DNA of 64,000 nt. Origin: Oceanipulchritudo coccoides (GTDB taxonomy: Bacteria; Verrucomicrobiota; Verrucomicrobiia; Opitutales; Oceanipulchritudinaceae). Positions 1-64,000 of the stretch are shown one piece after another. Within the stretch, counting starts at the first letter, position 1. Each line of letters starts with the position of its first letter. A program made the position numbers and the translations under genes. The DNA is taken from the NCBI RefSeq assembly GCF_010500615.1, contig NZ_JAAGNX010000001.1, forward strand, positions 821,531 to 885,530, given 5' to 3'. Under the pieces are notes generated by a model that saw nothing but the letters and a program-made list of their open reading frames with translations, was not told where the DNA came from and made no database searches.

Positions 1-1
1 C

Positions 2-256
2 ATGGAAGTGATTGAAGCCCTCCATGTTATCAAGAATGTCATGCGCCTCAGAATACCAGAGGACCTCGCTGTCATCGGCGGGGAAAATGAGAAAATTTCC
101 AAGTTCCTGACCCCGCCCCTGACCGCCATCGACGAGCCCATCAAAAAGATGGCGGAGGCGGCGACCGATATGGTCCTGGCCCTCTCTGAAGGACAAAAAG
201 TGCCGACCCGTCAGGTCCTCTTCCCGGTCGAGCTCATTGAGCGCGAATCTGTCTAA
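2..256 (+). CDS. LacI-type transcriptional regulator, C-terminal fragment (5' end outside window)
   Basis: About 84 residues match the end of the periplasmic-binding-protein-like sensor domain of LacI/GalR regulators: an IPEDLAVIGGEN strand, then a PPLTAIDEP segment, and a final strand ending in ELIER. The same order (IPEGLRLIGYDG, PPMTTIQQD, LLIERLSG) closes the regulator at 28118-29212, so the two are relatives. The DNA-binding domain would lie upstream of the window; the ATG at position 2 is probably internal. The gene ends 23 bases before the first sulfatase on the same strand, so it may control, or be co-transcribed with, the 280-6842 cluster. The ligand is unknown. Confidence 0.75.
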   Translation: MEVIEALHVIKNVMRLRIPEDLAVIGGENEKISKFLTPPLTAIDEPIKKMAEAATDMVLALSEGQKVPTRQVLFPVELIERESV

Positions 257-279
257 CTGGAGGAAAGGGATTCTTTTCC

Positions 280-1764
280 ATGAAATTGCGGAATTGTTTG
301 CCATCCATTAATAAACAGTTACGGCCTGAGTGTATGAGTAACCTTTCCAGACAACGAGCAGGGGTTGTGCTGACCGGGATCGTGATGGCGGTTTGTCTGG
401 TGGCAAGTGCATCGGCTAAGGCGCCAAACATCGTGTTATTGCTGGCGGACGACCTTGGGTATGGGGAGCTGGGGAGTTACGGGCAGGAAGCGATCGAGAC
501 GCCTGTGCTGGACGGATTGGCAGCGACTGGCATGCGGTTCACAAATTTCTATGCGGGAGCGGCGGTCTGCGCACCCTCACGGTCGGTCCTGATGACGGGC
601 AAGCACGGTGGACATGCGACGGTGCGGGGCAACTCGGGGTATTATGGTGGAGGCAAGTGGAGCCGGGTTCCCTTGAGGAAGGACGAAGAGACGTTGGCAG
701 AGATGCTGAAGCGGAGTGGTTACGAGACGGCCTTCATCGGGAAGTGGCATCTGGATGATCCGGATGATCCGACGACCTGGGCCTTTGCGCGCGGTTTTGA
801 CTTTGCGGTCCAGCCAAACTGGCCCTCGCGCTTTGAGGGGTATTCCTACGATGAGGATATCCATTATTTCGGGAACAAGGAGCGCTCTGTCACGTATGAC
901 TGGCGGGAGAACGACTGCATAGATTCCTTCCGGACGGACCTGATTCTGGAATATCTTGACGGTCGCACGCGGGAGAAGCCGCTCTTTTTGTTCATGTCTT
1001 ACCGGACGCCGCACACGCGGGAGAACGTGATCCGGGACAGGGAGATGTATGCTGACTGTGGCTGGAAGGAAGTGGACCGGCGTCATGCGGCGCGGATCAC
1101 GATGCTCGACCAGCAGGTTGGGCGGCTTCTGGCCAAGCTGGAAGAGCAGGGTGAGCTGGACAATACCCTGATCCTGTTTGTGAGTGACAACGGCCCGCAC
1201 TCCGAAGGCGGTCACGATTACCGCTTTTTCGACAGTTCGGGCGGATTGCGCGGATACAAGCGCGACCTGTATGAGGGAGGGATTCGCGTCCCCGCAATTG
1301 CGGTTTGGAAGGACCACATCAAGGAAGGCTCCTTATCGACGCACCTGGCGGCCTTCTGCGACATCATGGCGACCTTTTCGGAAGTTTCCGGTGGGAGCCC
1401 GGTCATCGGGGATGGCATATCCTTTATGCCGGAGATGCTGGGCCAGCCCCAGAAAAGCCATGAATATCTTTACTGGGAGCTCCAGTTGGACGGCTGGAAT
1501 CGCCGGCTTAGCGACGGGGGCTTCAGACAAGCCGTGAGAAAAGGGGACTGGAAAGCGGTCCGCTATGGTGCAGGTTCCGCCATTGAGCTTTACGATCTCG
1601 GGTCGGATCCATTTGAAACCACGGATGTGGCCTCGGCGCATCCGCTGGTTGTGACGGAGATGGCGGCGATCCTGAACGAGGCTCGCACGCCAAGCCCGCT
1701 TTATCCGTTTGCCGGGTTGCCTCAATCGCAGGCGAGCCGCGACACCTTCAACCTTGTCAGGTAG
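280..1764 (+). CDS. Secreted sulfatase (S1 type, CAPSR)
   Basis: Type I sulfatase of the alkaline-phosphatase superfamily, which hydrolyses sulfate esters using a formylglycine made from the active-site Cys. PNIVLLLADDLGYGELGSYG gives the metal-binding Asp pair near the N-terminus. CAPSR follows with C97 as the residue to be converted, then GKWHL and a VSDNGPH metal site. A hydrophobic segment ending ASASA is a signal peptide, so the enzyme acts outside the cytoplasm. The ATG at 280 has a purine-rich AGGAAAGGGA upstream; an ATG at 334 would give a more ordinary signal peptide and is a real alternative. It opens a cluster with the GH2 and GH51-like genes (gaps of 12 and 32 bases). The sulfated sugar position cannot be read from sequence. 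Confidence 0.9.
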   Translation: MKLRNCLPSINKQLRPECMSNLSRQRAGVVLTGIVMAVCLVASASAKAPNIVLLLADDLGYGELGSYGQEAIETPVLDGLAATGMRFTNFYAGAAVCAPSRSVLMTGKHGGHATVRGNSGYYGGGKWSRVPLRKDEETLAEMLKRSGYETAFIGKWHLDDPDDPTTWAFARGFDFAVQPNWPSRFEGYSYDEDIHYFGNKERSVTYDWRENDCIDSFRTDLILEYLDGRTREKPLFLFMSYRTPHTRENVIRDREMYADCGWKEVDRRHAARITMLDQQVGRLLAKLEEQGELDNTLILFVSDNGPHSEGGHDYRFFDSSGGLRGYKRDLYEGGIRVPAIAVWKDHIKEGSLSTHLAAFCDIMATFSEVSGGSPVIGDGISFMPEMLGQPQKSHEYLYWELQLDGWNRRLSDGGFRQAVRKGDWKAVRYGAGSAIELYDLGSDPFETTDVASAHPLVVTEMAAILNEARTPSPLYPFAGLPQSQASRDTFNLVR

Positions 1765-1776
1765 CGTTTTTCCCTT

Positions 1777-4311
1777 ATGCAAACCCCATTTCTGAAAAAG
1801 ATCATAATGAGTCTTCTAGTCAGTGCCGGATCCATTCCCGTCTGGACATCTGCCGCCGGTGTTCCGGAGGCCCGCATGCGCCTTTCCGAGGAGTGGAAGT
1901 TTATCCGATTCGAATCCGCCCGGGAGGAGCCCGCTGGACTTCAGGAGCCCAATCTTGAGGACAAGCATTGGCAATCCCTCAACCTTCCCCACGACTGGGG
2001 AGTTGCAGGCAGTTTTCAGCCGGACCTGCCCAACCGGACCGGCAAACTTTCGTGGCATGGTATTGGCTGGTATCGGAAAAGCTTCCCCGGGCCGGAACTG
2101 GAACCAGGCGAACGCCTGCTTGTTGAATTTGAAGGAGCCATGTCGCATCCACAAATCTGGCTCAATGGTCAGCTTGTCGGCGAATGGGCCTATGGATATT
2201 CCACATTTTTCATCGACCTGACTCCGGCCCTCATGCAGGGGCGGGAAAACATCCTGGCCGTCCGCCTCGACAATCCGCGGGAATCCTCCCGGTGGTATCC
2301 CGGGGGTGGCCTTTACCGGGACGTCTGGCTGGTCCGGCATGCGGCTGTTACCCTCGACGAATGGGGCCCCTTCATCACGACCCCGGAGGTGGCCGTGGAT
2401 TCCGCCCGGGTGGAGATTTCATCGACCATTTTCAATCGTCTTTGCTCTGATGCGGAAGTTCGGCTGCGGCATACGGTTTATGAGCCGGACGGGAAGCAGG
2501 TTGCCTCGGTGGTCACTGATCCCGTCAGGGTTCCAAAGGGAAAATCCAAGGTTCAAGAGGCCACTGTATTGATTTCCTCACCGCAGTTATGGGGAATTGA
2601 ATCACCGGTCCTGTATTCGTGCAAAAGCGAAGTTCTTTGCGGGGATACCGTTTACCAGGAATGGAGGAGCTCTTTCGGGATCCGAACGATCAAGTGGACT
2701 TCTGACCAGGGCTTTTTCCTGAACGGCAAGCTGGTTGAGCTGAAGGGCGTCTGCCAGCACCACGACCTTGGCGCCCTTGGCGGGGCCTTCAACCTCCGGG
2801 CGGCGGAGCGCCAGTTGGAGATTCTGGGCGAGATGGGCTGCAACGCGATCCGCATGGCCCACAACCCGCCCGCCCCGGGGTTGCTGGATCTTTGCGACCG
2901 GATGGGCTTCCTCGTGGTGAATGAACTTTTCGATACATGGGCCTTGAACAAGACACGGGCTGACTATGGAAGCGATTTTGAGGAGTGGCATGAACGGGAT
3001 CTCCGCAACTGGGTGAGGCGTGACCGGAACCATCCGAGTGTGATCGCCTGGAGTCTCGGGAACGAGGTACGGGAACAATCCGGGAAAAACGGGGGCTTCG
3101 AGCGGGCGAACCGGCTGGTAGAATTAACCAGGGAGGAGGATGTAACCCGCCCGGCAACCGCAGGCATGAGCAAGGGGGAGGCGATCATCAACGGCTTCGC
3201 CCAGATTTTTGATGTAGCGGGTTATAACTACAAAGCGGTCGCCGCGAAGTCACCCAATTATGCAACTCACTTCAGGGTGAACCCGACGCAGCCAGCCTAC
3301 GGGGCGGAGACCTCATCATGCGTCAGTTCACGGGGTGAATACTTTTTCCCGCTGAATGAAGCCAAGAACGGCGGCTTTTTTGATTTCCAAGTCAGTTCGT
3401 ATGACTGGTTTGCGCCTCCATGGGCCTACCGGCCTGATATTGAATTCGATTCGCAGGACCGATACCCCGCGCTGGCAGGCGAGTTTGTCTGGACCGGCTT
3501 TGATTACCTTGGTGAGCCTACGCCCTATAACAGGGACTCCACAAACCTGTTGAATTTTTCCGACCAGGACGACCGGAAGGCCCTGATGGCCGAGCTCGAG
3601 CGCCTTGGATCAGGCGCGCCCAGCCGCAGCTCGTATTTCGGGATCATCGATCTCGCCGGCTTCCCGAAGGACCGGTTCTATCTCTATCAATCACGCTGGC
3701 GTCCGGATCATCCTGTTGCGCATGTTCTTCCCCACTGGAACTGGAAAGGGCGTGAAGGGGAAATCACCCCGGTGCATGTCTACACCAATGGGGATGAGGC
3801 TGAATTGTTCCTCAATGGGAAATCGCTCGGTCGCAAGCGGAAGGGACCACGCGAATACCGTTTAATCTGGCCCGATGTCGCCTACGAGCCAGGCGAATTG
3901 AAGGTGATCGCATACAAGGAAGGCGAGCCATGGGCAACCACCGCCCGGGAGACATCCGGGAAAGCCGCACAGCTGAAAGTCTCCGTGGACCGGTCCAGAT
4001 TGACGGCCGACGGACGGGACCTGGCCTTCTTCAAGGTCGAGATACTGGACGCCAAAGGGCGCTTAGTTCCCGACGCTGATCCGGAGCTGCAATTCGAGGT
4101 GATTGGAGCGGGGGAGTTTGTCGCCGCTGACAACGGGGATGCCACGGACTGGACCCCCTTTTTCACGCCTTCCCGCAAGGCCTTCAACGGGCTCGCCCTC
4201 GTCATTTTGAGGGGATCGAAGGGGATCCCGGGCACGGCGACCCTGCGCGTGACAAGTCCCGGCCTGGAACCCGCCGAGCTCTCCATCGAGACCATTGATT
4301 CCAACATGTAA
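1777..4311 (+). CDS. Secreted GH2 beta-galactosidase-like enzyme with DUF4982-type tail
   Basis: Glycoside hydrolase family 2, retaining mechanism, about 844 residues. After a signal peptide (ends near TSAAG) come a jelly-roll sugar-binding domain (about 35-190, LPHDWGVAGSF), an Ig-like domain (about 195-300), a TIM barrel (about 305-600), a DUF4982-like beta domain and a C-terminal invasin-like Ig domain (about 725-840). The acid/base is E430 in WSLGNEV. The likely nucleophile is E511 in YGAETSS, 81 residues on, close to the 76 in E. coli LacZ. GEFVWTGFDYLGEP is typical of the DUF4982 branch. Beta-galactosidase is the commonest activity there, but other beta-glycosidase activities exist. It starts 12 bases after the sulfatase, with no clear ribosome-binding site. 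Confidence 0.88.
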   Translation: MQTPFLKKIIMSLLVSAGSIPVWTSAAGVPEARMRLSEEWKFIRFESAREEPAGLQEPNLEDKHWQSLNLPHDWGVAGSFQPDLPNRTGKLSWHGIGWYRKSFPGPELEPGERLLVEFEGAMSHPQIWLNGQLVGEWAYGYSTFFIDLTPALMQGRENILAVRLDNPRESSRWYPGGGLYRDVWLVRHAAVTLDEWGPFITTPEVAVDSARVEISSTIFNRLCSDAEVRLRHTVYEPDGKQVASVVTDPVRVPKGKSKVQEATVLISSPQLWGIESPVLYSCKSEVLCGDTVYQEWRSSFGIRTIKWTSDQGFFLNGKLVELKGVCQHHDLGALGGAFNLRAAERQLEILGEMGCNAIRMAHNPPAPGLLDLCDRMGFLVVNELFDTWALNKTRADYGSDFEEWHERDLRNWVRRDRNHPSVIAWSLGNEVREQSGKNGGFERANRLVELTREEDVTRPATAGMSKGEAIINGFAQIFDVAGYNYKAVAAKSPNYATHFRVNPTQPAYGAETSSCVSSRGEYFFPLNEAKNGGFFDFQVSSYDWFAPPWAYRPDIEFDSQDRYPALAGEFVWTGFDYLGEPTPYNRDSTNLLNFSDQDDRKALMAELERLGSGAPSRSSYFGIIDLAGFPKDRFYLYQSRWRPDHPVAHVLPHWNWKGREGEITPVHVYTNGDEAELFLNGKSLGRKRKGPREYRLIWPDVAYEPGELKVIAYKEGEPWATTARETSGKAAQLKVSVDRSRLTADGRDLAFFKVEILDAKGRLVPDADPELQFEVIGAGEFVAADNGDATDWTPFFTPSRKAFNGLALVILRGSKGIPGTATLRVTSPGLEPAELSIETIDSNM

Positions 4312-4343
4312 CCGTTTTTGACTACATAATCTGGATTTTTATA

Positions 4344-6842
4344 ATGGACGGGCATGCGATTGCGATGATGAGCCTCGCTGCCACCAGTGTCGCCTGTTCC
4401 CAAGTCATGGTGGAGATCCAGCCGGACAGTTTTCTTCGTCGGGTGGGGGACAACATCCTCGGCGCGAACGTGGTTTACTCGCATGAGGATGATGCGCCAT
4501 GGGAATCTGGTGACCTTATCGACCAGTACAAGGAATTGGGCATTTCCTTCATCCGCTATCCTGGCGGAGAGGTGACGGACTATTTCCACTGGGCCGATCC
4601 CAACGGGGTCGGCTGGCGGGACACCTGGGCGCCGGGTGGCAATTCCTCGCCCGAGCCTGCTTCGGCATGGATGGGCTACGCCGAATATATGGATCGTCTT
4701 GATTCCGTTGGCGGGCAACCGCTTGTCGGCGTGAATGTGGACTCGGGCCATGTCTACAACCGTGTCGAGGATGGCATTGCGGAGGCCGCCGCCTTCGTCC
4801 AGCACGCCCTCGAGCGCGGCGATGCGGTCCGGTACTGGTATGTCGGGAACGAAAGCTATCATGATATAAGCCGGATTCCGGGTGGCATGACGGCGGCTGA
4901 ATATGGCAACTACATCAATGCCTATGCCAATGCCATGCGGGCAGTTGACCCGGAGATCAAAATTGTCGCCAACTGGAAGCACAAATGGAGCTCATCGTAT
5001 GCGACCCTGCTCGATATCGCCGGGCAGAACATCGACATGATTGATTTCCATGGCTACTGGAACTGGGGAAATGTGACATGGGCGGCATGGACAGGCAAAA
5101 CACCCCTTTCCATGAACGATGTCTTCAACGAGAAGTCCTACCTCGAGAATATTCTCGATATGAAAGCACGATTTGCGGCCCGGGGGCTTGGGCATATCGA
5201 ACTGGGAATGCTCGAGTGGAATGTTGGCCCGTTTAGCTCCGATGATCCGGTCGACTGGCCATCCCGTTTTCAGATCAGCCTCATGAATGCGGAAATTCTC
5301 CTGCAATGCGTGGAAGCGGGATTGGATGCCTCCACCATCTGGCCGGCCCGCTGGCTCGGTCCTGGATCCCTGGGCAATTACCGCTCGGTGTTTGAAGAAG
5401 ACCAGACAAACCCGACCTATCATGTCCTGCGATTGATCTCCCCCGTGGCGGGTCACCATGTGGTTGCGTCATCCGCATCGGATAAACGGAATCCCGTCGT
5501 TGCGATGGCCAGTCCTTGCGGTGAGCAATTGACAATCTATGTGCTTCTCAAAGGGGCAGTTGATACCGAATTCTCCGTGGATGCAGGGGGATTTTCCGCA
5601 GACGAAATCTCCATCGTCTCCTACTCGGCGGAGAACCGGGATATCAGTGGGAACCCGGTACTTGATTCCCGGAGTCTTGAAATGGATCCCTCAGGACTCA
5701 TCACTTTCACTGCTCCCGCCTGGTCCTTTTCCCGCCTGACCTTGAAAAGGAGCGAATACCGGATGGAAACCGGCACGGTAACGGCCAGTAGCTCCGGTCG
5801 GGGTGATTGGAGAGGCGTTGTTTTCGCGCGGCCCTTTAATCTTCCCCCCGTCGTGGTCTGTGGCCCCCTCAGCGACAACGGGCCGGATCCTGCCTGGGTC
5901 AGCGTCCGCACTGTCACCGCTACTGGCTTTGAATACCGCATTTCCGAGTGGGAATACCTCGATGGTAGGCATGCCTCCAATGAGTCCTTTAACTGGATCG
6001 CCATTCCCGAGGGGAGACATCAGATTGGGGGTATTGTCTGGGAGGCGGGCTTCCTCGAGAGCAATCATCTCTGGTGGAAACCCCATCGCTTCAAGCGTCC
6101 CTTCCGCGAAGCACCCAGCCTTTTCCTGCAGATACACGACAATGGTGACACTGCCGTGGTTCCGCGAATCCGTAACATCGCCACCGACCGCTTTGAGCTG
6201 CGACTCAGCGAGGAGGAAATGCTCCCGGACCGGGTCACGGGGAATGATGGAGAACATCCCTACGCTGAGGCCAGCTACATCGCCGTCGCCATGGGAAGCG
6301 GGATACTTCACCAGACTGCCTTCCATTCCTTTTCCACCGGACCACAGATGGTTCATGACTGGAGGACCGTGGCCTTTCAGGAAAGGTTTGAGTCGCCACC
6401 TTGGTTCATCGCCTCCATCCAGACTGAGAACGACAGCGACCCGGCCGTCCTCCGCTTCCGTTCGCTCGACGAGGATTCACTTGAATTGATGGTCCAGGAG
6501 GAGAATTCCAATCTTCTTGAAGGCGATGGGTCCGGCGAAACAACCCGTCTCGCTCCCGAAGCTGCTGCCCTGCTCGTGGTCGGCTCTCCTGATTTCTCCA
6601 CCAGCCCTCCGCGAATAGGCCTGACCAGCGATCCCGACAAACCTCTCACCCTCACCCTTTCCGCTTCACAGGTAATCCGTGGTCGTACCTTCATCCTCGA
6701 GCACGCTTTCACCCCACATGGTGCCTGGTCGCCATTGGACAGCTTTTCCCCGCAGCACGATGAGGTCGGCCTTGAGCATGCCTTCGCTCCAGCCCTCAAT
6801 GGTCCCGCCGACTTTTTCAGGGTCCGTCTCATCAGTCCATGA
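4344..6842 (+). CDS. Secreted GH51-like (clan GH-A) glycosidase with three H-type-lectin-like repeats
   Basis: The N-terminal TIM barrel (about 20-400) carries YPGGEVTDYFHW, a probable acid/base E170 in WYVGNES and a probable nucleophile E291 in MLEWN. The 121-residue spacing is close to that of GH51 alpha-L-arabinofuranosidases (about 119), so a GH51-like arabinofuranosidase is the best guess; another GH-A family is possible. Residues about 474-750 hold three tandem repeats of roughly 90 residues built on an F-x-x-PF-x-x-PP pattern resembling H-type lectin domains, probably carbohydrate binding. The last 75 or so residues are a verrucomicrobial tail module also found in the 8145 and 45153 genes. 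The signal peptide is short (ends near VACSQ). No Shine-Dalgarno is seen; the frame stays open upstream of the ATG, so a non-ATG start cannot be excluded. Confidence 0.72.
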   Translation: MDGHAIAMMSLAATSVACSQVMVEIQPDSFLRRVGDNILGANVVYSHEDDAPWESGDLIDQYKELGISFIRYPGGEVTDYFHWADPNGVGWRDTWAPGGNSSPEPASAWMGYAEYMDRLDSVGGQPLVGVNVDSGHVYNRVEDGIAEAAAFVQHALERGDAVRYWYVGNESYHDISRIPGGMTAAEYGNYINAYANAMRAVDPEIKIVANWKHKWSSSYATLLDIAGQNIDMIDFHGYWNWGNVTWAAWTGKTPLSMNDVFNEKSYLENILDMKARFAARGLGHIELGMLEWNVGPFSSDDPVDWPSRFQISLMNAEILLQCVEAGLDASTIWPARWLGPGSLGNYRSVFEEDQTNPTYHVLRLISPVAGHHVVASSASDKRNPVVAMASPCGEQLTIYVLLKGAVDTEFSVDAGGFSADEISIVSYSAENRDISGNPVLDSRSLEMDPSGLITFTAPAWSFSRLTLKRSEYRMETGTVTASSSGRGDWRGVVFARPFNLPPVVVCGPLSDNGPDPAWVSVRTVTATGFEYRISEWEYLDGRHASNESFNWIAIPEGRHQIGGIVWEAGFLESNHLWWKPHRFKRPFREAPSLFLQIHDNGDTAVVPRIRNIATDRFELRLSEEEMLPDRVTGNDGEHPYAEASYIAVAMGSGILHQTAFHSFSTGPQMVHDWRTVAFQERFESPPWFIASIQTENDSDPAVLRFRSLDEDSLELMVQEENSNLLEGDGSGETTRLAPEAAALLVVGSPDFSTSPPRIGLTSDPDKPLTLTLSASQVIRGRTFILEHAFTPHGAWSPLDSFSPQHDEVGLEHAFAPALNGPADFFRVRLISP

Positions 6843-6891
6843 ATGCCCTCTTGCACATTTGTTGCGTAATTCCTGAAAGAATTTTGTTGCA

Positions 6892-6911
6892 AATTTGTCT
6901 GATATTTTAGA
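6892..6911 (+). promoter_or_regulatory. TTTGTCTGAT box in the promoter region of the 6989 gene
   Basis: AATTTGTCTGATATTTTAGA lies about 80 bases before the start of the secreted repeat protein. It carries the same TTGTCTG core seen upstream of the genes at 12536, 28118, 45153 and, as half-sites, 49406. Just upstream, TTTGTTGC occurs twice (6858-6865 and 6883-6890). A regulatory role is inferred from recurrence only. Confidence 0.4.
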
Positions 6912-6988
6912 TTCATTGTGGGAATCAAGTTTCCTGCTTGGTCGTCCCTCATCGTTCAACCCCCTAAAAATGTAAATATTCTCCATTT

Positions 6989-7990
6989 ATGAAATTCATG
7001 ATTCAAAATACCCGCTCAAAGACCTTGCTCGCCTGCGCAAGTACAGCCCTTCTCCTTGGCGCAACCAGTGCCTCGGCAGTCACGACTTTCACCGGTGCCA
7101 CCAGTGGCGCCCTGGTCGACCCGACCAACTGGAGCGCAGGACTCCCGACCCGGGATAATCCGGGGATCATTCAGGACGCCGCCGTCACCACCGGTGGAGG
7201 GGACCTCAACCTGATGGACTCCACGATCGTCACCGTTTCCGGGGCGTCCGTCTGGACAGCCACCGGGCTCCGGTTCGATGACAACATCATCACTTTCGAA
7301 GACTCGAGCAGTTTGCAGACAACCGGCGCTGTGGCCCTCGGGCGTGACCTTGTAGATGACACCTTTTCCGTCATGAACTGGAATTCAACCGGTTCGTTCT
7401 CCAATAGTGGCACCCCCTTTCTTGTAGGAAGAAAGGCCAACGGTACCATGGTCCAGACCGCAGGAATCGTCGAAGTGGGTGATGTTCTCATCGGTGGGAA
7501 TCTTGCCAATGAGACCAACGACGGCATCGGGCTCTATACGCTTGCTGGAGGGGCAGTGGAGACGAGTACGCTCGCCTTTCAGGCCGCAGGAGGCGCCCTG
7601 GACTTTACTGTCGACAGTACAGGGGTCGTCAATATCTCCAATGCCGCCCTTGGCTTTGCGGACGCGACCGCTGACCTGCAGGCCGCTATCGACGCAGGCA
7701 ACATCACCATTGGTGGCCAGGTGCAGACCGCCGGTGATTACTCCGGCTTCCTTATCACTTACACCGCCGGCGTCGGGACCAGCATCCAGCTGTCCGATGG
7801 TTCCGGTCCCGTCCTCTGGGCCGGCTATGAGGTCGATGATCAAGGCAATGTCGATACCATGGGATGGATCGGCACCCTGAATGTCGCTCTCCCGGACTGG
7901 ACATACAGCTACAGTCTCGATAACTGGCTCTACCTCCCTGAATCCTACGTCACCCCGCAGGGGTCCTGGATGTATGTTACTAAACCCTGA
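6989..7990 (+). CDS. Secreted beta-rich repeat-module protein with aromatic WxY C-terminus
   Basis: 333 residues. A signal peptide (ends near SASA) is followed by one copy of a beta-rich module of about 250 residues: NWSAGLP, TGGGDLNLMDS, GLRFDDNIITF, VALGRD, MNWNSTGSF, GTMVQTAGIVEVGD, ending LQAAIDAGNITIGG and QTAGDYSGFLITY. The same module occurs once, diverged, in the protein at 12536 and three times in the one at 45153. The C-terminus is different: WTYSYSLDNWLYLP followed by GSWMYVTKP, an aromatic element familiar from secreted verrucomicrobial proteins and possibly an anchor or sorting signal. A beta-helix or pectin-lyase-like fold is plausible. No catalytic motif is recognised; a surface or glycan-binding role is inferred from context. 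It forms a single-gene unit with its own terminator. Confidence 0.75.
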   Translation: MKFMIQNTRSKTLLACASTALLLGATSASAVTTFTGATSGALVDPTNWSAGLPTRDNPGIIQDAAVTTGGGDLNLMDSTIVTVSGASVWTATGLRFDDNIITFEDSSSLQTTGAVALGRDLVDDTFSVMNWNSTGSFSNSGTPFLVGRKANGTMVQTAGIVEVGDVLIGGNLANETNDGIGLYTLAGGAVETSTLAFQAAGGALDFTVDSTGVVNISNAALGFADATADLQAAIDAGNITIGGQVQTAGDYSGFLITYTAGVGTSIQLSDGSGPVLWAGYEVDDQGNVDTMGWIGTLNVALPDWTYSYSLDNWLYLPESYVTPQGSWMYVTKP

Positions 7991-8011
7991 GCAGTAACTC
8001 CTTCCTTTTAC

Positions 8012-8051
8012 GGCGGTTCGTCCACCCAGGTGGGCGAATCGCCTTTCTTTT
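8012..8051 (+). terminator. Rho-independent terminator after the 6989 gene
   Basis: A long hairpin: GGCGGTTCGTCCACC pairs with GGTGGGCGAATCGCC (with G-U pairs) around a CA loop, followed by TTTCTTTT. It sits 22 bases after the stop codon. Confidence 0.8.
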
Positions 8052-8065
8052 ATCAATTGCAAAAA

Positions 8066-8083
8066 AAAGTTCCTTGACAGCCG
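8066..8083 (+). promoter_or_regulatory. Shared 18-base promoter element, copy 1
   Basis: AAAGTTCCTTGACAGCCG is identical over all 18 bases to 12446-12463. It contains a perfect -35 hexamer, TTGACA (8074-8079). No good -10 hexamer lies at 16-18 bases, so an activator or an alternative sigma factor may be needed. It lies 61 bases before the modular sulfatase start. Confidence 0.55.
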
Positions 8084-8144
8084 GAAGAGTTACGGATGCT
8101 TAGTGGCTTTTCGCGGAACTCCTTCGACCCTCATCTGATTTGTC

Positions 8145-11100
8145 ATGAAAATACGCCCCACTCTTTTGATTTTTGTCTTAACCCAGATCCCGTTTACCTT
8201 GCCGGGAGAAGTGCTTGTCGGCTGGCACACGCCAAGCAACGACGACGGGACCGGAACGGACAGCAGCCCGGACTATTCGGTGAGTGGCTTTGGCGGAGTC
8301 GCGGATGGCATTACGCGGCAGATCAGCAACGGCAACGGAACGGGGAACAACACCCCGGGAGGGGATGGATCAACGGATAACACCTTTGGAACGGTGGCGA
8401 TACCGGCTGGAAGCCTGCCGAGTGTCATTGCCTCGTGGGCGACGGAGACGAGCAACGTCCTGCGCAGCGAGCTGCGGATCACCCTGAGCAACGGAACGGG
8501 CGCTGTGGTTGATTTGACGGGGATGCACTTTGATTATGATCGAGAGCCGGACGGGGTAAACCCGCCGACGAACATCGACGTAACCTATGTCAGCGGGAGC
8601 CTTGGCATTGCGGATGGGACAGCGCTTGCATCGTACGGACCGATTGCCTCCGTGGTTGGCTCTGGCGGAGGGGACTATGTTGATGCGGACATCGACCTGA
8701 CCCTGCTGGCGGACCACGACCTTGCCGCTGGGGAGACCGTTGAGATTTTGATCAAGGCATCTGGTGGATTGGGTGGTGCGCATGATTCCCTGTTCATCGA
8801 CAACCTGGCCTTTACGGGGACCGTGGCGACGCCGCCTGAGCCCCCGGCTTCGTCCATTCCCGCACCGGCGATCACCTGGACTTCCGGATCGGCCACTCCG
8901 GAGACGGCACTTGTCGGGGTGACTTCAACCCTCTCAGGGACAATCCTGACGAATGGAAGCAACGGATCGGACGATGAATCGTATGGATCGCTGATTGCTG
9001 ACCCGGCTGCGCCGGCCACAGGTGGAGCCTTTCAGCTGTCGAACAACCAGTCGTTGGATATTGTCCTGAGCAACAATGCTGGACGGCGGGTTTACTTGAA
9101 CCGTATTTTACTGGACTTCAATCCCCGCACAGCTGATGCGCCGGTGGATGTTTCCGTGAGCTATGTCTCCGGGGATTTGGATGACGCCACAACGGGTGTC
9201 GGCTCGCTGGTGGGACAAAGTGTACTGGGTAGCGACCTTGCTGATTACCACGATCTGGATTGCGTGTTAGCGGATTCACTTTCCGACACGTATCTCGATG
9301 ACGGGGAAAGCGCGACTTTCCGCATCATTGTTTCCGGAGCATCCGGATCCGGTTCGGCCTTTATCGACAACATTGGCTTCATTGCTTATCGTGCGCCGAA
9401 TTTACTCGTCCTTTTAAGTGACGACCAGGGATATGCCGACGTTGGCTTCAACACGGGCAATAACGAAATCCCGACTCCCAACATTGACCGCATTGCCGAC
9501 TTCGGGGTCAATTGCACCCGGGCCTATGTGTCTTATTCTGTCTGTGGTCCAAGCCGGGCCGGACTGCTCACTGGCCGCTACCAGCAGCGCTTTGGATTTG
9601 AGCGGAATCCGCAATACGCCGATCCGCAGGGTGCTGTTCCGCATTCTGAAATGATGATATCCGAGTCCCTCGAGCAGGTGGGCTACCACAGCGGGGCCAT
9701 TGGCAAATGGCACGTGGGATCGACCGAGGAGGGTCATCCGCTCAATCGTGGATTCGACGAATTCTACGGGTTCCTTGGGGGATCTCACAAGTACCTCCTG
9801 ACAAATCCCAACAACGGCAGTTACCAATACGCGATGCCGGATTCCTACAAGGCGAAGAATGAGCCCCAGAGCTACCAGACCTGGATCCTTGACGACCATA
9901 CGCCGATCGACCCTTCCACTTATGTCGGCCCCGGCGGGCAGGAATGGTACCTGACCGATGAGTTCTCAGCCCAGGCGGTCGACTTCATCACGCAGAATGC
10001 TGCCTCGCCATGGTTTCTTTATGTGGCCTACAACGCGCCACACTCCCCGATGGAAGCGCCTCAGCGCTACCTTGACCGCTTCCCTGGCCTGACCGATGTC
10101 TCCGGATACCCGCGCAAGACCTACGCCGCCATGGTCAGCGCCATGGATGACGGCATCGGGCTTATTCTGGATGCGCTTAACACCCTCGGACTTGAGGATG
10201 ACACTATTGTCTTTTTCCTTTCCGACAACGGGGGGAAAATCGGTACCGGTGCGAATAACGATCCCTTGAGAGGAGACAAAGGCGACGCCTATGAAGGCGG
10301 TATGCGGGTGCCCTTCGCGGTGCGTTGGCCGGGAGCAATTCCGCAGGGAATCACCTTCGACGATCCGGTCATGTCGCTCGATATCTTTGGGACGATTGCC
10401 GCAATTGCGGGTGCCCCGACGAATCCTGAACGCCCGCTCGACGGGGTGAACATCGTTCCTTTCCTGTCCGGTCTCGAGCCCGGTTTTCCGCACGACGAGG
10501 TATACTTGCGCAAGGAAAAGCAGCAACGCTATGCGGTGATCAGCGCCGATGATGATTTCAAGTTCGTCAAGCAGGGGACCTCCAATGAGCTCTTTAACAT
10601 TGCGACGGACGTTCATGAGGACACCGATCTCGCCGGATCCAACCCGACCCGCCTTGCCGAGCTGCTCGCCCTGCGCGATACATGGGTTACCGGATTGATT
10701 GATCCGGTCTTCCTCGGTATCACCGATGTCAGTGAAGAATATTTTGACCAGTTGCCGGGTGGCGCTGTTACGGAAGCTCTTTTAAACCAGAGCATGATCA
10801 ATGTCCTGACCCCCAATGATGACGGAAGCGTCACGGGCTTGGGCAATTACGTCAGCCCGACCATGGGGACATGGACCTTGAATCCTGCCGGCTCCTACAA
10901 CGATCCGAATGACCAGGGCGACCACTCGCTCGACATTACGGTCGCCGCTTCGCCAACGACGGACGAGCTTCTGGCTGGTCTTACGCTTGACGTGGCCGTC
11001 ACCCTCGACGCCACGACCCTGATGCAGGTCTACACGCAGTTTCTTAACATCAACGAGGCGCCCAACAACGGCATCCGGGTCGAGTTTCAGGACAGTACAG

Positions 11101-12194
11101 GGACCGTTGCTGCCAGCGTCACCTGGGGAGGCACCAATGTCGGGACGCTGTTGAATGGCGCAGCCTTTGATACGCCGGTTCCCTTCACCCCGCGCGATAA
11201 TTCCGACGGGGTCAGCGGCTGGGACCAGTACGATGCCAATGTTCGCCCACTGAAGGTGCGGTTGACCCGTGAGTTTGTGACCGTCGACTTCGACGGATAT
11301 ACTGCTTCCGGCACAATCCAGAATGGGGTCAGCGAGATCAAGAAGATCTTCGTCTACGGCCTAGCCGGTGGTAGCCTTGCGTCTTCCATTTACATGGATG
11401 AAATTGCCGTCGACCTGTATGTGGCAGGGGAGTTTGCCCCGTTCACCACCGCATGGGACTCGGGTAGCCTGCTCCCGGATGTCAGTATCAGCGGGATCAA
11501 CGCCCAGCTGACCACCACTGCCGGCTCCAGTTCCATCCACGGATCGACCGACGGATCCTACGGGACCTACAACACGGTCGCCCCCACCACGGCAGGCGCC
11601 TTCGCCCTTTTTGACGGGGACTTTATCGATGTCAGCATCCTCAACGAGACCGGGGGTCCCTTGATGCTGGAGAATCTCTGGCTCGATTTTAATCGCGACG
11701 AGGTTGGCTCCCCGGCCAATGTCACGGCGACTTATCTCTCGGGTGATCTCGATGACGCGGGCCCGGTCGAGGTCGGTTCCCTCCTTAACCAGCCGGTCGT
11801 CGCCGCTGACCGTACCGATTTCCAGGATCTTGATTGCGTCCTCGCCAGTTCCCTTGCCGATACTGTCCTCGAGAGTGGACAATCCGCCGTCTTCCGGATT
11901 TCCGTTTCCAACGCCTCCGGTTCCGGCGCCTCCTATATCGACAACATCGGCTTCAGCACCCTCATGCTCGGCGTCATCCAGCAATTCTCGCCGGATGGCA
12001 GCAACCTCCTTCTGCGCTGGTTCGCCGAAAGTGGCCGGTCTTACACCATCGAGACCAGTCCGAATCTTCAGCCCGGTTCATGGACTCCCCTCCCGGGCCC
12101 CATCATCGGCACCGGCCTGGAAGAGGAAGCCCTCCTTGATCCGCCAAGCGGTCCCGATACTTCCGTTTTCTACCGCCTCGTCATCGGTCAGTAG
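8145..12194 (+). CDS. Large modular secreted sulfatase (1349 aa)
   Basis: A signal peptide (ends near TLPG) precedes two beta-sandwich modules (about 22-230 and 238-413) that end in an F/Y-IDN-(L/I)-F or IDNIGF motif. An S1 sulfatase domain follows (about 417-870): LLVLLSDDQGYADVGF, SVCGPSR with C467 as the formylglycine site, GKWHVG and FLSDNGG. After that come a LamG-like region (about 900-1095), a third copy of the beta module (about 1100-1275, again SGASYIDNIGF) and the verrucomicrobial tail module (about 1280-1349, YTIETSPNLQPGSW, FYRLV). Ordinary sulfatases have 450-550 residues. The flanking modules probably bind polysaccharide or fix the enzyme to the cell. The sulfatase core is closest by eye to the enzymes at 35604 and 38513 (shared VSY(S/A)VCGPSRAG). 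It is a single-gene unit without a Shine-Dalgarno. Confidence 0.88.
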   Translation: MKIRPTLLIFVLTQIPFTLPGEVLVGWHTPSNDDGTGTDSSPDYSVSGFGGVADGITRQISNGNGTGNNTPGGDGSTDNTFGTVAIPAGSLPSVIASWATETSNVLRSELRITLSNGTGAVVDLTGMHFDYDREPDGVNPPTNIDVTYVSGSLGIADGTALASYGPIASVVGSGGGDYVDADIDLTLLADHDLAAGETVEILIKASGGLGGAHDSLFIDNLAFTGTVATPPEPPASSIPAPAITWTSGSATPETALVGVTSTLSGTILTNGSNGSDDESYGSLIADPAAPATGGAFQLSNNQSLDIVLSNNAGRRVYLNRILLDFNPRTADAPVDVSVSYVSGDLDDATTGVGSLVGQSVLGSDLADYHDLDCVLADSLSDTYLDDGESATFRIIVSGASGSGSAFIDNIGFIAYRAPNLLVLLSDDQGYADVGFNTGNNEIPTPNIDRIADFGVNCTRAYVSYSVCGPSRAGLLTGRYQQRFGFERNPQYADPQGAVPHSEMMISESLEQVGYHSGAIGKWHVGSTEEGHPLNRGFDEFYGFLGGSHKYLLTNPNNGSYQYAMPDSYKAKNEPQSYQTWILDDHTPIDPSTYVGPGGQEWYLTDEFSAQAVDFITQNAASPWFLYVAYNAPHSPMEAPQRYLDRFPGLTDVSGYPRKTYAAMVSAMDDGIGLILDALNTLGLEDDTIVFFLSDNGGKIGTGANNDPLRGDKGDAYEGGMRVPFAVRWPGAIPQGITFDDPVMSLDIFGTIAAIAGAPTNPERPLDGVNIVPFLSGLEPGFPHDEVYLRKEKQQRYAVISADDDFKFVKQGTSNELFNIATDVHEDTDLAGSNPTRLAELLALRDTWVTGLIDPVFLGITDVSEEYFDQLPGGAVTEALLNQSMINVLTPNDDGSVTGLGNYVSPTMGTWTLNPAGSYNDPNDQGDHSLDITVAASPTTDELLAGLTLDVAVTLDATTLMQVYTQFLNINEAPNNGIRVEFQDSTGTVAASVTWGGTNVGTLLNGAAFDTPVPFTPRDNSDGVSGWDQYDANVRPLKVRLTREFVTVDFDGYTASGTIQNGVSEIKKIFVYGLAGGSLASSIYMDEIAVDLYVAGEFAPFTTAWDSGSLLPDVSISGINAQLTTTAGSSSIHGSTDGSYGTYNTVAPTTAGAFALFDGDFIDVSILNETGGPLMLENLWLDFNRDEVGSPANVTATYLSGDLDDAGPVEVGSLLNQPVVAADRTDFQDLDCVLASSLADTVLESGQSAVFRISVSNASGSGASYIDNIGFSTLMLGVIQQFSPDGSNLLLRWFAESGRSYTIETSPNLQPGSWTPLPGPIIGTGLEEEALLDPPSGPDTSVFYRLVIGQ

Positions 12195-12265
12195 TTCCCT
12201 GCTTCGAGGCACATGATTCCCTTTTTGACTAAGTGATTGAGGTTAGCTCTGGGATTGAGTTAAGG

Positions 12266-12300
12266 AAGGTCCGGCCAAACTGGTCGGGCCTTTCTCTTTA
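12266..12300 (+). terminator. Rho-independent terminator after the modular sulfatase gene
   Basis: AAGGTCCGGCC pairs with GGTCGGGCCTT (G-U pairs allowed) around an AAACT loop, followed by TCTCTTTA. It lies about 70 bases after the stop codon. Confidence 0.78.
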
Positions 12301-12410
12301 ACAGACAAAACTCAGAGAGTTTCCTTCCCGTTGGAGGGGAATTTTTTTTCGTAAAACCCCTGAGGGGCTTTGGGATCAAATAAGGACAATATCTATTATT
12401 CATGTTAATG

Positions 12411-12427
12411 CAGACAAAAAACAGACA
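12411..12427 (-). promoter_or_regulatory. Paired CAGACAA boxes upstream of the PEP-CTERM repeat protein
   Basis: CAGACAA occurs twice, 11 bases apart (about one helical turn), giving two direct TTGTCTG sites on the reverse strand. A further single copy lies near 12302. Regular spacing on one face of the helix suits a bound regulator, but this is inference. Confidence 0.4.
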
Positions 12428-12445
12428 ATTTTGCCTGAAATAGCG

Positions 12446-12463
12446 AAAGTTCCTTGACAGCCG
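12446..12463 (+). promoter_or_regulatory. Shared 18-base promoter element, copy 2
   Basis: Identical over 18 bases to 8066-8083, with TTGACA at 12454-12459. It lies 72 bases before the 12536 start. As in the other copy, no good -10 hexamer follows at normal spacing. Confidence 0.55.
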
Positions 12464-12535
12464 TAACTGTTGTGCAAGCATCGAAATTGATTCTGAGACT
12501 TTCCTCACGGATTCATTCCAACCCTACATCGACAA

Positions 12536-13318
12536 ATGAAATATAGAAAAACCCTTACGGCCGGCCTTTGCCTGGCTGCTCTTCAAATCGCCTCCGCGCA
12601 GGTCACGACATGGACCGGCTTGGTTGATACAGATTTCAACACTGCTGGAAATTGGGACAATGGCCTTCCCGACAATGCAGGAAATCCGGGCATTGTTCCC
12701 ACGGGAACGGTTACGACACTTTTGGCGACTTCGCTGAATGGCACAACAGTGACATGGTCGGGCGACTCCCACTTGAACACGACGGCAGCCGTTCGCATCG
12801 CAAATTCCACGCATACCTTCCAGGGATCGAGTAATCTCACCACCGGAATAGCGCTTCAGATTGGTCGAGGTACTGTTGCGGATGTCGGTACCCTGAACTG
12901 GGACTCTGCCGGAACGTTATCCAGCGGTGTCATGACGGTCGGCCGTGATGCCACGGGTACGCTCAGCCAGAGTGCAGGGGTTGTCGCCCCGTCGTCGCTG
13001 GCCATTGGTCGCGGGACCATTGTTGGCACTTATACGCTTTCCGGTGGAAATGTGACCACAGGCACATTCGGGATTGTTAACGGCACGTTCAACTTCACCG
13101 CAGGAAGCACAGGTCTACTCACAGTCACCAACGCTGGATCACCCTTCGATTTTGCTTCGTTGCTTGGTACCGGCATCCTTAAAGACGCAGCTGATTCCTG
13201 GATTATCACGAGCAACACCTTGGCGGTCGGCGTTCCCGAGCCCTCGACCTACGCCTTGAGCCTTGGTATCCTGGCGCTTGGATTCGTGATGATTCGCCGA
13301 CGCGTGATCAGCGGTTGA
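12536..13318 (+). CDS. PEP-CTERM secreted protein with one repeat module
   Basis: 260 residues: a signal peptide (ends near ASAQ), one diverged copy of the beta-rich module (NWDNGLPDNAGNPG, LNWDSAGTLSSG, GTLSQSAGVV, GTYTLSGGNV) and a classic PEP-CTERM tail, VPEPSTYALSLGILALGF then MIRRR. PEP-CTERM tails direct exosortase-dependent processing at the cell envelope, often with exopolysaccharide; no exosortase gene is in the window. The module links it to the proteins at 6989 and 45153, which carry the module on other C-termini. Lack of enzymatic motifs suggests a structural or adhesive role. It has its own promoter element and terminator. Confidence 0.85.
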   Translation: MKYRKTLTAGLCLAALQIASAQVTTWTGLVDTDFNTAGNWDNGLPDNAGNPGIVPTGTVTTLLATSLNGTTVTWSGDSHLNTTAAVRIANSTHTFQGSSNLTTGIALQIGRGTVADVGTLNWDSAGTLSSGVMTVGRDATGTLSQSAGVVAPSSLAIGRGTIVGTYTLSGGNVTTGTFGIVNGTFNFTAGSTGLLTVTNAGSPFDFASLLGTGILKDAADSWIITSNTLAVGVPEPSTYALSLGILALGFVMIRRRVISG

Positions 13319-13348
13319 TCAGGTCTCTGTTTCCATCGCTTTAAATAA

Positions 13349-13383
13349 GGGGCCGGGTCGTGGAACGGCCGGGTCCCTTTCCT
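13349..13383 (+). terminator. Rho-independent terminator after the PEP-CTERM repeat protein
   Basis: GGGGCCGGGTCGT pairs with ACGGCCGGGTCCC (one mismatch, two G-U pairs) around a GGA loop, then TTTCCTTT. It lies 30 bases after the stop codon. Confidence 0.78.
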
Positions 13384-13502
13384 TTAAGAAATTCCAGTTT
13401 ATTTCAAATGGCTTTATCGGACGAGTAATTGCCGATATCAACAAGGTCAGGACCGCTCGGAAGCTCGGCTGATTAATCTCCACAACCAAACCCCAAATTA
13501 AA

Positions 13503-16500
13503 ATGAAAAAAATCCTCCTGACGTTAATCCCGGGTGCCCTGCTGGGTACTTTTCTGCATGCGCAAGACGCGACTGCGGATGAACAAGACATAATTGAGCT
13601 GAGTCCCTTTGTGGTCGAGGCCTCTGAAGATGTCGGCTACATGGCGACCAACACGCTGGCGGGAACCCGCCTGAAGACGCAGCTGAAGGAAGTCGGCGCG
13701 GCGGTATCGGTCTACACTGGCGAATTTCTTGAAGACATCGACGCGACCGATATCGAGGACATCCTGACCTACACGACCTCGACCGAGGGCGGGGGAATTG
13801 ACGGGAATTACTCGTCGATCTCTGGCCGCAACGACGATGAAGTGCGAGGGAACCCCTCGGCCATCAACCGTGTGCGGGCCTTGTCGAACGCGACCCGGAC
13901 AAGAAACTATTTTGAGTCCGCTCTGCCGTCGGACGGCTACAATTTCAGCTCCGTGACAATCAGCCGCGGACCGAACGCGGTCCTCGCCGGTATCGGCAGC
14001 GCAGGAGGGATTATCGACGCTGCTCTGGAGCAGGCCGTTTTCAGGGATTCGACCCGGATTGAATTCCGCTACAGCGAGCACAATTCGCACCGTGAGGAAT
14101 TCCACTGGAACCGCGTCTTGATCGACGACTTCCTGGCCTTCCGGATCGACGCGATGCATGAGGACCGGAATTTCCGCCAGGAGCCGGCCTTTGAGAAAGA
14201 CCGCCGTATTTACATGGCCACTACAGTGAAGCTCCGCAAAAACAACCCTAAGGCATTCTGGGGCGCCACGACAATCCGTGCCAACGCGGAATTCGGCCAG
14301 ATCGAGGGAATTCCCCCGACTACCCTGACGCCGGACTGGAGCATGCAGTCATGGTTTCCGGGAACGGATCCCCGGGATGGTGAACCCTACGAAGCCCCGT
14401 ACTGGTCATACAATGGTGCAACGCGCACGACCCTTGATGCAGACGGAAACGAGATTGCCAACAATCTGACGATTCCCGGGTTCCCCTTGTTCCGGAACGT
14501 AGCGCTTGTCTTCGCCGATCCAAGCTCACCTGAGGCAAACATGAACCTTCCCGGCGACCTGGCCGGTATTCAGGGTCACCAAGGGACCATTCCCGGTGGA
14601 GCGGGCAGTCCCCGCGGAGCGCTTCGCTCAACCGGTGACCTCTGGCGCAATGGGGAGGATGACGGTTTTCAACGCACGCGTTTGTTCGACCGCAAGATCT
14701 TTGATTTCTACAAAAACCTGATCTCTGGAAAATTTGACAGCCGGGCGCAGGACTTCGAGGCCGTTGATATCCGCATGGACCAGCTGCTGATGAATGGAAA
14801 CGCCGGCTTTGAGATTGCCTACAATTACCAGTATTTCGAACAGATGCGCGATTTGCCGGTTCGCGGGCAGGATGAAATTTCCATCGATACAAATTCCATT
14901 CTCTCCGTGCGCACGGATGCTTTCAATACCGGTGGAGCGCTTGAGGATCAGTTTATCCCAAATCCGAATTACGGCCGTCCCTTTATCGTGACCCGTGACG
15001 CTTTCCGCGACCAGACCAACGTGGACGAGTTTGAATCCTTCCAAGCCTCGGCCTTTGTGAAAAAGGATTTCACCAATTCTGATTCATGGCTGGGTCGTCT
15101 TCTGGGACGCCACACTCTGTCCGGACTCTTCTTTGAAACGACCCAGTTCACGAGCAATCGTGGCTATTCCAGCACCTGGGCCGGTGGTGACCTGGACATG
15201 GAAACAATCCTTGGTGCAGTTCCCGGGCAGGGAGCAGGACTCCGGGTAAATGGGGCCTTCTACATTGGGGATTCCCTTGTTGGTGTTGAAAGGGAAGAAG
15301 ATGTCCGGCTCACGCCAATTACTTCAAACCGTCCAGTCATCGGCCAGACCTACACCCTCCGGGTATGGGATCCGGAGGCCCGGCAGTTTGTCACCGGCAC
15401 CTCGACTCCGCAACGCATCCTCACAACGGCGCGCGACCAGCGGGAAGAGGTTGAATCCGTGGCACTCGCCCTGCAGAGTTTCTTCCTCGACGACCACATT
15501 GTGACCCTCTTCGGATGGCGTGAAGACTCCTCGGATGCCTTCACTTCCTCGGATCCCAGCCCGCTTGCGGATGGCAATCTGGACATGTCCGACTTCCGGT
15601 TGTTCCCGGCCTCCTCCCAGACCAAGGAGAGCTTGACGAAGAGCGTTGTCGTGAAATTCCCGGAAGCCTACCTCTTCGACCTGCCGTTTGACTCGGATCT
15701 CCGGTTCTACTGGAATACCTCCGAAAACTTCGATCCCGTTGGCCAGCGCCGCAATGTCTGGAACGAGGAAGTCGGATCACCGGATGCGGAGACAGAAGAA
15801 TACGGAATCATGTTGAGCTTGTTTGATGGCAAGCTGGACCTCCGCGTGAACCGCTTCGAAACAACGATCAACAACGTGAATGTCCGTGGTGATGTGGCCA
15901 TCGATAATCCCTTCGGGTATATCAACACGATGATCAACCGGATGGTCAATGCCCACAATGAAGGCCTCACTCCTCAGGATCCGTCGCTGGATCCCCTTGA
16001 TGAAGACGGCCTGGCCTGGTCGAACGGTCCCAACTCCTTCCAGACATTCGAGGAGGTAGCACGGGCCTTTTATGAATCCATTCCCCTGCGCATGCAGGCC
16101 AACATTGGCCCCGAGAACAACTTTGAACCACGGTTTGAAGGCACGGGTGACTCCTTCGCCTACATAGCAGACAATGTCACGGGGGTTGCTTCCCTGAGCG
16201 ATGTGGTTTCTGAAGGCTGGGAATACGAGCTTGTCTGGAATCCAACCCGCGCGTGGAGAATCTCCCTCAATGCGGCCAAGAACGAGGCTGTTCTGGCCAG
16301 TATCGCAAAGGAGGAAGTGGCTTTTTCCGAGGCATGGCTGGAGCGGGCTGGTTCCATCTACAATGGGGATCTCCTTAATATCCACCGCCAGCCCAACTCA
16401 AATGACGGTGCCTGGATGGAGCAGTACAGAAGTTCTACCGTGCGCCAGAATATCACACAGGCGGCCCTTTCCGGTCAGAAGACCCCGGAAATCCGCAAAT

Positions 16501-16877
16501 GGCGGGTCAACCTGGTCACACGCTACCGCTTCATGGATGGATTCCTTGAAGGATTCAACGTCACGGGCGCGGTTCGCTGGCAGGATAAAATCGGGATTGG
16601 GTATCCGCTGATTACTGGATTGGACGGCAGTCTGATTGGGGATGTCGACAATCCGTACTACGGGGATGACCAACTGAGCATCGATCTCGGAGTCGGGTAC
16701 GGCACGACCTTCAAGGCCTTTGGCCAGAAGATCGACTGGACCGTCCGCCTGAATGTCCGCAACGCCTTTGCGGATGATGAGCTGATTCCGATTATTGCCA
16801 ATGCCGATGGCAGTATTGGTACGGCCCGGATCCCTCCGGAGAGGACGTGGAGCATCTCCAACTCCTTCCGGTTCTAG
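13503..16877 (+). CDS. TonB-dependent outer-membrane receptor (Opitutae type)
   Basis: 1124 residues. A signal peptide ends near HAQD, followed by the mature start IIELSPFVVEASEDVGY and a plug domain (about 50-190) with TLAGTRLKT, VSVYTGEFLEDI and VTISRGPNAVLAGIGSAGGI. The rest is a large beta-barrel ending in the aromatic terminal strand WSISNSFRF, as expected for BAM insertion. It probably carries oligosaccharides across the outer membrane with TonB/ExbBD energy, none of which is encoded here. No SusD-like partner is adjacent, as usual outside Bacteroidota. Its place between the repeat proteins and the glycosidase operons suggests it serves this locus. It is followed by a strong terminator. 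Confidence 0.92.
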   Translation: MKKILLTLIPGALLGTFLHAQDATADEQDIIELSPFVVEASEDVGYMATNTLAGTRLKTQLKEVGAAVSVYTGEFLEDIDATDIEDILTYTTSTEGGGIDGNYSSISGRNDDEVRGNPSAINRVRALSNATRTRNYFESALPSDGYNFSSVTISRGPNAVLAGIGSAGGIIDAALEQAVFRDSTRIEFRYSEHNSHREEFHWNRVLIDDFLAFRIDAMHEDRNFRQEPAFEKDRRIYMATTVKLRKNNPKAFWGATTIRANAEFGQIEGIPPTTLTPDWSMQSWFPGTDPRDGEPYEAPYWSYNGATRTTLDADGNEIANNLTIPGFPLFRNVALVFADPSSPEANMNLPGDLAGIQGHQGTIPGGAGSPRGALRSTGDLWRNGEDDGFQRTRLFDRKIFDFYKNLISGKFDSRAQDFEAVDIRMDQLLMNGNAGFEIAYNYQYFEQMRDLPVRGQDEISIDTNSILSVRTDAFNTGGALEDQFIPNPNYGRPFIVTRDAFRDQTNVDEFESFQASAFVKKDFTNSDSWLGRLLGRHTLSGLFFETTQFTSNRGYSSTWAGGDLDMETILGAVPGQGAGLRVNGAFYIGDSLVGVEREEDVRLTPITSNRPVIGQTYTLRVWDPEARQFVTGTSTPQRILTTARDQREEVESVALALQSFFLDDHIVTLFGWREDSSDAFTSSDPSPLADGNLDMSDFRLFPASSQTKESLTKSVVVKFPEAYLFDLPFDSDLRFYWNTSENFDPVGQRRNVWNEEVGSPDAETEEYGIMLSLFDGKLDLRVNRFETTINNVNVRGDVAIDNPFGYINTMINRMVNAHNEGLTPQDPSLDPLDEDGLAWSNGPNSFQTFEEVARAFYESIPLRMQANIGPENNFEPRFEGTGDSFAYIADNVTGVASLSDVVSEGWEYELVWNPTRAWRISLNAAKNEAVLASIAKEEVAFSEAWLERAGSIYNGDLLNIHRQPNSNDGAWMEQYRSSTVRQNITQAALSGQKTPEIRKWRVNLVTRYRFMDGFLEGFNVTGAVRWQDKIGIGYPLITGLDGSLIGDVDNPYYGDDQLSIDLGVGYGTTFKAFGQKIDWTVRLNVRNAFADDELIPIIANADGSIGTARIPPERTWSISNSFRF

Positions 16878-16892
16878 TCTTTAGAATCTTTT

Positions 16893-16927
16893 CAAGCCCG
16901 CCGGGAGTTTTCCGGCGGGCTTTTTTT
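16893..16927 (+). terminator. Strong rho-independent terminator after the TonB receptor
   Basis: AAGCCCGCCGG pairs with CCGGCGGGCTT around a GAGTTTT loop, followed by an uninterrupted T run. It starts 16 bases after the stop codon. Confidence 0.95.
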
Positions 16928-16990
16928 AACGGTTCAATGAGTCTGAAAATTGTTTGCAAGACAGTTCACTAACTTTCTTGAATGGGGAAA

Positions 16991-17030
16991 ATTGATGTAT
17001 TTTTAATCTTTTATTGCTCCGAACATCAAT
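16991..17030. promoter_or_regulatory. Perfect 8-base inverted repeat upstream of the GH112 gene
   Basis: ATTGATGT (16991-16998) and ACATCAAT (17023-17030) are exact inverted copies separated by 24 bases of AT-rich DNA, ending 34 bases before the start. A GTCTGA (16941-16946) and an AGACAG (16959-16964) half-site lie further upstream. It could be an operator or a leader hairpin. Confidence 0.4.
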
Positions 17031-17064
17031 GTAGATAAACCCCCTTCTTTAAATTATTAATCAA

Positions 17065-19218
17065 ATGAAAAACGGACGATTCACACTCCCCGCCGAAGCG
17101 GGCATGGAAAAGGAAACCCTCGAACTCGCTGAAAAGTGGGGGGCAGACGCCATTCGCGACAGCGATGGGACGGTGTTATCACCGGAAATCACGGAGCTGG
17201 ACTTTGATATTCTGTCCACCCTCTGCATGATCCGGGCCGACCAGGATTGGAACCGGTCCCATAAGCATCACTGCCAACAGAAGTATCTCATGTCGGACCC
17301 GCGGACGGCGGAAGCGGACACGCTGGTGATCGACCTGATGAGCGGGTACAGCAAGGACCAGTTTGAGCTGGATACGGTAAACGATGCAAAAAAGTACTGG
17401 GATGTCATCGACCGGACAACCGGGGAGGTCGTCGATCCCTCGAAATGGAGCCTTTCCGCGGCGGACGGCACTGTGACCATAACGGGTGCGAGCCCATGGC
17501 ATGTCTACACGGTCAATTTCCTCGTTTTCCAGATTTGGGAGAGCACCTCGATGTACAACCACATCACGAACAACTGGACGAGCCCGCACCAGCTGGGCAT
17601 TGATCCTTACCAGCCGGAGACCCGGGCGCACCTGCTCGAGTACTTGGACAAGTGGCTGGACGAGCATCCGAATACGGACATCGTGCGATTCACCTCAGTG
17701 GCCTACCAGTTCCCCATCGTGAAAAACGAGGCCTTGGAGACCCGCTGGCAGGACTGGTGCAGCTATCGTGACTGTATTTCCGCGAAGGCCCTTGATGATT
17801 TTGAAAAGAAAAAGGGGTACCGTCTGCGCTCTGAGGATCTCGTCGATGCTGGCTACTACAATGCCACGGACCGTCTGCCAACGAAGGCCTACCGCGACTG
17901 GGTCGATTTCGTAAACGAGTTCACGACCGATTTTGCCCGCGAATGGGTGGAGAAAGTCCATGCCCGCGGCAAAAAGGCAGTCATGTTTTTCTGCGACCAT
18001 TGGATTGGTACTGAGCCTTACGGGGAGCGCTTTGAGAGCATGGGCTTTGATGGACTGGTCAATCCGGTGATCAACGGGACCGAACTCCGCCGCATGTCGG
18101 ACGCCCCGACCTCGATCAGTAAGGAAGTCCGTTTTTACCCCTATTTCTTCCCGGTCAATCTGGTTGGGGAACCATTGTTTGTCGGGGAGGGCGGAGATCC
18201 CGTACGCGAGTGCAAGGAGTACTGGGCCAAGGCACGCCGGGCCATGTTGAGAAAGGGCGTGGACCGGATCGGCTACGGAGGTTACCTCAATCTTGCCGTC
18301 AAGTTTCCGGAGTTTCTGGATTCCGTTGAGGTCGTTGCAAACGAGTTTCGCCAGATTCTTGATCATGCTGACAAGGGGGCCGCCTATGCCATGCCCGGCA
18401 AGGTGGTGATCGTGACCGCATGGGGAAAACTCCGCTCATGGATGATCGGGGAAGACTGGCCATCCGGAGGATTTCTGGAAGCTCTTTCCGGACTTCAGGT
18501 GGATGTCCACTTCATGAGTTTTGATGAACTCAAGAAGGATGGTCTGCCAGAGGATACATCCGTTCTGATCAATTACGGCAAGGCCAGATCATCCTGGAGC
18601 GGCGGGACTTACTGGACAGATCCCAAGGTGGTCGAAACCGTACGCGCCTTCATTGCGGGCGGAGGGGGCTTTTTTGGAGTCTGCGAACCAACTGCGATTG
18701 AGCATCAGGGACGCCTCCTGCAGCTTGAGGATGTCCTCGGCGTCTGGCGTTCCACTCCGTCGAATGTTCGAAGCAATAATGTCATTACCGGAAAGCGCCC
18801 ATCCCAGCACTTCATTACAGCGGATGTGAATGGCACGGTTGATCTCGGTGAGCTGGCCGGGGTGACCTATGCGGCAAACCCCGAGGTGGAAGTCCTGAGT
18901 ACCAAAGGTGACAATATCACGCTCGCAGCCAACCGCTTTGGCAAGGGCCGGTCGGTCTACATGGCGGGCTTCACGCTGAGCATTGACAACATCCGCCTGG
19001 TTCAGCGCGCCCTGTATTGGGCTGCTGGAAAGGATAAGGAATTCACGCGCTGGAACACCTCCAATCCTGCCACGGAATGCGCAGCTTTTGTCGAGGCGGG
19101 ATATTGCGCAGTGACCAACCAGTCTGCTGACGCACAGAAAACGACCCTCTATGATGGCGACGGGAACGGGCAGGAAATCTCACTTGATCCATACGAGATG
19201 AAGTGGGTGAAGATTTAA
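17065..19218 (+). CDS. GH112 beta-galactoside phosphorylase (galacto-N-biose/lacto-N-biose or galactosyl-rhamnose type)
   Basis: 717 residues matching family GH112, whose members cleave a beta-galactosyl disaccharide with phosphate to give alpha-galactose 1-phosphate and the partner sugar. Typical stretches are MIRADQDWNRSHKHH, SPWHVYTVNFLVFQIWESTS, NNWTSPHQLGIDPY and MFFCDHWIGTEPYGERF. D311 in the last motif aligns with the proposed catalytic acid D313 of the Bifidobacterium longum enzyme. The C-terminal half has a glutamine-amidotransferase-like fold region (VRAFIAGGGGFFGV). There is no signal peptide, so it acts in the cytoplasm on imported disaccharide. Known GH112 acceptors are GlcNAc, GalNAc and L-rhamnose; the sequence does not decide which applies. 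It converges with the GH42 gene, 28 bases apart. Confidence 0.9.
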   Translation: MKNGRFTLPAEAGMEKETLELAEKWGADAIRDSDGTVLSPEITELDFDILSTLCMIRADQDWNRSHKHHCQQKYLMSDPRTAEADTLVIDLMSGYSKDQFELDTVNDAKKYWDVIDRTTGEVVDPSKWSLSAADGTVTITGASPWHVYTVNFLVFQIWESTSMYNHITNNWTSPHQLGIDPYQPETRAHLLEYLDKWLDEHPNTDIVRFTSVAYQFPIVKNEALETRWQDWCSYRDCISAKALDDFEKKKGYRLRSEDLVDAGYYNATDRLPTKAYRDWVDFVNEFTTDFAREWVEKVHARGKKAVMFFCDHWIGTEPYGERFESMGFDGLVNPVINGTELRRMSDAPTSISKEVRFYPYFFPVNLVGEPLFVGEGGDPVRECKEYWAKARRAMLRKGVDRIGYGGYLNLAVKFPEFLDSVEVVANEFRQILDHADKGAAYAMPGKVVIVTAWGKLRSWMIGEDWPSGGFLEALSGLQVDVHFMSFDELKKDGLPEDTSVLINYGKARSSWSGGTYWTDPKVVETVRAFIAGGGGFFGVCEPTAIEHQGRLLQLEDVLGVWRSTPSNVRSNNVITGKRPSQHFITADVNGTVDLGELAGVTYAANPEVEVLSTKGDNITLAANRFGKGRSVYMAGFTLSIDNIRLVQRALYWAAGKDKEFTRWNTSNPATECAAFVEAGYCAVTNQSADAQKTTLYDGDGNGQEISLDPYEMKWVKI

Positions 19219-19222
19219 GAAA

Positions 19223-19237
19223 CTCCGGAACCCGGAG
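19223..19237. terminator. Possible bidirectional terminator hairpin between convergent GH112 and GH42 genes
   Basis: CTCCGG and CCGGAG form a perfect 6-base stem with an AAC loop in the 28-base gap between the two convergent stop codons. No real T run follows on either strand, so efficiency is doubtful. Confidence 0.4.
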
Positions 19238-19246
19238 ATTTACTGA

Positions 19247-21262
19247 TCAGACCTTTTTCAGGATAACTGACTGGACGGACTCCATGGAGATCGTCCCAGT
19301 CAGTTTTTCCTGTGTCAGCAGGTCAATGTAAGTTCCCTCGGGCAGAGTCACCTCAACGGCCTCGTAGTTGTGGTTCATTACAAAAAGGAACGGTTCTCCA
19401 TCCTTTGAACGAACGACTGCCTCAACATTGTCGGGTGCCTCGACAACCGGTGAGACCCCTTGGTCTGCGCAGACCTTCTTGAGGAAATTCCGCAGGAACC
19501 CGTGCTCCGGCATGGTGGCGACATAGTAGGCTTTGCCTTTGCCGAATTCGTTCACGGTCAAGGCCGGTGTGCCTTTGAAAAAGTCGCTACCGTATACCGC
19601 CAACGGCTGGGCTGTGCCGAGTTGGAGGATGTCGCACCACAACCTTGATTCAAACTCACCTGTCAATTCCTCCAGTGTCCCGTTCATGACAAGGCTGTTA
19701 TTGACATAGGGTTTCATGGCCTCGAATTCCTCGACCTTCAGGCCCATCAAGTCACTGAGTGGACCCGGATAGCCGCCCTCGAATACCTCGTCGAACTCGT
19801 TCACTGCCCCGCTGAAGAAAGTGGTGATGAAGGTTCCTCCCTCGGAGACAAATTTCTCAACTGACTCCTTGAAGCCGGGCTTCACCATGTAGAGCAGTGG
19901 AGCGATGACCACCTTGTACCGGTTCAGGTCGCGGTCACAGGGAACGATGTCCGTCGTGATATTCTGTTCAAAGAGCGGGTAGTGGTAGTCCTTCAACATC
20001 TGGAGGTAATCCAGCAAGGCTGTTGGGCCAGGGGTGAACTCAACCGTCCACCAATTGTTGTAATCCATGACAATGGCCACCTCTGCCTGCACGTCTGCCC
20101 CGACGACCTCCTTGAGGCCGGGCAGTTCATTTCCGAACTGGCACATCTCACGGAAGACGCGGGAGTTCTCCCCGATGTGCGGGACCATTGCCGAGTGAAA
20201 TTTCTCGGATCCATGGACAGACGCACGCCATTGGAAAAAGAGGAAGCTATCCGAGCCGTGTGCCATTCCCTGGTGGCTCCACAGGCGCATCACACCGGGC
20301 TTCTTGTTTACGTTGGCAAGTCGCCAGTTGACCTGACTAGGGGCCTGCTCGAGCAGGACAAATGGCTGGTCCTTGAGTCCGCGCATGATGTCATGGCTGA
20401 GGGCGGCCTCACCCGGGTGGTTCGTTATCTTCGGGTCAGGGAAGGAACTGACGGAAATGAAATCAATCAGGTCGGCCCAGGCGAAGTAATCGAGCATCTT
20501 GAACTCGTACAGGAAGTTGGTCGTGATTGGGATGTCCGGTGTAATCTCGCGCAGGATCTTGATCTCTTCACGGGCGACTTCCATGTAGCATTCATTGGTG
20601 AAGCGTTTCCAATCGAGCAGCAGACTCGTATTCACCTGATGGGCCGTCTTCATCGGCGGCATCAGCTCGTCCCATTCGTAGATGTTGTTTCCCCAAAAAT
20701 GCAGGCCCCATTTTCGGTTCATGTTTTCGCAGGTCCCGAAGCGATCCTTGCACCAATCCCGGAATTTGCGGGCGGTGATCTCGCTGTAGTCATAATTCAC
20801 AAGCTGTGAGAGCTCGTTGTTGACATGCCACATCGCCAGGGCCGGGTGCTTTTGGTAGCGCTCAGCAATTGTTCTGACAAGTATATGGCTCAGCTCACGG
20901 TACTTCGGGCTGTTTGGATTGAAGGTCTGACGCGATCCATGATTGTAGCGGATCCCGTTGGCATCGACGGGCAGGATCTCCGGATACTTTTTTGCCATCC
21001 AGGCAGGGGTCGAGGCCGTGGCCGTTCCGAGGTCGGCGAAGATGCCGTTTTTGGCGAGCGTGTCCATTATGTCATCAAGCCACTCAAAGGTCCATGTGTC
21101 CTCATTCGGTTGAAGCTGTGCCCAGCTAAACACGTTGATGGTGACGATGTTGACGCCGGCCTTCTTCATCAGGCGCATGTCTTCGAGCATGACCTCCCGC
21201 GGGAAATGCTCGGGCGTGTAGTCGCCGCCGAAATACAGATTGGGAAGCACGAACTTTTTCAT
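19247..21262 (-). CDS. GH42 beta-galactosidase (cytoplasmic)
   Basis: 671 residues, normal length for GH42. The TIM barrel (about 1-390) carries YFGGDYTPEHFPRE, FSWAQLQPNEDTWTFEWLD, acid/base E150 in MWHVNNEL and nucleophile E305 in PFVLLEQAPSQVNW. An amidotransferase-like trimerisation domain (about 395-600) and a small C-terminal beta domain follow. There is no signal peptide, so it removes terminal beta-galactose from imported oligosaccharides. It is the last gene of the minus-strand operon that starts with the GH50-like gene; the 98-base gap before it is the largest in the operon, so it may have an extra promoter. It overlaps functionally with the neighbouring GH112 enzyme: both would act on cytoplasmic beta-galactosides. 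Confidence 0.93.
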   Translation of the reverse strand: MKKFVLPNLYFGGDYTPEHFPREVMLEDMRLMKKAGVNIVTINVFSWAQLQPNEDTWTFEWLDDIMDTLAKNGIFADLGTATASTPAWMAKKYPEILPVDANGIRYNHGSRQTFNPNSPKYRELSHILVRTIAERYQKHPALAMWHVNNELSQLVNYDYSEITARKFRDWCKDRFGTCENMNRKWGLHFWGNNIYEWDELMPPMKTAHQVNTSLLLDWKRFTNECYMEVAREEIKILREITPDIPITTNFLYEFKMLDYFAWADLIDFISVSSFPDPKITNHPGEAALSHDIMRGLKDQPFVLLEQAPSQVNWRLANVNKKPGVMRLWSHQGMAHGSDSFLFFQWRASVHGSEKFHSAMVPHIGENSRVFREMCQFGNELPGLKEVVGADVQAEVAIVMDYNNWWTVEFTPGPTALLDYLQMLKDYHYPLFEQNITTDIVPCDRDLNRYKVVIAPLLYMVKPGFKESVEKFVSEGGTFITTFFSGAVNEFDEVFEGGYPGPLSDLMGLKVEEFEAMKPYVNNSLVMNGTLEELTGEFESRLWCDILQLGTAQPLAVYGSDFFKGTPALTVNEFGKGKAYYVATMPEHGFLRNFLKKVCADQGVSPVVEAPDNVEAVVRSKDGEPFLFVMNHNYEAVEVTLPEGTYIDLLTQEKLTGTISMESVQSVILKKV

Positions 21263-21360
21263 AATCGGGTCGATACGTTAGGATTTTTGCTGATTCAAAT
21301 TGCGTTATAAAAGGGGACTAAGGGATTGGCAATCGCCTCTTCCGGCTATTTGTTTCTCTA

Positions 21361-22836
21361 TCAGGCATTTCTGTGTCCGTCGGGAATGGTTTCGCCATGG
21401 ATTTCTTCCAGAAGGGCATCAAGGGCGGCGACGATGTCGGGATGTTTTTCCGCCACATTTGCCCGCTGCCCGATATCGGTCCCGAGATCGTAGAGCTGCG
21501 GGCTCATCAGGTTGCCTGTTTCGATCCCTTTCGATTCCATCATTGGCGGTCCTTCATGGGGTGGAATGTAGACCCAGTTGCCCTGGCGCACCACGGTCTT
21601 GGTGCCAAACCCTTCCGTCACGAGATTATCCCGGCCAACCGGCTCGAGCCCCTGCAGCTGCGCGCTCATGTCAAGGCTGTCCGCCGTCTCGGACCGTGGA
21701 ATGGTCACCCCCGCCATTGTGGCGAAGCTCGCAAGGAAATCGGCATGGCTGATCAGGGCAGAATTCTCTCCCGGGGCAACTCTCCCCGGGGCCCGGAGGA
21801 TCATCGGGACACGGGTGCCACCGTCGAAAAGGCTGTATTTTCCCCCGCGCAGAGGCCCGGCCGGCTTGTGGTCACCACACAGTTCGCCGGCCTGGTCGAG
21901 ATACCCGTCGTCGATCACTGGCCCATTGTCGCTGGAAAAGACAACGATGGTGTCCTCATCAATGCCTTCCGCTTTCAGGTGTGCCAGAACCTCCCCCACA
22001 CACCAGTCGAGCTCGGCAATGACATCCCCGCGGGGACCCTTTTCGGTCGACCCGGCAAAGCGCGGGCTGGGAATGCGGGGAACGTGCGGCTGGTGCAGCG
22101 CGTAATACAGAAAGAAGGGATTGTCCCTGTTGCGTGTAATGAAATCCTTGCTACGCTCGAGGAAGATGTCGGTCATGGTCTCGTCATCCCACTCGGCGGC
22201 CTTGCCTCCACGGCAGAAACCGATCCGGCCAACACCGTTGACAATGGTGTCGTAATGTTGAGCATCGCTGTGGCTCATCCGGAGCAGCTCGGGGTTGTCT
22301 TTTCCGGTCGGAACTTCCGGAAAGGGATTCTCGCCACCGTAATACACCTCAAGCGGGTCGGACGGGTCAAGGTTTTCGACCGTGCGCCCGTCCACATAGA
22401 CACAGGGCACGCGGTCGTTTGTGGCAGCCATGATGTAGGATTCATCAAATCCAACATCCAGCGGGGTGGGATGGATTTCCCCGTTCCAATTGATTTTCCC
22501 GTCCCCAAGGCCAATGTGCCATTTGCCAATCACCGCAGATCTATAGCCAGCCTCCTTCAATGTGCCCGGCAGGGTGCGCTCGTCCTTCCCGATGATCATC
22601 GGGGCGTCGCCCTGCAATATCTTCGCCCTTGGATTACGCCACGGATAGCACCCTGTCAGCAGGCTGTATCGTGAAGGCGTGCAGGTCGCAGCTGTGGCAT
22701 AGGCATTGTTGAAGCGCTGCCCCTCCTGTGCCATCTTATCAAGATTCGGGGTGGGGATGCCGGATGCCCCGTAACAACCGAGATCTCCAAACCCCAAGTC
22801 GTCGGCATAGATGATGATGAAGTTTGGTTTTTTCAT
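21361..22836 (-). CDS. Sulfatase without signal peptide (CTPSR), probably cytoplasmic
   Basis: 491-residue S1 sulfatase. It begins directly with MKKPNFIIIYADDLGFGDLG, so the catalytic fold starts at residue 4 and no export signal exists. C52 in ATCTPSR is the formylglycine site; GKWHIGLG and VFSSDNGPV supply further active-site residues. The sequence closely follows the exported sulfatase at 29340 (both share CTPSRYSLLTG, then RN, a short run and AP(M/L)II). The start is supported by an AGGGA just upstream and a 23-base gap to the previous gene. It sits between an exported sulfatase and cytoplasmic GH42 in the minus-strand operon, so desulfation of imported oligosaccharides is a reasonable inference. 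Confidence 0.9.
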   Translation of the reverse strand: MKKPNFIIIYADDLGFGDLGCYGASGIPTPNLDKMAQEGQRFNNAYATAATCTPSRYSLLTGCYPWRNPRAKILQGDAPMIIGKDERTLPGTLKEAGYRSAVIGKWHIGLGDGKINWNGEIHPTPLDVGFDESYIMAATNDRVPCVYVDGRTVENLDPSDPLEVYYGGENPFPEVPTGKDNPELLRMSHSDAQHYDTIVNGVGRIGFCRGGKAAEWDDETMTDIFLERSKDFITRNRDNPFFLYYALHQPHVPRIPSPRFAGSTEKGPRGDVIAELDWCVGEVLAHLKAEGIDEDTIVVFSSDNGPVIDDGYLDQAGELCGDHKPAGPLRGGKYSLFDGGTRVPMILRAPGRVAPGENSALISHADFLASFATMAGVTIPRSETADSLDMSAQLQGLEPVGRDNLVTEGFGTKTVVRQGNWVYIPPHEGPPMMESKGIETGNLMSPQLYDLGTDIGQRANVAEKHPDIVAALDALLEEIHGETIPDGHRNA

Positions 22837-22859
22837 TCCCTGGGCGTAGTTGATTATGG

Positions 22860-24356
22860 CTACCTTACGGCCGATTCCAAGGTTGCCATCAGCTGTTTAA
22901 CGACCGGGGCATGTTCCTTGGAATTGACGAGGTTCTTGGATTCAACCTCAAGTACATTGTCAGACATATCAAAGAGCGCCCGGGGACTGAAGTCGCTGAA
23001 GCTCTTCTGGTTTTTGACATTCACGATCAGCTTGAATTTTTCATCGCGGATCGCGTAGTTGTTTTTCGTGGCGGATTGATGAAGCAGGAAGTCGTGTCCT
23101 TTTGCCTCCGGTTCGCCAAGGAAGAGGGGGGCGAGGTTGTTGGAATCCAGGACCTTCGATGTGTCCAGCTCCTGCCCTGATACGGCTGCCAGTGTAGCCA
23201 CAATGTCATGCGTCACGACGAGTTCCGAGGATTCTGTTCCCGGCTTAATTTTTCCTGGCCAAACCGCGATGAATGGCACGCGGTGTCCGCCCTCATAAAT
23301 GCCTCCCTTGATACCGCGAAACCCGTTGGTGGAATCATACCCCAATTTCTCCATGGCAGGATCCGGCACAAGGCCCCCATTGTCGGAAGTCAGGATGAAC
23401 AATGTGTTTTCGGCCATGCAGTTTTCTTCCAAGGCACGACGAAGGATGCCAATCTGGACATCCAGTTCCCGGACCATGTCCCCGTGAACACCCGGTGTGG
23501 AGTTGGCGATTTTCACTCCATCCAGCTCTGCTGGCGGGGTATGGGGGATGTGCACGGCCTGCGTGCTGTAATGCATGAAGAACGGTTTATCGGGGTGGTT
23601 TTTCCGGTGATCCTCAATGAACTTGACCGCCTTGCTTGTGAGGACTTCTCCTGCGAGGGAAGGATCCCAGTTGGAGTCGCCTCTGCCGGCCCGGTCCTTT
23701 TCCTTGCGCGAGATGTAATACATCGTCTGGACCGGTGTTAACTGAGTGAGAATGGAATCCTCCCCGAGAGGCATCCATTTTTTGTTTTCGTAAAAGGCGA
23801 AAGGTTCTCCCTGGATCCCCTGAGGCAGCTCAAGTGAATAATCAAATCCGTAATCATTGGCAGCAATGGCGAGCTTCGAGATATCGGCCCCGTCCAGCCC
23901 CCATCCGTCATACAGTTCGTCACTTCCCTCCTTGAACAGGCGTCCTCCCAGGCCCCATTTGCCAAGAAAGGCTGTCCTGTAGCCGGCTTCCTTAACTATA
24001 CGGGCACCTGTTGTGTACTTCGGATCAATTCCGGTTTTTCTTTGCACACCCCAAACTCCATACTGGCTGTAGCAGCGGAAAGGGTAGTTGCCCGTCATGA
24101 CGCTGAACCGGGAAGGCGCACAGAGGGCCGCCGAGGAGTGGGCATCGCTGAAACGGATGCCTTCACGGATCAAGGCGTCCATGTTCGGGGTCGGGACGAT
24201 CGGCTCCTTTCCGGTTCGCAGGCGGTGATAGTAGGCGATGTCTCCCGGCCCAATATCATCGGCAAAGACGAAGACAACATTGGGCAGCGAGGTCGCAAAC
24301 AAGCTCCCGGAGAGAAGGCAAAAGGCTGCGATCGTTAATGATTTCAACAGTTTCAT
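22860..24356 (-). CDS. Secreted sulfatase (CAPSR)
   Basis: 498-residue S1 sulfatase. A signal peptide ends near SLFA, then PNVVFVFADDIGPGDIAYYH, ALCAPSRFSVMTGNYPFR with formylglycine site C79, FLGKWGLGG (Gly in place of the usual His of GKWH) and LTSDNGGLVPD. The ADDIGPGDIAYY start and the GKWGLGG motif set it apart from the other sulfatases here and suggest a different subfamily and substrate position. It is the third gene of the minus-strand operon, 24 bases after the transporter and 23 bases before the cytoplasmic sulfatase. Confidence 0.9.
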   Translation of the reverse strand: MKLLKSLTIAAFCLLSGSLFATSLPNVVFVFADDIGPGDIAYYHRLRTGKEPIVPTPNMDALIREGIRFSDAHSSAALCAPSRFSVMTGNYPFRCYSQYGVWGVQRKTGIDPKYTTGARIVKEAGYRTAFLGKWGLGGRLFKEGSDELYDGWGLDGADISKLAIAANDYGFDYSLELPQGIQGEPFAFYENKKWMPLGEDSILTQLTPVQTMYYISRKEKDRAGRGDSNWDPSLAGEVLTSKAVKFIEDHRKNHPDKPFFMHYSTQAVHIPHTPPAELDGVKIANSTPGVHGDMVRELDVQIGILRRALEENCMAENTLFILTSDNGGLVPDPAMEKLGYDSTNGFRGIKGGIYEGGHRVPFIAVWPGKIKPGTESSELVVTHDIVATLAAVSGQELDTSKVLDSNNLAPLFLGEPEAKGHDFLLHQSATKNNYAIRDEKFKLIVNVKNQKSFSDFSPRALFDMSDNVLEVESKNLVNSKEHAPVVKQLMATLESAVR

Positions 24357-24380
24357 CGGATTTGTTCCTTTTCTATAGAA

Positions 24381-25883
24381 TTAAACCTTGCCCCGGCGTT
24401 CCTCGAGCTGTCGTCGAGTTTCCTCAGCCTTGGCCTTTGTAATTGGATAAAGCGTCAATAATGCGAGTGCGGTGGCGTTCGGGATCATCCCTCCAAGGAC
24501 CATTACGAGGCGCATGCCGAGGAAGGTGCTGGCGGTCTGGTTCCCGCCCAGTTCGGAATCAAACCCGACCATGACCAGGGAGACACCGCCGATGAGCATG
24601 GCGGCTGACACAGCTGCTTTTGTGACCCAGCCGAAAACGGCAGCAAACATTCCCTCACGGCGCTCGTTGTGCTTGAATTCGTCGTCGTCGCAGATGTCAG
24701 CCATCATGGACTGCATGACTGTTCCGACTGCGATCCAATAAAGTGAACCGAAAATCGCGTCGACAAAGATGAAATGGTGATTGCCAGGGTTGTAGACAAA
24801 CCAGCGGACAATTCCATTGAAGATAACAAGACAATAGACAATACGGAGTGTAATTAATTTACTGGTACGCTTGCTCAGCCAGAGGATGACGGGGATTCCG
24901 CCAAATCCGCACACCGCGTAGGCCATGGATAAATACCATTTCCAGAGGGAGCCCGTGACAATATCCCCGTCGAACATGTAGTAGACGAGAAGGTAGTAAT
25001 CGAGGGTGCTTCCGAAGAAGCCGGCGATAATCTGCAGAAGGGTGAGGGAAATCAGCACCGCGAAGGCCCGGTTACTGAAAGTCTGGCCCACTGTTTTCCA
25101 GAAGCCTATCCGTTTAACGAGGTGAGCCTCCTCTTTAACCTTCACTTTATAGTAGCGTTCCCGGCCGAAGATTCCGGGCATCATGCCAAAGACCAGGATC
25201 ATCAGGATGGCCACGCCCCACATGACCGCCCGGATTGAGTTTACCTGGGTTCCGAAAAGTCCCCATGCAACCAGCATTCCCGCGACGGGGATCAGGCCCT
25301 GGTAGGTGAATTCGGATACTTTCGTCCACAGGGTGACATAGCCCATGACCGTTGTTCGCTCGTTGTAATTGGGCGTGAGCTCATACGTCATGCTGGTGAA
25401 AGGGACCGCGAATATAGTGAAGCAGGTATAGAAAATCAGGGAGGCAATGAGGAACCAGGCCATGATTCCGCCTTCGCTCCATGTTGTGGGCACCATCCAG
25501 ATCATCCCGAAGGAAAGGCTCATCAAAATGGCACCCAGCACGATAAAGGGACGCCGCCTTCCCCACCTGGAGTGGAACCGGTCGGATATGCGACCCATGA
25601 TGGGGTCGGTAAAAGCGTCCCAGATACGTGGTATGGCGAGGGCCAGCCCAAGAAGGGCAGGGTTCACGCCAAGGATCATGTTAAAGAAGGGCATCGCCGT
25701 CGCCTTGACGGTGGTATTCCCGTGAAACATGGTCATGCCCCCCATCCCAACAAGGACCTTTTCGCGGAATGGAACAACGTTGACTTCCTTTGTTTCCGGG
25801 GATGCTGCGCCGGGAGTATCTGATGAAACGGCCGCAGTCGGTTGAGGGAGCGGATTATTTTCTGAAGGGGTCTTGTCTGGCAT
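24381..25883 (-). CDS. GPH-family (MelB-like) sugar:cation symporter
   Basis: 500 residues from the ATG at 25883. The N-terminal tail of about 45 residues is polar and proline-rich, then about twelve hydrophobic segments follow. Family landmarks are IPRIWDAFTDPIMGRISDRFHSRWGRRRPFI between segments 2 and 3 and PFTSMTYELTPNYNERT in the middle. Relatives carry glycosides or uronides with Na+ or H+ across the inner membrane. The reading frame stays open upstream to 26204, but that part lies inside the GH50-like gene and is not protein-like, so the internal ATG is chosen. It lies 34 bases after the GH50-like gene and 24 before a sulfatase, so it is the operon's likely importer of di- or oligosaccharides for GH42 and GH112. 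Confidence 0.92.
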   Translation of the reverse strand: MPDKTPSENNPLPQPTAAVSSDTPGAASPETKEVNVVPFREKVLVGMGGMTMFHGNTTVKATAMPFFNMILGVNPALLGLALAIPRIWDAFTDPIMGRISDRFHSRWGRRRPFIVLGAILMSLSFGMIWMVPTTWSEGGIMAWFLIASLIFYTCFTIFAVPFTSMTYELTPNYNERTTVMGYVTLWTKVSEFTYQGLIPVAGMLVAWGLFGTQVNSIRAVMWGVAILMILVFGMMPGIFGRERYYKVKVKEEAHLVKRIGFWKTVGQTFSNRAFAVLISLTLLQIIAGFFGSTLDYYLLVYYMFDGDIVTGSLWKWYLSMAYAVCGFGGIPVILWLSKRTSKLITLRIVYCLVIFNGIVRWFVYNPGNHHFIFVDAIFGSLYWIAVGTVMQSMMADICDDDEFKHNERREGMFAAVFGWVTKAAVSAAMLIGGVSLVMVGFDSELGGNQTASTFLGMRLVMVLGGMIPNATALALLTLYPITKAKAEETRRQLEERRGKV

Positions 25884-25917
25884 GGGTTTATGTGGGTTGG
25901 GGAGGCTGGGGGATGGC

Positions 25918-27948
25918 TTATTCAGTTGAATAGCGAAGCGGATACATATGCGAGGAGACATCCCTGATCGCTTCGGTGAGAGTCTTGTACGGGCGATCGA
26001 CAATGTTGACAAATCCAATACGGTAGTTTTCGCCATCGTAGCGCCCTGTTGTGGGATGATCGGCCCACTTGAACCAGTGGACCCCGACAAAGTTTGGATC
26101 GGCTGCCGCTTCCATGGCATATGTCTTATACAGTCTGGCCTGGTCCTCCAATGAGTCGCAAGGGACCAATCCGGACCCCCATACACCGTGGGAGCCAGTG
26201 CCAAAGTGGAATTCCCCGATCAGGATCGGGCGGTCCACCTCCGAAGTGGTCTCGATGTCGTGGATGGAATTCTTGTAGATGTTGTAGCTCATCACATCCA
26301 CGTGCCGGGAGGCGGCTTTCTGGACAATCGGGTTTTTTCCGTCGTAGATTGCCCCGTGAAACCGGCAACCCAGATAAAGGTGACCGGGCATGAATTCCTC
26401 CAAGGCAGCCTTGCATTGGGAGAAATAGGTATCCGCATGATGATCACAAAATTCGGCAAGATCCTGCAGGTAGGCTGGTGTTTCCTTTTCCTTGGGCAAA
26501 ACACCGACCTCCTTGAACCTTTTGTAGTTGGTTTCCCATGCTGTGTTTAGTGAATCAATTTTTCCATACTTCTTTTTGAAGAGGTTGATCATGGCGTTCT
26601 TGGCGGGTACGGATGAATCCAGTCCAATGACCTCCCGGGCCACCTGGATGCCCCTTCCCCAATGGAGCTCGTTGTCAATGAACACGCCCAGGTTCCAAGG
26701 GTCTCCGGCGTAGGATTTCGCCGCCTCTTTCACATCCCTCACCAGGCTTTTCTGGAACTCGGGCGAGAATGGGTCTGGTATCTTGTCCAGTTTCCCCAGT
26801 TCCTGCAGGCGAGGGTGGAGGATCAGGGTGTAGGGCACCATCCCGTGGCCGAGAACCGATTCAACTGACCACGCCCCGGTCGTGTTCAGCCCCCAGGAAC
26901 GCATCCTGCCAAACGTCACTTGCTGGTTTGCTTCCCTCCAGTTGGCCCCGTATTTTCGGTGCAGGTTGGCCAGGGTGAAATCATATCCGCGCTTGAAGTT
27001 TTCCTCGCGCCAGAATTCCGCTCCCGTGAGCTTTGTGAAAAAGTGTTCGCGCCCGGAAGTCGGCGTCATAGCCCCTCCTCCAACGCCAGTCACCCCGAGC
27101 GACCAGAAAAGGTATCCGTCGGGGTCAACAAACCACCATTTGCCATCGACCTTTTCGACTCTGAAGTGTCCGGTGGCAGTGAGCCGGGGCCCGTCCATCC
27201 ATCCACCATACTCGGATAATCCCTTTAGCACCGGTTGACCGGTGAATTTTTCAAGATCACGTTTCCCGTCAGCCGTGAGTTCGTCAGGATCGGTCACCCG
27301 GCCCTCCCACTTCCCGTCAATCAATTGCCCCATTGAATCAATGAGCGGTTGCGGGAGGTCATCAGGGGTGAGCTTGTCCGTCGTGTAAGCACCGGATCCA
27401 TGGGGTGTGGAGAGGTGAACTGTCCTTATTTCGCCGGTCAACCCCTTCCAGGATATCTTCAGTTCGACGCTTCTCATTTGTGAGGGATCGAGGTATCGCC
27501 AGTTGCTCTGGTGCCCACCAGGGAGGCCGCGGATCCGCCCGAATGTTTTCGTCCAAGGATGGTCTTCAGGAAAATAATCCCGATTGATCAGGATCCTCAT
27601 CAAGCGGTCTTCGCCACCCGCCACAAAATAGCGCCCGTTGATGTAGTGGTCGTTTTTCTCCTTCTCGCTGGTCGCGTGCAGACGGATATCCAGTTCAGTA
27701 CCCGTAAGGTTCTCCAATTGGGTCGCCATATGGGAGAAATCAGACAAATCCAACGGAGATTTTTGGAAATCAAACAAAATTCTCCCTTCCCCTTGTTCGC
27801 CTCTCAGGGTCACCTCATAGCGCTCCGGGGACAGTTCCTTGAGGCATAGGTCACCGCCGCTTTTTGGGGGAGTGTGACCGGCTGCCGCAGGTATCGCCGA
27901 AAGGCTCAGGATTCCAAGAATAGAAAGGGTCAGATGGATTTTACGCAT
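25918..27948 (-). CDS. Secreted GH50-like (beta-agarase family) glycosidase
   Basis: 676 residues from the ATG at 27948. A signal peptide (ends near PAAAG) is followed by a beta-sandwich carbohydrate-binding-like domain (about 35-180, with IRGLPGGHQSNWRYLDP) and a TIM barrel from about 245. WWFVDPDGYLFWSLGVTGV opens the barrel. E427 in GVFIDNELHWG is the likely acid/base and E579 in PILIGEFHFG the likely nucleophile. Their 152-residue spacing is near that of the GH50 agarase Aga50D (about 161). GH50 enzymes release disaccharide from agarose, but relatives outside the characterised group may act on other galactans. An upstream extension to 28035 lacks a signal peptide and was not used. First gene of the operon, divergent from the GntR/LacI regulator. 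Confidence 0.75.
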   Translation of the reverse strand: MRKIHLTLSILGILSLSAIPAAAGHTPPKSGGDLCLKELSPERYEVTLRGEQGEGRILFDFQKSPLDLSDFSHMATQLENLTGTELDIRLHATSEKEKNDHYINGRYFVAGGEDRLMRILINRDYFPEDHPWTKTFGRIRGLPGGHQSNWRYLDPSQMRSVELKISWKGLTGEIRTVHLSTPHGSGAYTTDKLTPDDLPQPLIDSMGQLIDGKWEGRVTDPDELTADGKRDLEKFTGQPVLKGLSEYGGWMDGPRLTATGHFRVEKVDGKWWFVDPDGYLFWSLGVTGVGGGAMTPTSGREHFFTKLTGAEFWREENFKRGYDFTLANLHRKYGANWREANQQVTFGRMRSWGLNTTGAWSVESVLGHGMVPYTLILHPRLQELGKLDKIPDPFSPEFQKSLVRDVKEAAKSYAGDPWNLGVFIDNELHWGRGIQVAREVIGLDSSVPAKNAMINLFKKKYGKIDSLNTAWETNYKRFKEVGVLPKEKETPAYLQDLAEFCDHHADTYFSQCKAALEEFMPGHLYLGCRFHGAIYDGKNPIVQKAASRHVDVMSYNIYKNSIHDIETTSEVDRPILIGEFHFGTGSHGVWGSGLVPCDSLEDQARLYKTYAMEAAADPNFVGVHWFKWADHPTTGRYDGENYRIGFVNIVDRPYKTLTEAIRDVSSHMYPLRYSTE

Positions 27949-28031
27949 TGGGAAAGGGTATTGTTGATCCCCTCGGGGATAGGTAGGCACGGCGATTGAG
28001 CCAAGAATTAGTCTGAATTCTGTCGCAACTT

Positions 28032-28095
28032 GCAAGAGAAAAGATTGCGCACAAGAATCTTGCCATTTTGTCTGATTTAAACTGTGTTTGTCTGA
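28032..28095. promoter_or_regulatory. Divergent regulatory region with two TTGTCTGA boxes
   Basis: In the 169 bases between the GH50-like operon and the regulator gene, TTGTCTGA occurs at 28068-28075 and 28088-28095, exactly 20 bases (two helical turns) apart. An inverted pair, GCAAGA (28032-28037) and TCTTGC (28058-28063), lies beside them. The position suits an operator for the adjacent regulator acting on itself and on the operon; this is not proven. Confidence 0.5.
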
Positions 28096-28117
28096 AACTT
28101 CTCAGCATTTATGACAT

Positions 28118-29212
28118 ATGAATAATCCGATCGACAGCAACCGCCCTGAACAGGTGACAACAAAGACGAACCGGCGGGATTTTGCCAGCGAGCAGATCAA
28201 ACATTACATACGCTCCCATCGAATGCAGCCAGGGGAATTGCTGCCGCCGATTCGCGCCTTTTCGGAACACCTGGATATCAGCCGTGATGCGGTCTGGCGT
28301 GCCTTGCGGGTCTTGCAGGAGGAAAAGTGGGTCCGTCCGAAGGCAAACAAGCGCTATTTAGTCTCGGATGACGTTTACACGGAGATTCTGCGCTCCCTGC
28401 GGGTACGCGCGGTCTTTTCGGGAAACAAGTACATTTATTTCTCCGGTTTTCGCCGCCTTGCGGATGCCTTGAAGAAGGAGTGCGACTATCACAATCTGGA
28501 ACTTGAGATCAATCTGCTCCCGCTTGAGGAGGAGCCTCCGGAATCCATCTGGAAAGATTGTGATGCCTTGCTGATTGGCAGTCGCAGCAGCAGCGCACTC
28601 CTGAAGCACAGCAAGGGCTTCGATGTTCCGGTGATCGGGCTCGATGCGGATTACAGCGACCGCTACTTTGCGAATATTGTCACCGATCACCATCAGGGTG
28701 GGCGCATGGCAGCCGAACGCCTCATCCTTCAGGGATCAAAAAGCATTTGTATCGCTCACTTCGGCGGGTCTGAGAATAATCCGAGGATCAAGGCCCGCAT
28801 TGATGGCTTTCGTCTGGCCTGGCTCGAAGCTGGCCGCCCCGAGGACTCCCTGACCGTCGCGCCCATTGAATGGGATGAAAATAATTTCAAGGTTGCCCTG
28901 AACATACAGAATTACCTGAAGTCGCACCCCCCGAAAAGTGACTTCTTTGTCACCGACGGCCGGCTCGCCGTGACCTTCCTCGAGGTGCTTGGGTTCATGG
29001 ATGTGTCCATTCCTGAGGGGCTCCGGCTCATCGGGTATGACGGCGCACAGATGGGGGGTATGGCCAGTCCGCCGATGACCACCATCCAGCAGGATATGGA
29101 TAAGATTGCCCAGATGGCCATTGCCCGCGTCGGGCAGATTGCGGAGTCGTCTGAGGGGGAATCCCCCTTGGTGAGGGTTGCCCCGCTCCTTATTGAACGC
29201 CTCTCCGGATAG
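28118..29212 (+). CDS. GntR-HTH/LacI-sensor transcriptional regulator
   Basis: 364 residues. The N-terminal winged helix (about 20-85) is GntR type: ASEQIKHYIRSHRMQPGELLPPIRAFSEHLDISRDAVWRALRVL. The C-terminal 270 residues are a LacI/periplasmic-binding sensor (DALLIGSRSSS, VPVIGLDADYSDRYFANIVTDHHQGGRMAAERL, GLRLIGYDG). This AraR-like chimera usually binds a sugar and acts as repressor. It is transcribed divergently from the GH50-like operon and lies before the nine-gene sulfatase operon, so it is the best candidate for local control of both. The TTGTCTGA boxes directly upstream are its most likely operator. Confidence 0.88.
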   Translation: MNNPIDSNRPEQVTTKTNRRDFASEQIKHYIRSHRMQPGELLPPIRAFSEHLDISRDAVWRALRVLQEEKWVRPKANKRYLVSDDVYTEILRSLRVRAVFSGNKYIYFSGFRRLADALKKECDYHNLELEINLLPLEEEPPESIWKDCDALLIGSRSSSALLKHSKGFDVPVIGLDADYSDRYFANIVTDHHQGGRMAAERLILQGSKSICIAHFGGSENNPRIKARIDGFRLAWLEAGRPEDSLTVAPIEWDENNFKVALNIQNYLKSHPPKSDFFVTDGRLAVTFLEVLGFMDVSIPEGLRLIGYDGAQMGGMASPPMTTIQQDMDKIAQMAIARVGQIAESSEGESPLVRVAPLLIERLSG

Positions 29213-29263
29213 GGAAAAATGGGATTTGCCGCACATTAGCTGATGGTCGTCCGCCGGCCAAAA

Positions 29264-29289
29264 CTAAACTCTTACGGAATAAAGTTTAG
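29264..29289. promoter_or_regulatory. Inverted repeat CTAAACT-N12-AGTTTAG before the sulfatase operon
   Basis: Perfect 7-base arms (29264-29270 and 29283-29289) with a 12-base spacer lie 50 bases before the preferred start of the nine-gene operon. The 12-base spacer matches that of the TTTTGTCT/AGACAAAA inverted repeat at 49375-49402, although the arm sequence differs. Operator function is inferred from position. Confidence 0.45.
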
Positions 29290-29339
29290 AGTTGCGTAGC
29301 GAACGGATGACAGGAAAATGCGCGTATGGAGGAGAAAGA

Positions 29340-30926
29340 GTGAAGGGGAGGAATCTGAAGAAAGTGACCTGGGAATGCTGTTTTGGGATGGGCCTGTGGC
29401 TGTTTGGATGCGCATCGCTTTTGGGAGTGGGGTCGCCGAACATCATAGTGATATATGCGGATGACGTTGGGTACGGGGACCTTGGGAGTTACGGTGCGAC
29501 GGGTGTGGACACGCCGAATCTGGACCTGCTTGCTAAAGGCGGATTACGCTTCACATCGGCGTATGCGGCTTCCTCTACCTGCACCCCATCCCGTTATTCC
29601 CTGCTGACCGGGGAATATGCCTTCAGGAACAAGGAGGCGCACATTTTGCGTGGCAACGCGCCGTTGATAATCGACACCGGGAAAGCCACGCTACCCTCGT
29701 TATTAAAGAGTCGAGGCTACGTGACCGGGCTGGTTGGAAAGTGGCATCTTGGCCTTGGCGGGCAGGGTGAGCCGCTGGATTGGAACGGGGAGATTGCGCC
29801 TGGCCCTCGAGAAGTGGGATTCGACTATTCATATCACATGGCGGCGACGGGTGACCGAGTACCGAGTGTGTATATCGAGAACGGGCGGATTGTGGATTTG
29901 GATGCGGAGGACCCGGTTGAAGTCAGCTATCAGGACCCGGTTGGGACAGACCCGACAGGCCACACTCATCCCGGGCTGTTGAAGAACCAGGCCGACTATC
30001 AGCATGCCTATACAATCGTTGATGGGACGAGCCGGATCGGATATATGAGCGGGGGGAATTCCGCCCGATGGACCGATGAGGAATTGCCGGACATTTTTTT
30101 GGGAAAGGCGGTTGAATTCATTGAATCGAACAAGATGAATCCCTTTTTTCTGTATTATGCGACCCATGAAAACCATGTCCCGCGAATTCCGCACCCACGC
30201 TTTCGCGGCTCAAGCGGGTTGGGAGTACGCGGTGATGCGATTGTGCAGATGGACTGGGGGGTTGGAATTCTGCTGGAAACCTTGAATCGGCTCGGGCTGG
30301 AAGAAAACACGCTTATTATTTTCTCAAGCGACAACGGGCCGGTGCTCTTTGACGGGTATTATGATGGAGCCTATGAGATGAATGGCGACCACCGTGCATC
30401 GGGCCCATGGCGTGGCGGCAAATACAGTGCGTGGGAAGGTGGGACCCGCATGCCCTTTATTGTTTCGTGGCCTGGAGCAATCGCGCCGGGAGTGACGGAT
30501 GCCCTGTTCAGCCAGGTTGACCTGCTGGCCAGCCTTGCTGCCCTTGCTGGCGCGGAAGTCCCGGAAGGGGAAGCACGTGACAGTTTGAATATGATCGAGA
30601 CCCTGACTGGACGGTCTCAGACCGGGCGGGAGTATCTGGTCCAGCAGGGAGTTGGAATTGAATCCCTCCGTGATGGGCCGTGGAAATATGTCCCGAAGGG
30701 AGTCATGAGGGACCGCAGGAAAATTGGCATTGTAGACAAGCAGAGTATTTCCGCGCCCGGCCTCTTGTATTATCTTCCGGAAGACCCAGGCGAGCAGAAC
30801 AACCTCGCGGGGTTGTATCCCGAGAAGGTGAAGAAAATGAAATCGCTTCTCGAGCGTGAGCTGGGCGGGATTGGTCACGATGACAAGGAAGCGGACCTGA
30901 TGGGAGGAGCGATTGAACGACCCTGA
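29340..30926 (+). CDS. Secreted sulfatase (CTPSR), first gene of the nine-gene operon
   Basis: S1 sulfatase, about 528 residues from a GTG at 29340, chosen because GGAGGAGAAAG stands just before it and because the result is a clean N-terminus with a signal segment (CCFGMGLWLFGCASLLGVGS). Starts at ATG 29307 or TTG 29292 are possible but have no ribosome-binding site. PNIIVIYADDVGYGDLGSYG and SSTCTPSRYSLLTGEY follow, with formylglycine site C81, GKWHLGLG and IFSSDNGPV. It is a paralogue of the signal-less sulfatase at 21361, so one desulfation step may exist both outside and inside the cell. It lies 18 bases before the next sulfatase. Confidence 0.9.
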   Translation: MKGRNLKKVTWECCFGMGLWLFGCASLLGVGSPNIIVIYADDVGYGDLGSYGATGVDTPNLDLLAKGGLRFTSAYAASSTCTPSRYSLLTGEYAFRNKEAHILRGNAPLIIDTGKATLPSLLKSRGYVTGLVGKWHLGLGGQGEPLDWNGEIAPGPREVGFDYSYHMAATGDRVPSVYIENGRIVDLDAEDPVEVSYQDPVGTDPTGHTHPGLLKNQADYQHAYTIVDGTSRIGYMSGGNSARWTDEELPDIFLGKAVEFIESNKMNPFFLYYATHENHVPRIPHPRFRGSSGLGVRGDAIVQMDWGVGILLETLNRLGLEENTLIIFSSDNGPVLFDGYYDGAYEMNGDHRASGPWRGGKYSAWEGGTRMPFIVSWPGAIAPGVTDALFSQVDLLASLAALAGAEVPEGEARDSLNMIETLTGRSQTGREYLVQQGVGIESLRDGPWKYVPKGVMRDRRKIGIVDKQSISAPGLLYYLPEDPGEQNNLAGLYPEKVKKMKSLLERELGGIGHDDKEADLMGGAIERP

Positions 30927-30944
30927 GAATAGAGATAAACCACG

Positions 30945-35595
<4,651 letters not shown>

Positions 35596-35603
35596 TCCAG
35601 ACA

Positions 35604-36998
35604 ATGAAAAACACCTTAAATATACACCTGCCACGTTCACTGCTCTGTCTTGCGGGACTGGGTCTTCTGGCAACTCAGCCCCTTTTCGCGAAGAACCCCA
35701 ATCTGATTGTCATCCTGACGGATGACCAAGGCTACAATGACGTCGGTTTCAATGGTGGAACGGAGATACCGACCCCTCATATTGACACGATCGCGTCCAA
35801 CGGAATCCGATTTACCAACGGCTATGTCAGCTACTCCGTGTGTGGACCCAGCCGGGCGGGATTGCTGACCGGGCGTTACCAGGACCGCTTTGGGTTCACG
35901 CGAAATCCGACGATCGACCCATCAGTGCCCCATGCCGGCATTCCCCTCGAGGAAAAGAACATTGCCGAAGTGCTCTCACCAACCGGTTACCAAAGCATGA
36001 TCATCGGCAAGTGGCACATGGGATCACATCCGCAAAACCATCCCCTGAACCGCGGTTTTGATGAGTTCTACGGGTTCCTCGCTGGTGGGCACCAGTATTT
36101 CCCGAGCGAGCTGACCCTCAACGACCTCTCTGAAGTCAGCAAAAAGTGGGAATGGTACAGGACAAAACTGCTTCGTGATCATACGCGGGTCGAGGAGACA
36201 GAATACCTCACAGACGCATTCAGCCGGGAGGCGGTGAGCTTTGTCGAGCGGCAGGCCTGCTCTGAGAAGCCCTTCTTCCTGTATCTTGCCTATAATGCCC
36301 CACACGCGCCGCTTCAAGCGACGGAAAAATATCTCAAACGATTCAAGCACATCAAGGACAAGAAACGGCGCACTTACGCCGCCATGGTCAGCGCCGTGGA
36401 TGACGGGGTAGGGCTGTTATTGAATGCACTAGAGGAGAAGGAATTGATGGAGGACACGATTATCATATTCCTTTCGGACAACGGGGGATCCTCGAAGAAT
36501 GCATCGGACAACACTCCATTGCGCGATTGGAAAGCCTCCCTGTTCGAAGGCGGTGTGCGTGTCCCGTTTGCCATTCAGTGGAAAAACCACCTTCCAGCCG
36601 GGGTTGATTACGACCACCCGGTCATTTCACTTGATATTCTTCCAACAATCGCGGAGTTGTCCGGTTCTCCTGTATCTTCCGAGCGGCCGCTTGACGGCGT
36701 GAATCTGATTCCTTTCCTGACCGGGGAGAAAGAGGAAAGGCCGCATGAGCAGCTGTTCTGGCGCACACTGCAGAATGACGACTGGGCAATTCGCAAAGGC
36801 GACATCAAGCTGGTGCGTTCCAGGACCAAGGAGAAGAAGGCGGATTTGTATGACCTTGCCCGTGACATGGTGGAAAGCACGGACCTTTCCTCCTCGATGA
36901 AGAAGGAAAAGAATGAACTGCAGACTGCTTGGGATAATTGGGAGGCGCAATTGAAGCCGTTGGCCTTTCCCGCAAACAACTATAACTGGTGGGATTGA
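35604..36998 (+). CDS. Secreted sulfatase (CGPSR)
   Basis: 464-residue S1 sulfatase. A signal peptide ends TQPLFA, then PNLIVILTDDQGYNDVGFNG, SYSVCGPSRAGLLTGRYQDRFGF with formylglycine site C80, GKWHMGS and FLSDNGGSSKN. It is close to the sulfatase at 38513 and to the core of the modular enzyme at 8145 (shared NAPH(A/L/S), TYAAMVSA(V/M)DDG). Fourth gene of the operon, only 8 bases after the LacZ-like gene. Confidence 0.92.
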   Translation: MKNTLNIHLPRSLLCLAGLGLLATQPLFAKNPNLIVILTDDQGYNDVGFNGGTEIPTPHIDTIASNGIRFTNGYVSYSVCGPSRAGLLTGRYQDRFGFTRNPTIDPSVPHAGIPLEEKNIAEVLSPTGYQSMIIGKWHMGSHPQNHPLNRGFDEFYGFLAGGHQYFPSELTLNDLSEVSKKWEWYRTKLLRDHTRVEETEYLTDAFSREAVSFVERQACSEKPFFLYLAYNAPHAPLQATEKYLKRFKHIKDKKRRTYAAMVSAVDDGVGLLLNALEEKELMEDTIIIFLSDNGGSSKNASDNTPLRDWKASLFEGGVRVPFAIQWKNHLPAGVDYDHPVISLDILPTIAELSGSPVSSERPLDGVNLIPFLTGEKEERPHEQLFWRTLQNDDWAIRKGDIKLVRSRTKEKKADLYDLARDMVESTDLSSSMKKEKNELQTAWDNWEAQLKPLAFPANNYNWWD

Positions 36999-37026
36999 TT
37001 CCACTCAAACCTTGAAAGACACAATT

Positions 37027-38487
37027 ATGAAATCGCTCTTTAACATATTGCTCATTGGAGCGGCCACAATGCCCGGTTCCAATGCCTTCGCCTCCTCGAC
37101 GAAGCCCAATCTCCTGATCATCCACACGGATGAGCACAATTTCCGCACGCTCGGATGTTATCGCGACCAACTGCCCGAAGACCAGGCCTTCGTCTGGGGA
37201 AAAGGGGTGAAGGTGGATACTCCGCATATCGATTCCATCGCCAGGGATGGTGCCTTGTTCACGAGCTTTTATGCCGCTTCCCCGGTCTGCACGCCTTCAC
37301 GGGCGTCATTTGTTACCGGGTTGTATCCGGTTGCCACTGGCTCCGCGAGAAACGACATGCCCCTGCATGACAACATGGTGACTTTCGCCGAAATCCTCAA
37401 GGACGGAGGCTACGCTACCGCTTATATCGGCAAGTGGCATCTTGACGGGGATGCCAAGCCGGGGTGGGCACCTGCACGCAAGTTCGGGTTTGAAGATAAC
37501 CGGTACATGTTCAACCGCGGTCATTGGAAGCTTTTTGAGGAAACAGGTGACGGGCCAAAAGTCGGCGGCAGTTACAATCCGGAAAACGAGCGCTACCGGT
37601 ACGATATCTCCACGGCAACGGACAAATCCTTCGCCACCGATTTTCTCGCCGACAAGGCCATTGAAATAATCGATCGCGACAAGGAAAAGCCGTTTTGCCT
37701 GATGCTCTCCCTGCCTGACCCGCATGGCCCCAACTCGGTCAGGGAACCGTACGACTCGATGTATTCACACCTCAAGTTTGAAGAGCCCAGGACTTTGAGG
37801 GCTGCATTGAAAAGTTCCCCCAAATGGAGCTCGGTGACCGGAAAGAATTCTGCTCAAACACTCAAGCAGGAACAGATGGCGGATTACTTCGGGATGGTCA
37901 AATGCATCGACGATAACGTCGGAAAAATTCTGAAGTATCTAAAAGATCATGACCTGGAAAAGAACACGATAGTTGTCTTCACTTCGGATCACGGCGACTC
38001 GATGGGCGAGCATGCCAAGCACAACAAGGGAACGCCATGGGAAACCTCGGCCGGGATTCCCTTCATTATAAAGTACCCCGGACAGATCAAGCCGGGCAAG
38101 CTGGTCCATACTGCTTACAGTACGGTTGACTTCGCCCCGACAGTCCTCGGGATCATGGGGGTTGATTCAGGCAGGGAATTCCACGGTTTGAACGGATCCT
38201 CCGAGCTGCTCGGACCGGAATGCGCATCAACCGGGGACCGAATTGTCTATATCACCAATGCCGGAAGCCGATGGGTGGCGGCGGTGGATGATCGCTATAA
38301 GCTGGTCATCTCACCTAGTGAGAAGCCCTGGCTCTTTGATCTTGAGAAAGATCCGGACGAGCTGATTAACTTCTACAGAAATCCAGACTACAAGGAAATC
38401 GGTGAACGGCTCAAGAATTCACTGGTCACCCAAATGAAAGCCTTCAAGGAACCGGCTCTAAAAAAGAACAATCTCAAATTTGACTAA
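37027..38487 (+). CDS. Secreted sulfatase (CTPSR, HTDEHNFRTLGCY type)
   Basis: 486-residue S1 sulfatase from the ATG at 37027; a TTG at 37012 would only add five residues. A signal peptide ends SNAFA, then PNLLIIHTDEHNFRTLGCYR, ASPVCTPSRASFVTGLYP with formylglycine site C88, GKWHLDGD and VFTSDHGDSMGEH. The N-terminal metal-site segment (TDEH rather than ADD or TDD) and SDHGD mark a different subfamily from its neighbours, probably acting on another sulfate position. Fifth gene of the operon, 28 and 25 bases from its neighbours. Confidence 0.9.
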   Translation: MKSLFNILLIGAATMPGSNAFASSTKPNLLIIHTDEHNFRTLGCYRDQLPEDQAFVWGKGVKVDTPHIDSIARDGALFTSFYAASPVCTPSRASFVTGLYPVATGSARNDMPLHDNMVTFAEILKDGGYATAYIGKWHLDGDAKPGWAPARKFGFEDNRYMFNRGHWKLFEETGDGPKVGGSYNPENERYRYDISTATDKSFATDFLADKAIEIIDRDKEKPFCLMLSLPDPHGPNSVREPYDSMYSHLKFEEPRTLRAALKSSPKWSSVTGKNSAQTLKQEQMADYFGMVKCIDDNVGKILKYLKDHDLEKNTIVVFTSDHGDSMGEHAKHNKGTPWETSAGIPFIIKYPGQIKPGKLVHTAYSTVDFAPTVLGIMGVDSGREFHGLNGSSELLGPECASTGDRIVYITNAGSRWVAAVDDRYKLVISPSEKPWLFDLEKDPDELINFYRNPDYKEIGERLKNSLVTQMKAFKEPALKKNNLKFD

Positions 38488-38512
38488 TTGAAAACTGTTA
38501 ACAGGAAAACCA

Positions 38513-39898
38513 ATGAATCCTAAATTCCTTATTCCCAGCCTGAGCCTGTGCCTTGCCGCTTTCTCCATGGAGGCGGCTGATCAACCCAACCTGATCGTCA
38601 TCATGGCGGATGATCTCGGTTATGCCGATGTCGGTTTTAACGGATGTACAGACATCCCCACTCCGCACATTGACTCCATAGCCGACCAGGGAGTCCGTTT
38701 TTCCAGCGGCTATGTTTCCTATGCCGTTTGTGGACCGAGCCGTGCAGGCTTCATGACCGGTCGCTACCAACAACGCTTCGGGTTCGAAAGAAATCCACAA
38801 TACCAACCGGGTGATCCCAATATGGGCCTCCCCCTTGAGGAGGAAACGATGGCGACCGTGTTGAAGAAGGTCGGCTACACCTCTGGGATCGTTGGCAAGT
38901 GGCACCTGGGCGCGCATCCGGACTTGCATCCGCTGAATCGTGGATTCGATTTCTTTTACGGCCACCTTGGAGGCGGTCACCGGTATATGCCCGAGGACCT
39001 GGTTATTCAGGACAGTTATTCTGCCACGGATGAGCAGGAGAGCTACCGGACATGGATCCTCCGGAACCATGAGGCGGTTGCGCCGACCAAATATCTCACG
39101 GATGAATTTTCGGATGCGGCGGTTGAGTTTGTCTCTGTGAACAAGGACAAGCCGTTTTTCTTGTTTTTGTCCTACAACGCCCCGCATCTTCCCCTTCAGG
39201 CGACTGAAAAGTACCTCGCGAGATTTTCCGATATCAAGGATGAGAAGCGCCGGACCTACGCCGCCATGGTGAGCGCTGTCGATGACGGGGTAGGGCGTGT
39301 CCTGACCACTCTTCGCGAGAACGGGCTGGAGGAGAACACGCTGGTCTTTTTCCTTTCAGACAACGGAGGTCCGATTTCCAAAAACGCCTCCCGTAACACG
39401 CCCTTAAAGGGAGCAAAGGGTGATGCCTGGGAAGGCGGTTTCCGCGTCCCCTTCGCGATGCAATGGCTTGGGAAGGTTCCTTCCGGGAAGACCTACGACA
39501 AGCCTGTCAGCTCGCTGGATATCTTCGCGACGATCACCGGGTTGTCTCAGGCCCCAGTCAGTCCCGAGCGGCCCCTTGACGGTGTGAACCTGGTGCCGTT
39601 CCTGACCGGAGACAACACCTGTACGCCGCACAAGGCAATCTACCTGAGGAAGTTTGACCAGCAACGCTACGCAATCCGAAAGGATGATTTCAAACTGGTA
39701 ATTCCCGGACCGGACAAGGCTCCGCTGCTTTTCAATCTCGAGAAGGATATCGGGGAACAGCGCAATATCCTTTCCTCACACAAGGACATTGCAAAAGAGC
39801 TGGACGAGATGCGTCTTGAATGGAGTTCGGAATTGATGGATCCCCGTTTCCTTGGGCTGATCCACTCGGAGAGCTGGCAGAGAAACCGCAACAAATAG
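38513..39898 (+). CDS. Secreted sulfatase (CGPSR)
   Basis: 461-residue S1 sulfatase with a signal peptide ending SMEA. PNLIVIMADDLGYADVGFNG and SYAVCGPSRAGFMTGRYQQRFGFERNPQY follow, with formylglycine site C73, then GKWHLGA and FLSDNGGPISKN. RYQQRFGFERNPQY is identical in the modular sulfatase at 8145, which argues for a recent common origin of the two domains. An AGGA precedes the ATG. Sixth gene of the operon, 12 bases before the next. Confidence 0.92.
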   Translation: MNPKFLIPSLSLCLAAFSMEAADQPNLIVIMADDLGYADVGFNGCTDIPTPHIDSIADQGVRFSSGYVSYAVCGPSRAGFMTGRYQQRFGFERNPQYQPGDPNMGLPLEEETMATVLKKVGYTSGIVGKWHLGAHPDLHPLNRGFDFFYGHLGGGHRYMPEDLVIQDSYSATDEQESYRTWILRNHEAVAPTKYLTDEFSDAAVEFVSVNKDKPFFLFLSYNAPHLPLQATEKYLARFSDIKDEKRRTYAAMVSAVDDGVGRVLTTLRENGLEENTLVFFLSDNGGPISKNASRNTPLKGAKGDAWEGGFRVPFAMQWLGKVPSGKTYDKPVSSLDIFATITGLSQAPVSPERPLDGVNLVPFLTGDNTCTPHKAIYLRKFDQQRYAIRKDDFKLVIPGPDKAPLLFNLEKDIGEQRNILSSHKDIAKELDEMRLEWSSELMDPRFLGLIHSESWQRNRNK

Positions 39899-39910
39899 AA
39901 TTATAAAATC

Positions 39911-41479
39911 ATGAAAGCATTCCTTATTATCACCCTTCTTTTTGGATCAATCCTCCAGGCGTTCGCCGCAGCGGATCATCCGAATGTTGTCCTCATCGTC
40001 TGTGATGACCTCAATGATTATGTGACCGGCTTTGGCGGCCATCCCCAAGCGGAGACCCCGAATATGGCCCGTCTTGCGGATTCAGGGGTCGCCTTTAAAC
40101 GCGCCTACAGCAATAACCCGGTTTGTGCTCCCTCCCGTTCAAGTTTTCTGACAGGGATCTACGCGCATACCTCGGGGAATCTCTTCTGGAACAAGTGGTT
40201 TGAGAACCCGGTTCTTAAAAACTCCAAGACCATCATGGAGCATTTCCGCGACAACGGGTATCACGTGCTCGGTTCCGGCAAGTTGATGCACCATGCAAAG
40301 CGTGATGTCTGGAGTGAATTTGGCCACGATACCGATTACGGTCCATTCGCCTACAATGGGACCGACCGGGTGGCCCATCCATCCGTTCCAATGCCCTTTG
40401 GCGGGAACGGACCTGTTGATGGATCATTTGCCGCCCTCGAGGATGTGCCATTTGCCGATGATGAGGATCCCACAAGTGGTTGGATCTATGGCAAGTGGGG
40501 CAAGGATGTCACCCCGTTCCACTACTTGGAGGATGGGAAGAAGGACCTGACACCGGATGAGCGGAACGCCGTCTGGGCGGAGAAACGCATTCGCGACTTT
40601 GCGGAGGACGAGAATGGTAAACCCTTTTTCCTGGCCGTGGGCTTCATTCGCCCGCACACACCCCTGCATGTAGCGAAGAAATACTACGACATGTTCCCCC
40701 AGGATGAAATCATCCTGCCAGTGGTCAAGCCGGGTGATGCCGAGGATACCCATTACAAAGATGTATTTGATGACAACCAGAAAGGCCTTAAATATTTCCG
40801 CACCCTCAACGAGTCCTACCCGACAACTGATGCCGCTTTGCGGGCCTTTACACAAGCTTACCTCGCTTCGGTAAAGGCTGTCGACGACTGTATCGGGCAG
40901 GTCATCAGCGCCATCGACAACAGTGGATTGAAGGAGAATACGATCATAATCGTGACGAGCGACCACGGCTGGAACATGGGTGAAAAGGATTATCTCTTCA
41001 AGAATTCCCCATGGGAGGAAAGCACCCGGGTCCCCTTTATTGTCCGGGCGCCTGGCGTGGCGAAGGCTGGAGGGGTTGCCGGGCAGCCAATTTCGCTGAT
41101 CGACCTTTATCCGACCCTGGTTGACCTTTGCGGTCTTGAGGGCGACACGCGCAAGAATGACGAGGGAGCGCCTCTGGATGGCTTCAGTGTCCGGCCGTTC
41201 CTTGAAGATCCAGCCTGCGGTGAATGGGAAGGCCCCGAGGCCGCGATTTCGATGATCTGGGCAGGCCTCCAAGGCGACGACAAATGGAATCCCGACAGGC
41301 AGCACTGGTCACTGAGGACTGAGCGCTGGCGCTACATCCGCTACAACAATGGCGATGAAGAACTCTATGACCACAACAACGATCCATATGAATGGAACAA
41401 TCTGGCCACACTTCCCGAGCACGAGGACCTGAAGAAGTCCCTGCATGAGAAGATGCTAAGCCTGCGATCAACCGACTGA
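39911..41479 (+). CDS. Secreted sulfatase, iduronate-2-sulfatase-like (CAPSR)
   Basis: 522-residue S1 sulfatase. A signal peptide ends LQAFA, then PNVVLIVCDDLNDYVTGFGG and NNPVCAPSRSSFLTGIY with formylglycine site C72. GFIRPHTPLHVAKKYYDMFP and TSDHGWNMGEKDYLFKNSPW are typical of the iduronate-2-sulfatase-like branch. The name reflects similarity only; bacterial members act on several sulfated sugars. It is most like the next gene (41520), and the pair probably arose by duplication. Seventh gene of the operon. Confidence 0.9.
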   Translation: MKAFLIITLLFGSILQAFAAADHPNVVLIVCDDLNDYVTGFGGHPQAETPNMARLADSGVAFKRAYSNNPVCAPSRSSFLTGIYAHTSGNLFWNKWFENPVLKNSKTIMEHFRDNGYHVLGSGKLMHHAKRDVWSEFGHDTDYGPFAYNGTDRVAHPSVPMPFGGNGPVDGSFAALEDVPFADDEDPTSGWIYGKWGKDVTPFHYLEDGKKDLTPDERNAVWAEKRIRDFAEDENGKPFFLAVGFIRPHTPLHVAKKYYDMFPQDEIILPVVKPGDAEDTHYKDVFDDNQKGLKYFRTLNESYPTTDAALRAFTQAYLASVKAVDDCIGQVISAIDNSGLKENTIIIVTSDHGWNMGEKDYLFKNSPWEESTRVPFIVRAPGVAKAGGVAGQPISLIDLYPTLVDLCGLEGDTRKNDEGAPLDGFSVRPFLEDPACGEWEGPEAAISMIWAGLQGDDKWNPDRQHWSLRTERWRYIRYNNGDEELYDHNNDPYEWNNLATLPEHEDLKKSLHEKMLSLRSTD

Positions 41480-41519
41480 AATTCCCCTTCCTGTAACACC
41501 TATTCGAAAGAATTGAATC

Positions 41520-42962
41520 ATGAAAAAACAGCTTACATTGAACCTTAAGAGTGCGATAGGGGCCGCCTTTTTCCTTGGTCTTTCAACACTTGCCTTTGCA
41601 GAGGCCAGCGGGCCGCCCAACATCGTGATGATCGCTATCGATGACATGAACGACTGGACTGGTTTTCTTGGCGGGCACCCGCAGGCCATCACGCCGAACA
41701 TGGACAGCCTGTCGAAGAAGGGCGTGAACTTTCCCAATGCCCAGTGTCCGGCCCCCGGATGTTCTCCGAGTCGCAATGCCATCCTCTACGGCGTGGAGCC
41801 ATTCAACTCGGGCCTCTATGCCTTCTACGGACACTCCATCCACGACGAGCTGATTGAGAAGTATACCAGCCTTCCGGAATTCCTGATGGAGAATGGCTAC
41901 GAGACCTTTGGTGCGGGAAAGATCCACCACGGATCAAGGGAGTTTCCGCAGGAGTGGTCAGACTATCACAAGCCGACGCGACACAAGTTGAAAATGGACA
42001 TGGAGCAGCTTTACCAGGTGGGCGGGGACTTTAAAACCTCCTTTGGGCCGACCTTGAATCCCTACGAGGAACATCCCGACCACAAGGTTGCGACCTACGG
42101 GGTGGAGGTGCTTTCCAAAAAGCACGAGAAGCCCTTCTTCCTCGCGGTGGGACTTGTAAAACCGCATTTGCCGTTCCTTGCTCCGCAGGACTTCTTCGAC
42201 CTCTACCCGGATCCGGTTGATCCTCCGCGGATTCTGGAGGACGACATTGACGATATTCCGTGGGTGGGAAAGTCCTTCATCAAGCGCCGGGACAATAATC
42301 AGTTCAACCAGGACAATGCGTGGGACCGGGTCCGTCGGGCTTATCTGGCCTGTATTTCATGGGTGGACTACAATGTGGGAAGAGTTCTCGAGGCGCTTGA
42401 GGAGAGCGAGTACGCGGATAACACGATTGTTGTCCTCTGGTCCGACCACGGGTATGCGCTTGGGGAAAAGGGACACTTTCGGAAGTTCGCCCTGTGGGAA
42501 GACACGACACACGTCCCGTTCATCATCTGGGATACCCGCGAGCATTGCGCGGATGAAGGCCGGACCGTCAAGGACGGCGTTTCCCTGATCAACATTTACC
42601 GAACGCTCGCCGAGCTGATCGGCAACAAGACTCCTGAATACGTGGATGGATACAGCCTGGTCCCGCAGTTGAAGGATCCGTCTGCCCCGGTGGCCGGCCC
42701 TTCCATTTGCACATGGGGCAGGGGAAACTACACCATTCGCGATACAGATTTCCGCTACATCCGTTACTTCGACGGGAGCGAGGAGCTCTATGCCCATTTG
42801 GATGATCCGGATGAATGGACCAATCTCGCCGACAATCCGGATTTTGCCTCCGTCAAGGAGCGCATGTCGGCCTTTCTTCCGAAAGAAGAAGCGCCGCTCT
42901 GGACTGACGAGATCCAAGAGTGGAGCATAGTCTCCAGCGCGGATAGACCGCAAAGAAAATAA
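41520..42962 (+). CDS. Secreted sulfatase, iduronate-2-sulfatase-like (CSPSR)
   Basis: 480-residue S1 sulfatase. A signal peptide ends STLAFA, then PNIVMIAIDDMNDWTGFLGG and CPAPGCSPSRNAILYGVEP with formylglycine site C81. GLVKPHLPFLAPQDFFDLYP and WSDHGYALGEKGHFRKFALW again indicate the iduronate-2-sulfatase-like branch. It shares GGHPQA(E/I)TPNM with the gene before it (39911). Eighth gene of the operon, 40 bases after 39911. Confidence 0.9.
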   Translation: MKKQLTLNLKSAIGAAFFLGLSTLAFAEASGPPNIVMIAIDDMNDWTGFLGGHPQAITPNMDSLSKKGVNFPNAQCPAPGCSPSRNAILYGVEPFNSGLYAFYGHSIHDELIEKYTSLPEFLMENGYETFGAGKIHHGSREFPQEWSDYHKPTRHKLKMDMEQLYQVGGDFKTSFGPTLNPYEEHPDHKVATYGVEVLSKKHEKPFFLAVGLVKPHLPFLAPQDFFDLYPDPVDPPRILEDDIDDIPWVGKSFIKRRDNNQFNQDNAWDRVRRAYLACISWVDYNVGRVLEALEESEYADNTIVVLWSDHGYALGEKGHFRKFALWEDTTHVPFIIWDTREHCADEGRTVKDGVSLINIYRTLAELIGNKTPEYVDGYSLVPQLKDPSAPVAGPSICTWGRGNYTIRDTDFRYIRYFDGSEELYAHLDDPDEWTNLADNPDFASVKERMSAFLPKEEAPLWTDEIQEWSIVSSADRPQRK

Positions 42963-43024
42963 GCCATTCGTGATACAGACGTCCACACCCCAATAGAATA
43001 CTCGAGATCATTTCCGACCGTATT

Positions 43025-44902
43025 ATGAAAACACCCTGCCAAATCTTGCCGATGATCGCCGTGCTCATTACAGCGCTCATTGCAAATCCTCTTCAGGCGT
43101 CAACGGTTGAAAGCCAACGGCCCAACATTGTCTGGCTGGTAAGCGAGGACAATTCGACGCATTACCTCCGGTTGTATGACGAGGGTGGGGCGCCCATGCC
43201 GAATGTGGAGCGTTTGGCCCAACAGGGCATTGTCTTTAACAATGCCTTTGCCAATTCCCCGGTCTGTTCGACCGCCCGGAGCTCGATCATCTCCGGGTGC
43301 TATGGGCCGCGCGTGTTCACGCAGTTTCACCGGAGGTCCGTGCTCGTCCCGCTGCCGGAGGGCCTGGAGATGTTTCCCGCCTACTTGAGACGCGCCGGAT
43401 ACTACACGACCAACAACAGCAAGGAGGATTACAACTTCATCAAGGGAAACGACGTGTGGGATGATTCATCCGGAAAGGCTTCCTACCGCAACCGGAAGCC
43501 CGGCCAGCCCTTTTTTCATGTGCAGAATTACGGGGCAACTCATGAGGGACAGCTACATTTCAAAAGGGAAGAGATGGAGTCGCAGCCGACTGTCACCGAT
43601 CCGGAGACTGTCGCTGTTTTTCCAATACATCCGGATACGGCGTCCTTCCGTTACACCAACGCCAGATACCGGGATCTGCACATGGAGTTGGACCGGGAAA
43701 TCGGGGAATTCATAGAGGCGTTGAGAAAGGACGGCCTGATGGAGGAGACGATCATTTTCTATTACGGCGACCACGGCGGGGTTCTGCCCGGGAGCAAGGG
43801 GTACATTTATGAGCGCGGGCTGCATGTGCCCATGGTGGTCTATGTCCCGGAAAAGTGGAAGGACCTGTTTCCGGTCGAGGCCGGAACGCGTGTGGACGGT
43901 TTTGTCCAGTTTGTTGACCTTGCCCCGACCGTCCTGAATCTTGCCGGTGTTGACGTTCCCGGGCAGATGGATGGCCTTCCCTTCCTCGGCAAGGGCGTCA
44001 ATCATGACGAGCTGGAGTCCCGCGACACGGTTTTCAGTTATGCCGACCGCTTCGACGAGAAGTATGACATGGTCCGCGCCATCCGGAAAGGTCAGTACAA
44101 ATATATGCGTAATTACCAGCCGTTCAATGTGGACGGCCTGCAGAATAATTACCGCTTCCAGATGCTGGCCTATGAAGAATGGCGCGAGCTTTACAAAGCG
44201 GGCAAGCTGACCTCCGAACAGGCACAATTCTTTGAGGCACGCCCGGTGGAAGCCCTCTACGACCTCGACCAGGATCCCTTTGAATTGAAGAACCTGGCCG
44301 GCGATCGGAAATACCGGGAAGTCCTGAAATCGATGCGGGAGGCCTTGCAGGAGCAGGTCAAGTCCATGCCCGATCTCAGTTTTATTCCCGAACCGGTATT
44401 GTTTGCGGAAGCCGCCAACGATCCCAGCGCCTACGGGCAGAACAAGAAGAAGCAGATTGCGCGCCTCGTGGGCACCGCCGATCTCAGCCTGAAGCCATTC
44501 AAGAAGGCGCGTAAGGGCCTTGCCAGGGCTTTGGAGTCAAAGGATCCGCTGAAACGCTATTGGGCCCTTATCGCCTGCAGCAGCTTTGGCACGGAGGCGG
44601 AATCATTTGCTGGCAGGGCCCGTGAAATGGCAACAGGCGACCCAGACAATCTTGTCCGCATGCGGTCCGCCGAATTCCTCGCGCTGACCGGTCTTGAGGA
44701 TCCTCGTCCTGTCCTGACCGATTGCCTGAAGCAGGCCAAGTCGCTTGAGGAGGCCGCCCTGATTCTGAACACGATTACATTGCTCCACGATTCCGGCCGT
44801 GGATACACTTTCAAGCTCGACCCGGGATGGGTCCCGGCCGAATGGCTTGCTCACCGGCAGTCCAATGTGACCCGCCGCTTCGCCTACATCAACAAGGACT
44901 GA
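43025..44902 (+). CDS. Secreted sulfatase-family protein with non-canonical CSTAR motif and HEAT-like C-terminus
   Basis: 625 residues. A signal peptide ends PLQA, then PNIVWLVSEDNSTHYLRLY, where the usual DD becomes ED, and SPVCSTARSSIISGCYGP. The active-site motif is C81-S-T-A-R85, with Thr where the CxPxR consensus has Pro. FYYGDHGGVLPGSKGYIYE supplies the C-terminal metal site. After the sulfatase domain (ending near 460), residues about 480-625 are helical with HEAT-like repeats. The motif deviation leaves open whether the Cys is converted to formylglycine; heparan N-sulfatase-like relatives are the nearest match by eye. Last gene of the operon, 62 bases after the previous one. Confidence 0.85.
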   Translation: MKTPCQILPMIAVLITALIANPLQASTVESQRPNIVWLVSEDNSTHYLRLYDEGGAPMPNVERLAQQGIVFNNAFANSPVCSTARSSIISGCYGPRVFTQFHRRSVLVPLPEGLEMFPAYLRRAGYYTTNNSKEDYNFIKGNDVWDDSSGKASYRNRKPGQPFFHVQNYGATHEGQLHFKREEMESQPTVTDPETVAVFPIHPDTASFRYTNARYRDLHMELDREIGEFIEALRKDGLMEETIIFYYGDHGGVLPGSKGYIYERGLHVPMVVYVPEKWKDLFPVEAGTRVDGFVQFVDLAPTVLNLAGVDVPGQMDGLPFLGKGVNHDELESRDTVFSYADRFDEKYDMVRAIRKGQYKYMRNYQPFNVDGLQNNYRFQMLAYEEWRELYKAGKLTSEQAQFFEARPVEALYDLDQDPFELKNLAGDRKYREVLKSMREALQEQVKSMPDLSFIPEPVLFAEAANDPSAYGQNKKKQIARLVGTADLSLKPFKKARKGLARALESKDPLKRYWALIACSSFGTEAESFAGRAREMATGDPDNLVRMRSAEFLALTGLEDPRPVLTDCLKQAKSLEEAALILNTITLLHDSGRGYTFKLDPGWVPAEWLAHRQSNVTRRFAYINKD

Positions 44903-44940
44903 TTCCCTTCAGGTTTCCAGCGCTACAGCGCGTCTGAAAC

Positions 44941-44978
44941 AAGCTCCCCGTCGACCTCTGAAACGGGCTCTTTTTTAC
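44941..44978 (+). terminator. Possible terminator after the sulfatase operon
   Basis: An imperfect hairpin (CCGT/ACGG plus AGC/GCT with a bulge) is followed by a TTTTTT run, about 40 bases after the last sulfatase stop codon. The stem is weak, so this is tentative. Confidence 0.4.
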
Positions 44979-45013
44979 TGTGCCAAGGCTGTTGTGTGCC
45001 CGTTTTACTTTAT

Positions 45014-45043
45014 AATCTGATATCTGTTTGTTTAATCAGACAA
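45014..45043. promoter_or_regulatory. TCAGACAA box upstream of the triple-module protein
   Basis: TCAGACAA at 45036-45043 is the reverse complement of the TTGTCTGA box found before the regulator at 28118. AATCTGA at 45014-45020 forms a partial inverted partner. It lies about 110 bases before the start at 45153. Confidence 0.4.
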
Positions 45044-45152
45044 AAATCAAAAATATTGTTGACTATCCGTATTTGTACCTGCGTAAATGTAACTGTTCCG
45101 GCTGTTGTTCAGTGGGAATACGAACCACATTCTCCAACCCTACTCAAAAATC

Positions 45153-47711
45153 ATGAAAAACCCGTTTACCCCGATGGTTGGCCTTTGCGCCGCTTTATTC
45201 CTTGTCCAGCCCCTGGTTGGGCAAGTCACGACAAACTTCAATGACCTTGCGCCGGACTACGAGCCGGATCCAATCGGGAATCCTGGTGTCTTTGTAATGG
45301 ATCACCGCTGGTCATCTGCCCTGAACTGGGACAACGGGCTGCCGGTTGCTGGTGACACGGCGAATGTGGGTGGGACGTTCCTGGTTGAAACAGGTGGAGG
45401 CGATCTCAATTTGCTGGATGGGCTGACTGCGAATTTTTCGGGAAGCGCGACTTATTCAAGTGCGGGCCTTCGACTGGATGATGCGGTCCTTACCTTTAGT
45501 GATTCCTCATCCTGGGTAGCCTCTGGTGGCCTTGCCTTTGGGCGTGATGGAGCAACTTCATCGGTTATCGTGAATTGGGATTCAACGGGGACATTAACCC
45601 CGAGTGGCACAAATTTGCTTATTGGGCGGGTTGATGATGCCACACTTAACCAGACAACTGGGACGGTCGGTGATCCCGTGGTCGGGATCCGCATTGGGAC
45701 AGGTGCTCTCAATTCTGGTTCTGGAACTTATAATCTATCGGGCGGATCCGCGGTCGGTCTCGAGTTGATTTTTGAGGCAAACCTTGGAGCTCAAACTTTC
45801 AACTATACCAGCGGCAGCACAGGCCAGCTGATTATCTCGAACTTCGGGCTGGATTATACGAACGCCATCCAAGCGTTTATCGATTCTGGGAACATCACAG
45901 TTGCTGGAGTCGCGCAAACGCCCGGTGATTACTCAGCTTTCACAATCGCTTATTCAGGCACCGATACAACGGTTAGCCTGTCAGGATATGCAGGTCCCGC
46001 ACCGGTCAATTTCAATGACGGGGAAGTGGCGGACAGCCTTTGGACAAGCCCGTTGAATTGGGACTCCGGCGTTGTGCCGACAACAGGTGACATTGCGAAT
46101 GTCGGATTGGCCTACGCGGTTGTGACCGGTGGCGGCGATGTCGATGTGCTTGACGGTGTCACTACAAATATTTCAGGAACAGCCATTCTCAGTTCGTCGG
46201 GAATCGATCTTGACGATGCGGTTGTCACCTTTAGTCAGGGATCCGCATGGAACGACGGGGTGACTGTCACACTTGGAAAAAACGTAGGGGCTACATCAGC
46301 AACCCTTGACTGGATCTCAACGGGAACATTCACGCCGACGGCACTCGTGATTGGTGAGGGAAGCGACGGGACAATTAACCAGACTGGCGGCACAGTCGGA
46401 TCGGCCACTGTCCCCCTTCAGTTCGGATCCGGGGCCGGAAATTCCGGCAATGGAACATATAATCTTTGGGGCGGTACGGTAAGTGCTTCGACTTTGGTCT
46501 TCACCGCGAATCTCGGTTCACACGCCTTTAATTTCCCCCCGAGCAGCACAGGAACCCTTGTCGTTGCAAACGGCGGAGCGGATTACACGGCAGCTTTACA
46601 AGGCTTCATTGACTCGGGCAAGATCACGGTTGACGGGGCCGCGTATCCCGGGAATTACGCCCTTTTCAATATTGTCTATTCGGGGACTGAAACATCCATT
46701 AGTTTTGCCGGATTCCCCGGGCCCCCACCGATCGTATTTAATGACTTGGCACCTGATTTTGAACCAGATCCAATCGGCAATCCTGGTGTGTTTGTCGAGG
46801 ACCACGATTGGGCTTCCGCCCTTAACTGGGTTGGTGGAGTCGTTCCTGTTTCAGGAGATACCGCTCAAGTTGGTAGCAGCTTCACGGTTGTCACAGGCGG
46901 TGGAGACCTGAGCATACTTGACGGTATCACCACGAACTTCATTCAAAATGCCCACTACGATTCAGCGGGTCTTCGCCTCGACAACGCGCTGATCACGTTC
47001 AGCGGAGCATCCACTTGGACAGCTGGTGGAGCGATTGCCCTTGGACGGGATGACACCGGCCAGCCTGCCACGGAGATCAACTGGAATTCCAGTGGTAGTT
47101 TTATTCCTGGCGGACTGAGCCTGCTTCTCGGGCGCAAGAGCGATGGGATCTTCAATCAGACTGCTGGAACAGTCGGCGTTCCCTCGGTTGGCTTCCAGTT
47201 TGGTGTAGGCTCCAACAACAACGGTGGCGGTACCTATAATCTTTCCGGCGGGACGGCTGTTTGCTCAAGCCTCGTTTACACAACGAATGGCGGCACGCAT
47301 GCCTTTAATTTCCCAGCTGGCAGCACGGGCAAACTGGTTGTCGTCAATGCCGGCCTTGACTACACAACCGACTTGCAGGGCTTTATCGACGCCGGACTCA
47401 TCACCATTGATGGCGTTGCACAAACACCGGGCGACTACTCAGCCTTCGCGATCACGTACGACACAGCTGATACCAAATCCATCGATTCCATACAGGATAT
47501 CGCAGGGACTCTTCAAATTGGCTGGTTTGGTGAACTTGGCCGGGTTTATTCCGTCGAGTCCAGCGCAACTTTAGCGGCTCCGTGGACATCGCTTAACCGG
47601 ACATGGACAGGTGCCGGCGCGGACATCACGGCCAATGTCGGTTCCCTTGCTCCGGGTGAAAAAATCTTCTATCGGCAAGTGGGTGTGACCGTCATCTCGC
47701 TTGCCCCATAA
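45153..47711 (+). CDS. Secreted protein with three tandem beta-rich modules
   Basis: 852 residues from the ATG at 45153; an in-frame ATG at 45105 would bury the signal peptide. After the signal peptide (ends near LVGQ) come three modules of about 245-255 residues, each with NW(D/V)-x-G-(L/V)-(P/V), TGGGD, LDG(L/V/I)T, GTYNL-x-GG and DYT-x-x-(I/L)Q-x-FID. Modules 1 and 3 share the opening FNDLAPD(Y/F)EPDPIGNPG. The last 75 residues are the verrucomicrobial tail module (YSVESSATLAAPW, FYRQV). It is the expanded relative of the proteins at 6989 and 12536. No catalytic residues are recognisable; a surface layer, adhesin or glycan-binding role is inferred from its place beside the sulfatase operon. 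Confidence 0.78.
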   Translation: MKNPFTPMVGLCAALFLVQPLVGQVTTNFNDLAPDYEPDPIGNPGVFVMDHRWSSALNWDNGLPVAGDTANVGGTFLVETGGGDLNLLDGLTANFSGSATYSSAGLRLDDAVLTFSDSSSWVASGGLAFGRDGATSSVIVNWDSTGTLTPSGTNLLIGRVDDATLNQTTGTVGDPVVGIRIGTGALNSGSGTYNLSGGSAVGLELIFEANLGAQTFNYTSGSTGQLIISNFGLDYTNAIQAFIDSGNITVAGVAQTPGDYSAFTIAYSGTDTTVSLSGYAGPAPVNFNDGEVADSLWTSPLNWDSGVVPTTGDIANVGLAYAVVTGGGDVDVLDGVTTNISGTAILSSSGIDLDDAVVTFSQGSAWNDGVTVTLGKNVGATSATLDWISTGTFTPTALVIGEGSDGTINQTGGTVGSATVPLQFGSGAGNSGNGTYNLWGGTVSASTLVFTANLGSHAFNFPPSSTGTLVVANGGADYTAALQGFIDSGKITVDGAAYPGNYALFNIVYSGTETSISFAGFPGPPPIVFNDLAPDFEPDPIGNPGVFVEDHDWASALNWVGGVVPVSGDTAQVGSSFTVVTGGGDLSILDGITTNFIQNAHYDSAGLRLDNALITFSGASTWTAGGAIALGRDDTGQPATEINWNSSGSFIPGGLSLLLGRKSDGIFNQTAGTVGVPSVGFQFGVGSNNNGGGTYNLSGGTAVCSSLVYTTNGGTHAFNFPAGSTGKLVVVNAGLDYTTDLQGFIDAGLITIDGVAQTPGDYSAFAITYDTADTKSIDSIQDIAGTLQIGWFGELGRVYSVESSATLAAPWTSLNRTWTGAGADITANVGSLAPGEKIFYRQVGVTVISLAP
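45240..47490 (+). repeat. Three tandem coding repeats of about 750 bases
   Basis: Approximate unit borders are 45240-46010, 46011-46735 and 46736-47490. Units 1 and 3 are the most similar and still share runs such as GATCCAATCGG and AATCCTGGTGT at the DNA level; unit 2 is shorter at its start and more diverged. Internal duplication of the secreted module is the simplest explanation. Confidence 0.75.
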
Positions 47712-47742
47712 TTCTCTTTCCACCTGGATTATCTGGATTGAC

Positions 47743-47775
47743 GGGGCCCGGTCGTAAATGATCGGGCCCTTTTTT
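47743..47775 (+). terminator. Rho-independent terminator after the triple-module gene
   Basis: GGGCCCGGTC pairs with GATCGGGCCC (one G-U pair near the loop region) around GTAAAT, followed by TTTTTT. It lies about 32 bases after the stop codon. Confidence 0.9.
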
Positions 47776-47811
47776 GCAATCTGAGAGGGAATGAAATTCA
47801 ATCCGTACTCA

Positions 47812-48693
47812 CTAACCCTGGTAGAGCCGATACAGCGCCTGCGTGCCAAGGTTCTCGCCTCCCTCTGCGGCCAGTTTCTCATACATGCGGATGGCCAGTT
47901 CGAGCCCCGGTGCCTCGAGGCCCAGGTCCTTTGCGGATTCAATGGCTATCCGCAGGTCCTTGATGAAGTGCTTCACATAGAACCCGGGGGCAAAGTCACC
48001 CGCGATCATCCGCGGGGCGAGGTTGCTCAGGGACCAGCTCCCCGCGGCTCCGCTACCAATGCTCTTGAGGACCGTTTCCTGGTCGAGTCCGGCCTGCTTT
48101 GCATAAGCCATCGCCTCGCAGACCCCGAGCATGCCGGAGGCAATGGCGATCTGGTTGGCCATTTTGGTATGCTGGCCGCTCCCCGCGGGGCCTTGCCGCA
48201 CACAATTTGCCCCCATCGTCTCAAACAGGGGCAGGGCGGTATTAAAAGCGTCTTCCTCCCCTCCGACCATGATGGAAAGTTTCGCATTCCTGGCCCCAAT
48301 GTCCCCCCCACTCACCGGCGCGTCCAGACAGGCCAGCTCCTTCTCCTGACCGGTCTCAAAGATCCGTTTTGCAAGGGCGGGACTGGACGTTGTCATGTCA
48401 ATGAGCAGCGTCCTTGGGCGGGAATTGGCAATAAGTCCATCCTTGCCTAGATAGACCGATTCGACGTCTTCCGGCATGCCGACAATCGTGATTATCGCGT
48501 CACAAACTCGTGCCAGCGAGGCTGGCGAATCGTGCCATTGGGCCCCCGCTTCAATCAGGGCTTGTCCCTTGTCCCGGGTTCGCGTGTGCACGTGAAGTTG
48601 GTAGCCCGTCTTCATGAGATTGGCCGCCATGCTGCGCCCCATGACCCCAAGCCCAATGAAGCCGATTGATGCTGATTCCGGCGTGATCTTCAT
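47812..48693 (-). CDS. Beta-hydroxyacid dehydrogenase (3-hydroxyisobutyrate/tartronate-semialdehyde reductase family)
   Basis: 293 residues. The N-terminal Rossmann fold carries IGFIGLGVMGRSMAANL (about 9-25), the family substrate signature DAPVSGGDIGA is mid-protein, and the catalytic Lys is in GSGQHTKMANQ. The C-terminal half is the all-alpha dimer domain. The family oxidises or reduces small beta-hydroxyacids with NAD(P); close relatives reduce tartronate semialdehyde to glycerate or oxidise 3-hydroxyisobutyrate or 4-hydroxybutyrate. The sequence does not settle the substrate. It stands alone on the minus strand, cytoplasmic, and converges with the triple-module gene. Confidence 0.88.
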   Translation of the reverse strand: MKITPESASIGFIGLGVMGRSMAANLMKTGYQLHVHTRTRDKGQALIEAGAQWHDSPASLARVCDAIITIVGMPEDVESVYLGKDGLIANSRPRTLLIDMTTSSPALAKRIFETGQEKELACLDAPVSGGDIGARNAKLSIMVGGEEDAFNTALPLFETMGANCVRQGPAGSGQHTKMANQIAIASGMLGVCEAMAYAKQAGLDQETVLKSIGSGAAGSWSLSNLAPRMIAGDFAPGFYVKHFIKDLRIAIESAKDLGLEAPGLELAIRMYEKLAAEGGENLGTQALYRLYQG

Positions 48694-48872
48694 GGGCTTA
48701 AACGTGATGGGTCTCTTTTCAAAGGCAACGCCAATGACATTTTCAACATGTCCAAATTGATTGGCGTTTGATCAAGAGTCTGTCCTGAAGGTTTTCCAAT
48801 TATTTCCGCGAATCTCGAATCCTGGGGCCTTGACCCTTTCCAATCTAACTGTAGAAAACGGGCAAGCTCGCT

Positions 48873-49268
48873 ATGACCATGTTTGATACCTCGGAAACCC
48901 TTCTTCACGCCTGGTTGGATCTGGTGAATGCCGGTGACGCGGAAGGCGTCCTGGCTCTATACAACAGGGAGGCCATCCTTCAGCCGACCTTCAGCGCTGG
49001 CTTTCTTGGCAGGCCCAAAGGCATTCGGGGCTACTTTGAGAAACTGAGCAGCCGCGAAGGCCTAAGGGTGGACTTGAGCAGGGATCCGCTCATCAAACAG
49101 AAACTATGTGAGAGCCTGCATTCGGTCAGTGGCCTCTATACCTGGCACTTTCTGCTTCACGGAAAAGAGACGGCCTTCGAGGCGCGCTTCAGTATAATTG
49201 TTGACCTGTCCAAGGAAGCGCCGATTCTGCACCATCATTCCTCACAGGTGCCGAATCCACTGGGCTAA
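48873..49268 (+). CDS. NTF2-like (SnoaL/DUF4440-type) protein
   Basis: 131 residues with the alpha+beta cone-fold pattern of the NTF2-like superfamily: an opening helix WLDLVNAGDAEGVLALYN, then REAILQPTFSAGFLGRPKGIRGYFEKL, then beta strands around LYTWHFLLHGKETAFEARFSIIVD and a conserved HHHSSQVP end. Such domains bind small hydrophobic ligands or act as oligomerisation modules, for example the CaMKII association domain. No signal peptide. The start may be the ATG at 48873 or the one six bases on. It lies alone between the dehydrogenase and the GH17 gene; its function here is unknown. Confidence 0.75.
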   Translation: MTMFDTSETLLHAWLDLVNAGDAEGVLALYNREAILQPTFSAGFLGRPKGIRGYFEKLSSREGLRVDLSRDPLIKQKLCESLHSVSGLYTWHFLLHGKETAFEARFSIIVDLSKEAPILHHHSSQVPNPLG

Positions 49269-49374
49269 GACAGGATTTGTCCGGAACAACCGGTAAACCG
49301 GGATATTAACCTCCCACAATAATTGCACGCAATCGCAGATTATTGTATTGACGAAAATCGGGCTTGGGGACGAG

Positions 49375-49402
49375 TTTTGTCTCTGAATCCGATAAGACAA
49401 AA
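49375..49402. promoter_or_regulatory. Perfect inverted repeat TTTTGTCT-N12-AGACAAAA just before the GH17 gene
   Basis: Arms 49375-49382 and 49395-49402 are exact inverted copies. The right arm ends three bases before the ATG at 49406, so a protein bound here, or a hairpin in the mRNA, would block the leader and translation start. The half-site TTTTGTCT matches the TTTTGTCTGA boxes upstream of other genes in the window. Confidence 0.55.
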
Positions 49403-49405
49403 GCC

Positions 49406-50671
49406 ATGAAAGTCTCCTTATTATATCTTACCCTGTTAGCGCTGGCATGCCTGTTTTTTGGAGGTTGTGCCACTTCCGGACGGAGCGACCGGGCTGAAGT
49501 AACAGCAGCGCAAATCCTTGGCAATCCTGACTACCGGGCGATCAGTTTTTCCGCCTGGCGGACCACAGAGCGTTCAGATGAGCTTGCCTCCACTGTGGAG
49601 GAACTGAAAGAGGATCTGCGCCTGATCCATGCGATGGGGATCCGGATTTTCCGGACTTACAACACCCAGAGGTATCCGCAGGTGGCGCACACCTTACAAG
49701 CGATCGAGGAATTACGGGAGGAGGATCCTGATTTTGAGATGTATGTAATGCTGGGGGCATGGATCCAATGTGCAGGCGTCTACAGTGACAGTGCCGACCA
49801 CTCCCGTGGCGATACGGAATTTAACCGGCTCGAGATTGAGCGGGCGATCGAGCTGGCTCAGGCCTATCCGGAGGTAGTGAAAATCATTGCCGTCGGTAAC
49901 GAGGCCATGGTGACCTGGCAGCCGCACCATGTGGCCCCGGGAATTATCCTGAATTGGGTGAATGTCTTGCGCGAGGCACGCGCGGACGGGCGACTTTCGA
50001 AGGATTTGTGGATCACGACATCGGACAACTGGGCAGCCCTTGGTGGAGAGGAAAGTTATCACAACGACGACCTTTTGGAGCTTCTGCGCGCTGTTGATTA
50101 TGTTTCCCTGCACACCTATGCTTTCCACGATTCCTATTACAAGCCGACCTTCGAGTGGGCTGTTGAAGGCGATGCTGGTTTGCCTGTTGTTGAACAGCGC
50201 AAGCGCGCTGTCGCGCGATCCATCGCCCACCAGAAAAGCGAGCTGGAGGCAGCCCGCGCTTACATGACGGAGAACGGGATCCACAAGCAGATCCATATCG
50301 GGGAGACCGGATGGGCGACACGCGACGATTCGCACTACGGACCTGAAGGCACGAAGGTTGCCGATGAATACACGTCCAAGCTATTTCATGATGCGATGCG
50401 TGAATGGACGGATTCCGCCGGCATCAGCTGTTTTTACTTCCAAGCCTTCAACGAGCCATGGAAGAGCTCGACCCCCGATGGATCAGAAAGCCACTTCGGA
50501 CTCTTTACAAACGAGGGTCAGGCCAAGGCAGTCATCTGGGATCTGGTTGATGCCGGTGTTTTTGAAGGCCTGGGGCGTAACGGAAACCCAGTCACCAAGA
50601 CGTTCGATGGAGACATGGACCGACTTCTTGATACAGTGGAAGCGCCTGTCATCTTTAAGTTCGTTCCGTAG
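49406..50671 (+). CDS. GH17 family glycosidase lipoprotein (beta-1,3-glucan-active type)
   Basis: 421 residues from the ATG at 49406, which opens a lipoprotein signal (LALACLFFGGC, lipid-modified Cys at 21). The upstream frame from 49364 adds residues in front of the signal and was rejected. A TIM barrel follows, with acid/base E166 in IAVGNEAM and nucleophile E300 in HIGETGWATRDD; GETGW is the GH17 hallmark. GH17 enzymes hydrolyse or remodel beta-1,3-glucans such as laminarin; some bacterial members act as transglucosylases. The lipid anchor puts it at a membrane facing the periplasm or surface. It ends 9 bases from the convergent LysR gene. Its substrate class differs from that of the galactan-type cluster upstream. 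Confidence 0.87.
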   Translation: MKVSLLYLTLLALACLFFGGCATSGRSDRAEVTAAQILGNPDYRAISFSAWRTTERSDELASTVEELKEDLRLIHAMGIRIFRTYNTQRYPQVAHTLQAIEELREEDPDFEMYVMLGAWIQCAGVYSDSADHSRGDTEFNRLEIERAIELAQAYPEVVKIIAVGNEAMVTWQPHHVAPGIILNWVNVLREARADGRLSKDLWITTSDNWAALGGEESYHNDDLLELLRAVDYVSLHTYAFHDSYYKPTFEWAVEGDAGLPVVEQRKRAVARSIAHQKSELEAARAYMTENGIHKQIHIGETGWATRDDSHYGPEGTKVADEYTSKLFHDAMREWTDSAGISCFYFQAFNEPWKSSTPDGSESHFGLFTNEGQAKAVIWDLVDAGVFEGLGRNGNPVTKTFDGDMDRLLDTVEAPVIFKFVP

Positions 50672-50680
50672 CGAGCGGCT

Positions 50681-51586
50681 TCATTCAATATCCGGGTTAA
50701 GAAAGTCCTCAGCCGGTCGGCGCATCAGTTCACGAATGATGGGCGATTCAAAGTGGCGTCGTACCCTGACCCCGTAGAAATTCTCAAATACGCCGGGAAG
50801 GGTGGCATGCTCGACCAGGAAACCGCTGTTGATTTCATCGCGCACAACGACCTTGGGCATGATCGCGAAGGCGGTTGAATCGCGGGCCAGCAGGCGCAGC
50901 ATGGCCATGTCATCGACTTCCGCGAGGATCCGCGGATGGACCTCCCATTGCTCACAAAGAAGTTCGAAGGCATTCCGGATCTCGCTTCCCTGACCTGGCA
51001 GGAGCACTTGGCAGTCGTGCAGGTCCTCCGGTAGCCTGAAGGCCCGCTTCCGCTTTTCCTTTCGTCCGATAACGCTCACGGCTTGGCGCGCGATCAGGCG
51101 GCTTCGCCAGGGATGTTCCTCGTCTCCCTGCACAGGAACATTGCTAAGCAGGAGATCGATCGAGTGGGTGGCCAGACGGGAAAGCATTTCCTCCAACCGC
51201 CCGGATTGCATGACAAGGTGGACGTTCTCGCGGTCAATGATCGGGCGGACAAAGGCCTCTTGGAAATTTCTTGAAAGTGTAGCGACGGCACCAATACGGA
51301 CATGCTGAAGGTCCGTTTGTTGTCCCTCGACGAGGAGGGTCCTCAGTTCATCGCCGCGGCGGAAAATATCATCGGCATGCGAGAAGGCGATCTGTCCGGC
51401 CTCGGTCAGTTCAAGCTTCCTCGCCTTCCGGTGGAAGAGCTTATGTCCAAGGTCTTCCTCGAGCTGCCGGATCTGCATCGAGAGGGCCGATTGGGAGATG
51501 CTCAGCAATTTAGCGGTTTCGGTGAGCTTGCCCTGCCGGGCAACCATCCAGAAGTAGTGCAGGTGGTGGTAATTGAGCCGTCTCAT
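50681..51586 (-). CDS. LysR-family regulator (NhaR-like) divergent from dabBA
   Basis: 301 residues from the ATG at 51586 (MRRLNYHHLHYFW); a longer frame to 51640 runs into the dabB start region and is not LysR-like. The HTH is at about 20-45 (KLTETAKLLSISQSALSMQIRQLEEDLGHKLF), followed by a LysR substrate-binding domain. Similarity by eye is to the NhaR branch. It is divergent from dabB with only 47 bases between start codons, so it very likely controls dabBA, perhaps in response to CO2 or bicarbonate supply or ion balance; the inducer is unknown. Confidence 0.88.
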   Translation of the reverse strand: MRRLNYHHLHYFWMVARQGKLTETAKLLSISQSALSMQIRQLEEDLGHKLFHRKARKLELTEAGQIAFSHADDIFRRGDELRTLLVEGQQTDLQHVRIGAVATLSRNFQEAFVRPIIDRENVHLVMQSGRLEEMLSRLATHSIDLLLSNVPVQGDEEHPWRSRLIARQAVSVIGRKEKRKRAFRLPEDLHDCQVLLPGQGSEIRNAFELLCEQWEVHPRILAEVDDMAMLRLLARDSTAFAIMPKVVVRDEINSGFLVEHATLPGVFENFYGVRVRRHFESPIIRELMRRPAEDFLNPDIE

Positions 51587-51633
51587 AGTTCGATAAAATA
51601 GAACCAAATAAACAAAATAATATATTATACTTA
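51587..51633. promoter_or_regulatory. Short AT-rich divergent promoter region between LysR gene and dabB
   Basis: The 47-base gap is strongly AT-rich, including ATAATATATTATAC near 51616, which could supply -10 elements for either strand. The LysR protein would be expected to bind here; no clear T-N11-A palindrome was picked out. Confidence 0.45.
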
Positions 51634-53031
51634 ATGTCAATTATTCCCTATAGTAGGCGTTCAATGGAAATGGATGGAACAAATCTATGGGGATTGATCC
51701 GGCTGGACAGCCTGAGCGTGACGATGCTCGGCCTGATCGGCCTGATCGCCTTAATCATATTCCGGTACAGCCGGAACTATCTTGCCGGTGATCCCGGCCA
51801 GGGACGTTTCACCCGCTGGTTTCTGGGCACGGTCAGCTGCGTGGTGGTGCTGGTTTCAGCGAACCACCTGATGTTGCTGGCGGGAGCGTGGATTGGAACC
51901 AGCCTCTGCCTGCACCGCCTGCTGACCTTTTATCCCGAGCGGCCGGCGGCGATGCTGGCGGCGCACAAGAAGTTTCTAATCAGCCGAACCGGGGACCTTT
52001 TCCTGGTGAGTGGTTTTGCATTACTGGGGATGCAGTTCGGGACTTTTGATCTTGGGATCATCCTGAGTCAGATTACCGGCATGACGGGCAATTTGCCCGG
52101 CTCTGTGCAGACAGCCTCTATTCTGCTTGTATTGGCAGCAGTCCTCAAATGTGCGCAATTGCCCTTTCACGGCTGGTTGATCCAGGTCATGGAGGCCCCA
52201 ACTCCGGTTTCAGCGCTTCTGCATGCCGGCGTCATCAATATTGGCGGCTTTCTGATGATCCGTTTTTCCCCGCTTATCATGGAAGTTGAGTTGGCGCAGT
52301 GGCTCCTGATCCTGTTTGGCACGACCAGTGCGGTCATTGCCGGAATGATCATGATGACCCGGATCAGCATCAAAGTGATGCTTGCCTGGTCAACCTGTGC
52401 ACAGATGGGTTTTATGTTGATGGAGTGTGGCCTGGGTGCCTACTCCCTGGCACTTCTGCATCTGGTAGCACATTCACTGTACAAGGCATGGTCCTTTCTT
52501 GGAGCAGGGAGGACGGTCACGGAAACCCTGCAAAAGCTCTCCGTGGATCCCCGCAAGGAATCCCGTCCAGTCCACTGGGTTGGGGCCCTGGCGCTTGCAC
52601 TAGTCCTTGTCACACTTGTGGCTTGGCTATTTGGTGTCAGTCCAGCCCACGAGCCAGCAATCTGGGCAATCGGAACAATTCTTGCCGTGGCCACGGCCAC
52701 GGTGCTTGCCGAGGGGCTGGCCTTGCGCGAGTTCCGTTCATGGGCACTCCTTGCCGGGATATCGATTGGCATGAGTGGCCTGTATTTTACCTGGCACCAC
52801 TTGTTCGCTCAATGGTATGCCCCGTTGATACCGCTCGGAAAACCATCTCCTGTGGCGGTCGGCTTTGTTTTGGTAGCCTTTCTGTTGACCTATGGGTTGC
52901 TGATGTGGATTCGCTTGAATCCTCGCACGCCGGCAGTCCAGCGCCTGCACGCATTGCTTTATCACGGACTTTATCTTGATGAGATTTTCACCTTCCTGAC
53001 GCTTCGCATCTGGCCTCAAGCCCGGTCATAA
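51634..53031 (+). CDS. dabB: DabB, proton-conducting membrane subunit of the DAB inorganic-carbon pump
   Basis: 465 residues, almost entirely hydrophobic (about 12-14 membrane segments), related to NuoL/MrpA-type proton channels (Proton_antipo_M): KFLISRTGDLFLVSGF, LPFHGWLIQVMEAPTPVSALLHAGVINIGGF and LAHLVAHSLYKAWSFLGAG-type stretches. It is shorter than NuoL (about 613) and is followed 18 bases later by dabA, the diagnostic pairing. Known DAB systems couple cation flow through DabB to directional hydration of CO2 by DabA, accumulating bicarbonate. An ATG at 51664, with AGG seven bases upstream, is a credible alternative start. No other respiratory complex I gene is nearby, which argues against a NuoL role. 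Confidence 0.9.
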   Translation: MSIIPYSRRSMEMDGTNLWGLIRLDSLSVTMLGLIGLIALIIFRYSRNYLAGDPGQGRFTRWFLGTVSCVVVLVSANHLMLLAGAWIGTSLCLHRLLTFYPERPAAMLAAHKKFLISRTGDLFLVSGFALLGMQFGTFDLGIILSQITGMTGNLPGSVQTASILLVLAAVLKCAQLPFHGWLIQVMEAPTPVSALLHAGVINIGGFLMIRFSPLIMEVELAQWLLILFGTTSAVIAGMIMMTRISIKVMLAWSTCAQMGFMLMECGLGAYSLALLHLVAHSLYKAWSFLGAGRTVTETLQKLSVDPRKESRPVHWVGALALALVLVTLVAWLFGVSPAHEPAIWAIGTILAVATATVLAEGLALREFRSWALLAGISIGMSGLYFTWHHLFAQWYAPLIPLGKPSPVAVGFVLVAFLLTYGLLMWIRLNPRTPAVQRLHALLYHGLYLDEIFTFLTLRIWPQARS

Positions 53032-53049
53032 CTTTCGAAATTTCGATTC

Positions 53050-55539
53050 ATGCAGATTTCCGACAAATTCAATCAATCAAATCAGGCCAGTCGCCACAGC
53101 GATTCCCTAAAAGCAGCGAAGGCGGCCGTTGAGCGGATTGCCCCGGTCTGGCCACTGGATCAGTTCATTGCGGTGAACCCGTGGTGGGAACGGATTGATA
53201 CACCCTTTCAAGAGTGTTCCAATCAGATAGCCTTCTTCTCAGGGACCAACTTTCTGATGCCGCGCAAATATTATCGGGCGAAGTGGAATGACGGGACCAT
53301 CGGGCAATCTGAATTGCTGGCTGCTGCACGGGAATGCGGAATCGGCGTGAAGGTAGATGAGCTTTCCGCCCATCTGCAGACTTCGTCATTTACTGTCAGC
53401 ATGCGCTTGATGACTCATTTCATCGACATGCGACGGGACCTTGAGCACAACATGTCGTGGCAGAATGAAGTGACCCACCAGATGAGCCAGTTTTGCGCGG
53501 CATACTTCGACCGGGGTCAGGCGAGCTGGGGAATGTCGACCGAATCGAACATTTATGCCACTTGGCTTGAGATGGTTCGACATGAGCGGGGTATCGGGCT
53601 GTTGATGGGCGTCTCGGGTATTGGCTCCATTTTTGAGGATTTGCCAATGGATCCTGAGCAGCTGATTGCACAGAGCCTTGATGCGCTGGAGATTCCTTGC
53701 GCCGCAAAACAGGACTACCTGGAAGCGCTCCTGTTGAGTATCAACGGCTGGGCCTCCTGGTGTGCTTACTTGCGCTGGCAGGACCGCCTTGACAATTCCC
53801 ATGAGGGAAGCAGCAACCATCTGATCGGCTTGCTGGCGATTCGCCTTGCATGGGAATGGGTGCTTCTTCGACACGCTGAGCAGGAGGGATTAGCTTATGG
53901 ATGGTTGGGCAATGTTGAGTCATGGAAAGCCCTCAAGCCGATGTGCCGCGAGTCTCAGGAGCTGGATTGGATATGGCAGAGGGCACTCGAAATTTCCGTT
54001 CAGAAGCAGCTCGTAAACCGCCTTTCCCTGCCTGTGCCCAAGTCAAGCAATGAAATTAAACCGGAGCTGCGCGCCTTCTTCTGTATTGATGTGCGCTCAG
54101 AAGTTTTCAGGCGGGCCCTTGAACAAGTCGATCCACGCATCCGCACAGGCGGGTTTGCCGGCTTTTTCGGGCTGCCCTTGAGTTACCAGGGCGCGGGCCT
54201 TGATGTAGTGAAACCACAACTACCCGGATTACTTGCCCCGGTATTGAAGGCTGGGGATTGTTGCAGCGAAGGCGATGAAGTTTGTCATACGATTGCCGGA
54301 AAGCGACGCAAGCGACTGATCGGGAGCTCCATAGCCGGGCATCTGAAAACGGCCGGCACGGCGTTTTTCTCCTACGTCGAGGCAGCCGGTCTCCTGTACG
54401 CCTTCAAGCTCATCAAGGACGGTCTGCTCGGCGGATCCGCCAGTCAGGCTGTCAAGGGCCTGCGTGAGCGTGAGGCGGCGCAATTGAAGCCGCGTCTGGT
54501 TGGCAACGGCAGTCCAGAAGAGATCTCCGGACGCGTGGCCCTTGCCGCCCGGATTCTTCGAGCCATGTCCCTGACCGAAGATTTTCCCGAACTTGTGCTT
54601 CTGACAGGTCACGGAAGCCAGAGTGATAACAACCCGCATGCAGCCGGGCTTGATTGTGGCGCCTGCTGCGGCCAGACCGGGGAAGTCAATGCGCGGGTGC
54701 TCGCCGCGCTTCTCAATGAACCATCTGTCCGTTCCGGGCTGGAGAAGGAGGCAATCCACATTCCTGAGTCGACACGATTCATAGCTGGCCTGCACAACAC
54801 CACAACCGATGAGGTCCGCCTGTTTGATCTTGATGAAGTCGGTCCCCAATGGGTCCAATCTGTCCAGAAGCTTGAGCACTGGTTGAAAGAGGCCGGGGAC
54901 CGTGCACGGGCAGAGCGGGCTGAAAGCCTTCAATTACCGGCGGGAAAACCCGGCTTGCTCGGCAAGTATCGTCGTCGCAGCCGTGATTGGTCGGAAGTCC
55001 GACCGGAATGGGGACTGGCCAACAATTCCAGCTTTATTGTCGCCCCCCGCAAACGAACGGCCCACCTCGATCTTGCTGGTCGGTCCTTTCTTCATGATTA
55101 CGACTGGAAACGTGATTCGGGCTTTCAAGTGCTTGAGCTGATCATGACAGCCCCGATGATCGTCACCCATTGGATCAACATGCAGTATTACGCCTCCACT
55201 GTGGACAACAAGCGCTATGGGAGCGGAAACAAGGTCCTGCATAATGTCGTTGGCGGGACAATCGGGGTTTTCACCGGGAATGGGGGCGACCTCCGGACGG
55301 GACTTTCCCTGCAATCCCTGCATGATGGCAAGCAGTGGATTCACGAGCCTGTCCGGTTGAGTGTGTTTATCCAGGCCCCAAGGGAAGCTATCGACAAGGT
55401 CATTGAAGACCACGAGGTTGTTCATCAACTTGTCATGAACAAGTGGATACACCTCTACCAGCTTGATGAAGGGGAAACTCCTGTCTCCCGGCGTGGGTCA
55501 GAAGGCTGGCATCCAGCTGTCCAATCCCGGAAAGGCTGA
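53050..55539 (+). CDS. dabA: DabA, zinc carbonic-anhydrase-like subunit of the DAB inorganic-carbon pump (DUF2309)
   Basis: 829 residues, normal length for DUF2309/YbcC. The beta-carbonic-anhydrase-like site is complete: C345 and D347 in FFCIDVRSE, H521 in LTGHGSQSDNN and C536 in GLDCGACCG. The spacing matches the zinc residues reported for Halothiobacillus DabA (C351, D353, H524, C539). WPLDQFIAVNPWW near the N-terminus and LHNVVGGTIGVFTGNGGDLRTGL near the C-terminus are family landmarks. It works with DabB at the inner membrane to trap CO2 as bicarbonate. In a heterotroph this would feed carboxylases or help growth at low CO2. It ends 7 bases from the convergent tyrS stop. Confidence 0.95.
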   Translation: MQISDKFNQSNQASRHSDSLKAAKAAVERIAPVWPLDQFIAVNPWWERIDTPFQECSNQIAFFSGTNFLMPRKYYRAKWNDGTIGQSELLAAARECGIGVKVDELSAHLQTSSFTVSMRLMTHFIDMRRDLEHNMSWQNEVTHQMSQFCAAYFDRGQASWGMSTESNIYATWLEMVRHERGIGLLMGVSGIGSIFEDLPMDPEQLIAQSLDALEIPCAAKQDYLEALLLSINGWASWCAYLRWQDRLDNSHEGSSNHLIGLLAIRLAWEWVLLRHAEQEGLAYGWLGNVESWKALKPMCRESQELDWIWQRALEISVQKQLVNRLSLPVPKSSNEIKPELRAFFCIDVRSEVFRRALEQVDPRIRTGGFAGFFGLPLSYQGAGLDVVKPQLPGLLAPVLKAGDCCSEGDEVCHTIAGKRRKRLIGSSIAGHLKTAGTAFFSYVEAAGLLYAFKLIKDGLLGGSASQAVKGLREREAAQLKPRLVGNGSPEEISGRVALAARILRAMSLTEDFPELVLLTGHGSQSDNNPHAAGLDCGACCGQTGEVNARVLAALLNEPSVRSGLEKEAIHIPESTRFIAGLHNTTTDEVRLFDLDEVGPQWVQSVQKLEHWLKEAGDRARAERAESLQLPAGKPGLLGKYRRRSRDWSEVRPEWGLANNSSFIVAPRKRTAHLDLAGRSFLHDYDWKRDSGFQVLELIMTAPMIVTHWINMQYYASTVDNKRYGSGNKVLHNVVGGTIGVFTGNGGDLRTGLSLQSLHDGKQWIHEPVRLSVFIQAPREAIDKVIEDHEVVHQLVMNKWIHLYQLDEGETPVSRRGSEGWHPAVQSRKG

Positions 55540-55546
55540 AACCCTT

Positions 55547-56725
55547 CTAGGGACGTATCTCGAGGAAGATCCGCTTGCCGGCTTGGATCACCATCGGGTC
55601 ATCAGGCCTGCTGAGCATGCTGAAGGGATCGGTTTCCTTCACATCGTTGACCTTGACCGAACCCTGCTGGATGAGGCGCCGAGCCTCCTTCTTGCTCTGG
55701 ATCAGCTTGGAATTGCCAAGCAGGTTCAAGAGCGATTGTGATTCCTCATCCGCAAGCTCATCCCAGTTAAAGGCCGGCATTTCGTCCGGTCGCTTGTTCT
55801 GCGAGAAAACCTGTTCAAACTGACCGCGCTCGTGTTCGCCAACCCCCTCGCCATGAATCATGGAAGTGAGGATTGATGCCAGTTGTTTCTTGAGCTCCAT
55901 TGGATGCTGTTCCTTGAGCACCTTGACCTCTTCATCCGCCTTCAGGAGGAGGAGATGGTAATAGTCCCACATGACCTCATCGCTGATCGACATGATCTTA
56001 CCAAACATTTCCTTGGGAGAATCATTAAAGGCGATATAGTTGTCCTGCGATTTGGACATCTTCTTGGTTCCATCGGTTCCAACAAGTAGTGGAAGGGTCA
56101 ATACGGCTTGCTCGGATTGCCCGGCCTCCTTCTGGAGCTGGCGCCCGACGAGGCAGTTGAAAGTCTGGTCGGTTCCGCCCAGCTCGACATCCGCCTCGAT
56201 CATTACCGAGTCGTAGCCCTGAACCAGCGGATACAGGAATTCAATGATCGAGATCGGCGTATTGGAACCGAAGCGCTTGGAGAAATCATCCCGTTCAAGC
56301 ATGCGGGCCACCGTCATCTTGCGCGCGAGGCCCAGACAATCCTTGAATGACATGTCGTTGAACCATTCCGAGTTGAAACGCACAGTCGTCTTGTCGGGAT
56401 CAAGGATATTGTAGGCCTGATTGACATACGTTTCCGCGTTGGCCTTTATTTCCTCCTCGGTAAGGACCGGCCGGGTGGAGGACCGGCCAGATGGATCACC
56501 GATCAAGGTGGTGAAGTCCCCGATGATGAGAATGGCCTCGTGGCCGAGGTCCTGGAACTGCCTGAGCTTGTTGAAGACCACCATGTGGCCGAAAGTCAGG
56601 TCCGGGCGCGTGGGATCCACACCCAGTTTCACTTTCAGGCGCTTCCCGGTGGCCAGCTTCTCGAGCAGTTGCTCCTCTCCGTAGAGGGCCTCCGCGTTCT
56701 GTTTGATCAACTCAATTGGCTTCAT
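55547..56725 (-). CDS. tyrS: Tyrosyl-tRNA synthetase
   Basis: 392 residues. Class I catalytic domain with the HIGH-type motif LTFGHMVV (about 43-50), IGDFTTLIGDPSGRS, the tyrosine pocket VELGGTDQTFN and the KMSKS loop TKKMSKSQDN. The C-terminal S4 RNA-binding domain contains SKKEARRLIQQGSVKVND. It charges tRNA-Tyr in the cytoplasm. Its ATG overlaps the stop codon of the DUF5069-like gene by four bases (ATGA), so the two are probably translationally coupled. Confidence 0.97.
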   Translation of the reverse strand: MKPIELIKQNAEALYGEEQLLEKLATGKRLKVKLGVDPTRPDLTFGHMVVFNKLRQFQDLGHEAILIIGDFTTLIGDPSGRSSTRPVLTEEEIKANAETYVNQAYNILDPDKTTVRFNSEWFNDMSFKDCLGLARKMTVARMLERDDFSKRFGSNTPISIIEFLYPLVQGYDSVMIEADVELGGTDQTFNCLVGRQLQKEAGQSEQAVLTLPLLVGTDGTKKMSKSQDNYIAFNDSPKEMFGKIMSISDEVMWDYYHLLLLKADEEVKVLKEQHPMELKKQLASILTSMIHGEGVGEHERGQFEQVFSQNKRPDEMPAFNWDELADEESQSLLNLLGNSKLIQSKKEARRLIQQGSVKVNDVKETDPFSMLSRPDDPMVIQAGKRIFLEIRP

Positions 56726-57261
56726 GAATGGGCAGCAGTTTTCGAACCGCTGGCCACGAAGTCAATAATCGCCTCGTCGTTATCAAAATTTTGCATGACA
56801 AAAGCGAGGAATTCGGCCGGATGCAGGTTGTTGGCCTTGAAAAACTTCCGGTCACCGCCGCAGCCGTACATCAAATCGTCGGACATCTCCCCGCGCAGCT
56901 TGGCCCGTGCCTTGGGCATGATCCGCGGCAACCAGTCGATTCCGGCCACCGAGAGATCTTTCGCCGGGAGGTCTCCCGTGTCGACGACAACATCGCTCTT
57001 ATCGCCCTTCATGACGTGTAGAAAGTAGAATCGGCGCAGTGAGGCGACCAGCAGGAAGGTTTCAAAATCAGGCTCGCCCCCGTTCACAAAGTCCTCGGCA
57101 AAGTCGAAGACCTCCTGGGCAGTGTGGCCGATTGATTCGAGAAAGGCTGTTTCCCCAGTATTGAAATAGGTGCTGCTGTCGCGATTGCCATCCTGGTAAA
57201 GCTTGACGGCTTTGACCCAGATTTCCTTCAGCGGGACATGAAATGTGTAGCTCTCTGTCAT
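56722..57261 (-). CDS. DUF5069-like conserved protein
   Basis: 179 residues from the ATG at 57261 (MTESYTFHVPLKEIW); the frame runs open to 57426 but the extra part is unlike a protein and overlaps the Nudix gene. The C-terminal half, IDWLPRIMPKARAKLRGEM then YGCGGDRKFFKANNLHPAEFLAFV, resembles DUF5069 (LPR-x-x-x-KARA and YGC-x-x-DR-x-x-F). That family is common in Verrucomicrobiota and has no established role. No signal peptide or membrane segment. It overlaps tyrS by four bases, forming a two-gene unit. Confidence 0.7.
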   Translation of the reverse strand: MTESYTFHVPLKEIWVKAVKLYQDGNRDSSTYFNTGETAFLESIGHTAQEVFDFAEDFVNGGEPDFETFLLVASLRRFYFLHVMKGDKSDVVVDTGDLPAKDLSVAGIDWLPRIMPKARAKLRGEMSDDLMYGCGGDRKFFKANNLHPAEFLAFVMQNFDNDEAIIDFVASGSKTAAHS

Positions 57262-57310
57262 GGAGGAAACGTGTATGCGGCTTCTCCAAAAATGCAAATT
57301 GAGGAGGCAA

Positions 57311-57721
57311 TCAACTGGAGGATTGAAGGAATTGGGGGAGGGTCTCGACAATTGGGATATCGGCCGGGGCCCATTCAAGCCTGCGCAATTCCTGTAAATT
57401 GGCCCAACGCATTTCCACATGCTCATGAAGGACAGGCGCTTGTTCCTGTGCTGGCTTGCAGAGGAATGGAATTAAGATCAGATGATGCCCGTTCTCCCGA
57501 TGCTCAACCGGTTCCAGCGGCTGAACAATCTTCACTTTGAGGGACAACTCCTCCAGAAGTTCCCGATGCAATGCCTCTTCACCGGACTCACCTGCCTCAA
57601 TCTTGCCTCCGGGGAACTCCCAGAGCAGGGGAAAGGCCCGGCCCGGGTCCCGGCGGGTAGCGAGGATCCGGTCCTTGTGGACAATAATTCCACATACGAC
57701 TTTGAGGTGCTTTAATTCCAT
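57311..57721 (-). CDS. Nudix hydrolase (MutT-like)
   Basis: 136 residues from the ATG at 57721 (MELKHLKVVCGIIVHKDRIL). The Nudix box is complete: G-x5-E-x7-REL-x-EEL in GGKIEAGESGEEALHRELLE and following residues. Size and the ILATRRDPGRAFPLLWEFPGG segment fit the MutT/8-oxo-dGTP diphosphatase or CTP pyrophosphohydrolase group, which clean the nucleotide pool. A longer frame to 58051 is antisense to ggt and was not accepted. It lies 49 bases before the DUF5069-like gene on the same strand and is divergent from ggt. Confidence 0.88.
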   Translation of the reverse strand: MELKHLKVVCGIIVHKDRILATRRDPGRAFPLLWEFPGGKIEAGESGEEALHRELLEELSLKVKIVQPLEPVEHRENGHHLILIPFLCKPAQEQAPVLHEHVEMRWANLQELRRLEWAPADIPIVETLPQFLQSSS

Positions 57722-57821
57722 TTCGGGTTGGGCCTGATGCTTGGGGATCCCATCCTGATGCCAAGCCTTTCTTTCACGGGTTGGACCTTGCGAAAGATGA
57801 ATTCCAAGGCATCCTTTTCGC

Positions 57822-59477
57822 ATGGCAGATCGGATTTCAGGAAAGGCGTTTGCAACCCGAAGTGAGGTGTTAGCCCAACATGGCATGGTGGCCTCGAGCC
57901 AACCCATTGCCACCCAGGTGGGCCTGCAAATTTTGCGCGAAGGCGGCAGTGCCATGGATGCCGCTATTGCCGTCAATGCCTGCCTTGGCCTGATGGAACC
58001 CACCGGTTGCGGTATCGGTGGCGACTTGTTCGCCATTGTTTGGGATGCCAAGTCACAATCCCTTCACGGGCTGAACGGAAGCGGACGCAGCGCGCGCAGT
58101 GCCAGCCTTGACGATATGCGGTCGGCTCTTGGCAAGACCGGGCAGGAGCACATCCCCATGTTGGGCCCTCTCTCCGTCTCTGTCCCCGGATGTGTGGATG
58201 GCTGGTTCACCCTGCACGAGAAATTCGGACATCTCCCCTTTGAGAGGGTTCTTGCCCCGGCCATTGAGTATGCTGAATCGGGTTTTCCGGTCTCTGAGGT
58301 CATTGCCTATTATTGGAATAAAAGCATCGAGTTGCGCGCCAGTTTTCCCGGCTTTCTGGACACTTTCACCGTGGATGGTGAACGGGCCCCCGCCAAGGGA
58401 GAGGTCTGGCGCAATCCTGCATTGGCGGAAACCTACCGACTCCTGGCCCGCGAGGGGCGTGACGGATTCTATACCGGCAAACTGGCCCGGGAAATGGCAG
58501 GCTTTCTGGAAGCAAGCGGTTCATTCCTCCGCGAGGAGGACTTTGCCGGGCACCGGTCCGAATGGGTGGATCCAATTTCCACAAATTATCGCGGCTACGA
58601 TATCTGGGAGCTACCTCCCAATGGACAGGGCTTGGCCGCATTGCAGATGCTCAACATTCTTGAAGGTTACGACCTCGCCGGGATGGGATTCGGATCGGCT
58701 GAGTTTGTTCACCTTTTTGTTGAGGCAAAAAAGCAGGCCTTTGCTGACCGGGCCCGCTGCTACGCCGATCCGCACTTTTTCGATGTTCCTTTGGAGCGCT
58801 TGCTCTCAAAGGAATATGCCGCATCCCAGCGCCGGCAAATCATGATGGACAAGGCGGCCCCATCGGTCATCCCGGATCCTGAAGTGCTGAAGCGTGGGGA
58901 TACGGTATATTTCTGTACGGCGGATTCTGAGGGCAACATGGTCTCCTTTATCCAGAGCAATTACTGGGGAATCGGGTCAGGGCTTTGCCCGCCCGGACTC
59001 GGGTTTGGCTTCCAGAACCGTGGTGCTTCCTTTGCCTTGGATCCAAGCCATGCCAACGTCTATGCGCCCGGTAAACGGCCCTTTCACACGATTATTCCCG
59101 CTTTCATCACCCGGGAAGGAAAGCCTCTCTGCGCCTTCGGGGTGATGGGAGGCGATACCCAGCCGCAAGCCCATGCCCAGATTGTTTGTCACCTGGTTGA
59201 TTTCAAACTGGGACTCCAAGAGGCTGGTGATGCACCACGGGTGGTCCATTCCGGTGATTCCAACCCGCGGGGCGGATTGATGGAGAATGGCGGTATTGTG
59301 GTCCTTGAGACCGGTTTTAGCCCGGAAGTCATCGACTCTCTCAAGGATCGTGGCCACTGCCTGGAAGCGGGGAGCGGCCAGTTTGGGGGATATCAGGCCA
59401 TCTGGCGGAATCCGGAAACCGGCGTCTATGCCGGAGCCAGTGAAAGCCGCAAGGATGGGCAGGCGGCCGGATACTGA
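57822..59477 (+). CDS. ggt: Gamma-glutamyltransferase
   Basis: 551 residues, normal for the family. It transfers or hydrolyses gamma-glutamyl groups, as from glutathione, after self-cleavage in front of a Thr. Family stretches are MVASSQPIATQVGLQILREGGSAMDAAIAVN, PTGCGIGGDLFA and NGQGLAALQMLNILEGYD. GDTVYFCTADSEGNMVSFIQ holds the likely processing Thr at the start of the small subunit, and KRPFHTIIPAF is close to the catalytic SSMSP-type region of other members. Unlike E. coli Ggt it has no evident signal peptide, so the location is uncertain; related cephalosporin-acylase-type activities are possible. Confidence 0.87.
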   Translation: MADRISGKAFATRSEVLAQHGMVASSQPIATQVGLQILREGGSAMDAAIAVNACLGLMEPTGCGIGGDLFAIVWDAKSQSLHGLNGSGRSARSASLDDMRSALGKTGQEHIPMLGPLSVSVPGCVDGWFTLHEKFGHLPFERVLAPAIEYAESGFPVSEVIAYYWNKSIELRASFPGFLDTFTVDGERAPAKGEVWRNPALAETYRLLAREGRDGFYTGKLAREMAGFLEASGSFLREEDFAGHRSEWVDPISTNYRGYDIWELPPNGQGLAALQMLNILEGYDLAGMGFGSAEFVHLFVEAKKQAFADRARCYADPHFFDVPLERLLSKEYAASQRRQIMMDKAAPSVIPDPEVLKRGDTVYFCTADSEGNMVSFIQSNYWGIGSGLCPPGLGFGFQNRGASFALDPSHANVYAPGKRPFHTIIPAFITREGKPLCAFGVMGGDTQPQAHAQIVCHLVDFKLGLQEAGDAPRVVHSGDSNPRGGLMENGGIVVLETGFSPEVIDSLKDRGHCLEAGSGQFGGYQAIWRNPETGVYAGASESRKDGQAAGY

Positions 59478-59676
59478 ATAAAGCTGATTATTACAGTTGC
59501 AGGGCGGGCTCTTTCCTGCATCTAATGGCGTTCAGTCGATTAATAGGCAATTCTGAGAGTCCGGAAACGGAACCCTGTGGGGCCCATCGATCGAATAATC
59601 AAGTTGCTTCACGCAGGATGCGCATCGCCTGCTGGAGCCGTTTCAAAAGGTGCGCATCTTAGTTAGAGTAGATTAA
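59478..59676 (+). promoter_or_regulatory. Leader of the RNA-binding protein gene
   Basis: About 200 bases without a gene. It contains TGCAGG/CCTGCA (59499-59520) and a GGATGCGCATC / GGTGCGCATC near-repeat around 59617 and 59649. A structured 5' leader, as in cold-shock-type RNA-binding genes, is possible; no promoter hexamers were assigned. Confidence 0.35.
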
Positions 59677-60045
59677 ATGGATATATATGTAGGAAATCTA
59701 GCCTATGAAGTTCAGGACGAAGACCTGAATGAGGCGTTTGCACAATTCGGTGAAGTAGAGTCAGCTCGGGTCATTATGGACCGCGAATCTGGCCGCTCCC
59801 GTGGGTTTGGGTTTGTTAAAATGCCAAACCGTGAAGAAGCTGAGGCTGCTGTAGAGGGCCTCAACGATAACGAACTGCAAGGTCGCCCGTTGCGCGTCCG
59901 CGAAGCTGAAGAGCGCAAGCCCCGGTCCGGTGGATTCGGTGGCGGCGGAGGCGGCGGCGGAGGCGGTGGCTTCAAGCGTGGTGGCGGCGGCGGAGGCCGT
60001 GGCGGCTTTGGTGGTCGCGATGGTGGCCGTCAGCGTTATCGCTAA
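59677..60045 (+). CDS. Glycine-rich RRM RNA-binding protein
   Basis: 122 residues. One RNA recognition motif (about 1-80): RNP2 is IYVGNL at residues 3-8, RNP1 is RGFGFVKM at about 42-49. The tail of about 40 residues is nearly all Gly with Arg, Phe and Lys (RGG-like). This is the architecture of bacterial and cyanobacterial Rbp proteins, often induced by cold, and thought to act as RNA chaperones in the cytoplasm. The tail is low complexity and its length is likely to vary between strains. It is a single-gene unit with a perfect terminator. Confidence 0.93.
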   Translation: MDIYVGNLAYEVQDEDLNEAFAQFGEVESARVIMDRESGRSRGFGFVKMPNREEAEAAVEGLNDNELQGRPLRVREAEERKPRSGGFGGGGGGGGGGGFKRGGGGGGRGGFGGRDGGRQRYR

Positions 60046-60081
60046 ATCTTCCGGTTCAGGCTTAATCAGCCTTTAATAATC

Positions 60082-60118
60082 AAAAGGAGTATTCGGGTAA
60101 CCGAATACTCCTTTTTTT
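60082..60118 (+). terminator. Strong rho-independent terminator after the RRM gene
   Basis: GGAGTATTCGG and CCGAATACTCC form a perfect 11-base stem with a GTAA loop, flanked by AAAA and TTTTTTT. The A run upstream and T run downstream mean it could work in both directions. Confidence 0.95.
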
Positions 60119-60156
60119 GCGTCTTCCATTCCCAATTAGGCTCCATCATGCCATAC

Positions 60157-60182
60157 CCGAGCGGGACTAATAAACCGCTCGG
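60157..60182. promoter_or_regulatory. Perfect 8-base inverted repeat before the PEP-CTERM gene
   Basis: CCGAGCGG (60157-60164) and CCGCTCGG (60175-60182) with a 10-base AT-rich loop, about 80 bases before the start at 60263. No T run follows (CCCCCC does), so a terminator is unlikely; an operator or leader hairpin is possible. Confidence 0.4.
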
Positions 60183-60262
60183 CCCCCCATTGATCCCTTG
60201 TCTCCATCAGGCAATGGGATTATTAGATTTCATCGCGCACTAACTCAACGAAGGGTATACGG

Positions 60263-61033
60263 ATGAATGCGATGGTACGGGTAATAATCGGCTCCACACT
60301 GGTTATATTGTGTGGAACCTTGCAAGCTGACTGGATGGTGGGAGACGTGCATAAGATGCACTTTCCACAATTACCGGATCCAGTCGGATGGGATATTAAA
60401 GTAAGCCAGAATAACTTTGTGGCGGATGATTTTCTCTGCACACAAAGTGGTCCGATCACGGATATTCACTTCTGGGGGTCTTGGAGAGGTGATGTTTTTG
60501 TGGATCCGCTGCTGGATCTTCAGAATATTCAGTTAACCATCTACCCGGACGTACCGGCTGGGGTGGATTTGCCTTACAGCCACCCTGAGTCATTTTTCCT
60601 CTGGCAATACCAGACCTCCGATCATGATCCTGCTCTGGTAAGTATACGCAACGAGCTTCCGAGTCCACAGGGCTGGTATGATCCACAGCAAGGATTGGTC
60701 CTTCCCGGCGATCATTCCGAGTACTTCCAGTACAACGTTTCGATTGATCCGAACGCTCAGTTTATTCAGCAGGAAGGCACCATTTACTGGTTGGAAATTC
60801 ACGTCATCACGACCGAGGGGCTGGAGTTTGGTTGGAAGACTTCACTGGATGCATGGAATGACGATTCTGTTTCCTTCCTGCCTCCGGCTGATTTGTGGGA
60901 GGAATTGTTTGATCCACTAACCGGAACTTCCCTGCAGCAGGCCTTTGTGATTGTGCCTGAGCCGGGACTGGCTGCGCTGGTTCTTGGATTCCTTGCTGCA
61001 GGACTGGTTTTGCTCAAACGTCGACTGCGCTAG
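60263..61033 (+). CDS. PEP-CTERM secreted protein (DUF7901-like)
   Basis: 256 residues. A signal peptide (ends GTLQA) is followed by a beta-rich ectodomain with DWMVGDVHKMHFPQLPDPVGWD, NNFVADDFLCTQSGPITDIHFWGSW and EGTIYWLEIHV, a pattern common in planctomycetal and verrucomicrobial PEP-CTERM proteins. The tail VPEPGLAALVLGFLAAGL then KRRLR is a complete PEP-CTERM signal: motif, membrane helix, basic end. It would be processed by an exosortase encoded elsewhere. It is unrelated to the module family at 6989, 12536 and 45153. Function unknown. A start at the ATG 60272 is also possible. Confidence 0.85.
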   Translation: MNAMVRVIIGSTLVILCGTLQADWMVGDVHKMHFPQLPDPVGWDIKVSQNNFVADDFLCTQSGPITDIHFWGSWRGDVFVDPLLDLQNIQLTIYPDVPAGVDLPYSHPESFFLWQYQTSDHDPALVSIRNELPSPQGWYDPQQGLVLPGDHSEYFQYNVSIDPNAQFIQQEGTIYWLEIHVITTEGLEFGWKTSLDAWNDDSVSFLPPADLWEELFDPLTGTSLQQAFVIVPEPGLAALVLGFLAAGLVLLKRRLR

Positions 61034-61069
61034 TTGGGCATTGACCTAATCATTACAGTTAAAAAAAAT

Positions 61070-61104
61070 CGGTTCGGTCTGGATAGGTCCGGACCGTTTT
61101 TTTT
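61070..61104 (+). terminator. Rho-independent terminator after the PEP-CTERM gene
   Basis: CGGTTCGGTCT pairs with GGTCCGGACCG (one mismatch, some G-U pairs) around a short loop, followed by TTTTTTTT. It lies 36 bases after the stop codon and ends 13 bases before the preferred ABC transporter start, which helps decide that start. Confidence 0.85.
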
Positions 61105-61117
61105 GAAGGCAAGAGGA

Positions 61118-62962
61118 GTGGATTCAGAAAATCGCAGTTCAAACACGCGCCCTGTCCGGGAGGTCATCCGGATTGCCTGGTCGCTCATGGCTGGATTCCG
61201 GACACGGTTCATTTTGGCCATCCTGTGCATGCTGGCGGGGACCGGATTGCGCTTTCTCGTACCGCTGGTCGCCAGCGGGACCATTGATTATGCCCTCCAG
61301 AGCGGGACCGGTCAGAGCCGTGTGGTGGATTTTTTCCGCAGGACCGTCGAGCAGGACTGGCTGGCTGGTCATCTCTGGGCGGCTGGTCTGGTGATCTTCG
61401 GGCTGACCTGCGGGGCCGGCCTGTTCAATTTCATGAAGGGGAAGCTTGCCGCCGAGGCATCTGACGGGATCGCCCGGAAATTGAAAAACCGGCTTTATGG
61501 TCACCTGCAACGCCTTCCGATGCGCTTTTTCGACAAGGCTGAGACGGGTGATCTCGTCCAGCGTTGCACCTCTGATGTGGAAACCCTACGGATGGCCATC
61601 AGCACGCAAGTGGTGGAGGTCAGTCATGCTCTCATTCTGATGGGAACGGCGATTCCGCTCATGTTCATGATTGATGCACGGATGGCCGCTGTCAGCTTTG
61701 CCTTGATTGGACCACTCATCGCCTTCGGGTATTTTTATATCAAGCGCGTTCGCTACCTCTTCCAGCTCTTTGATGAAGCGGAGGGCAAAGTGACGGCCGT
61801 GGTACAGGAGAACCTGACCGGTTTGCGCGTTGTCCGGGCCTTTCGTCGTCAGGCTTTCGAAATAGAGAAATTCAGTGGGCCCAACCAGAATTACCGCGAT
61901 CTTGGGCTGCGCCTCATCCGCTTAATGGCAATCTATTGGTCCATTTCGGACTTTGTCGCCTTGTCGCAAAACGCGCTTGTCCTTGGAATTGGACTACACT
62001 TTATCTCTTCTGGTTCACTGACTGTGGGGACGCTCTTTGCGTTCATCATGTTGCTGAACCTCGTCCTTTGGCCGGTCCGCCAGATGGGGAGAACCTTGAC
62101 TGAGTTGGGTAAATCAACCGTCGCCATCGGGCGCATTGAGGAAATCCTTGAGGAGGCTGAGGAGGGAGGGACGCCTGATCATGGCCTTCCAACCGGTCGC
62201 GGCCATATCTTGGCACGCGATGTAACCTTCTCCCACCAGGAAGGGCAGGTCGCCTTGGAGAAGGTCTCCTTTGAAGTCAGGCCCGGGGAAACCCTTGCCA
62301 TACTCGGCCCATCCGGATCCGGGAAGTCCACTTTGATTCATTTGCTTCTACGCCTGTATGATTACCAGAGCGGGAGCATCCAGTTTGATGGTGTTGAAAT
62401 GAAGGAGCTGGACCGGATCTGGTGTCGTGAACAATTCGCGACAGTCATGCAGGAACCCTTTCTCTTTTCCAAGTCTATCATTGAGAATATCAGGCTCGGC
62501 CGTCCATCCGCCCGTGAGAAAGAAATTACCCGGGTGGCCCAGATGGCCCATATTCATGAAACCATACACAGCTTTCCTTCCGGCTATAAGACCTTGGTGG
62601 GCGAGCGTGGAGTGACGCTGTCTGGCGGCCAGCGGCAACGCGTCGCCCTTGCCCGGGCGCTCTTGCGCGAGGCGCCGGTCTTGTTGCTGGACGACGCATT
62701 GAGTGCGGTCGACACCGAGACCGAGGAAATCATTCTTGATGCCTTGCGGAAGCGTCATGGAAAGATGACGACAATTGTCATTGCCCACCGTTTGTCGACG
62801 TTGTCGCATGCCGACCGGGTGATCGTCATGGACCAGGGGAAAATCGTCGAGTCAGGTACTCATGAAGAGCTTTGTCGCAGCGACGGTTTGTATCGCCGCC
62901 TCTGGCACATCCAGAACAAGGAGGAACCGGGAGGGATGGAACCCTTCACAATGAAGAACTGA
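61118..62962 (+). CDS. ABC exporter half-transporter (membrane + ATPase domains)
   Basis: About 614 residues from the GTG at 61118. The reading frame is open from a TTG at 61034, but that would translate through the preceding terminator hairpin, so the GTG (AAGAGGA just upstream) is preferred; the first ATG, 61187, would cut the region before the first helix. Six membrane helices (ABC_membrane) are followed by the ATPase: Walker A GPSGSGKST, signature LSGGQRQRVALARALL, Walker B VLLLDDALSAVD and a switch His in VIAHRLSTL. It resembles MdlB/YheH-type heterodimeric multidrug exporters. The second half starts four bases after its stop, so the two probably form a heterodimer. Substrate unknown. 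Confidence 0.9.
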   Translation: MDSENRSSNTRPVREVIRIAWSLMAGFRTRFILAILCMLAGTGLRFLVPLVASGTIDYALQSGTGQSRVVDFFRRTVEQDWLAGHLWAAGLVIFGLTCGAGLFNFMKGKLAAEASDGIARKLKNRLYGHLQRLPMRFFDKAETGDLVQRCTSDVETLRMAISTQVVEVSHALILMGTAIPLMFMIDARMAAVSFALIGPLIAFGYFYIKRVRYLFQLFDEAEGKVTAVVQENLTGLRVVRAFRRQAFEIEKFSGPNQNYRDLGLRLIRLMAIYWSISDFVALSQNALVLGIGLHFISSGSLTVGTLFAFIMLLNLVLWPVRQMGRTLTELGKSTVAIGRIEEILEEAEEGGTPDHGLPTGRGHILARDVTFSHQEGQVALEKVSFEVRPGETLAILGPSGSGKSTLIHLLLRLYDYQSGSIQFDGVEMKELDRIWCREQFATVMQEPFLFSKSIIENIRLGRPSAREKEITRVAQMAHIHETIHSFPSGYKTLVGERGVTLSGGQRQRVALARALLREAPVLLLDDALSAVDTETEEIILDALRKRHGKMTTIVIAHRLSTLSHADRVIVMDQGKIVESGTHEELCRSDGLYRRLWHIQNKEEPGGMEPFTMKN

Positions 62963-62966
62963 CGGC

Positions 62967-64000
62967 ATGCATCTCGAAGAAGACACATTTCATAACCGAC
63001 TCGACTGGAAGCTCTGGCATCAGGTGCTCCGGCATGCCTACCCATACAAGCGCTTTCTGGTGGGAATTGCTTTGCTTGCGGTGACCATTGCCACTTGTGA
63101 AGCCTGCTTTGCCCTCGTGACCCGCTGGGCCATCGACGATGTCTCCAGCATGGAAGAAGGCTTCAGTGTGCTTCCCTATGTCTCGGCGTACATGGGGCTG
63201 GCCCTGACGCTTGTCCTGGGCGTCTGGGGTTTTATCATTCTTGCTGGCGGCTTGAGCCATCACATGAGTCACGATATAAGACGCGATACCTTCAAGCGGC
63301 TCCAGGAGCTTGAGTTTGCCTACTTTGATCACCGGCCCACCGGCTGGTTGATATCGCGGCTGACCAGTGATTGTGACAAGCTTTCGAGAATCATTGCCTG
63401 GAGCTTTCTGGATCTGGTATGGGCGAGCAGCCTTATTCTGGCCATCTCGGTGATCCTGTTATCCCTGAACCTGAAACTTGGATTGCTTGTCCTCAGCGTT
63501 GTCCCGCCATTGATGATGATCAGCTCATGGTTCCAGAAGCGGCTTCTCCTGAGCTCGCGGAAGACACGGCAGTACAATTCCTTTATCACAGCCTCATTCA
63601 GCGAGGGAATCCAAGGATTGAAAACAACCAAGACCTTCGTGCGCGAAGAGACCAACCTGAAGGAGTTTTCCACACTCTCGGATAAGATGTACGACTATTC
63701 CGTCCTGAACGCGATCCAGTCGGCCATTTACCTTCCGATTGTCCTGACGATCGGCAGTGTTGCCGCGGGTCTGGTCCTTTGGATCGGGGGAGGGGACTAT
63801 CTGGCGGAATCCCTTACCTTGGGGACCCTGATCGCGTTTATATTTTATTCCGGTCAGTTTTTTGATCCCATCAACCAGATTGCCGCAATCCTTGTCCAGT
63901 TACAGGGTGCGCAAGCGGCTGGGGAGCGCGTGCTGAGCCTGCTGGCGACGGAGCCCAAGATTCGTGACAGCGACGCGGTCCTCTCCCGGCTCAGCACCAG
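62967..64000 (+). CDS. ABC exporter half-transporter, second partner (3' end outside window)
   Basis: Open from the ATG at 62967 (MHLEEDTFHNRLDWKLWHQV) to the end of the window, 344 complete codons, so the gene is partial. The visible part is the six-helix membrane domain: PYKRFLVGIALLAVTIA, the loop LSHHMSHDIRRDTFKRLQELEFAYFDHRPTGWLISRLTSDCDKL typical of exporters, TTKTFVREETNLKEF, and SLTLGTLIAFIFYSGQFFDPINQ before the linker. The ATPase domain would follow outside the window. It lies four bases after the first half-transporter and is presumed to pair with it. Confidence 0.9.
   Translation, partial: MHLEEDTFHNRLDWKLWHQVLRHAYPYKRFLVGIALLAVTIATCEACFALVTRWAIDDVSSMEEGFSVLPYVSAYMGLALTLVLGVWGFIILAGGLSHHMSHDIRRDTFKRLQELEFAYFDHRPTGWLISRLTSDCDKLSRIIAWSFLDLVWASSLILAISVILLSLNLKLGLLVLSVVPPLMMISSWFQKRLLLSSRKTRQYNSFITASFSEGIQGLKTTKTFVREETNLKEFSTLSDKMYDYSVLNAIQSAIYLPIVLTIGSVAAGLVLWIGGGDYLAESLTLGTLIAFIFYSGQFFDPINQIAAILVQLQGAQAAGERVLSLLATEPKIRDSDAVLSRLST

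Follow-up and report, generated by a model that had tools for sequence, protein, structure and literature searches.

A GH112 phosphorylase gene in a sulfatase-rich locus of Oceanipulchritudo coccoides, with galactobiose as a candidate substrate

The locus and its GH112 gene

The stretch of 64,000 nucleotides analysed here (the window) harbors a GH112 gene that is real and intact (Table 1). Its product shows full-length matches to PF09508 (E = 1.4e-176), PF17385 (7e-63) and PF17386 (2e-15), all three LBP domains (N, M and C) are complete, and it scores 868.7 bits on the NCBIfam model TIGR02336 for a cut-off of 560.3. The only PDB matches are structures of the B. longum GLNBP (2ZUS/3WFZ, E ~1e-178), and Asp311 is the alignment partner of B. 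longum Asp313, the catalytic Asp of that enzyme. All 82 columns conserved in at least 97% of 147 GH112 proteins are kept, and no signal peptide was seen by eye in the first 45 residues, in agreement with the sequence-only reading of a cytoplasmic GH112 enzyme retaining its catalytic Asp. Presumably the protein releases alpha-Gal-1-P by phosphorolysis, in the same inverting reaction as the B. longum enzyme. The gene is the sole GH112 copy in the genome (3.52 Mb, 99.4% complete), and the family is uncommon among its kin, being found in 7 of 55 near relatives and, across the class, in 16 of 286 genomes. A Tyr that aligns with B. longum Cys236 was considered as a specificity marker and discarded, as Tyr is near-invariant there over the 147 proteins; 3WFZ, which carries this Tyr, is presumably a thermostability mutant.

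Opposite to GH112, a minus-strand run from 27948 to 19247 encodes successively a GH50 protein, a GPH symporter, two sulfatases and a GH42 beta-galactosidase, and leaves 29 bases between its end and that of GH112; GH42 and GH112 are convergent and do not form one operon. Signal peptides are present in GH50 and most sulfatases and missing in GH42, GH112 and the sulfatase at 21361-22836, which is possibly cytoplasmic. The symporter likely starts at the Met codon at 25883, just beyond the GH50 stop, and GH50 likely at the Met in 27948. GH50, absent from the genes listed by the sequence-only reading, was recognised through beta-agarases of the PDB (best match 5Z6P, E = 1.7e-82) and keeps both catalytic Glu. 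The window encodes 12 PF00884 sulfatases, 11 of which carry the C-x-P-S-R motif, and the coordinates bear out the earlier statement that a GPH symporter, GH42 and many sulfatases adjoin GH112. The same genome carries a GalK-GalT-GalE set, located beyond the window at about 35 kb on the upstream side of GH112.

Table 1. Positions, within the window, of the genes discussed in the text
Feature	Position	Strand	Remarks
GH2 beta-galactosidase	1777..4311	+	above the NCBIfam GalB (NF041463) cut-off
GH51-like (arabinofuranosidase-related) protein	4344..6842	+	H-type lectin domain
TonB-dependent receptor	13503..16877	+	plug domain; upstream of GH112, same strand
GH112 inverting beta-galactoside phosphorylase, predicted	17065..19218	+	717 aa, ATG start; cytoplasmic; catalytic Asp311
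GH42 beta-galactosidase	19247..21262	-	without signal peptide; convergent with GH112
Sulfatase (PF00884)	21361..22836	-	CTPSR motif; N-terminus without signal peptide
Sulfatase	22860..24356	-	CAPSR motif; signal peptide present
GPH-type sugar symporter (MFS_2)	24381..25883	-	listed ORF extends to 26204
GH50 (beta-agarase family)	25918..27948	-	exported; listed ORF extends to 28035
GntR-HTH / LacI-type sensor regulator	28118..29212	+	divergent from the GH50-GPH-sulfatase-GH42 run
Eight sulfatases	29292..44902	+	at 29292, 30945, 35604, 37012, 38513, 39911, 41520 and 43025; flank the LacZ-type GH2
LacZ-type GH2 beta-galactosidase	32413..35595	+	exported
Sulfatase-family protein	43025..44902	+	HEAT-like repeats; without C/S-x-P/A-S-R maturation motif
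Exported protein	45105..47711		868 aa; beside the sulfatase run; no Pfam match, no meaningful PDB match
GH17-family protein	49364..50671		near PDB 6FCG (E = 6e-127); other glucan possible
DabA-type inorganic carbon transporter subunit, proton-antiporter-like partner	51634..55539		with divergent LysR regulator

Clades of GH112 and signs of gene exchange

In an unrooted phylogeny of the 147 GH112 proteins (FastTree and IQ-TREE), the window protein belongs to a separate clade of 13 members (SH-aLRT 99 in IQ-TREE, 0.997 in FastTree), distinct from the GLNBP clade (SH-aLRT 98) and from the GalRhaP clade (100). Its companions there are a tandem pair of GH112s from a Sumerlaeota MAG and proteins from Sedimentisphaerales MAGs, from genomes G015 and G286, from another verrucomicrobial family (three genomes) and from the class of the Sedimentisphaerales (three genomes). 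The phylogeny proposed earlier, against GNB/LNB-type and galactosyl-rhamnose-type enzymes, thus leaves the protein outside both clades, and its sequence is not close to either kind of phosphorylase. Its closest relatives, at locus L010 of Sumerlaeota, are 68% identical, and it shares 43.7% identity with B. longum GLNBP and 42.3% with the single GH112 (L105, at 1.72 Mb) of genome G065, which we take to be Opitutus terrae and its protein to be Oter_1377.

Four columns (B. longum 161, 312, 336 and 360) hold three different near-fixed residues across the three clades; beside the catalytic Asp, at position 312, the residue is Cys in the window clade, Gly in GLNBPs and Asp in GalRhaPs. Judged from the alignment, these columns would lie at the ends of barrel-strand motifs. 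In 11 clade-diagnostic columns the window protein sides with GLNBP against GalRhaP. An insert after B. longum Pro365 is common to the window protein and GalRhaPs and missing in GLNBPs, and the main split of the unrooted tree leaves the window clade together with the GalRhaPs.

The protein thus resembles B. longum GLNBP (EC 2.4.1.211) in its three domains, its near-invariant residues including the catalytic Asp and its cytoplasmic location, but differs in identity, clade, neighbours of the catalytic acid and insert; moreover, the setting of the B. longum enzyme is HMO and mucin, whereas that of the window protein is a galactan neighbourhood. With Oter_1377 it shares the family, the order Opitutales, the insert and the side of the main split, whereas it is set apart by the low identity, the separate clade, other acceptor-side residues and the absence of GPH and GH50 neighbours in the clade of Oter_1377. 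Since Oter_1377 of Opitutus terrae is a characterised D-galactosyl-beta-1,4-L-rhamnose phosphorylase (EC 2.4.1.247; PMC8950772), a GH112 gene in Opitutales is no surprise in itself; the sequence-only reading had described the family as best known from host-glycan use by bifidobacteria and gut bacteria.

Two copies met in the survey (G112:C1:4172700-4174024 and G146:C140:45108-46434) are split over several reading frames, a pattern that gene decay or sequencing errors could produce. Several GH112s may also coexist in one genome: Lachnoclostridium phytofermentans has three characterised ones, and the gut bacterium Blautia schinkii (L080, 4602-12190) has two, one of which is placed near the window clade and adjoins a sulfatase and a radical-SAM/SPASM protein, possibly a sulfatase maturase. 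At L010 (Candidatus Sumerlaeota, 7012-15988), three consecutive GH112 genes follow a GH16 gene, out of five GH112s genome-wide.

The genes of the window may differ in their history. Its GH42 is 78-82% identical to the GH42 located directly upstream of GH112 in L011, L012, L234 and L236, whereas its GH112 is only about 52% identical to that of Sedimentisphaerales. Identities of about 80% for GH42 between Verrucomicrobiota and Planctomycetota, next to 31-53% for the neighbouring GH112, GPH and GH50, could reflect either unusual conservation or a recent transfer of this single gene. The GH112 itself may well have been exchanged, because of this discrepancy and because its closest relatives, in L010, have GH16 nearby and none of GPH, GH42 and GH50. 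We infer the extension to the window copy of arguments drawn from the clade's gene context.

Gene neighbourhood of the clade

Neighbours within 10 kb of GH112 were counted for every locus offering 6 kb or more of flank, giving 10 loci of the clade and 94 others. GPH symporters occur in 8 of the 10 clade loci versus 0 of the 94 others (Fisher p = 1.7e-10), GH42 in 7/10 versus 2/94 (p = 1.9e-7) and GH50 in 5/10 versus 0/94 (p = 2.7e-6). Loci of a same genus are not independent in these counts; by lineage, GPH is found in five of six, including that of the window, and one more locus, L159, ends too early to be scored. The order GH50-GPH-GH42-GH112 is present in Sedimentisphaerales (L011, L012) and in the verrucomicrobial loci L234-L236, and GPH-GH53-GH42-GH112 in L225-L227 (GH53, E = 2e-101 in L226). 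L161 and L159 have, instead of GH42, a leaderless GH43_24-type protein (PDB 6EUG, E = 3e-112 for L161) directly before GH112; sulfatases also occur near GH112 in L159, L161, L234 and L236. The recurring elements are the GPH symporter and, immediately before GH112, a galactosidase of the cytoplasm, whereas the galactanase partner is GH50, GH53 or a cytoplasmic GH43_24. The link to polymer breakdown suggested by the sequence-only reading is strengthened by the conservation of the GH50-GPH-GH42-GH112 block in other phyla. Judged by its tree position and these predicted neighbours, the clade is an uncharacterised GH112 branch with galactan-degrading genes alongside.

Entry of Gal-1-P through GalT and GalE finds its genes in the genome of the window and, after GH112, in L161. 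PF01087 GalT was not seen in 6 of the 11 clade genomes, so that Leloir entry is shown for part of the clade only.

The probable acceptor and its place in galactan breakdown

An amino-sugar acceptor, GlcNAc or GalNAc as in GNB/LNB-type enzymes, would fit the identity to B. longum GLNBP, the 11 columns shared with it and the score on TIGR02336, named 'N-acetylhexosamine phosphorylase'. However, the presumed O. terrae rhamnose enzyme also reaches 748 bits on this model, so the name is silent on the acceptor and reading the acceptor from it was abandoned. The position outside the GLNBP clade and the neighbouring galactan enzymes, with no hexosaminidase or N-acetylhexosamine kinase family seen among the window genes examined, make such an acceptor rather unlikely. 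L-rhamnose or a related deoxy sugar appears less probable again: the characterised enzyme of the same order (PMC8950772), the common insert and the shared side of the main split speak for a D-galactosyl-beta-1,4-L-rhamnose phosphorylase, but the 42% identity, the separate clade, the 11 columns that differ from GalRhaP and 25 GalRhaP-like loci that all lack both GPH and GH50 argue against it.

Agar or porphyran could also be the source, the enzyme then being an agaro-oligosaccharide phosphorylase that removes Gal from Gal-beta-1,4-(3,6-anhydro-)L-Gal ends. Consistent with this reading are a GH50 that retains its two catalytic Glu and accompanies GH112 in several loci, the abundant sulfatases and galactosidases, and a GH29-family gene found after GH112 in L011. 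It is nevertheless unlikely, since no GH117 alpha-neoagarobiose hydrolase was found in the genome of the window or in 10 other clade genomes by a search run without positive control (reference L245:17725-18804; PDB 3R4Y, E = 2.7e-189). In addition, the GH112-linked GH50s group in a clade separate from that of the characterised agarases, and GH53 and GH43_24 partners misfit agar. The GH43-like gene before GH112 in L161 and L159 was considered as a GH117 and rejected, for PDB comparison relates it to GH43_24 exo-beta-1,3-galactanases, which lowers a model based on agarotriose. The literature searched contained nothing on agarotriose with a phosphorylase, nor on neoagarobiose with GH117 and GH112.

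D-galactose is favoured as acceptor because the GH53, GH43_24 and GH50 partners, which belong to families acting on beta-1,4-galactan, on beta-1,3-galactan and as agarases, respectively, would share a galactosyl-galactose product, the common import across the clade loci. We thus propose, with a probability of about 0.47, that the window GH112 is a cytoplasmic galactobiose or galacto-oligosaccharide phosphorylase using D-galactose as acceptor; its substrate would most likely be galactobiose, Gal-beta-1,3-Gal or Gal-beta-1,4-Gal. The analysis establishes an intact gene with its catalytic residues, its place in the clade, the conserved neighbourhood and the GalK-GalT-GalE set, whereas acceptor, linkage, polymer and direction of the reaction are what we infer. 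Several observations weigh against this reading: the convergent orientation of GH112 and GH42 in the window, the L010 relatives with none of GPH, GH42 and GH50 nearby, the discrepancy in identity between GH42 and GH112, the 6 clade genomes in which PF01087 GalT was not seen, and GH50, which to our knowledge is characterised only as a beta-agarase. The earlier suggestion that a sulfated polymer yields a beta-galactosyl disaccharide that is then phosphorolysed stays plausible, given the GalK-GalT-GalE set and the sulfatase, GPH and GH42 neighbours; its choice of acceptor fares less well, as an amino sugar and rhamnose were named first, yet the protein lies outside both clades and its partners point to galactose.

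According to the galactobiose reading, the TonB-dependent receptor would ensure uptake across the outer membrane, sulfatases, GH2s and GH50 would desulfate and trim the material in the periplasm, and the GPH symporter would import short galactosides. In the cytoplasm, phosphorolysis by GH112 would proceed alongside hydrolysis by GH42, the former converting a non-reducing-end beta-galactosyl residue and phosphate into alpha-Gal-1-P and D-galactose. Each bond cut by phosphorolysis saves one ATP, because galactokinase is not needed for Gal-1-P; here Gal-1-P would directly enter GalT/GalE, and the galactokinase ATP would be saved for that residue. A sulfated arabinogalactan locus of Bacteroides plebeius similarly combines, in the part of the source available to us, sulfatases with a GH43_24 exo-beta-1,3-galactanase and galactosidases; that part places desulfation in the periplasm and, unlike the pathway proposed here, describes neither a GH112 nor a GPH step (PMC8406133).

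More broadly, and still more tentatively, the clade could represent a third acceptor class of GH112, formed by beta-galactobiose or galacto-oligosaccharide phosphorylases within an ATP-sparing GPH/GH42 galactan module of Verrucomicrobiota and Planctomycetota, here applied to a sulfated galactan. We know of no report of D-galactose-acceptor (galactobiose) activity for GH112, and 'galactobiose phosphorylase' had no mention in the open-access literature searched, which is not proof of novelty. The sugars of milk or mucin are probably not what the window enzyme attacks, but galactose-galactose sugars derived from (sulfated) galactans. If so, galactan breakdown outside animal guts would include a phosphorolytic step, GH112 would gain an acceptor with no earlier report in the open-access literature searched, and TIGR02336 would give an entire clade the wrong automatic name. 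Such an enzyme would also make defined galactobioses from Gal-1-P in one step.
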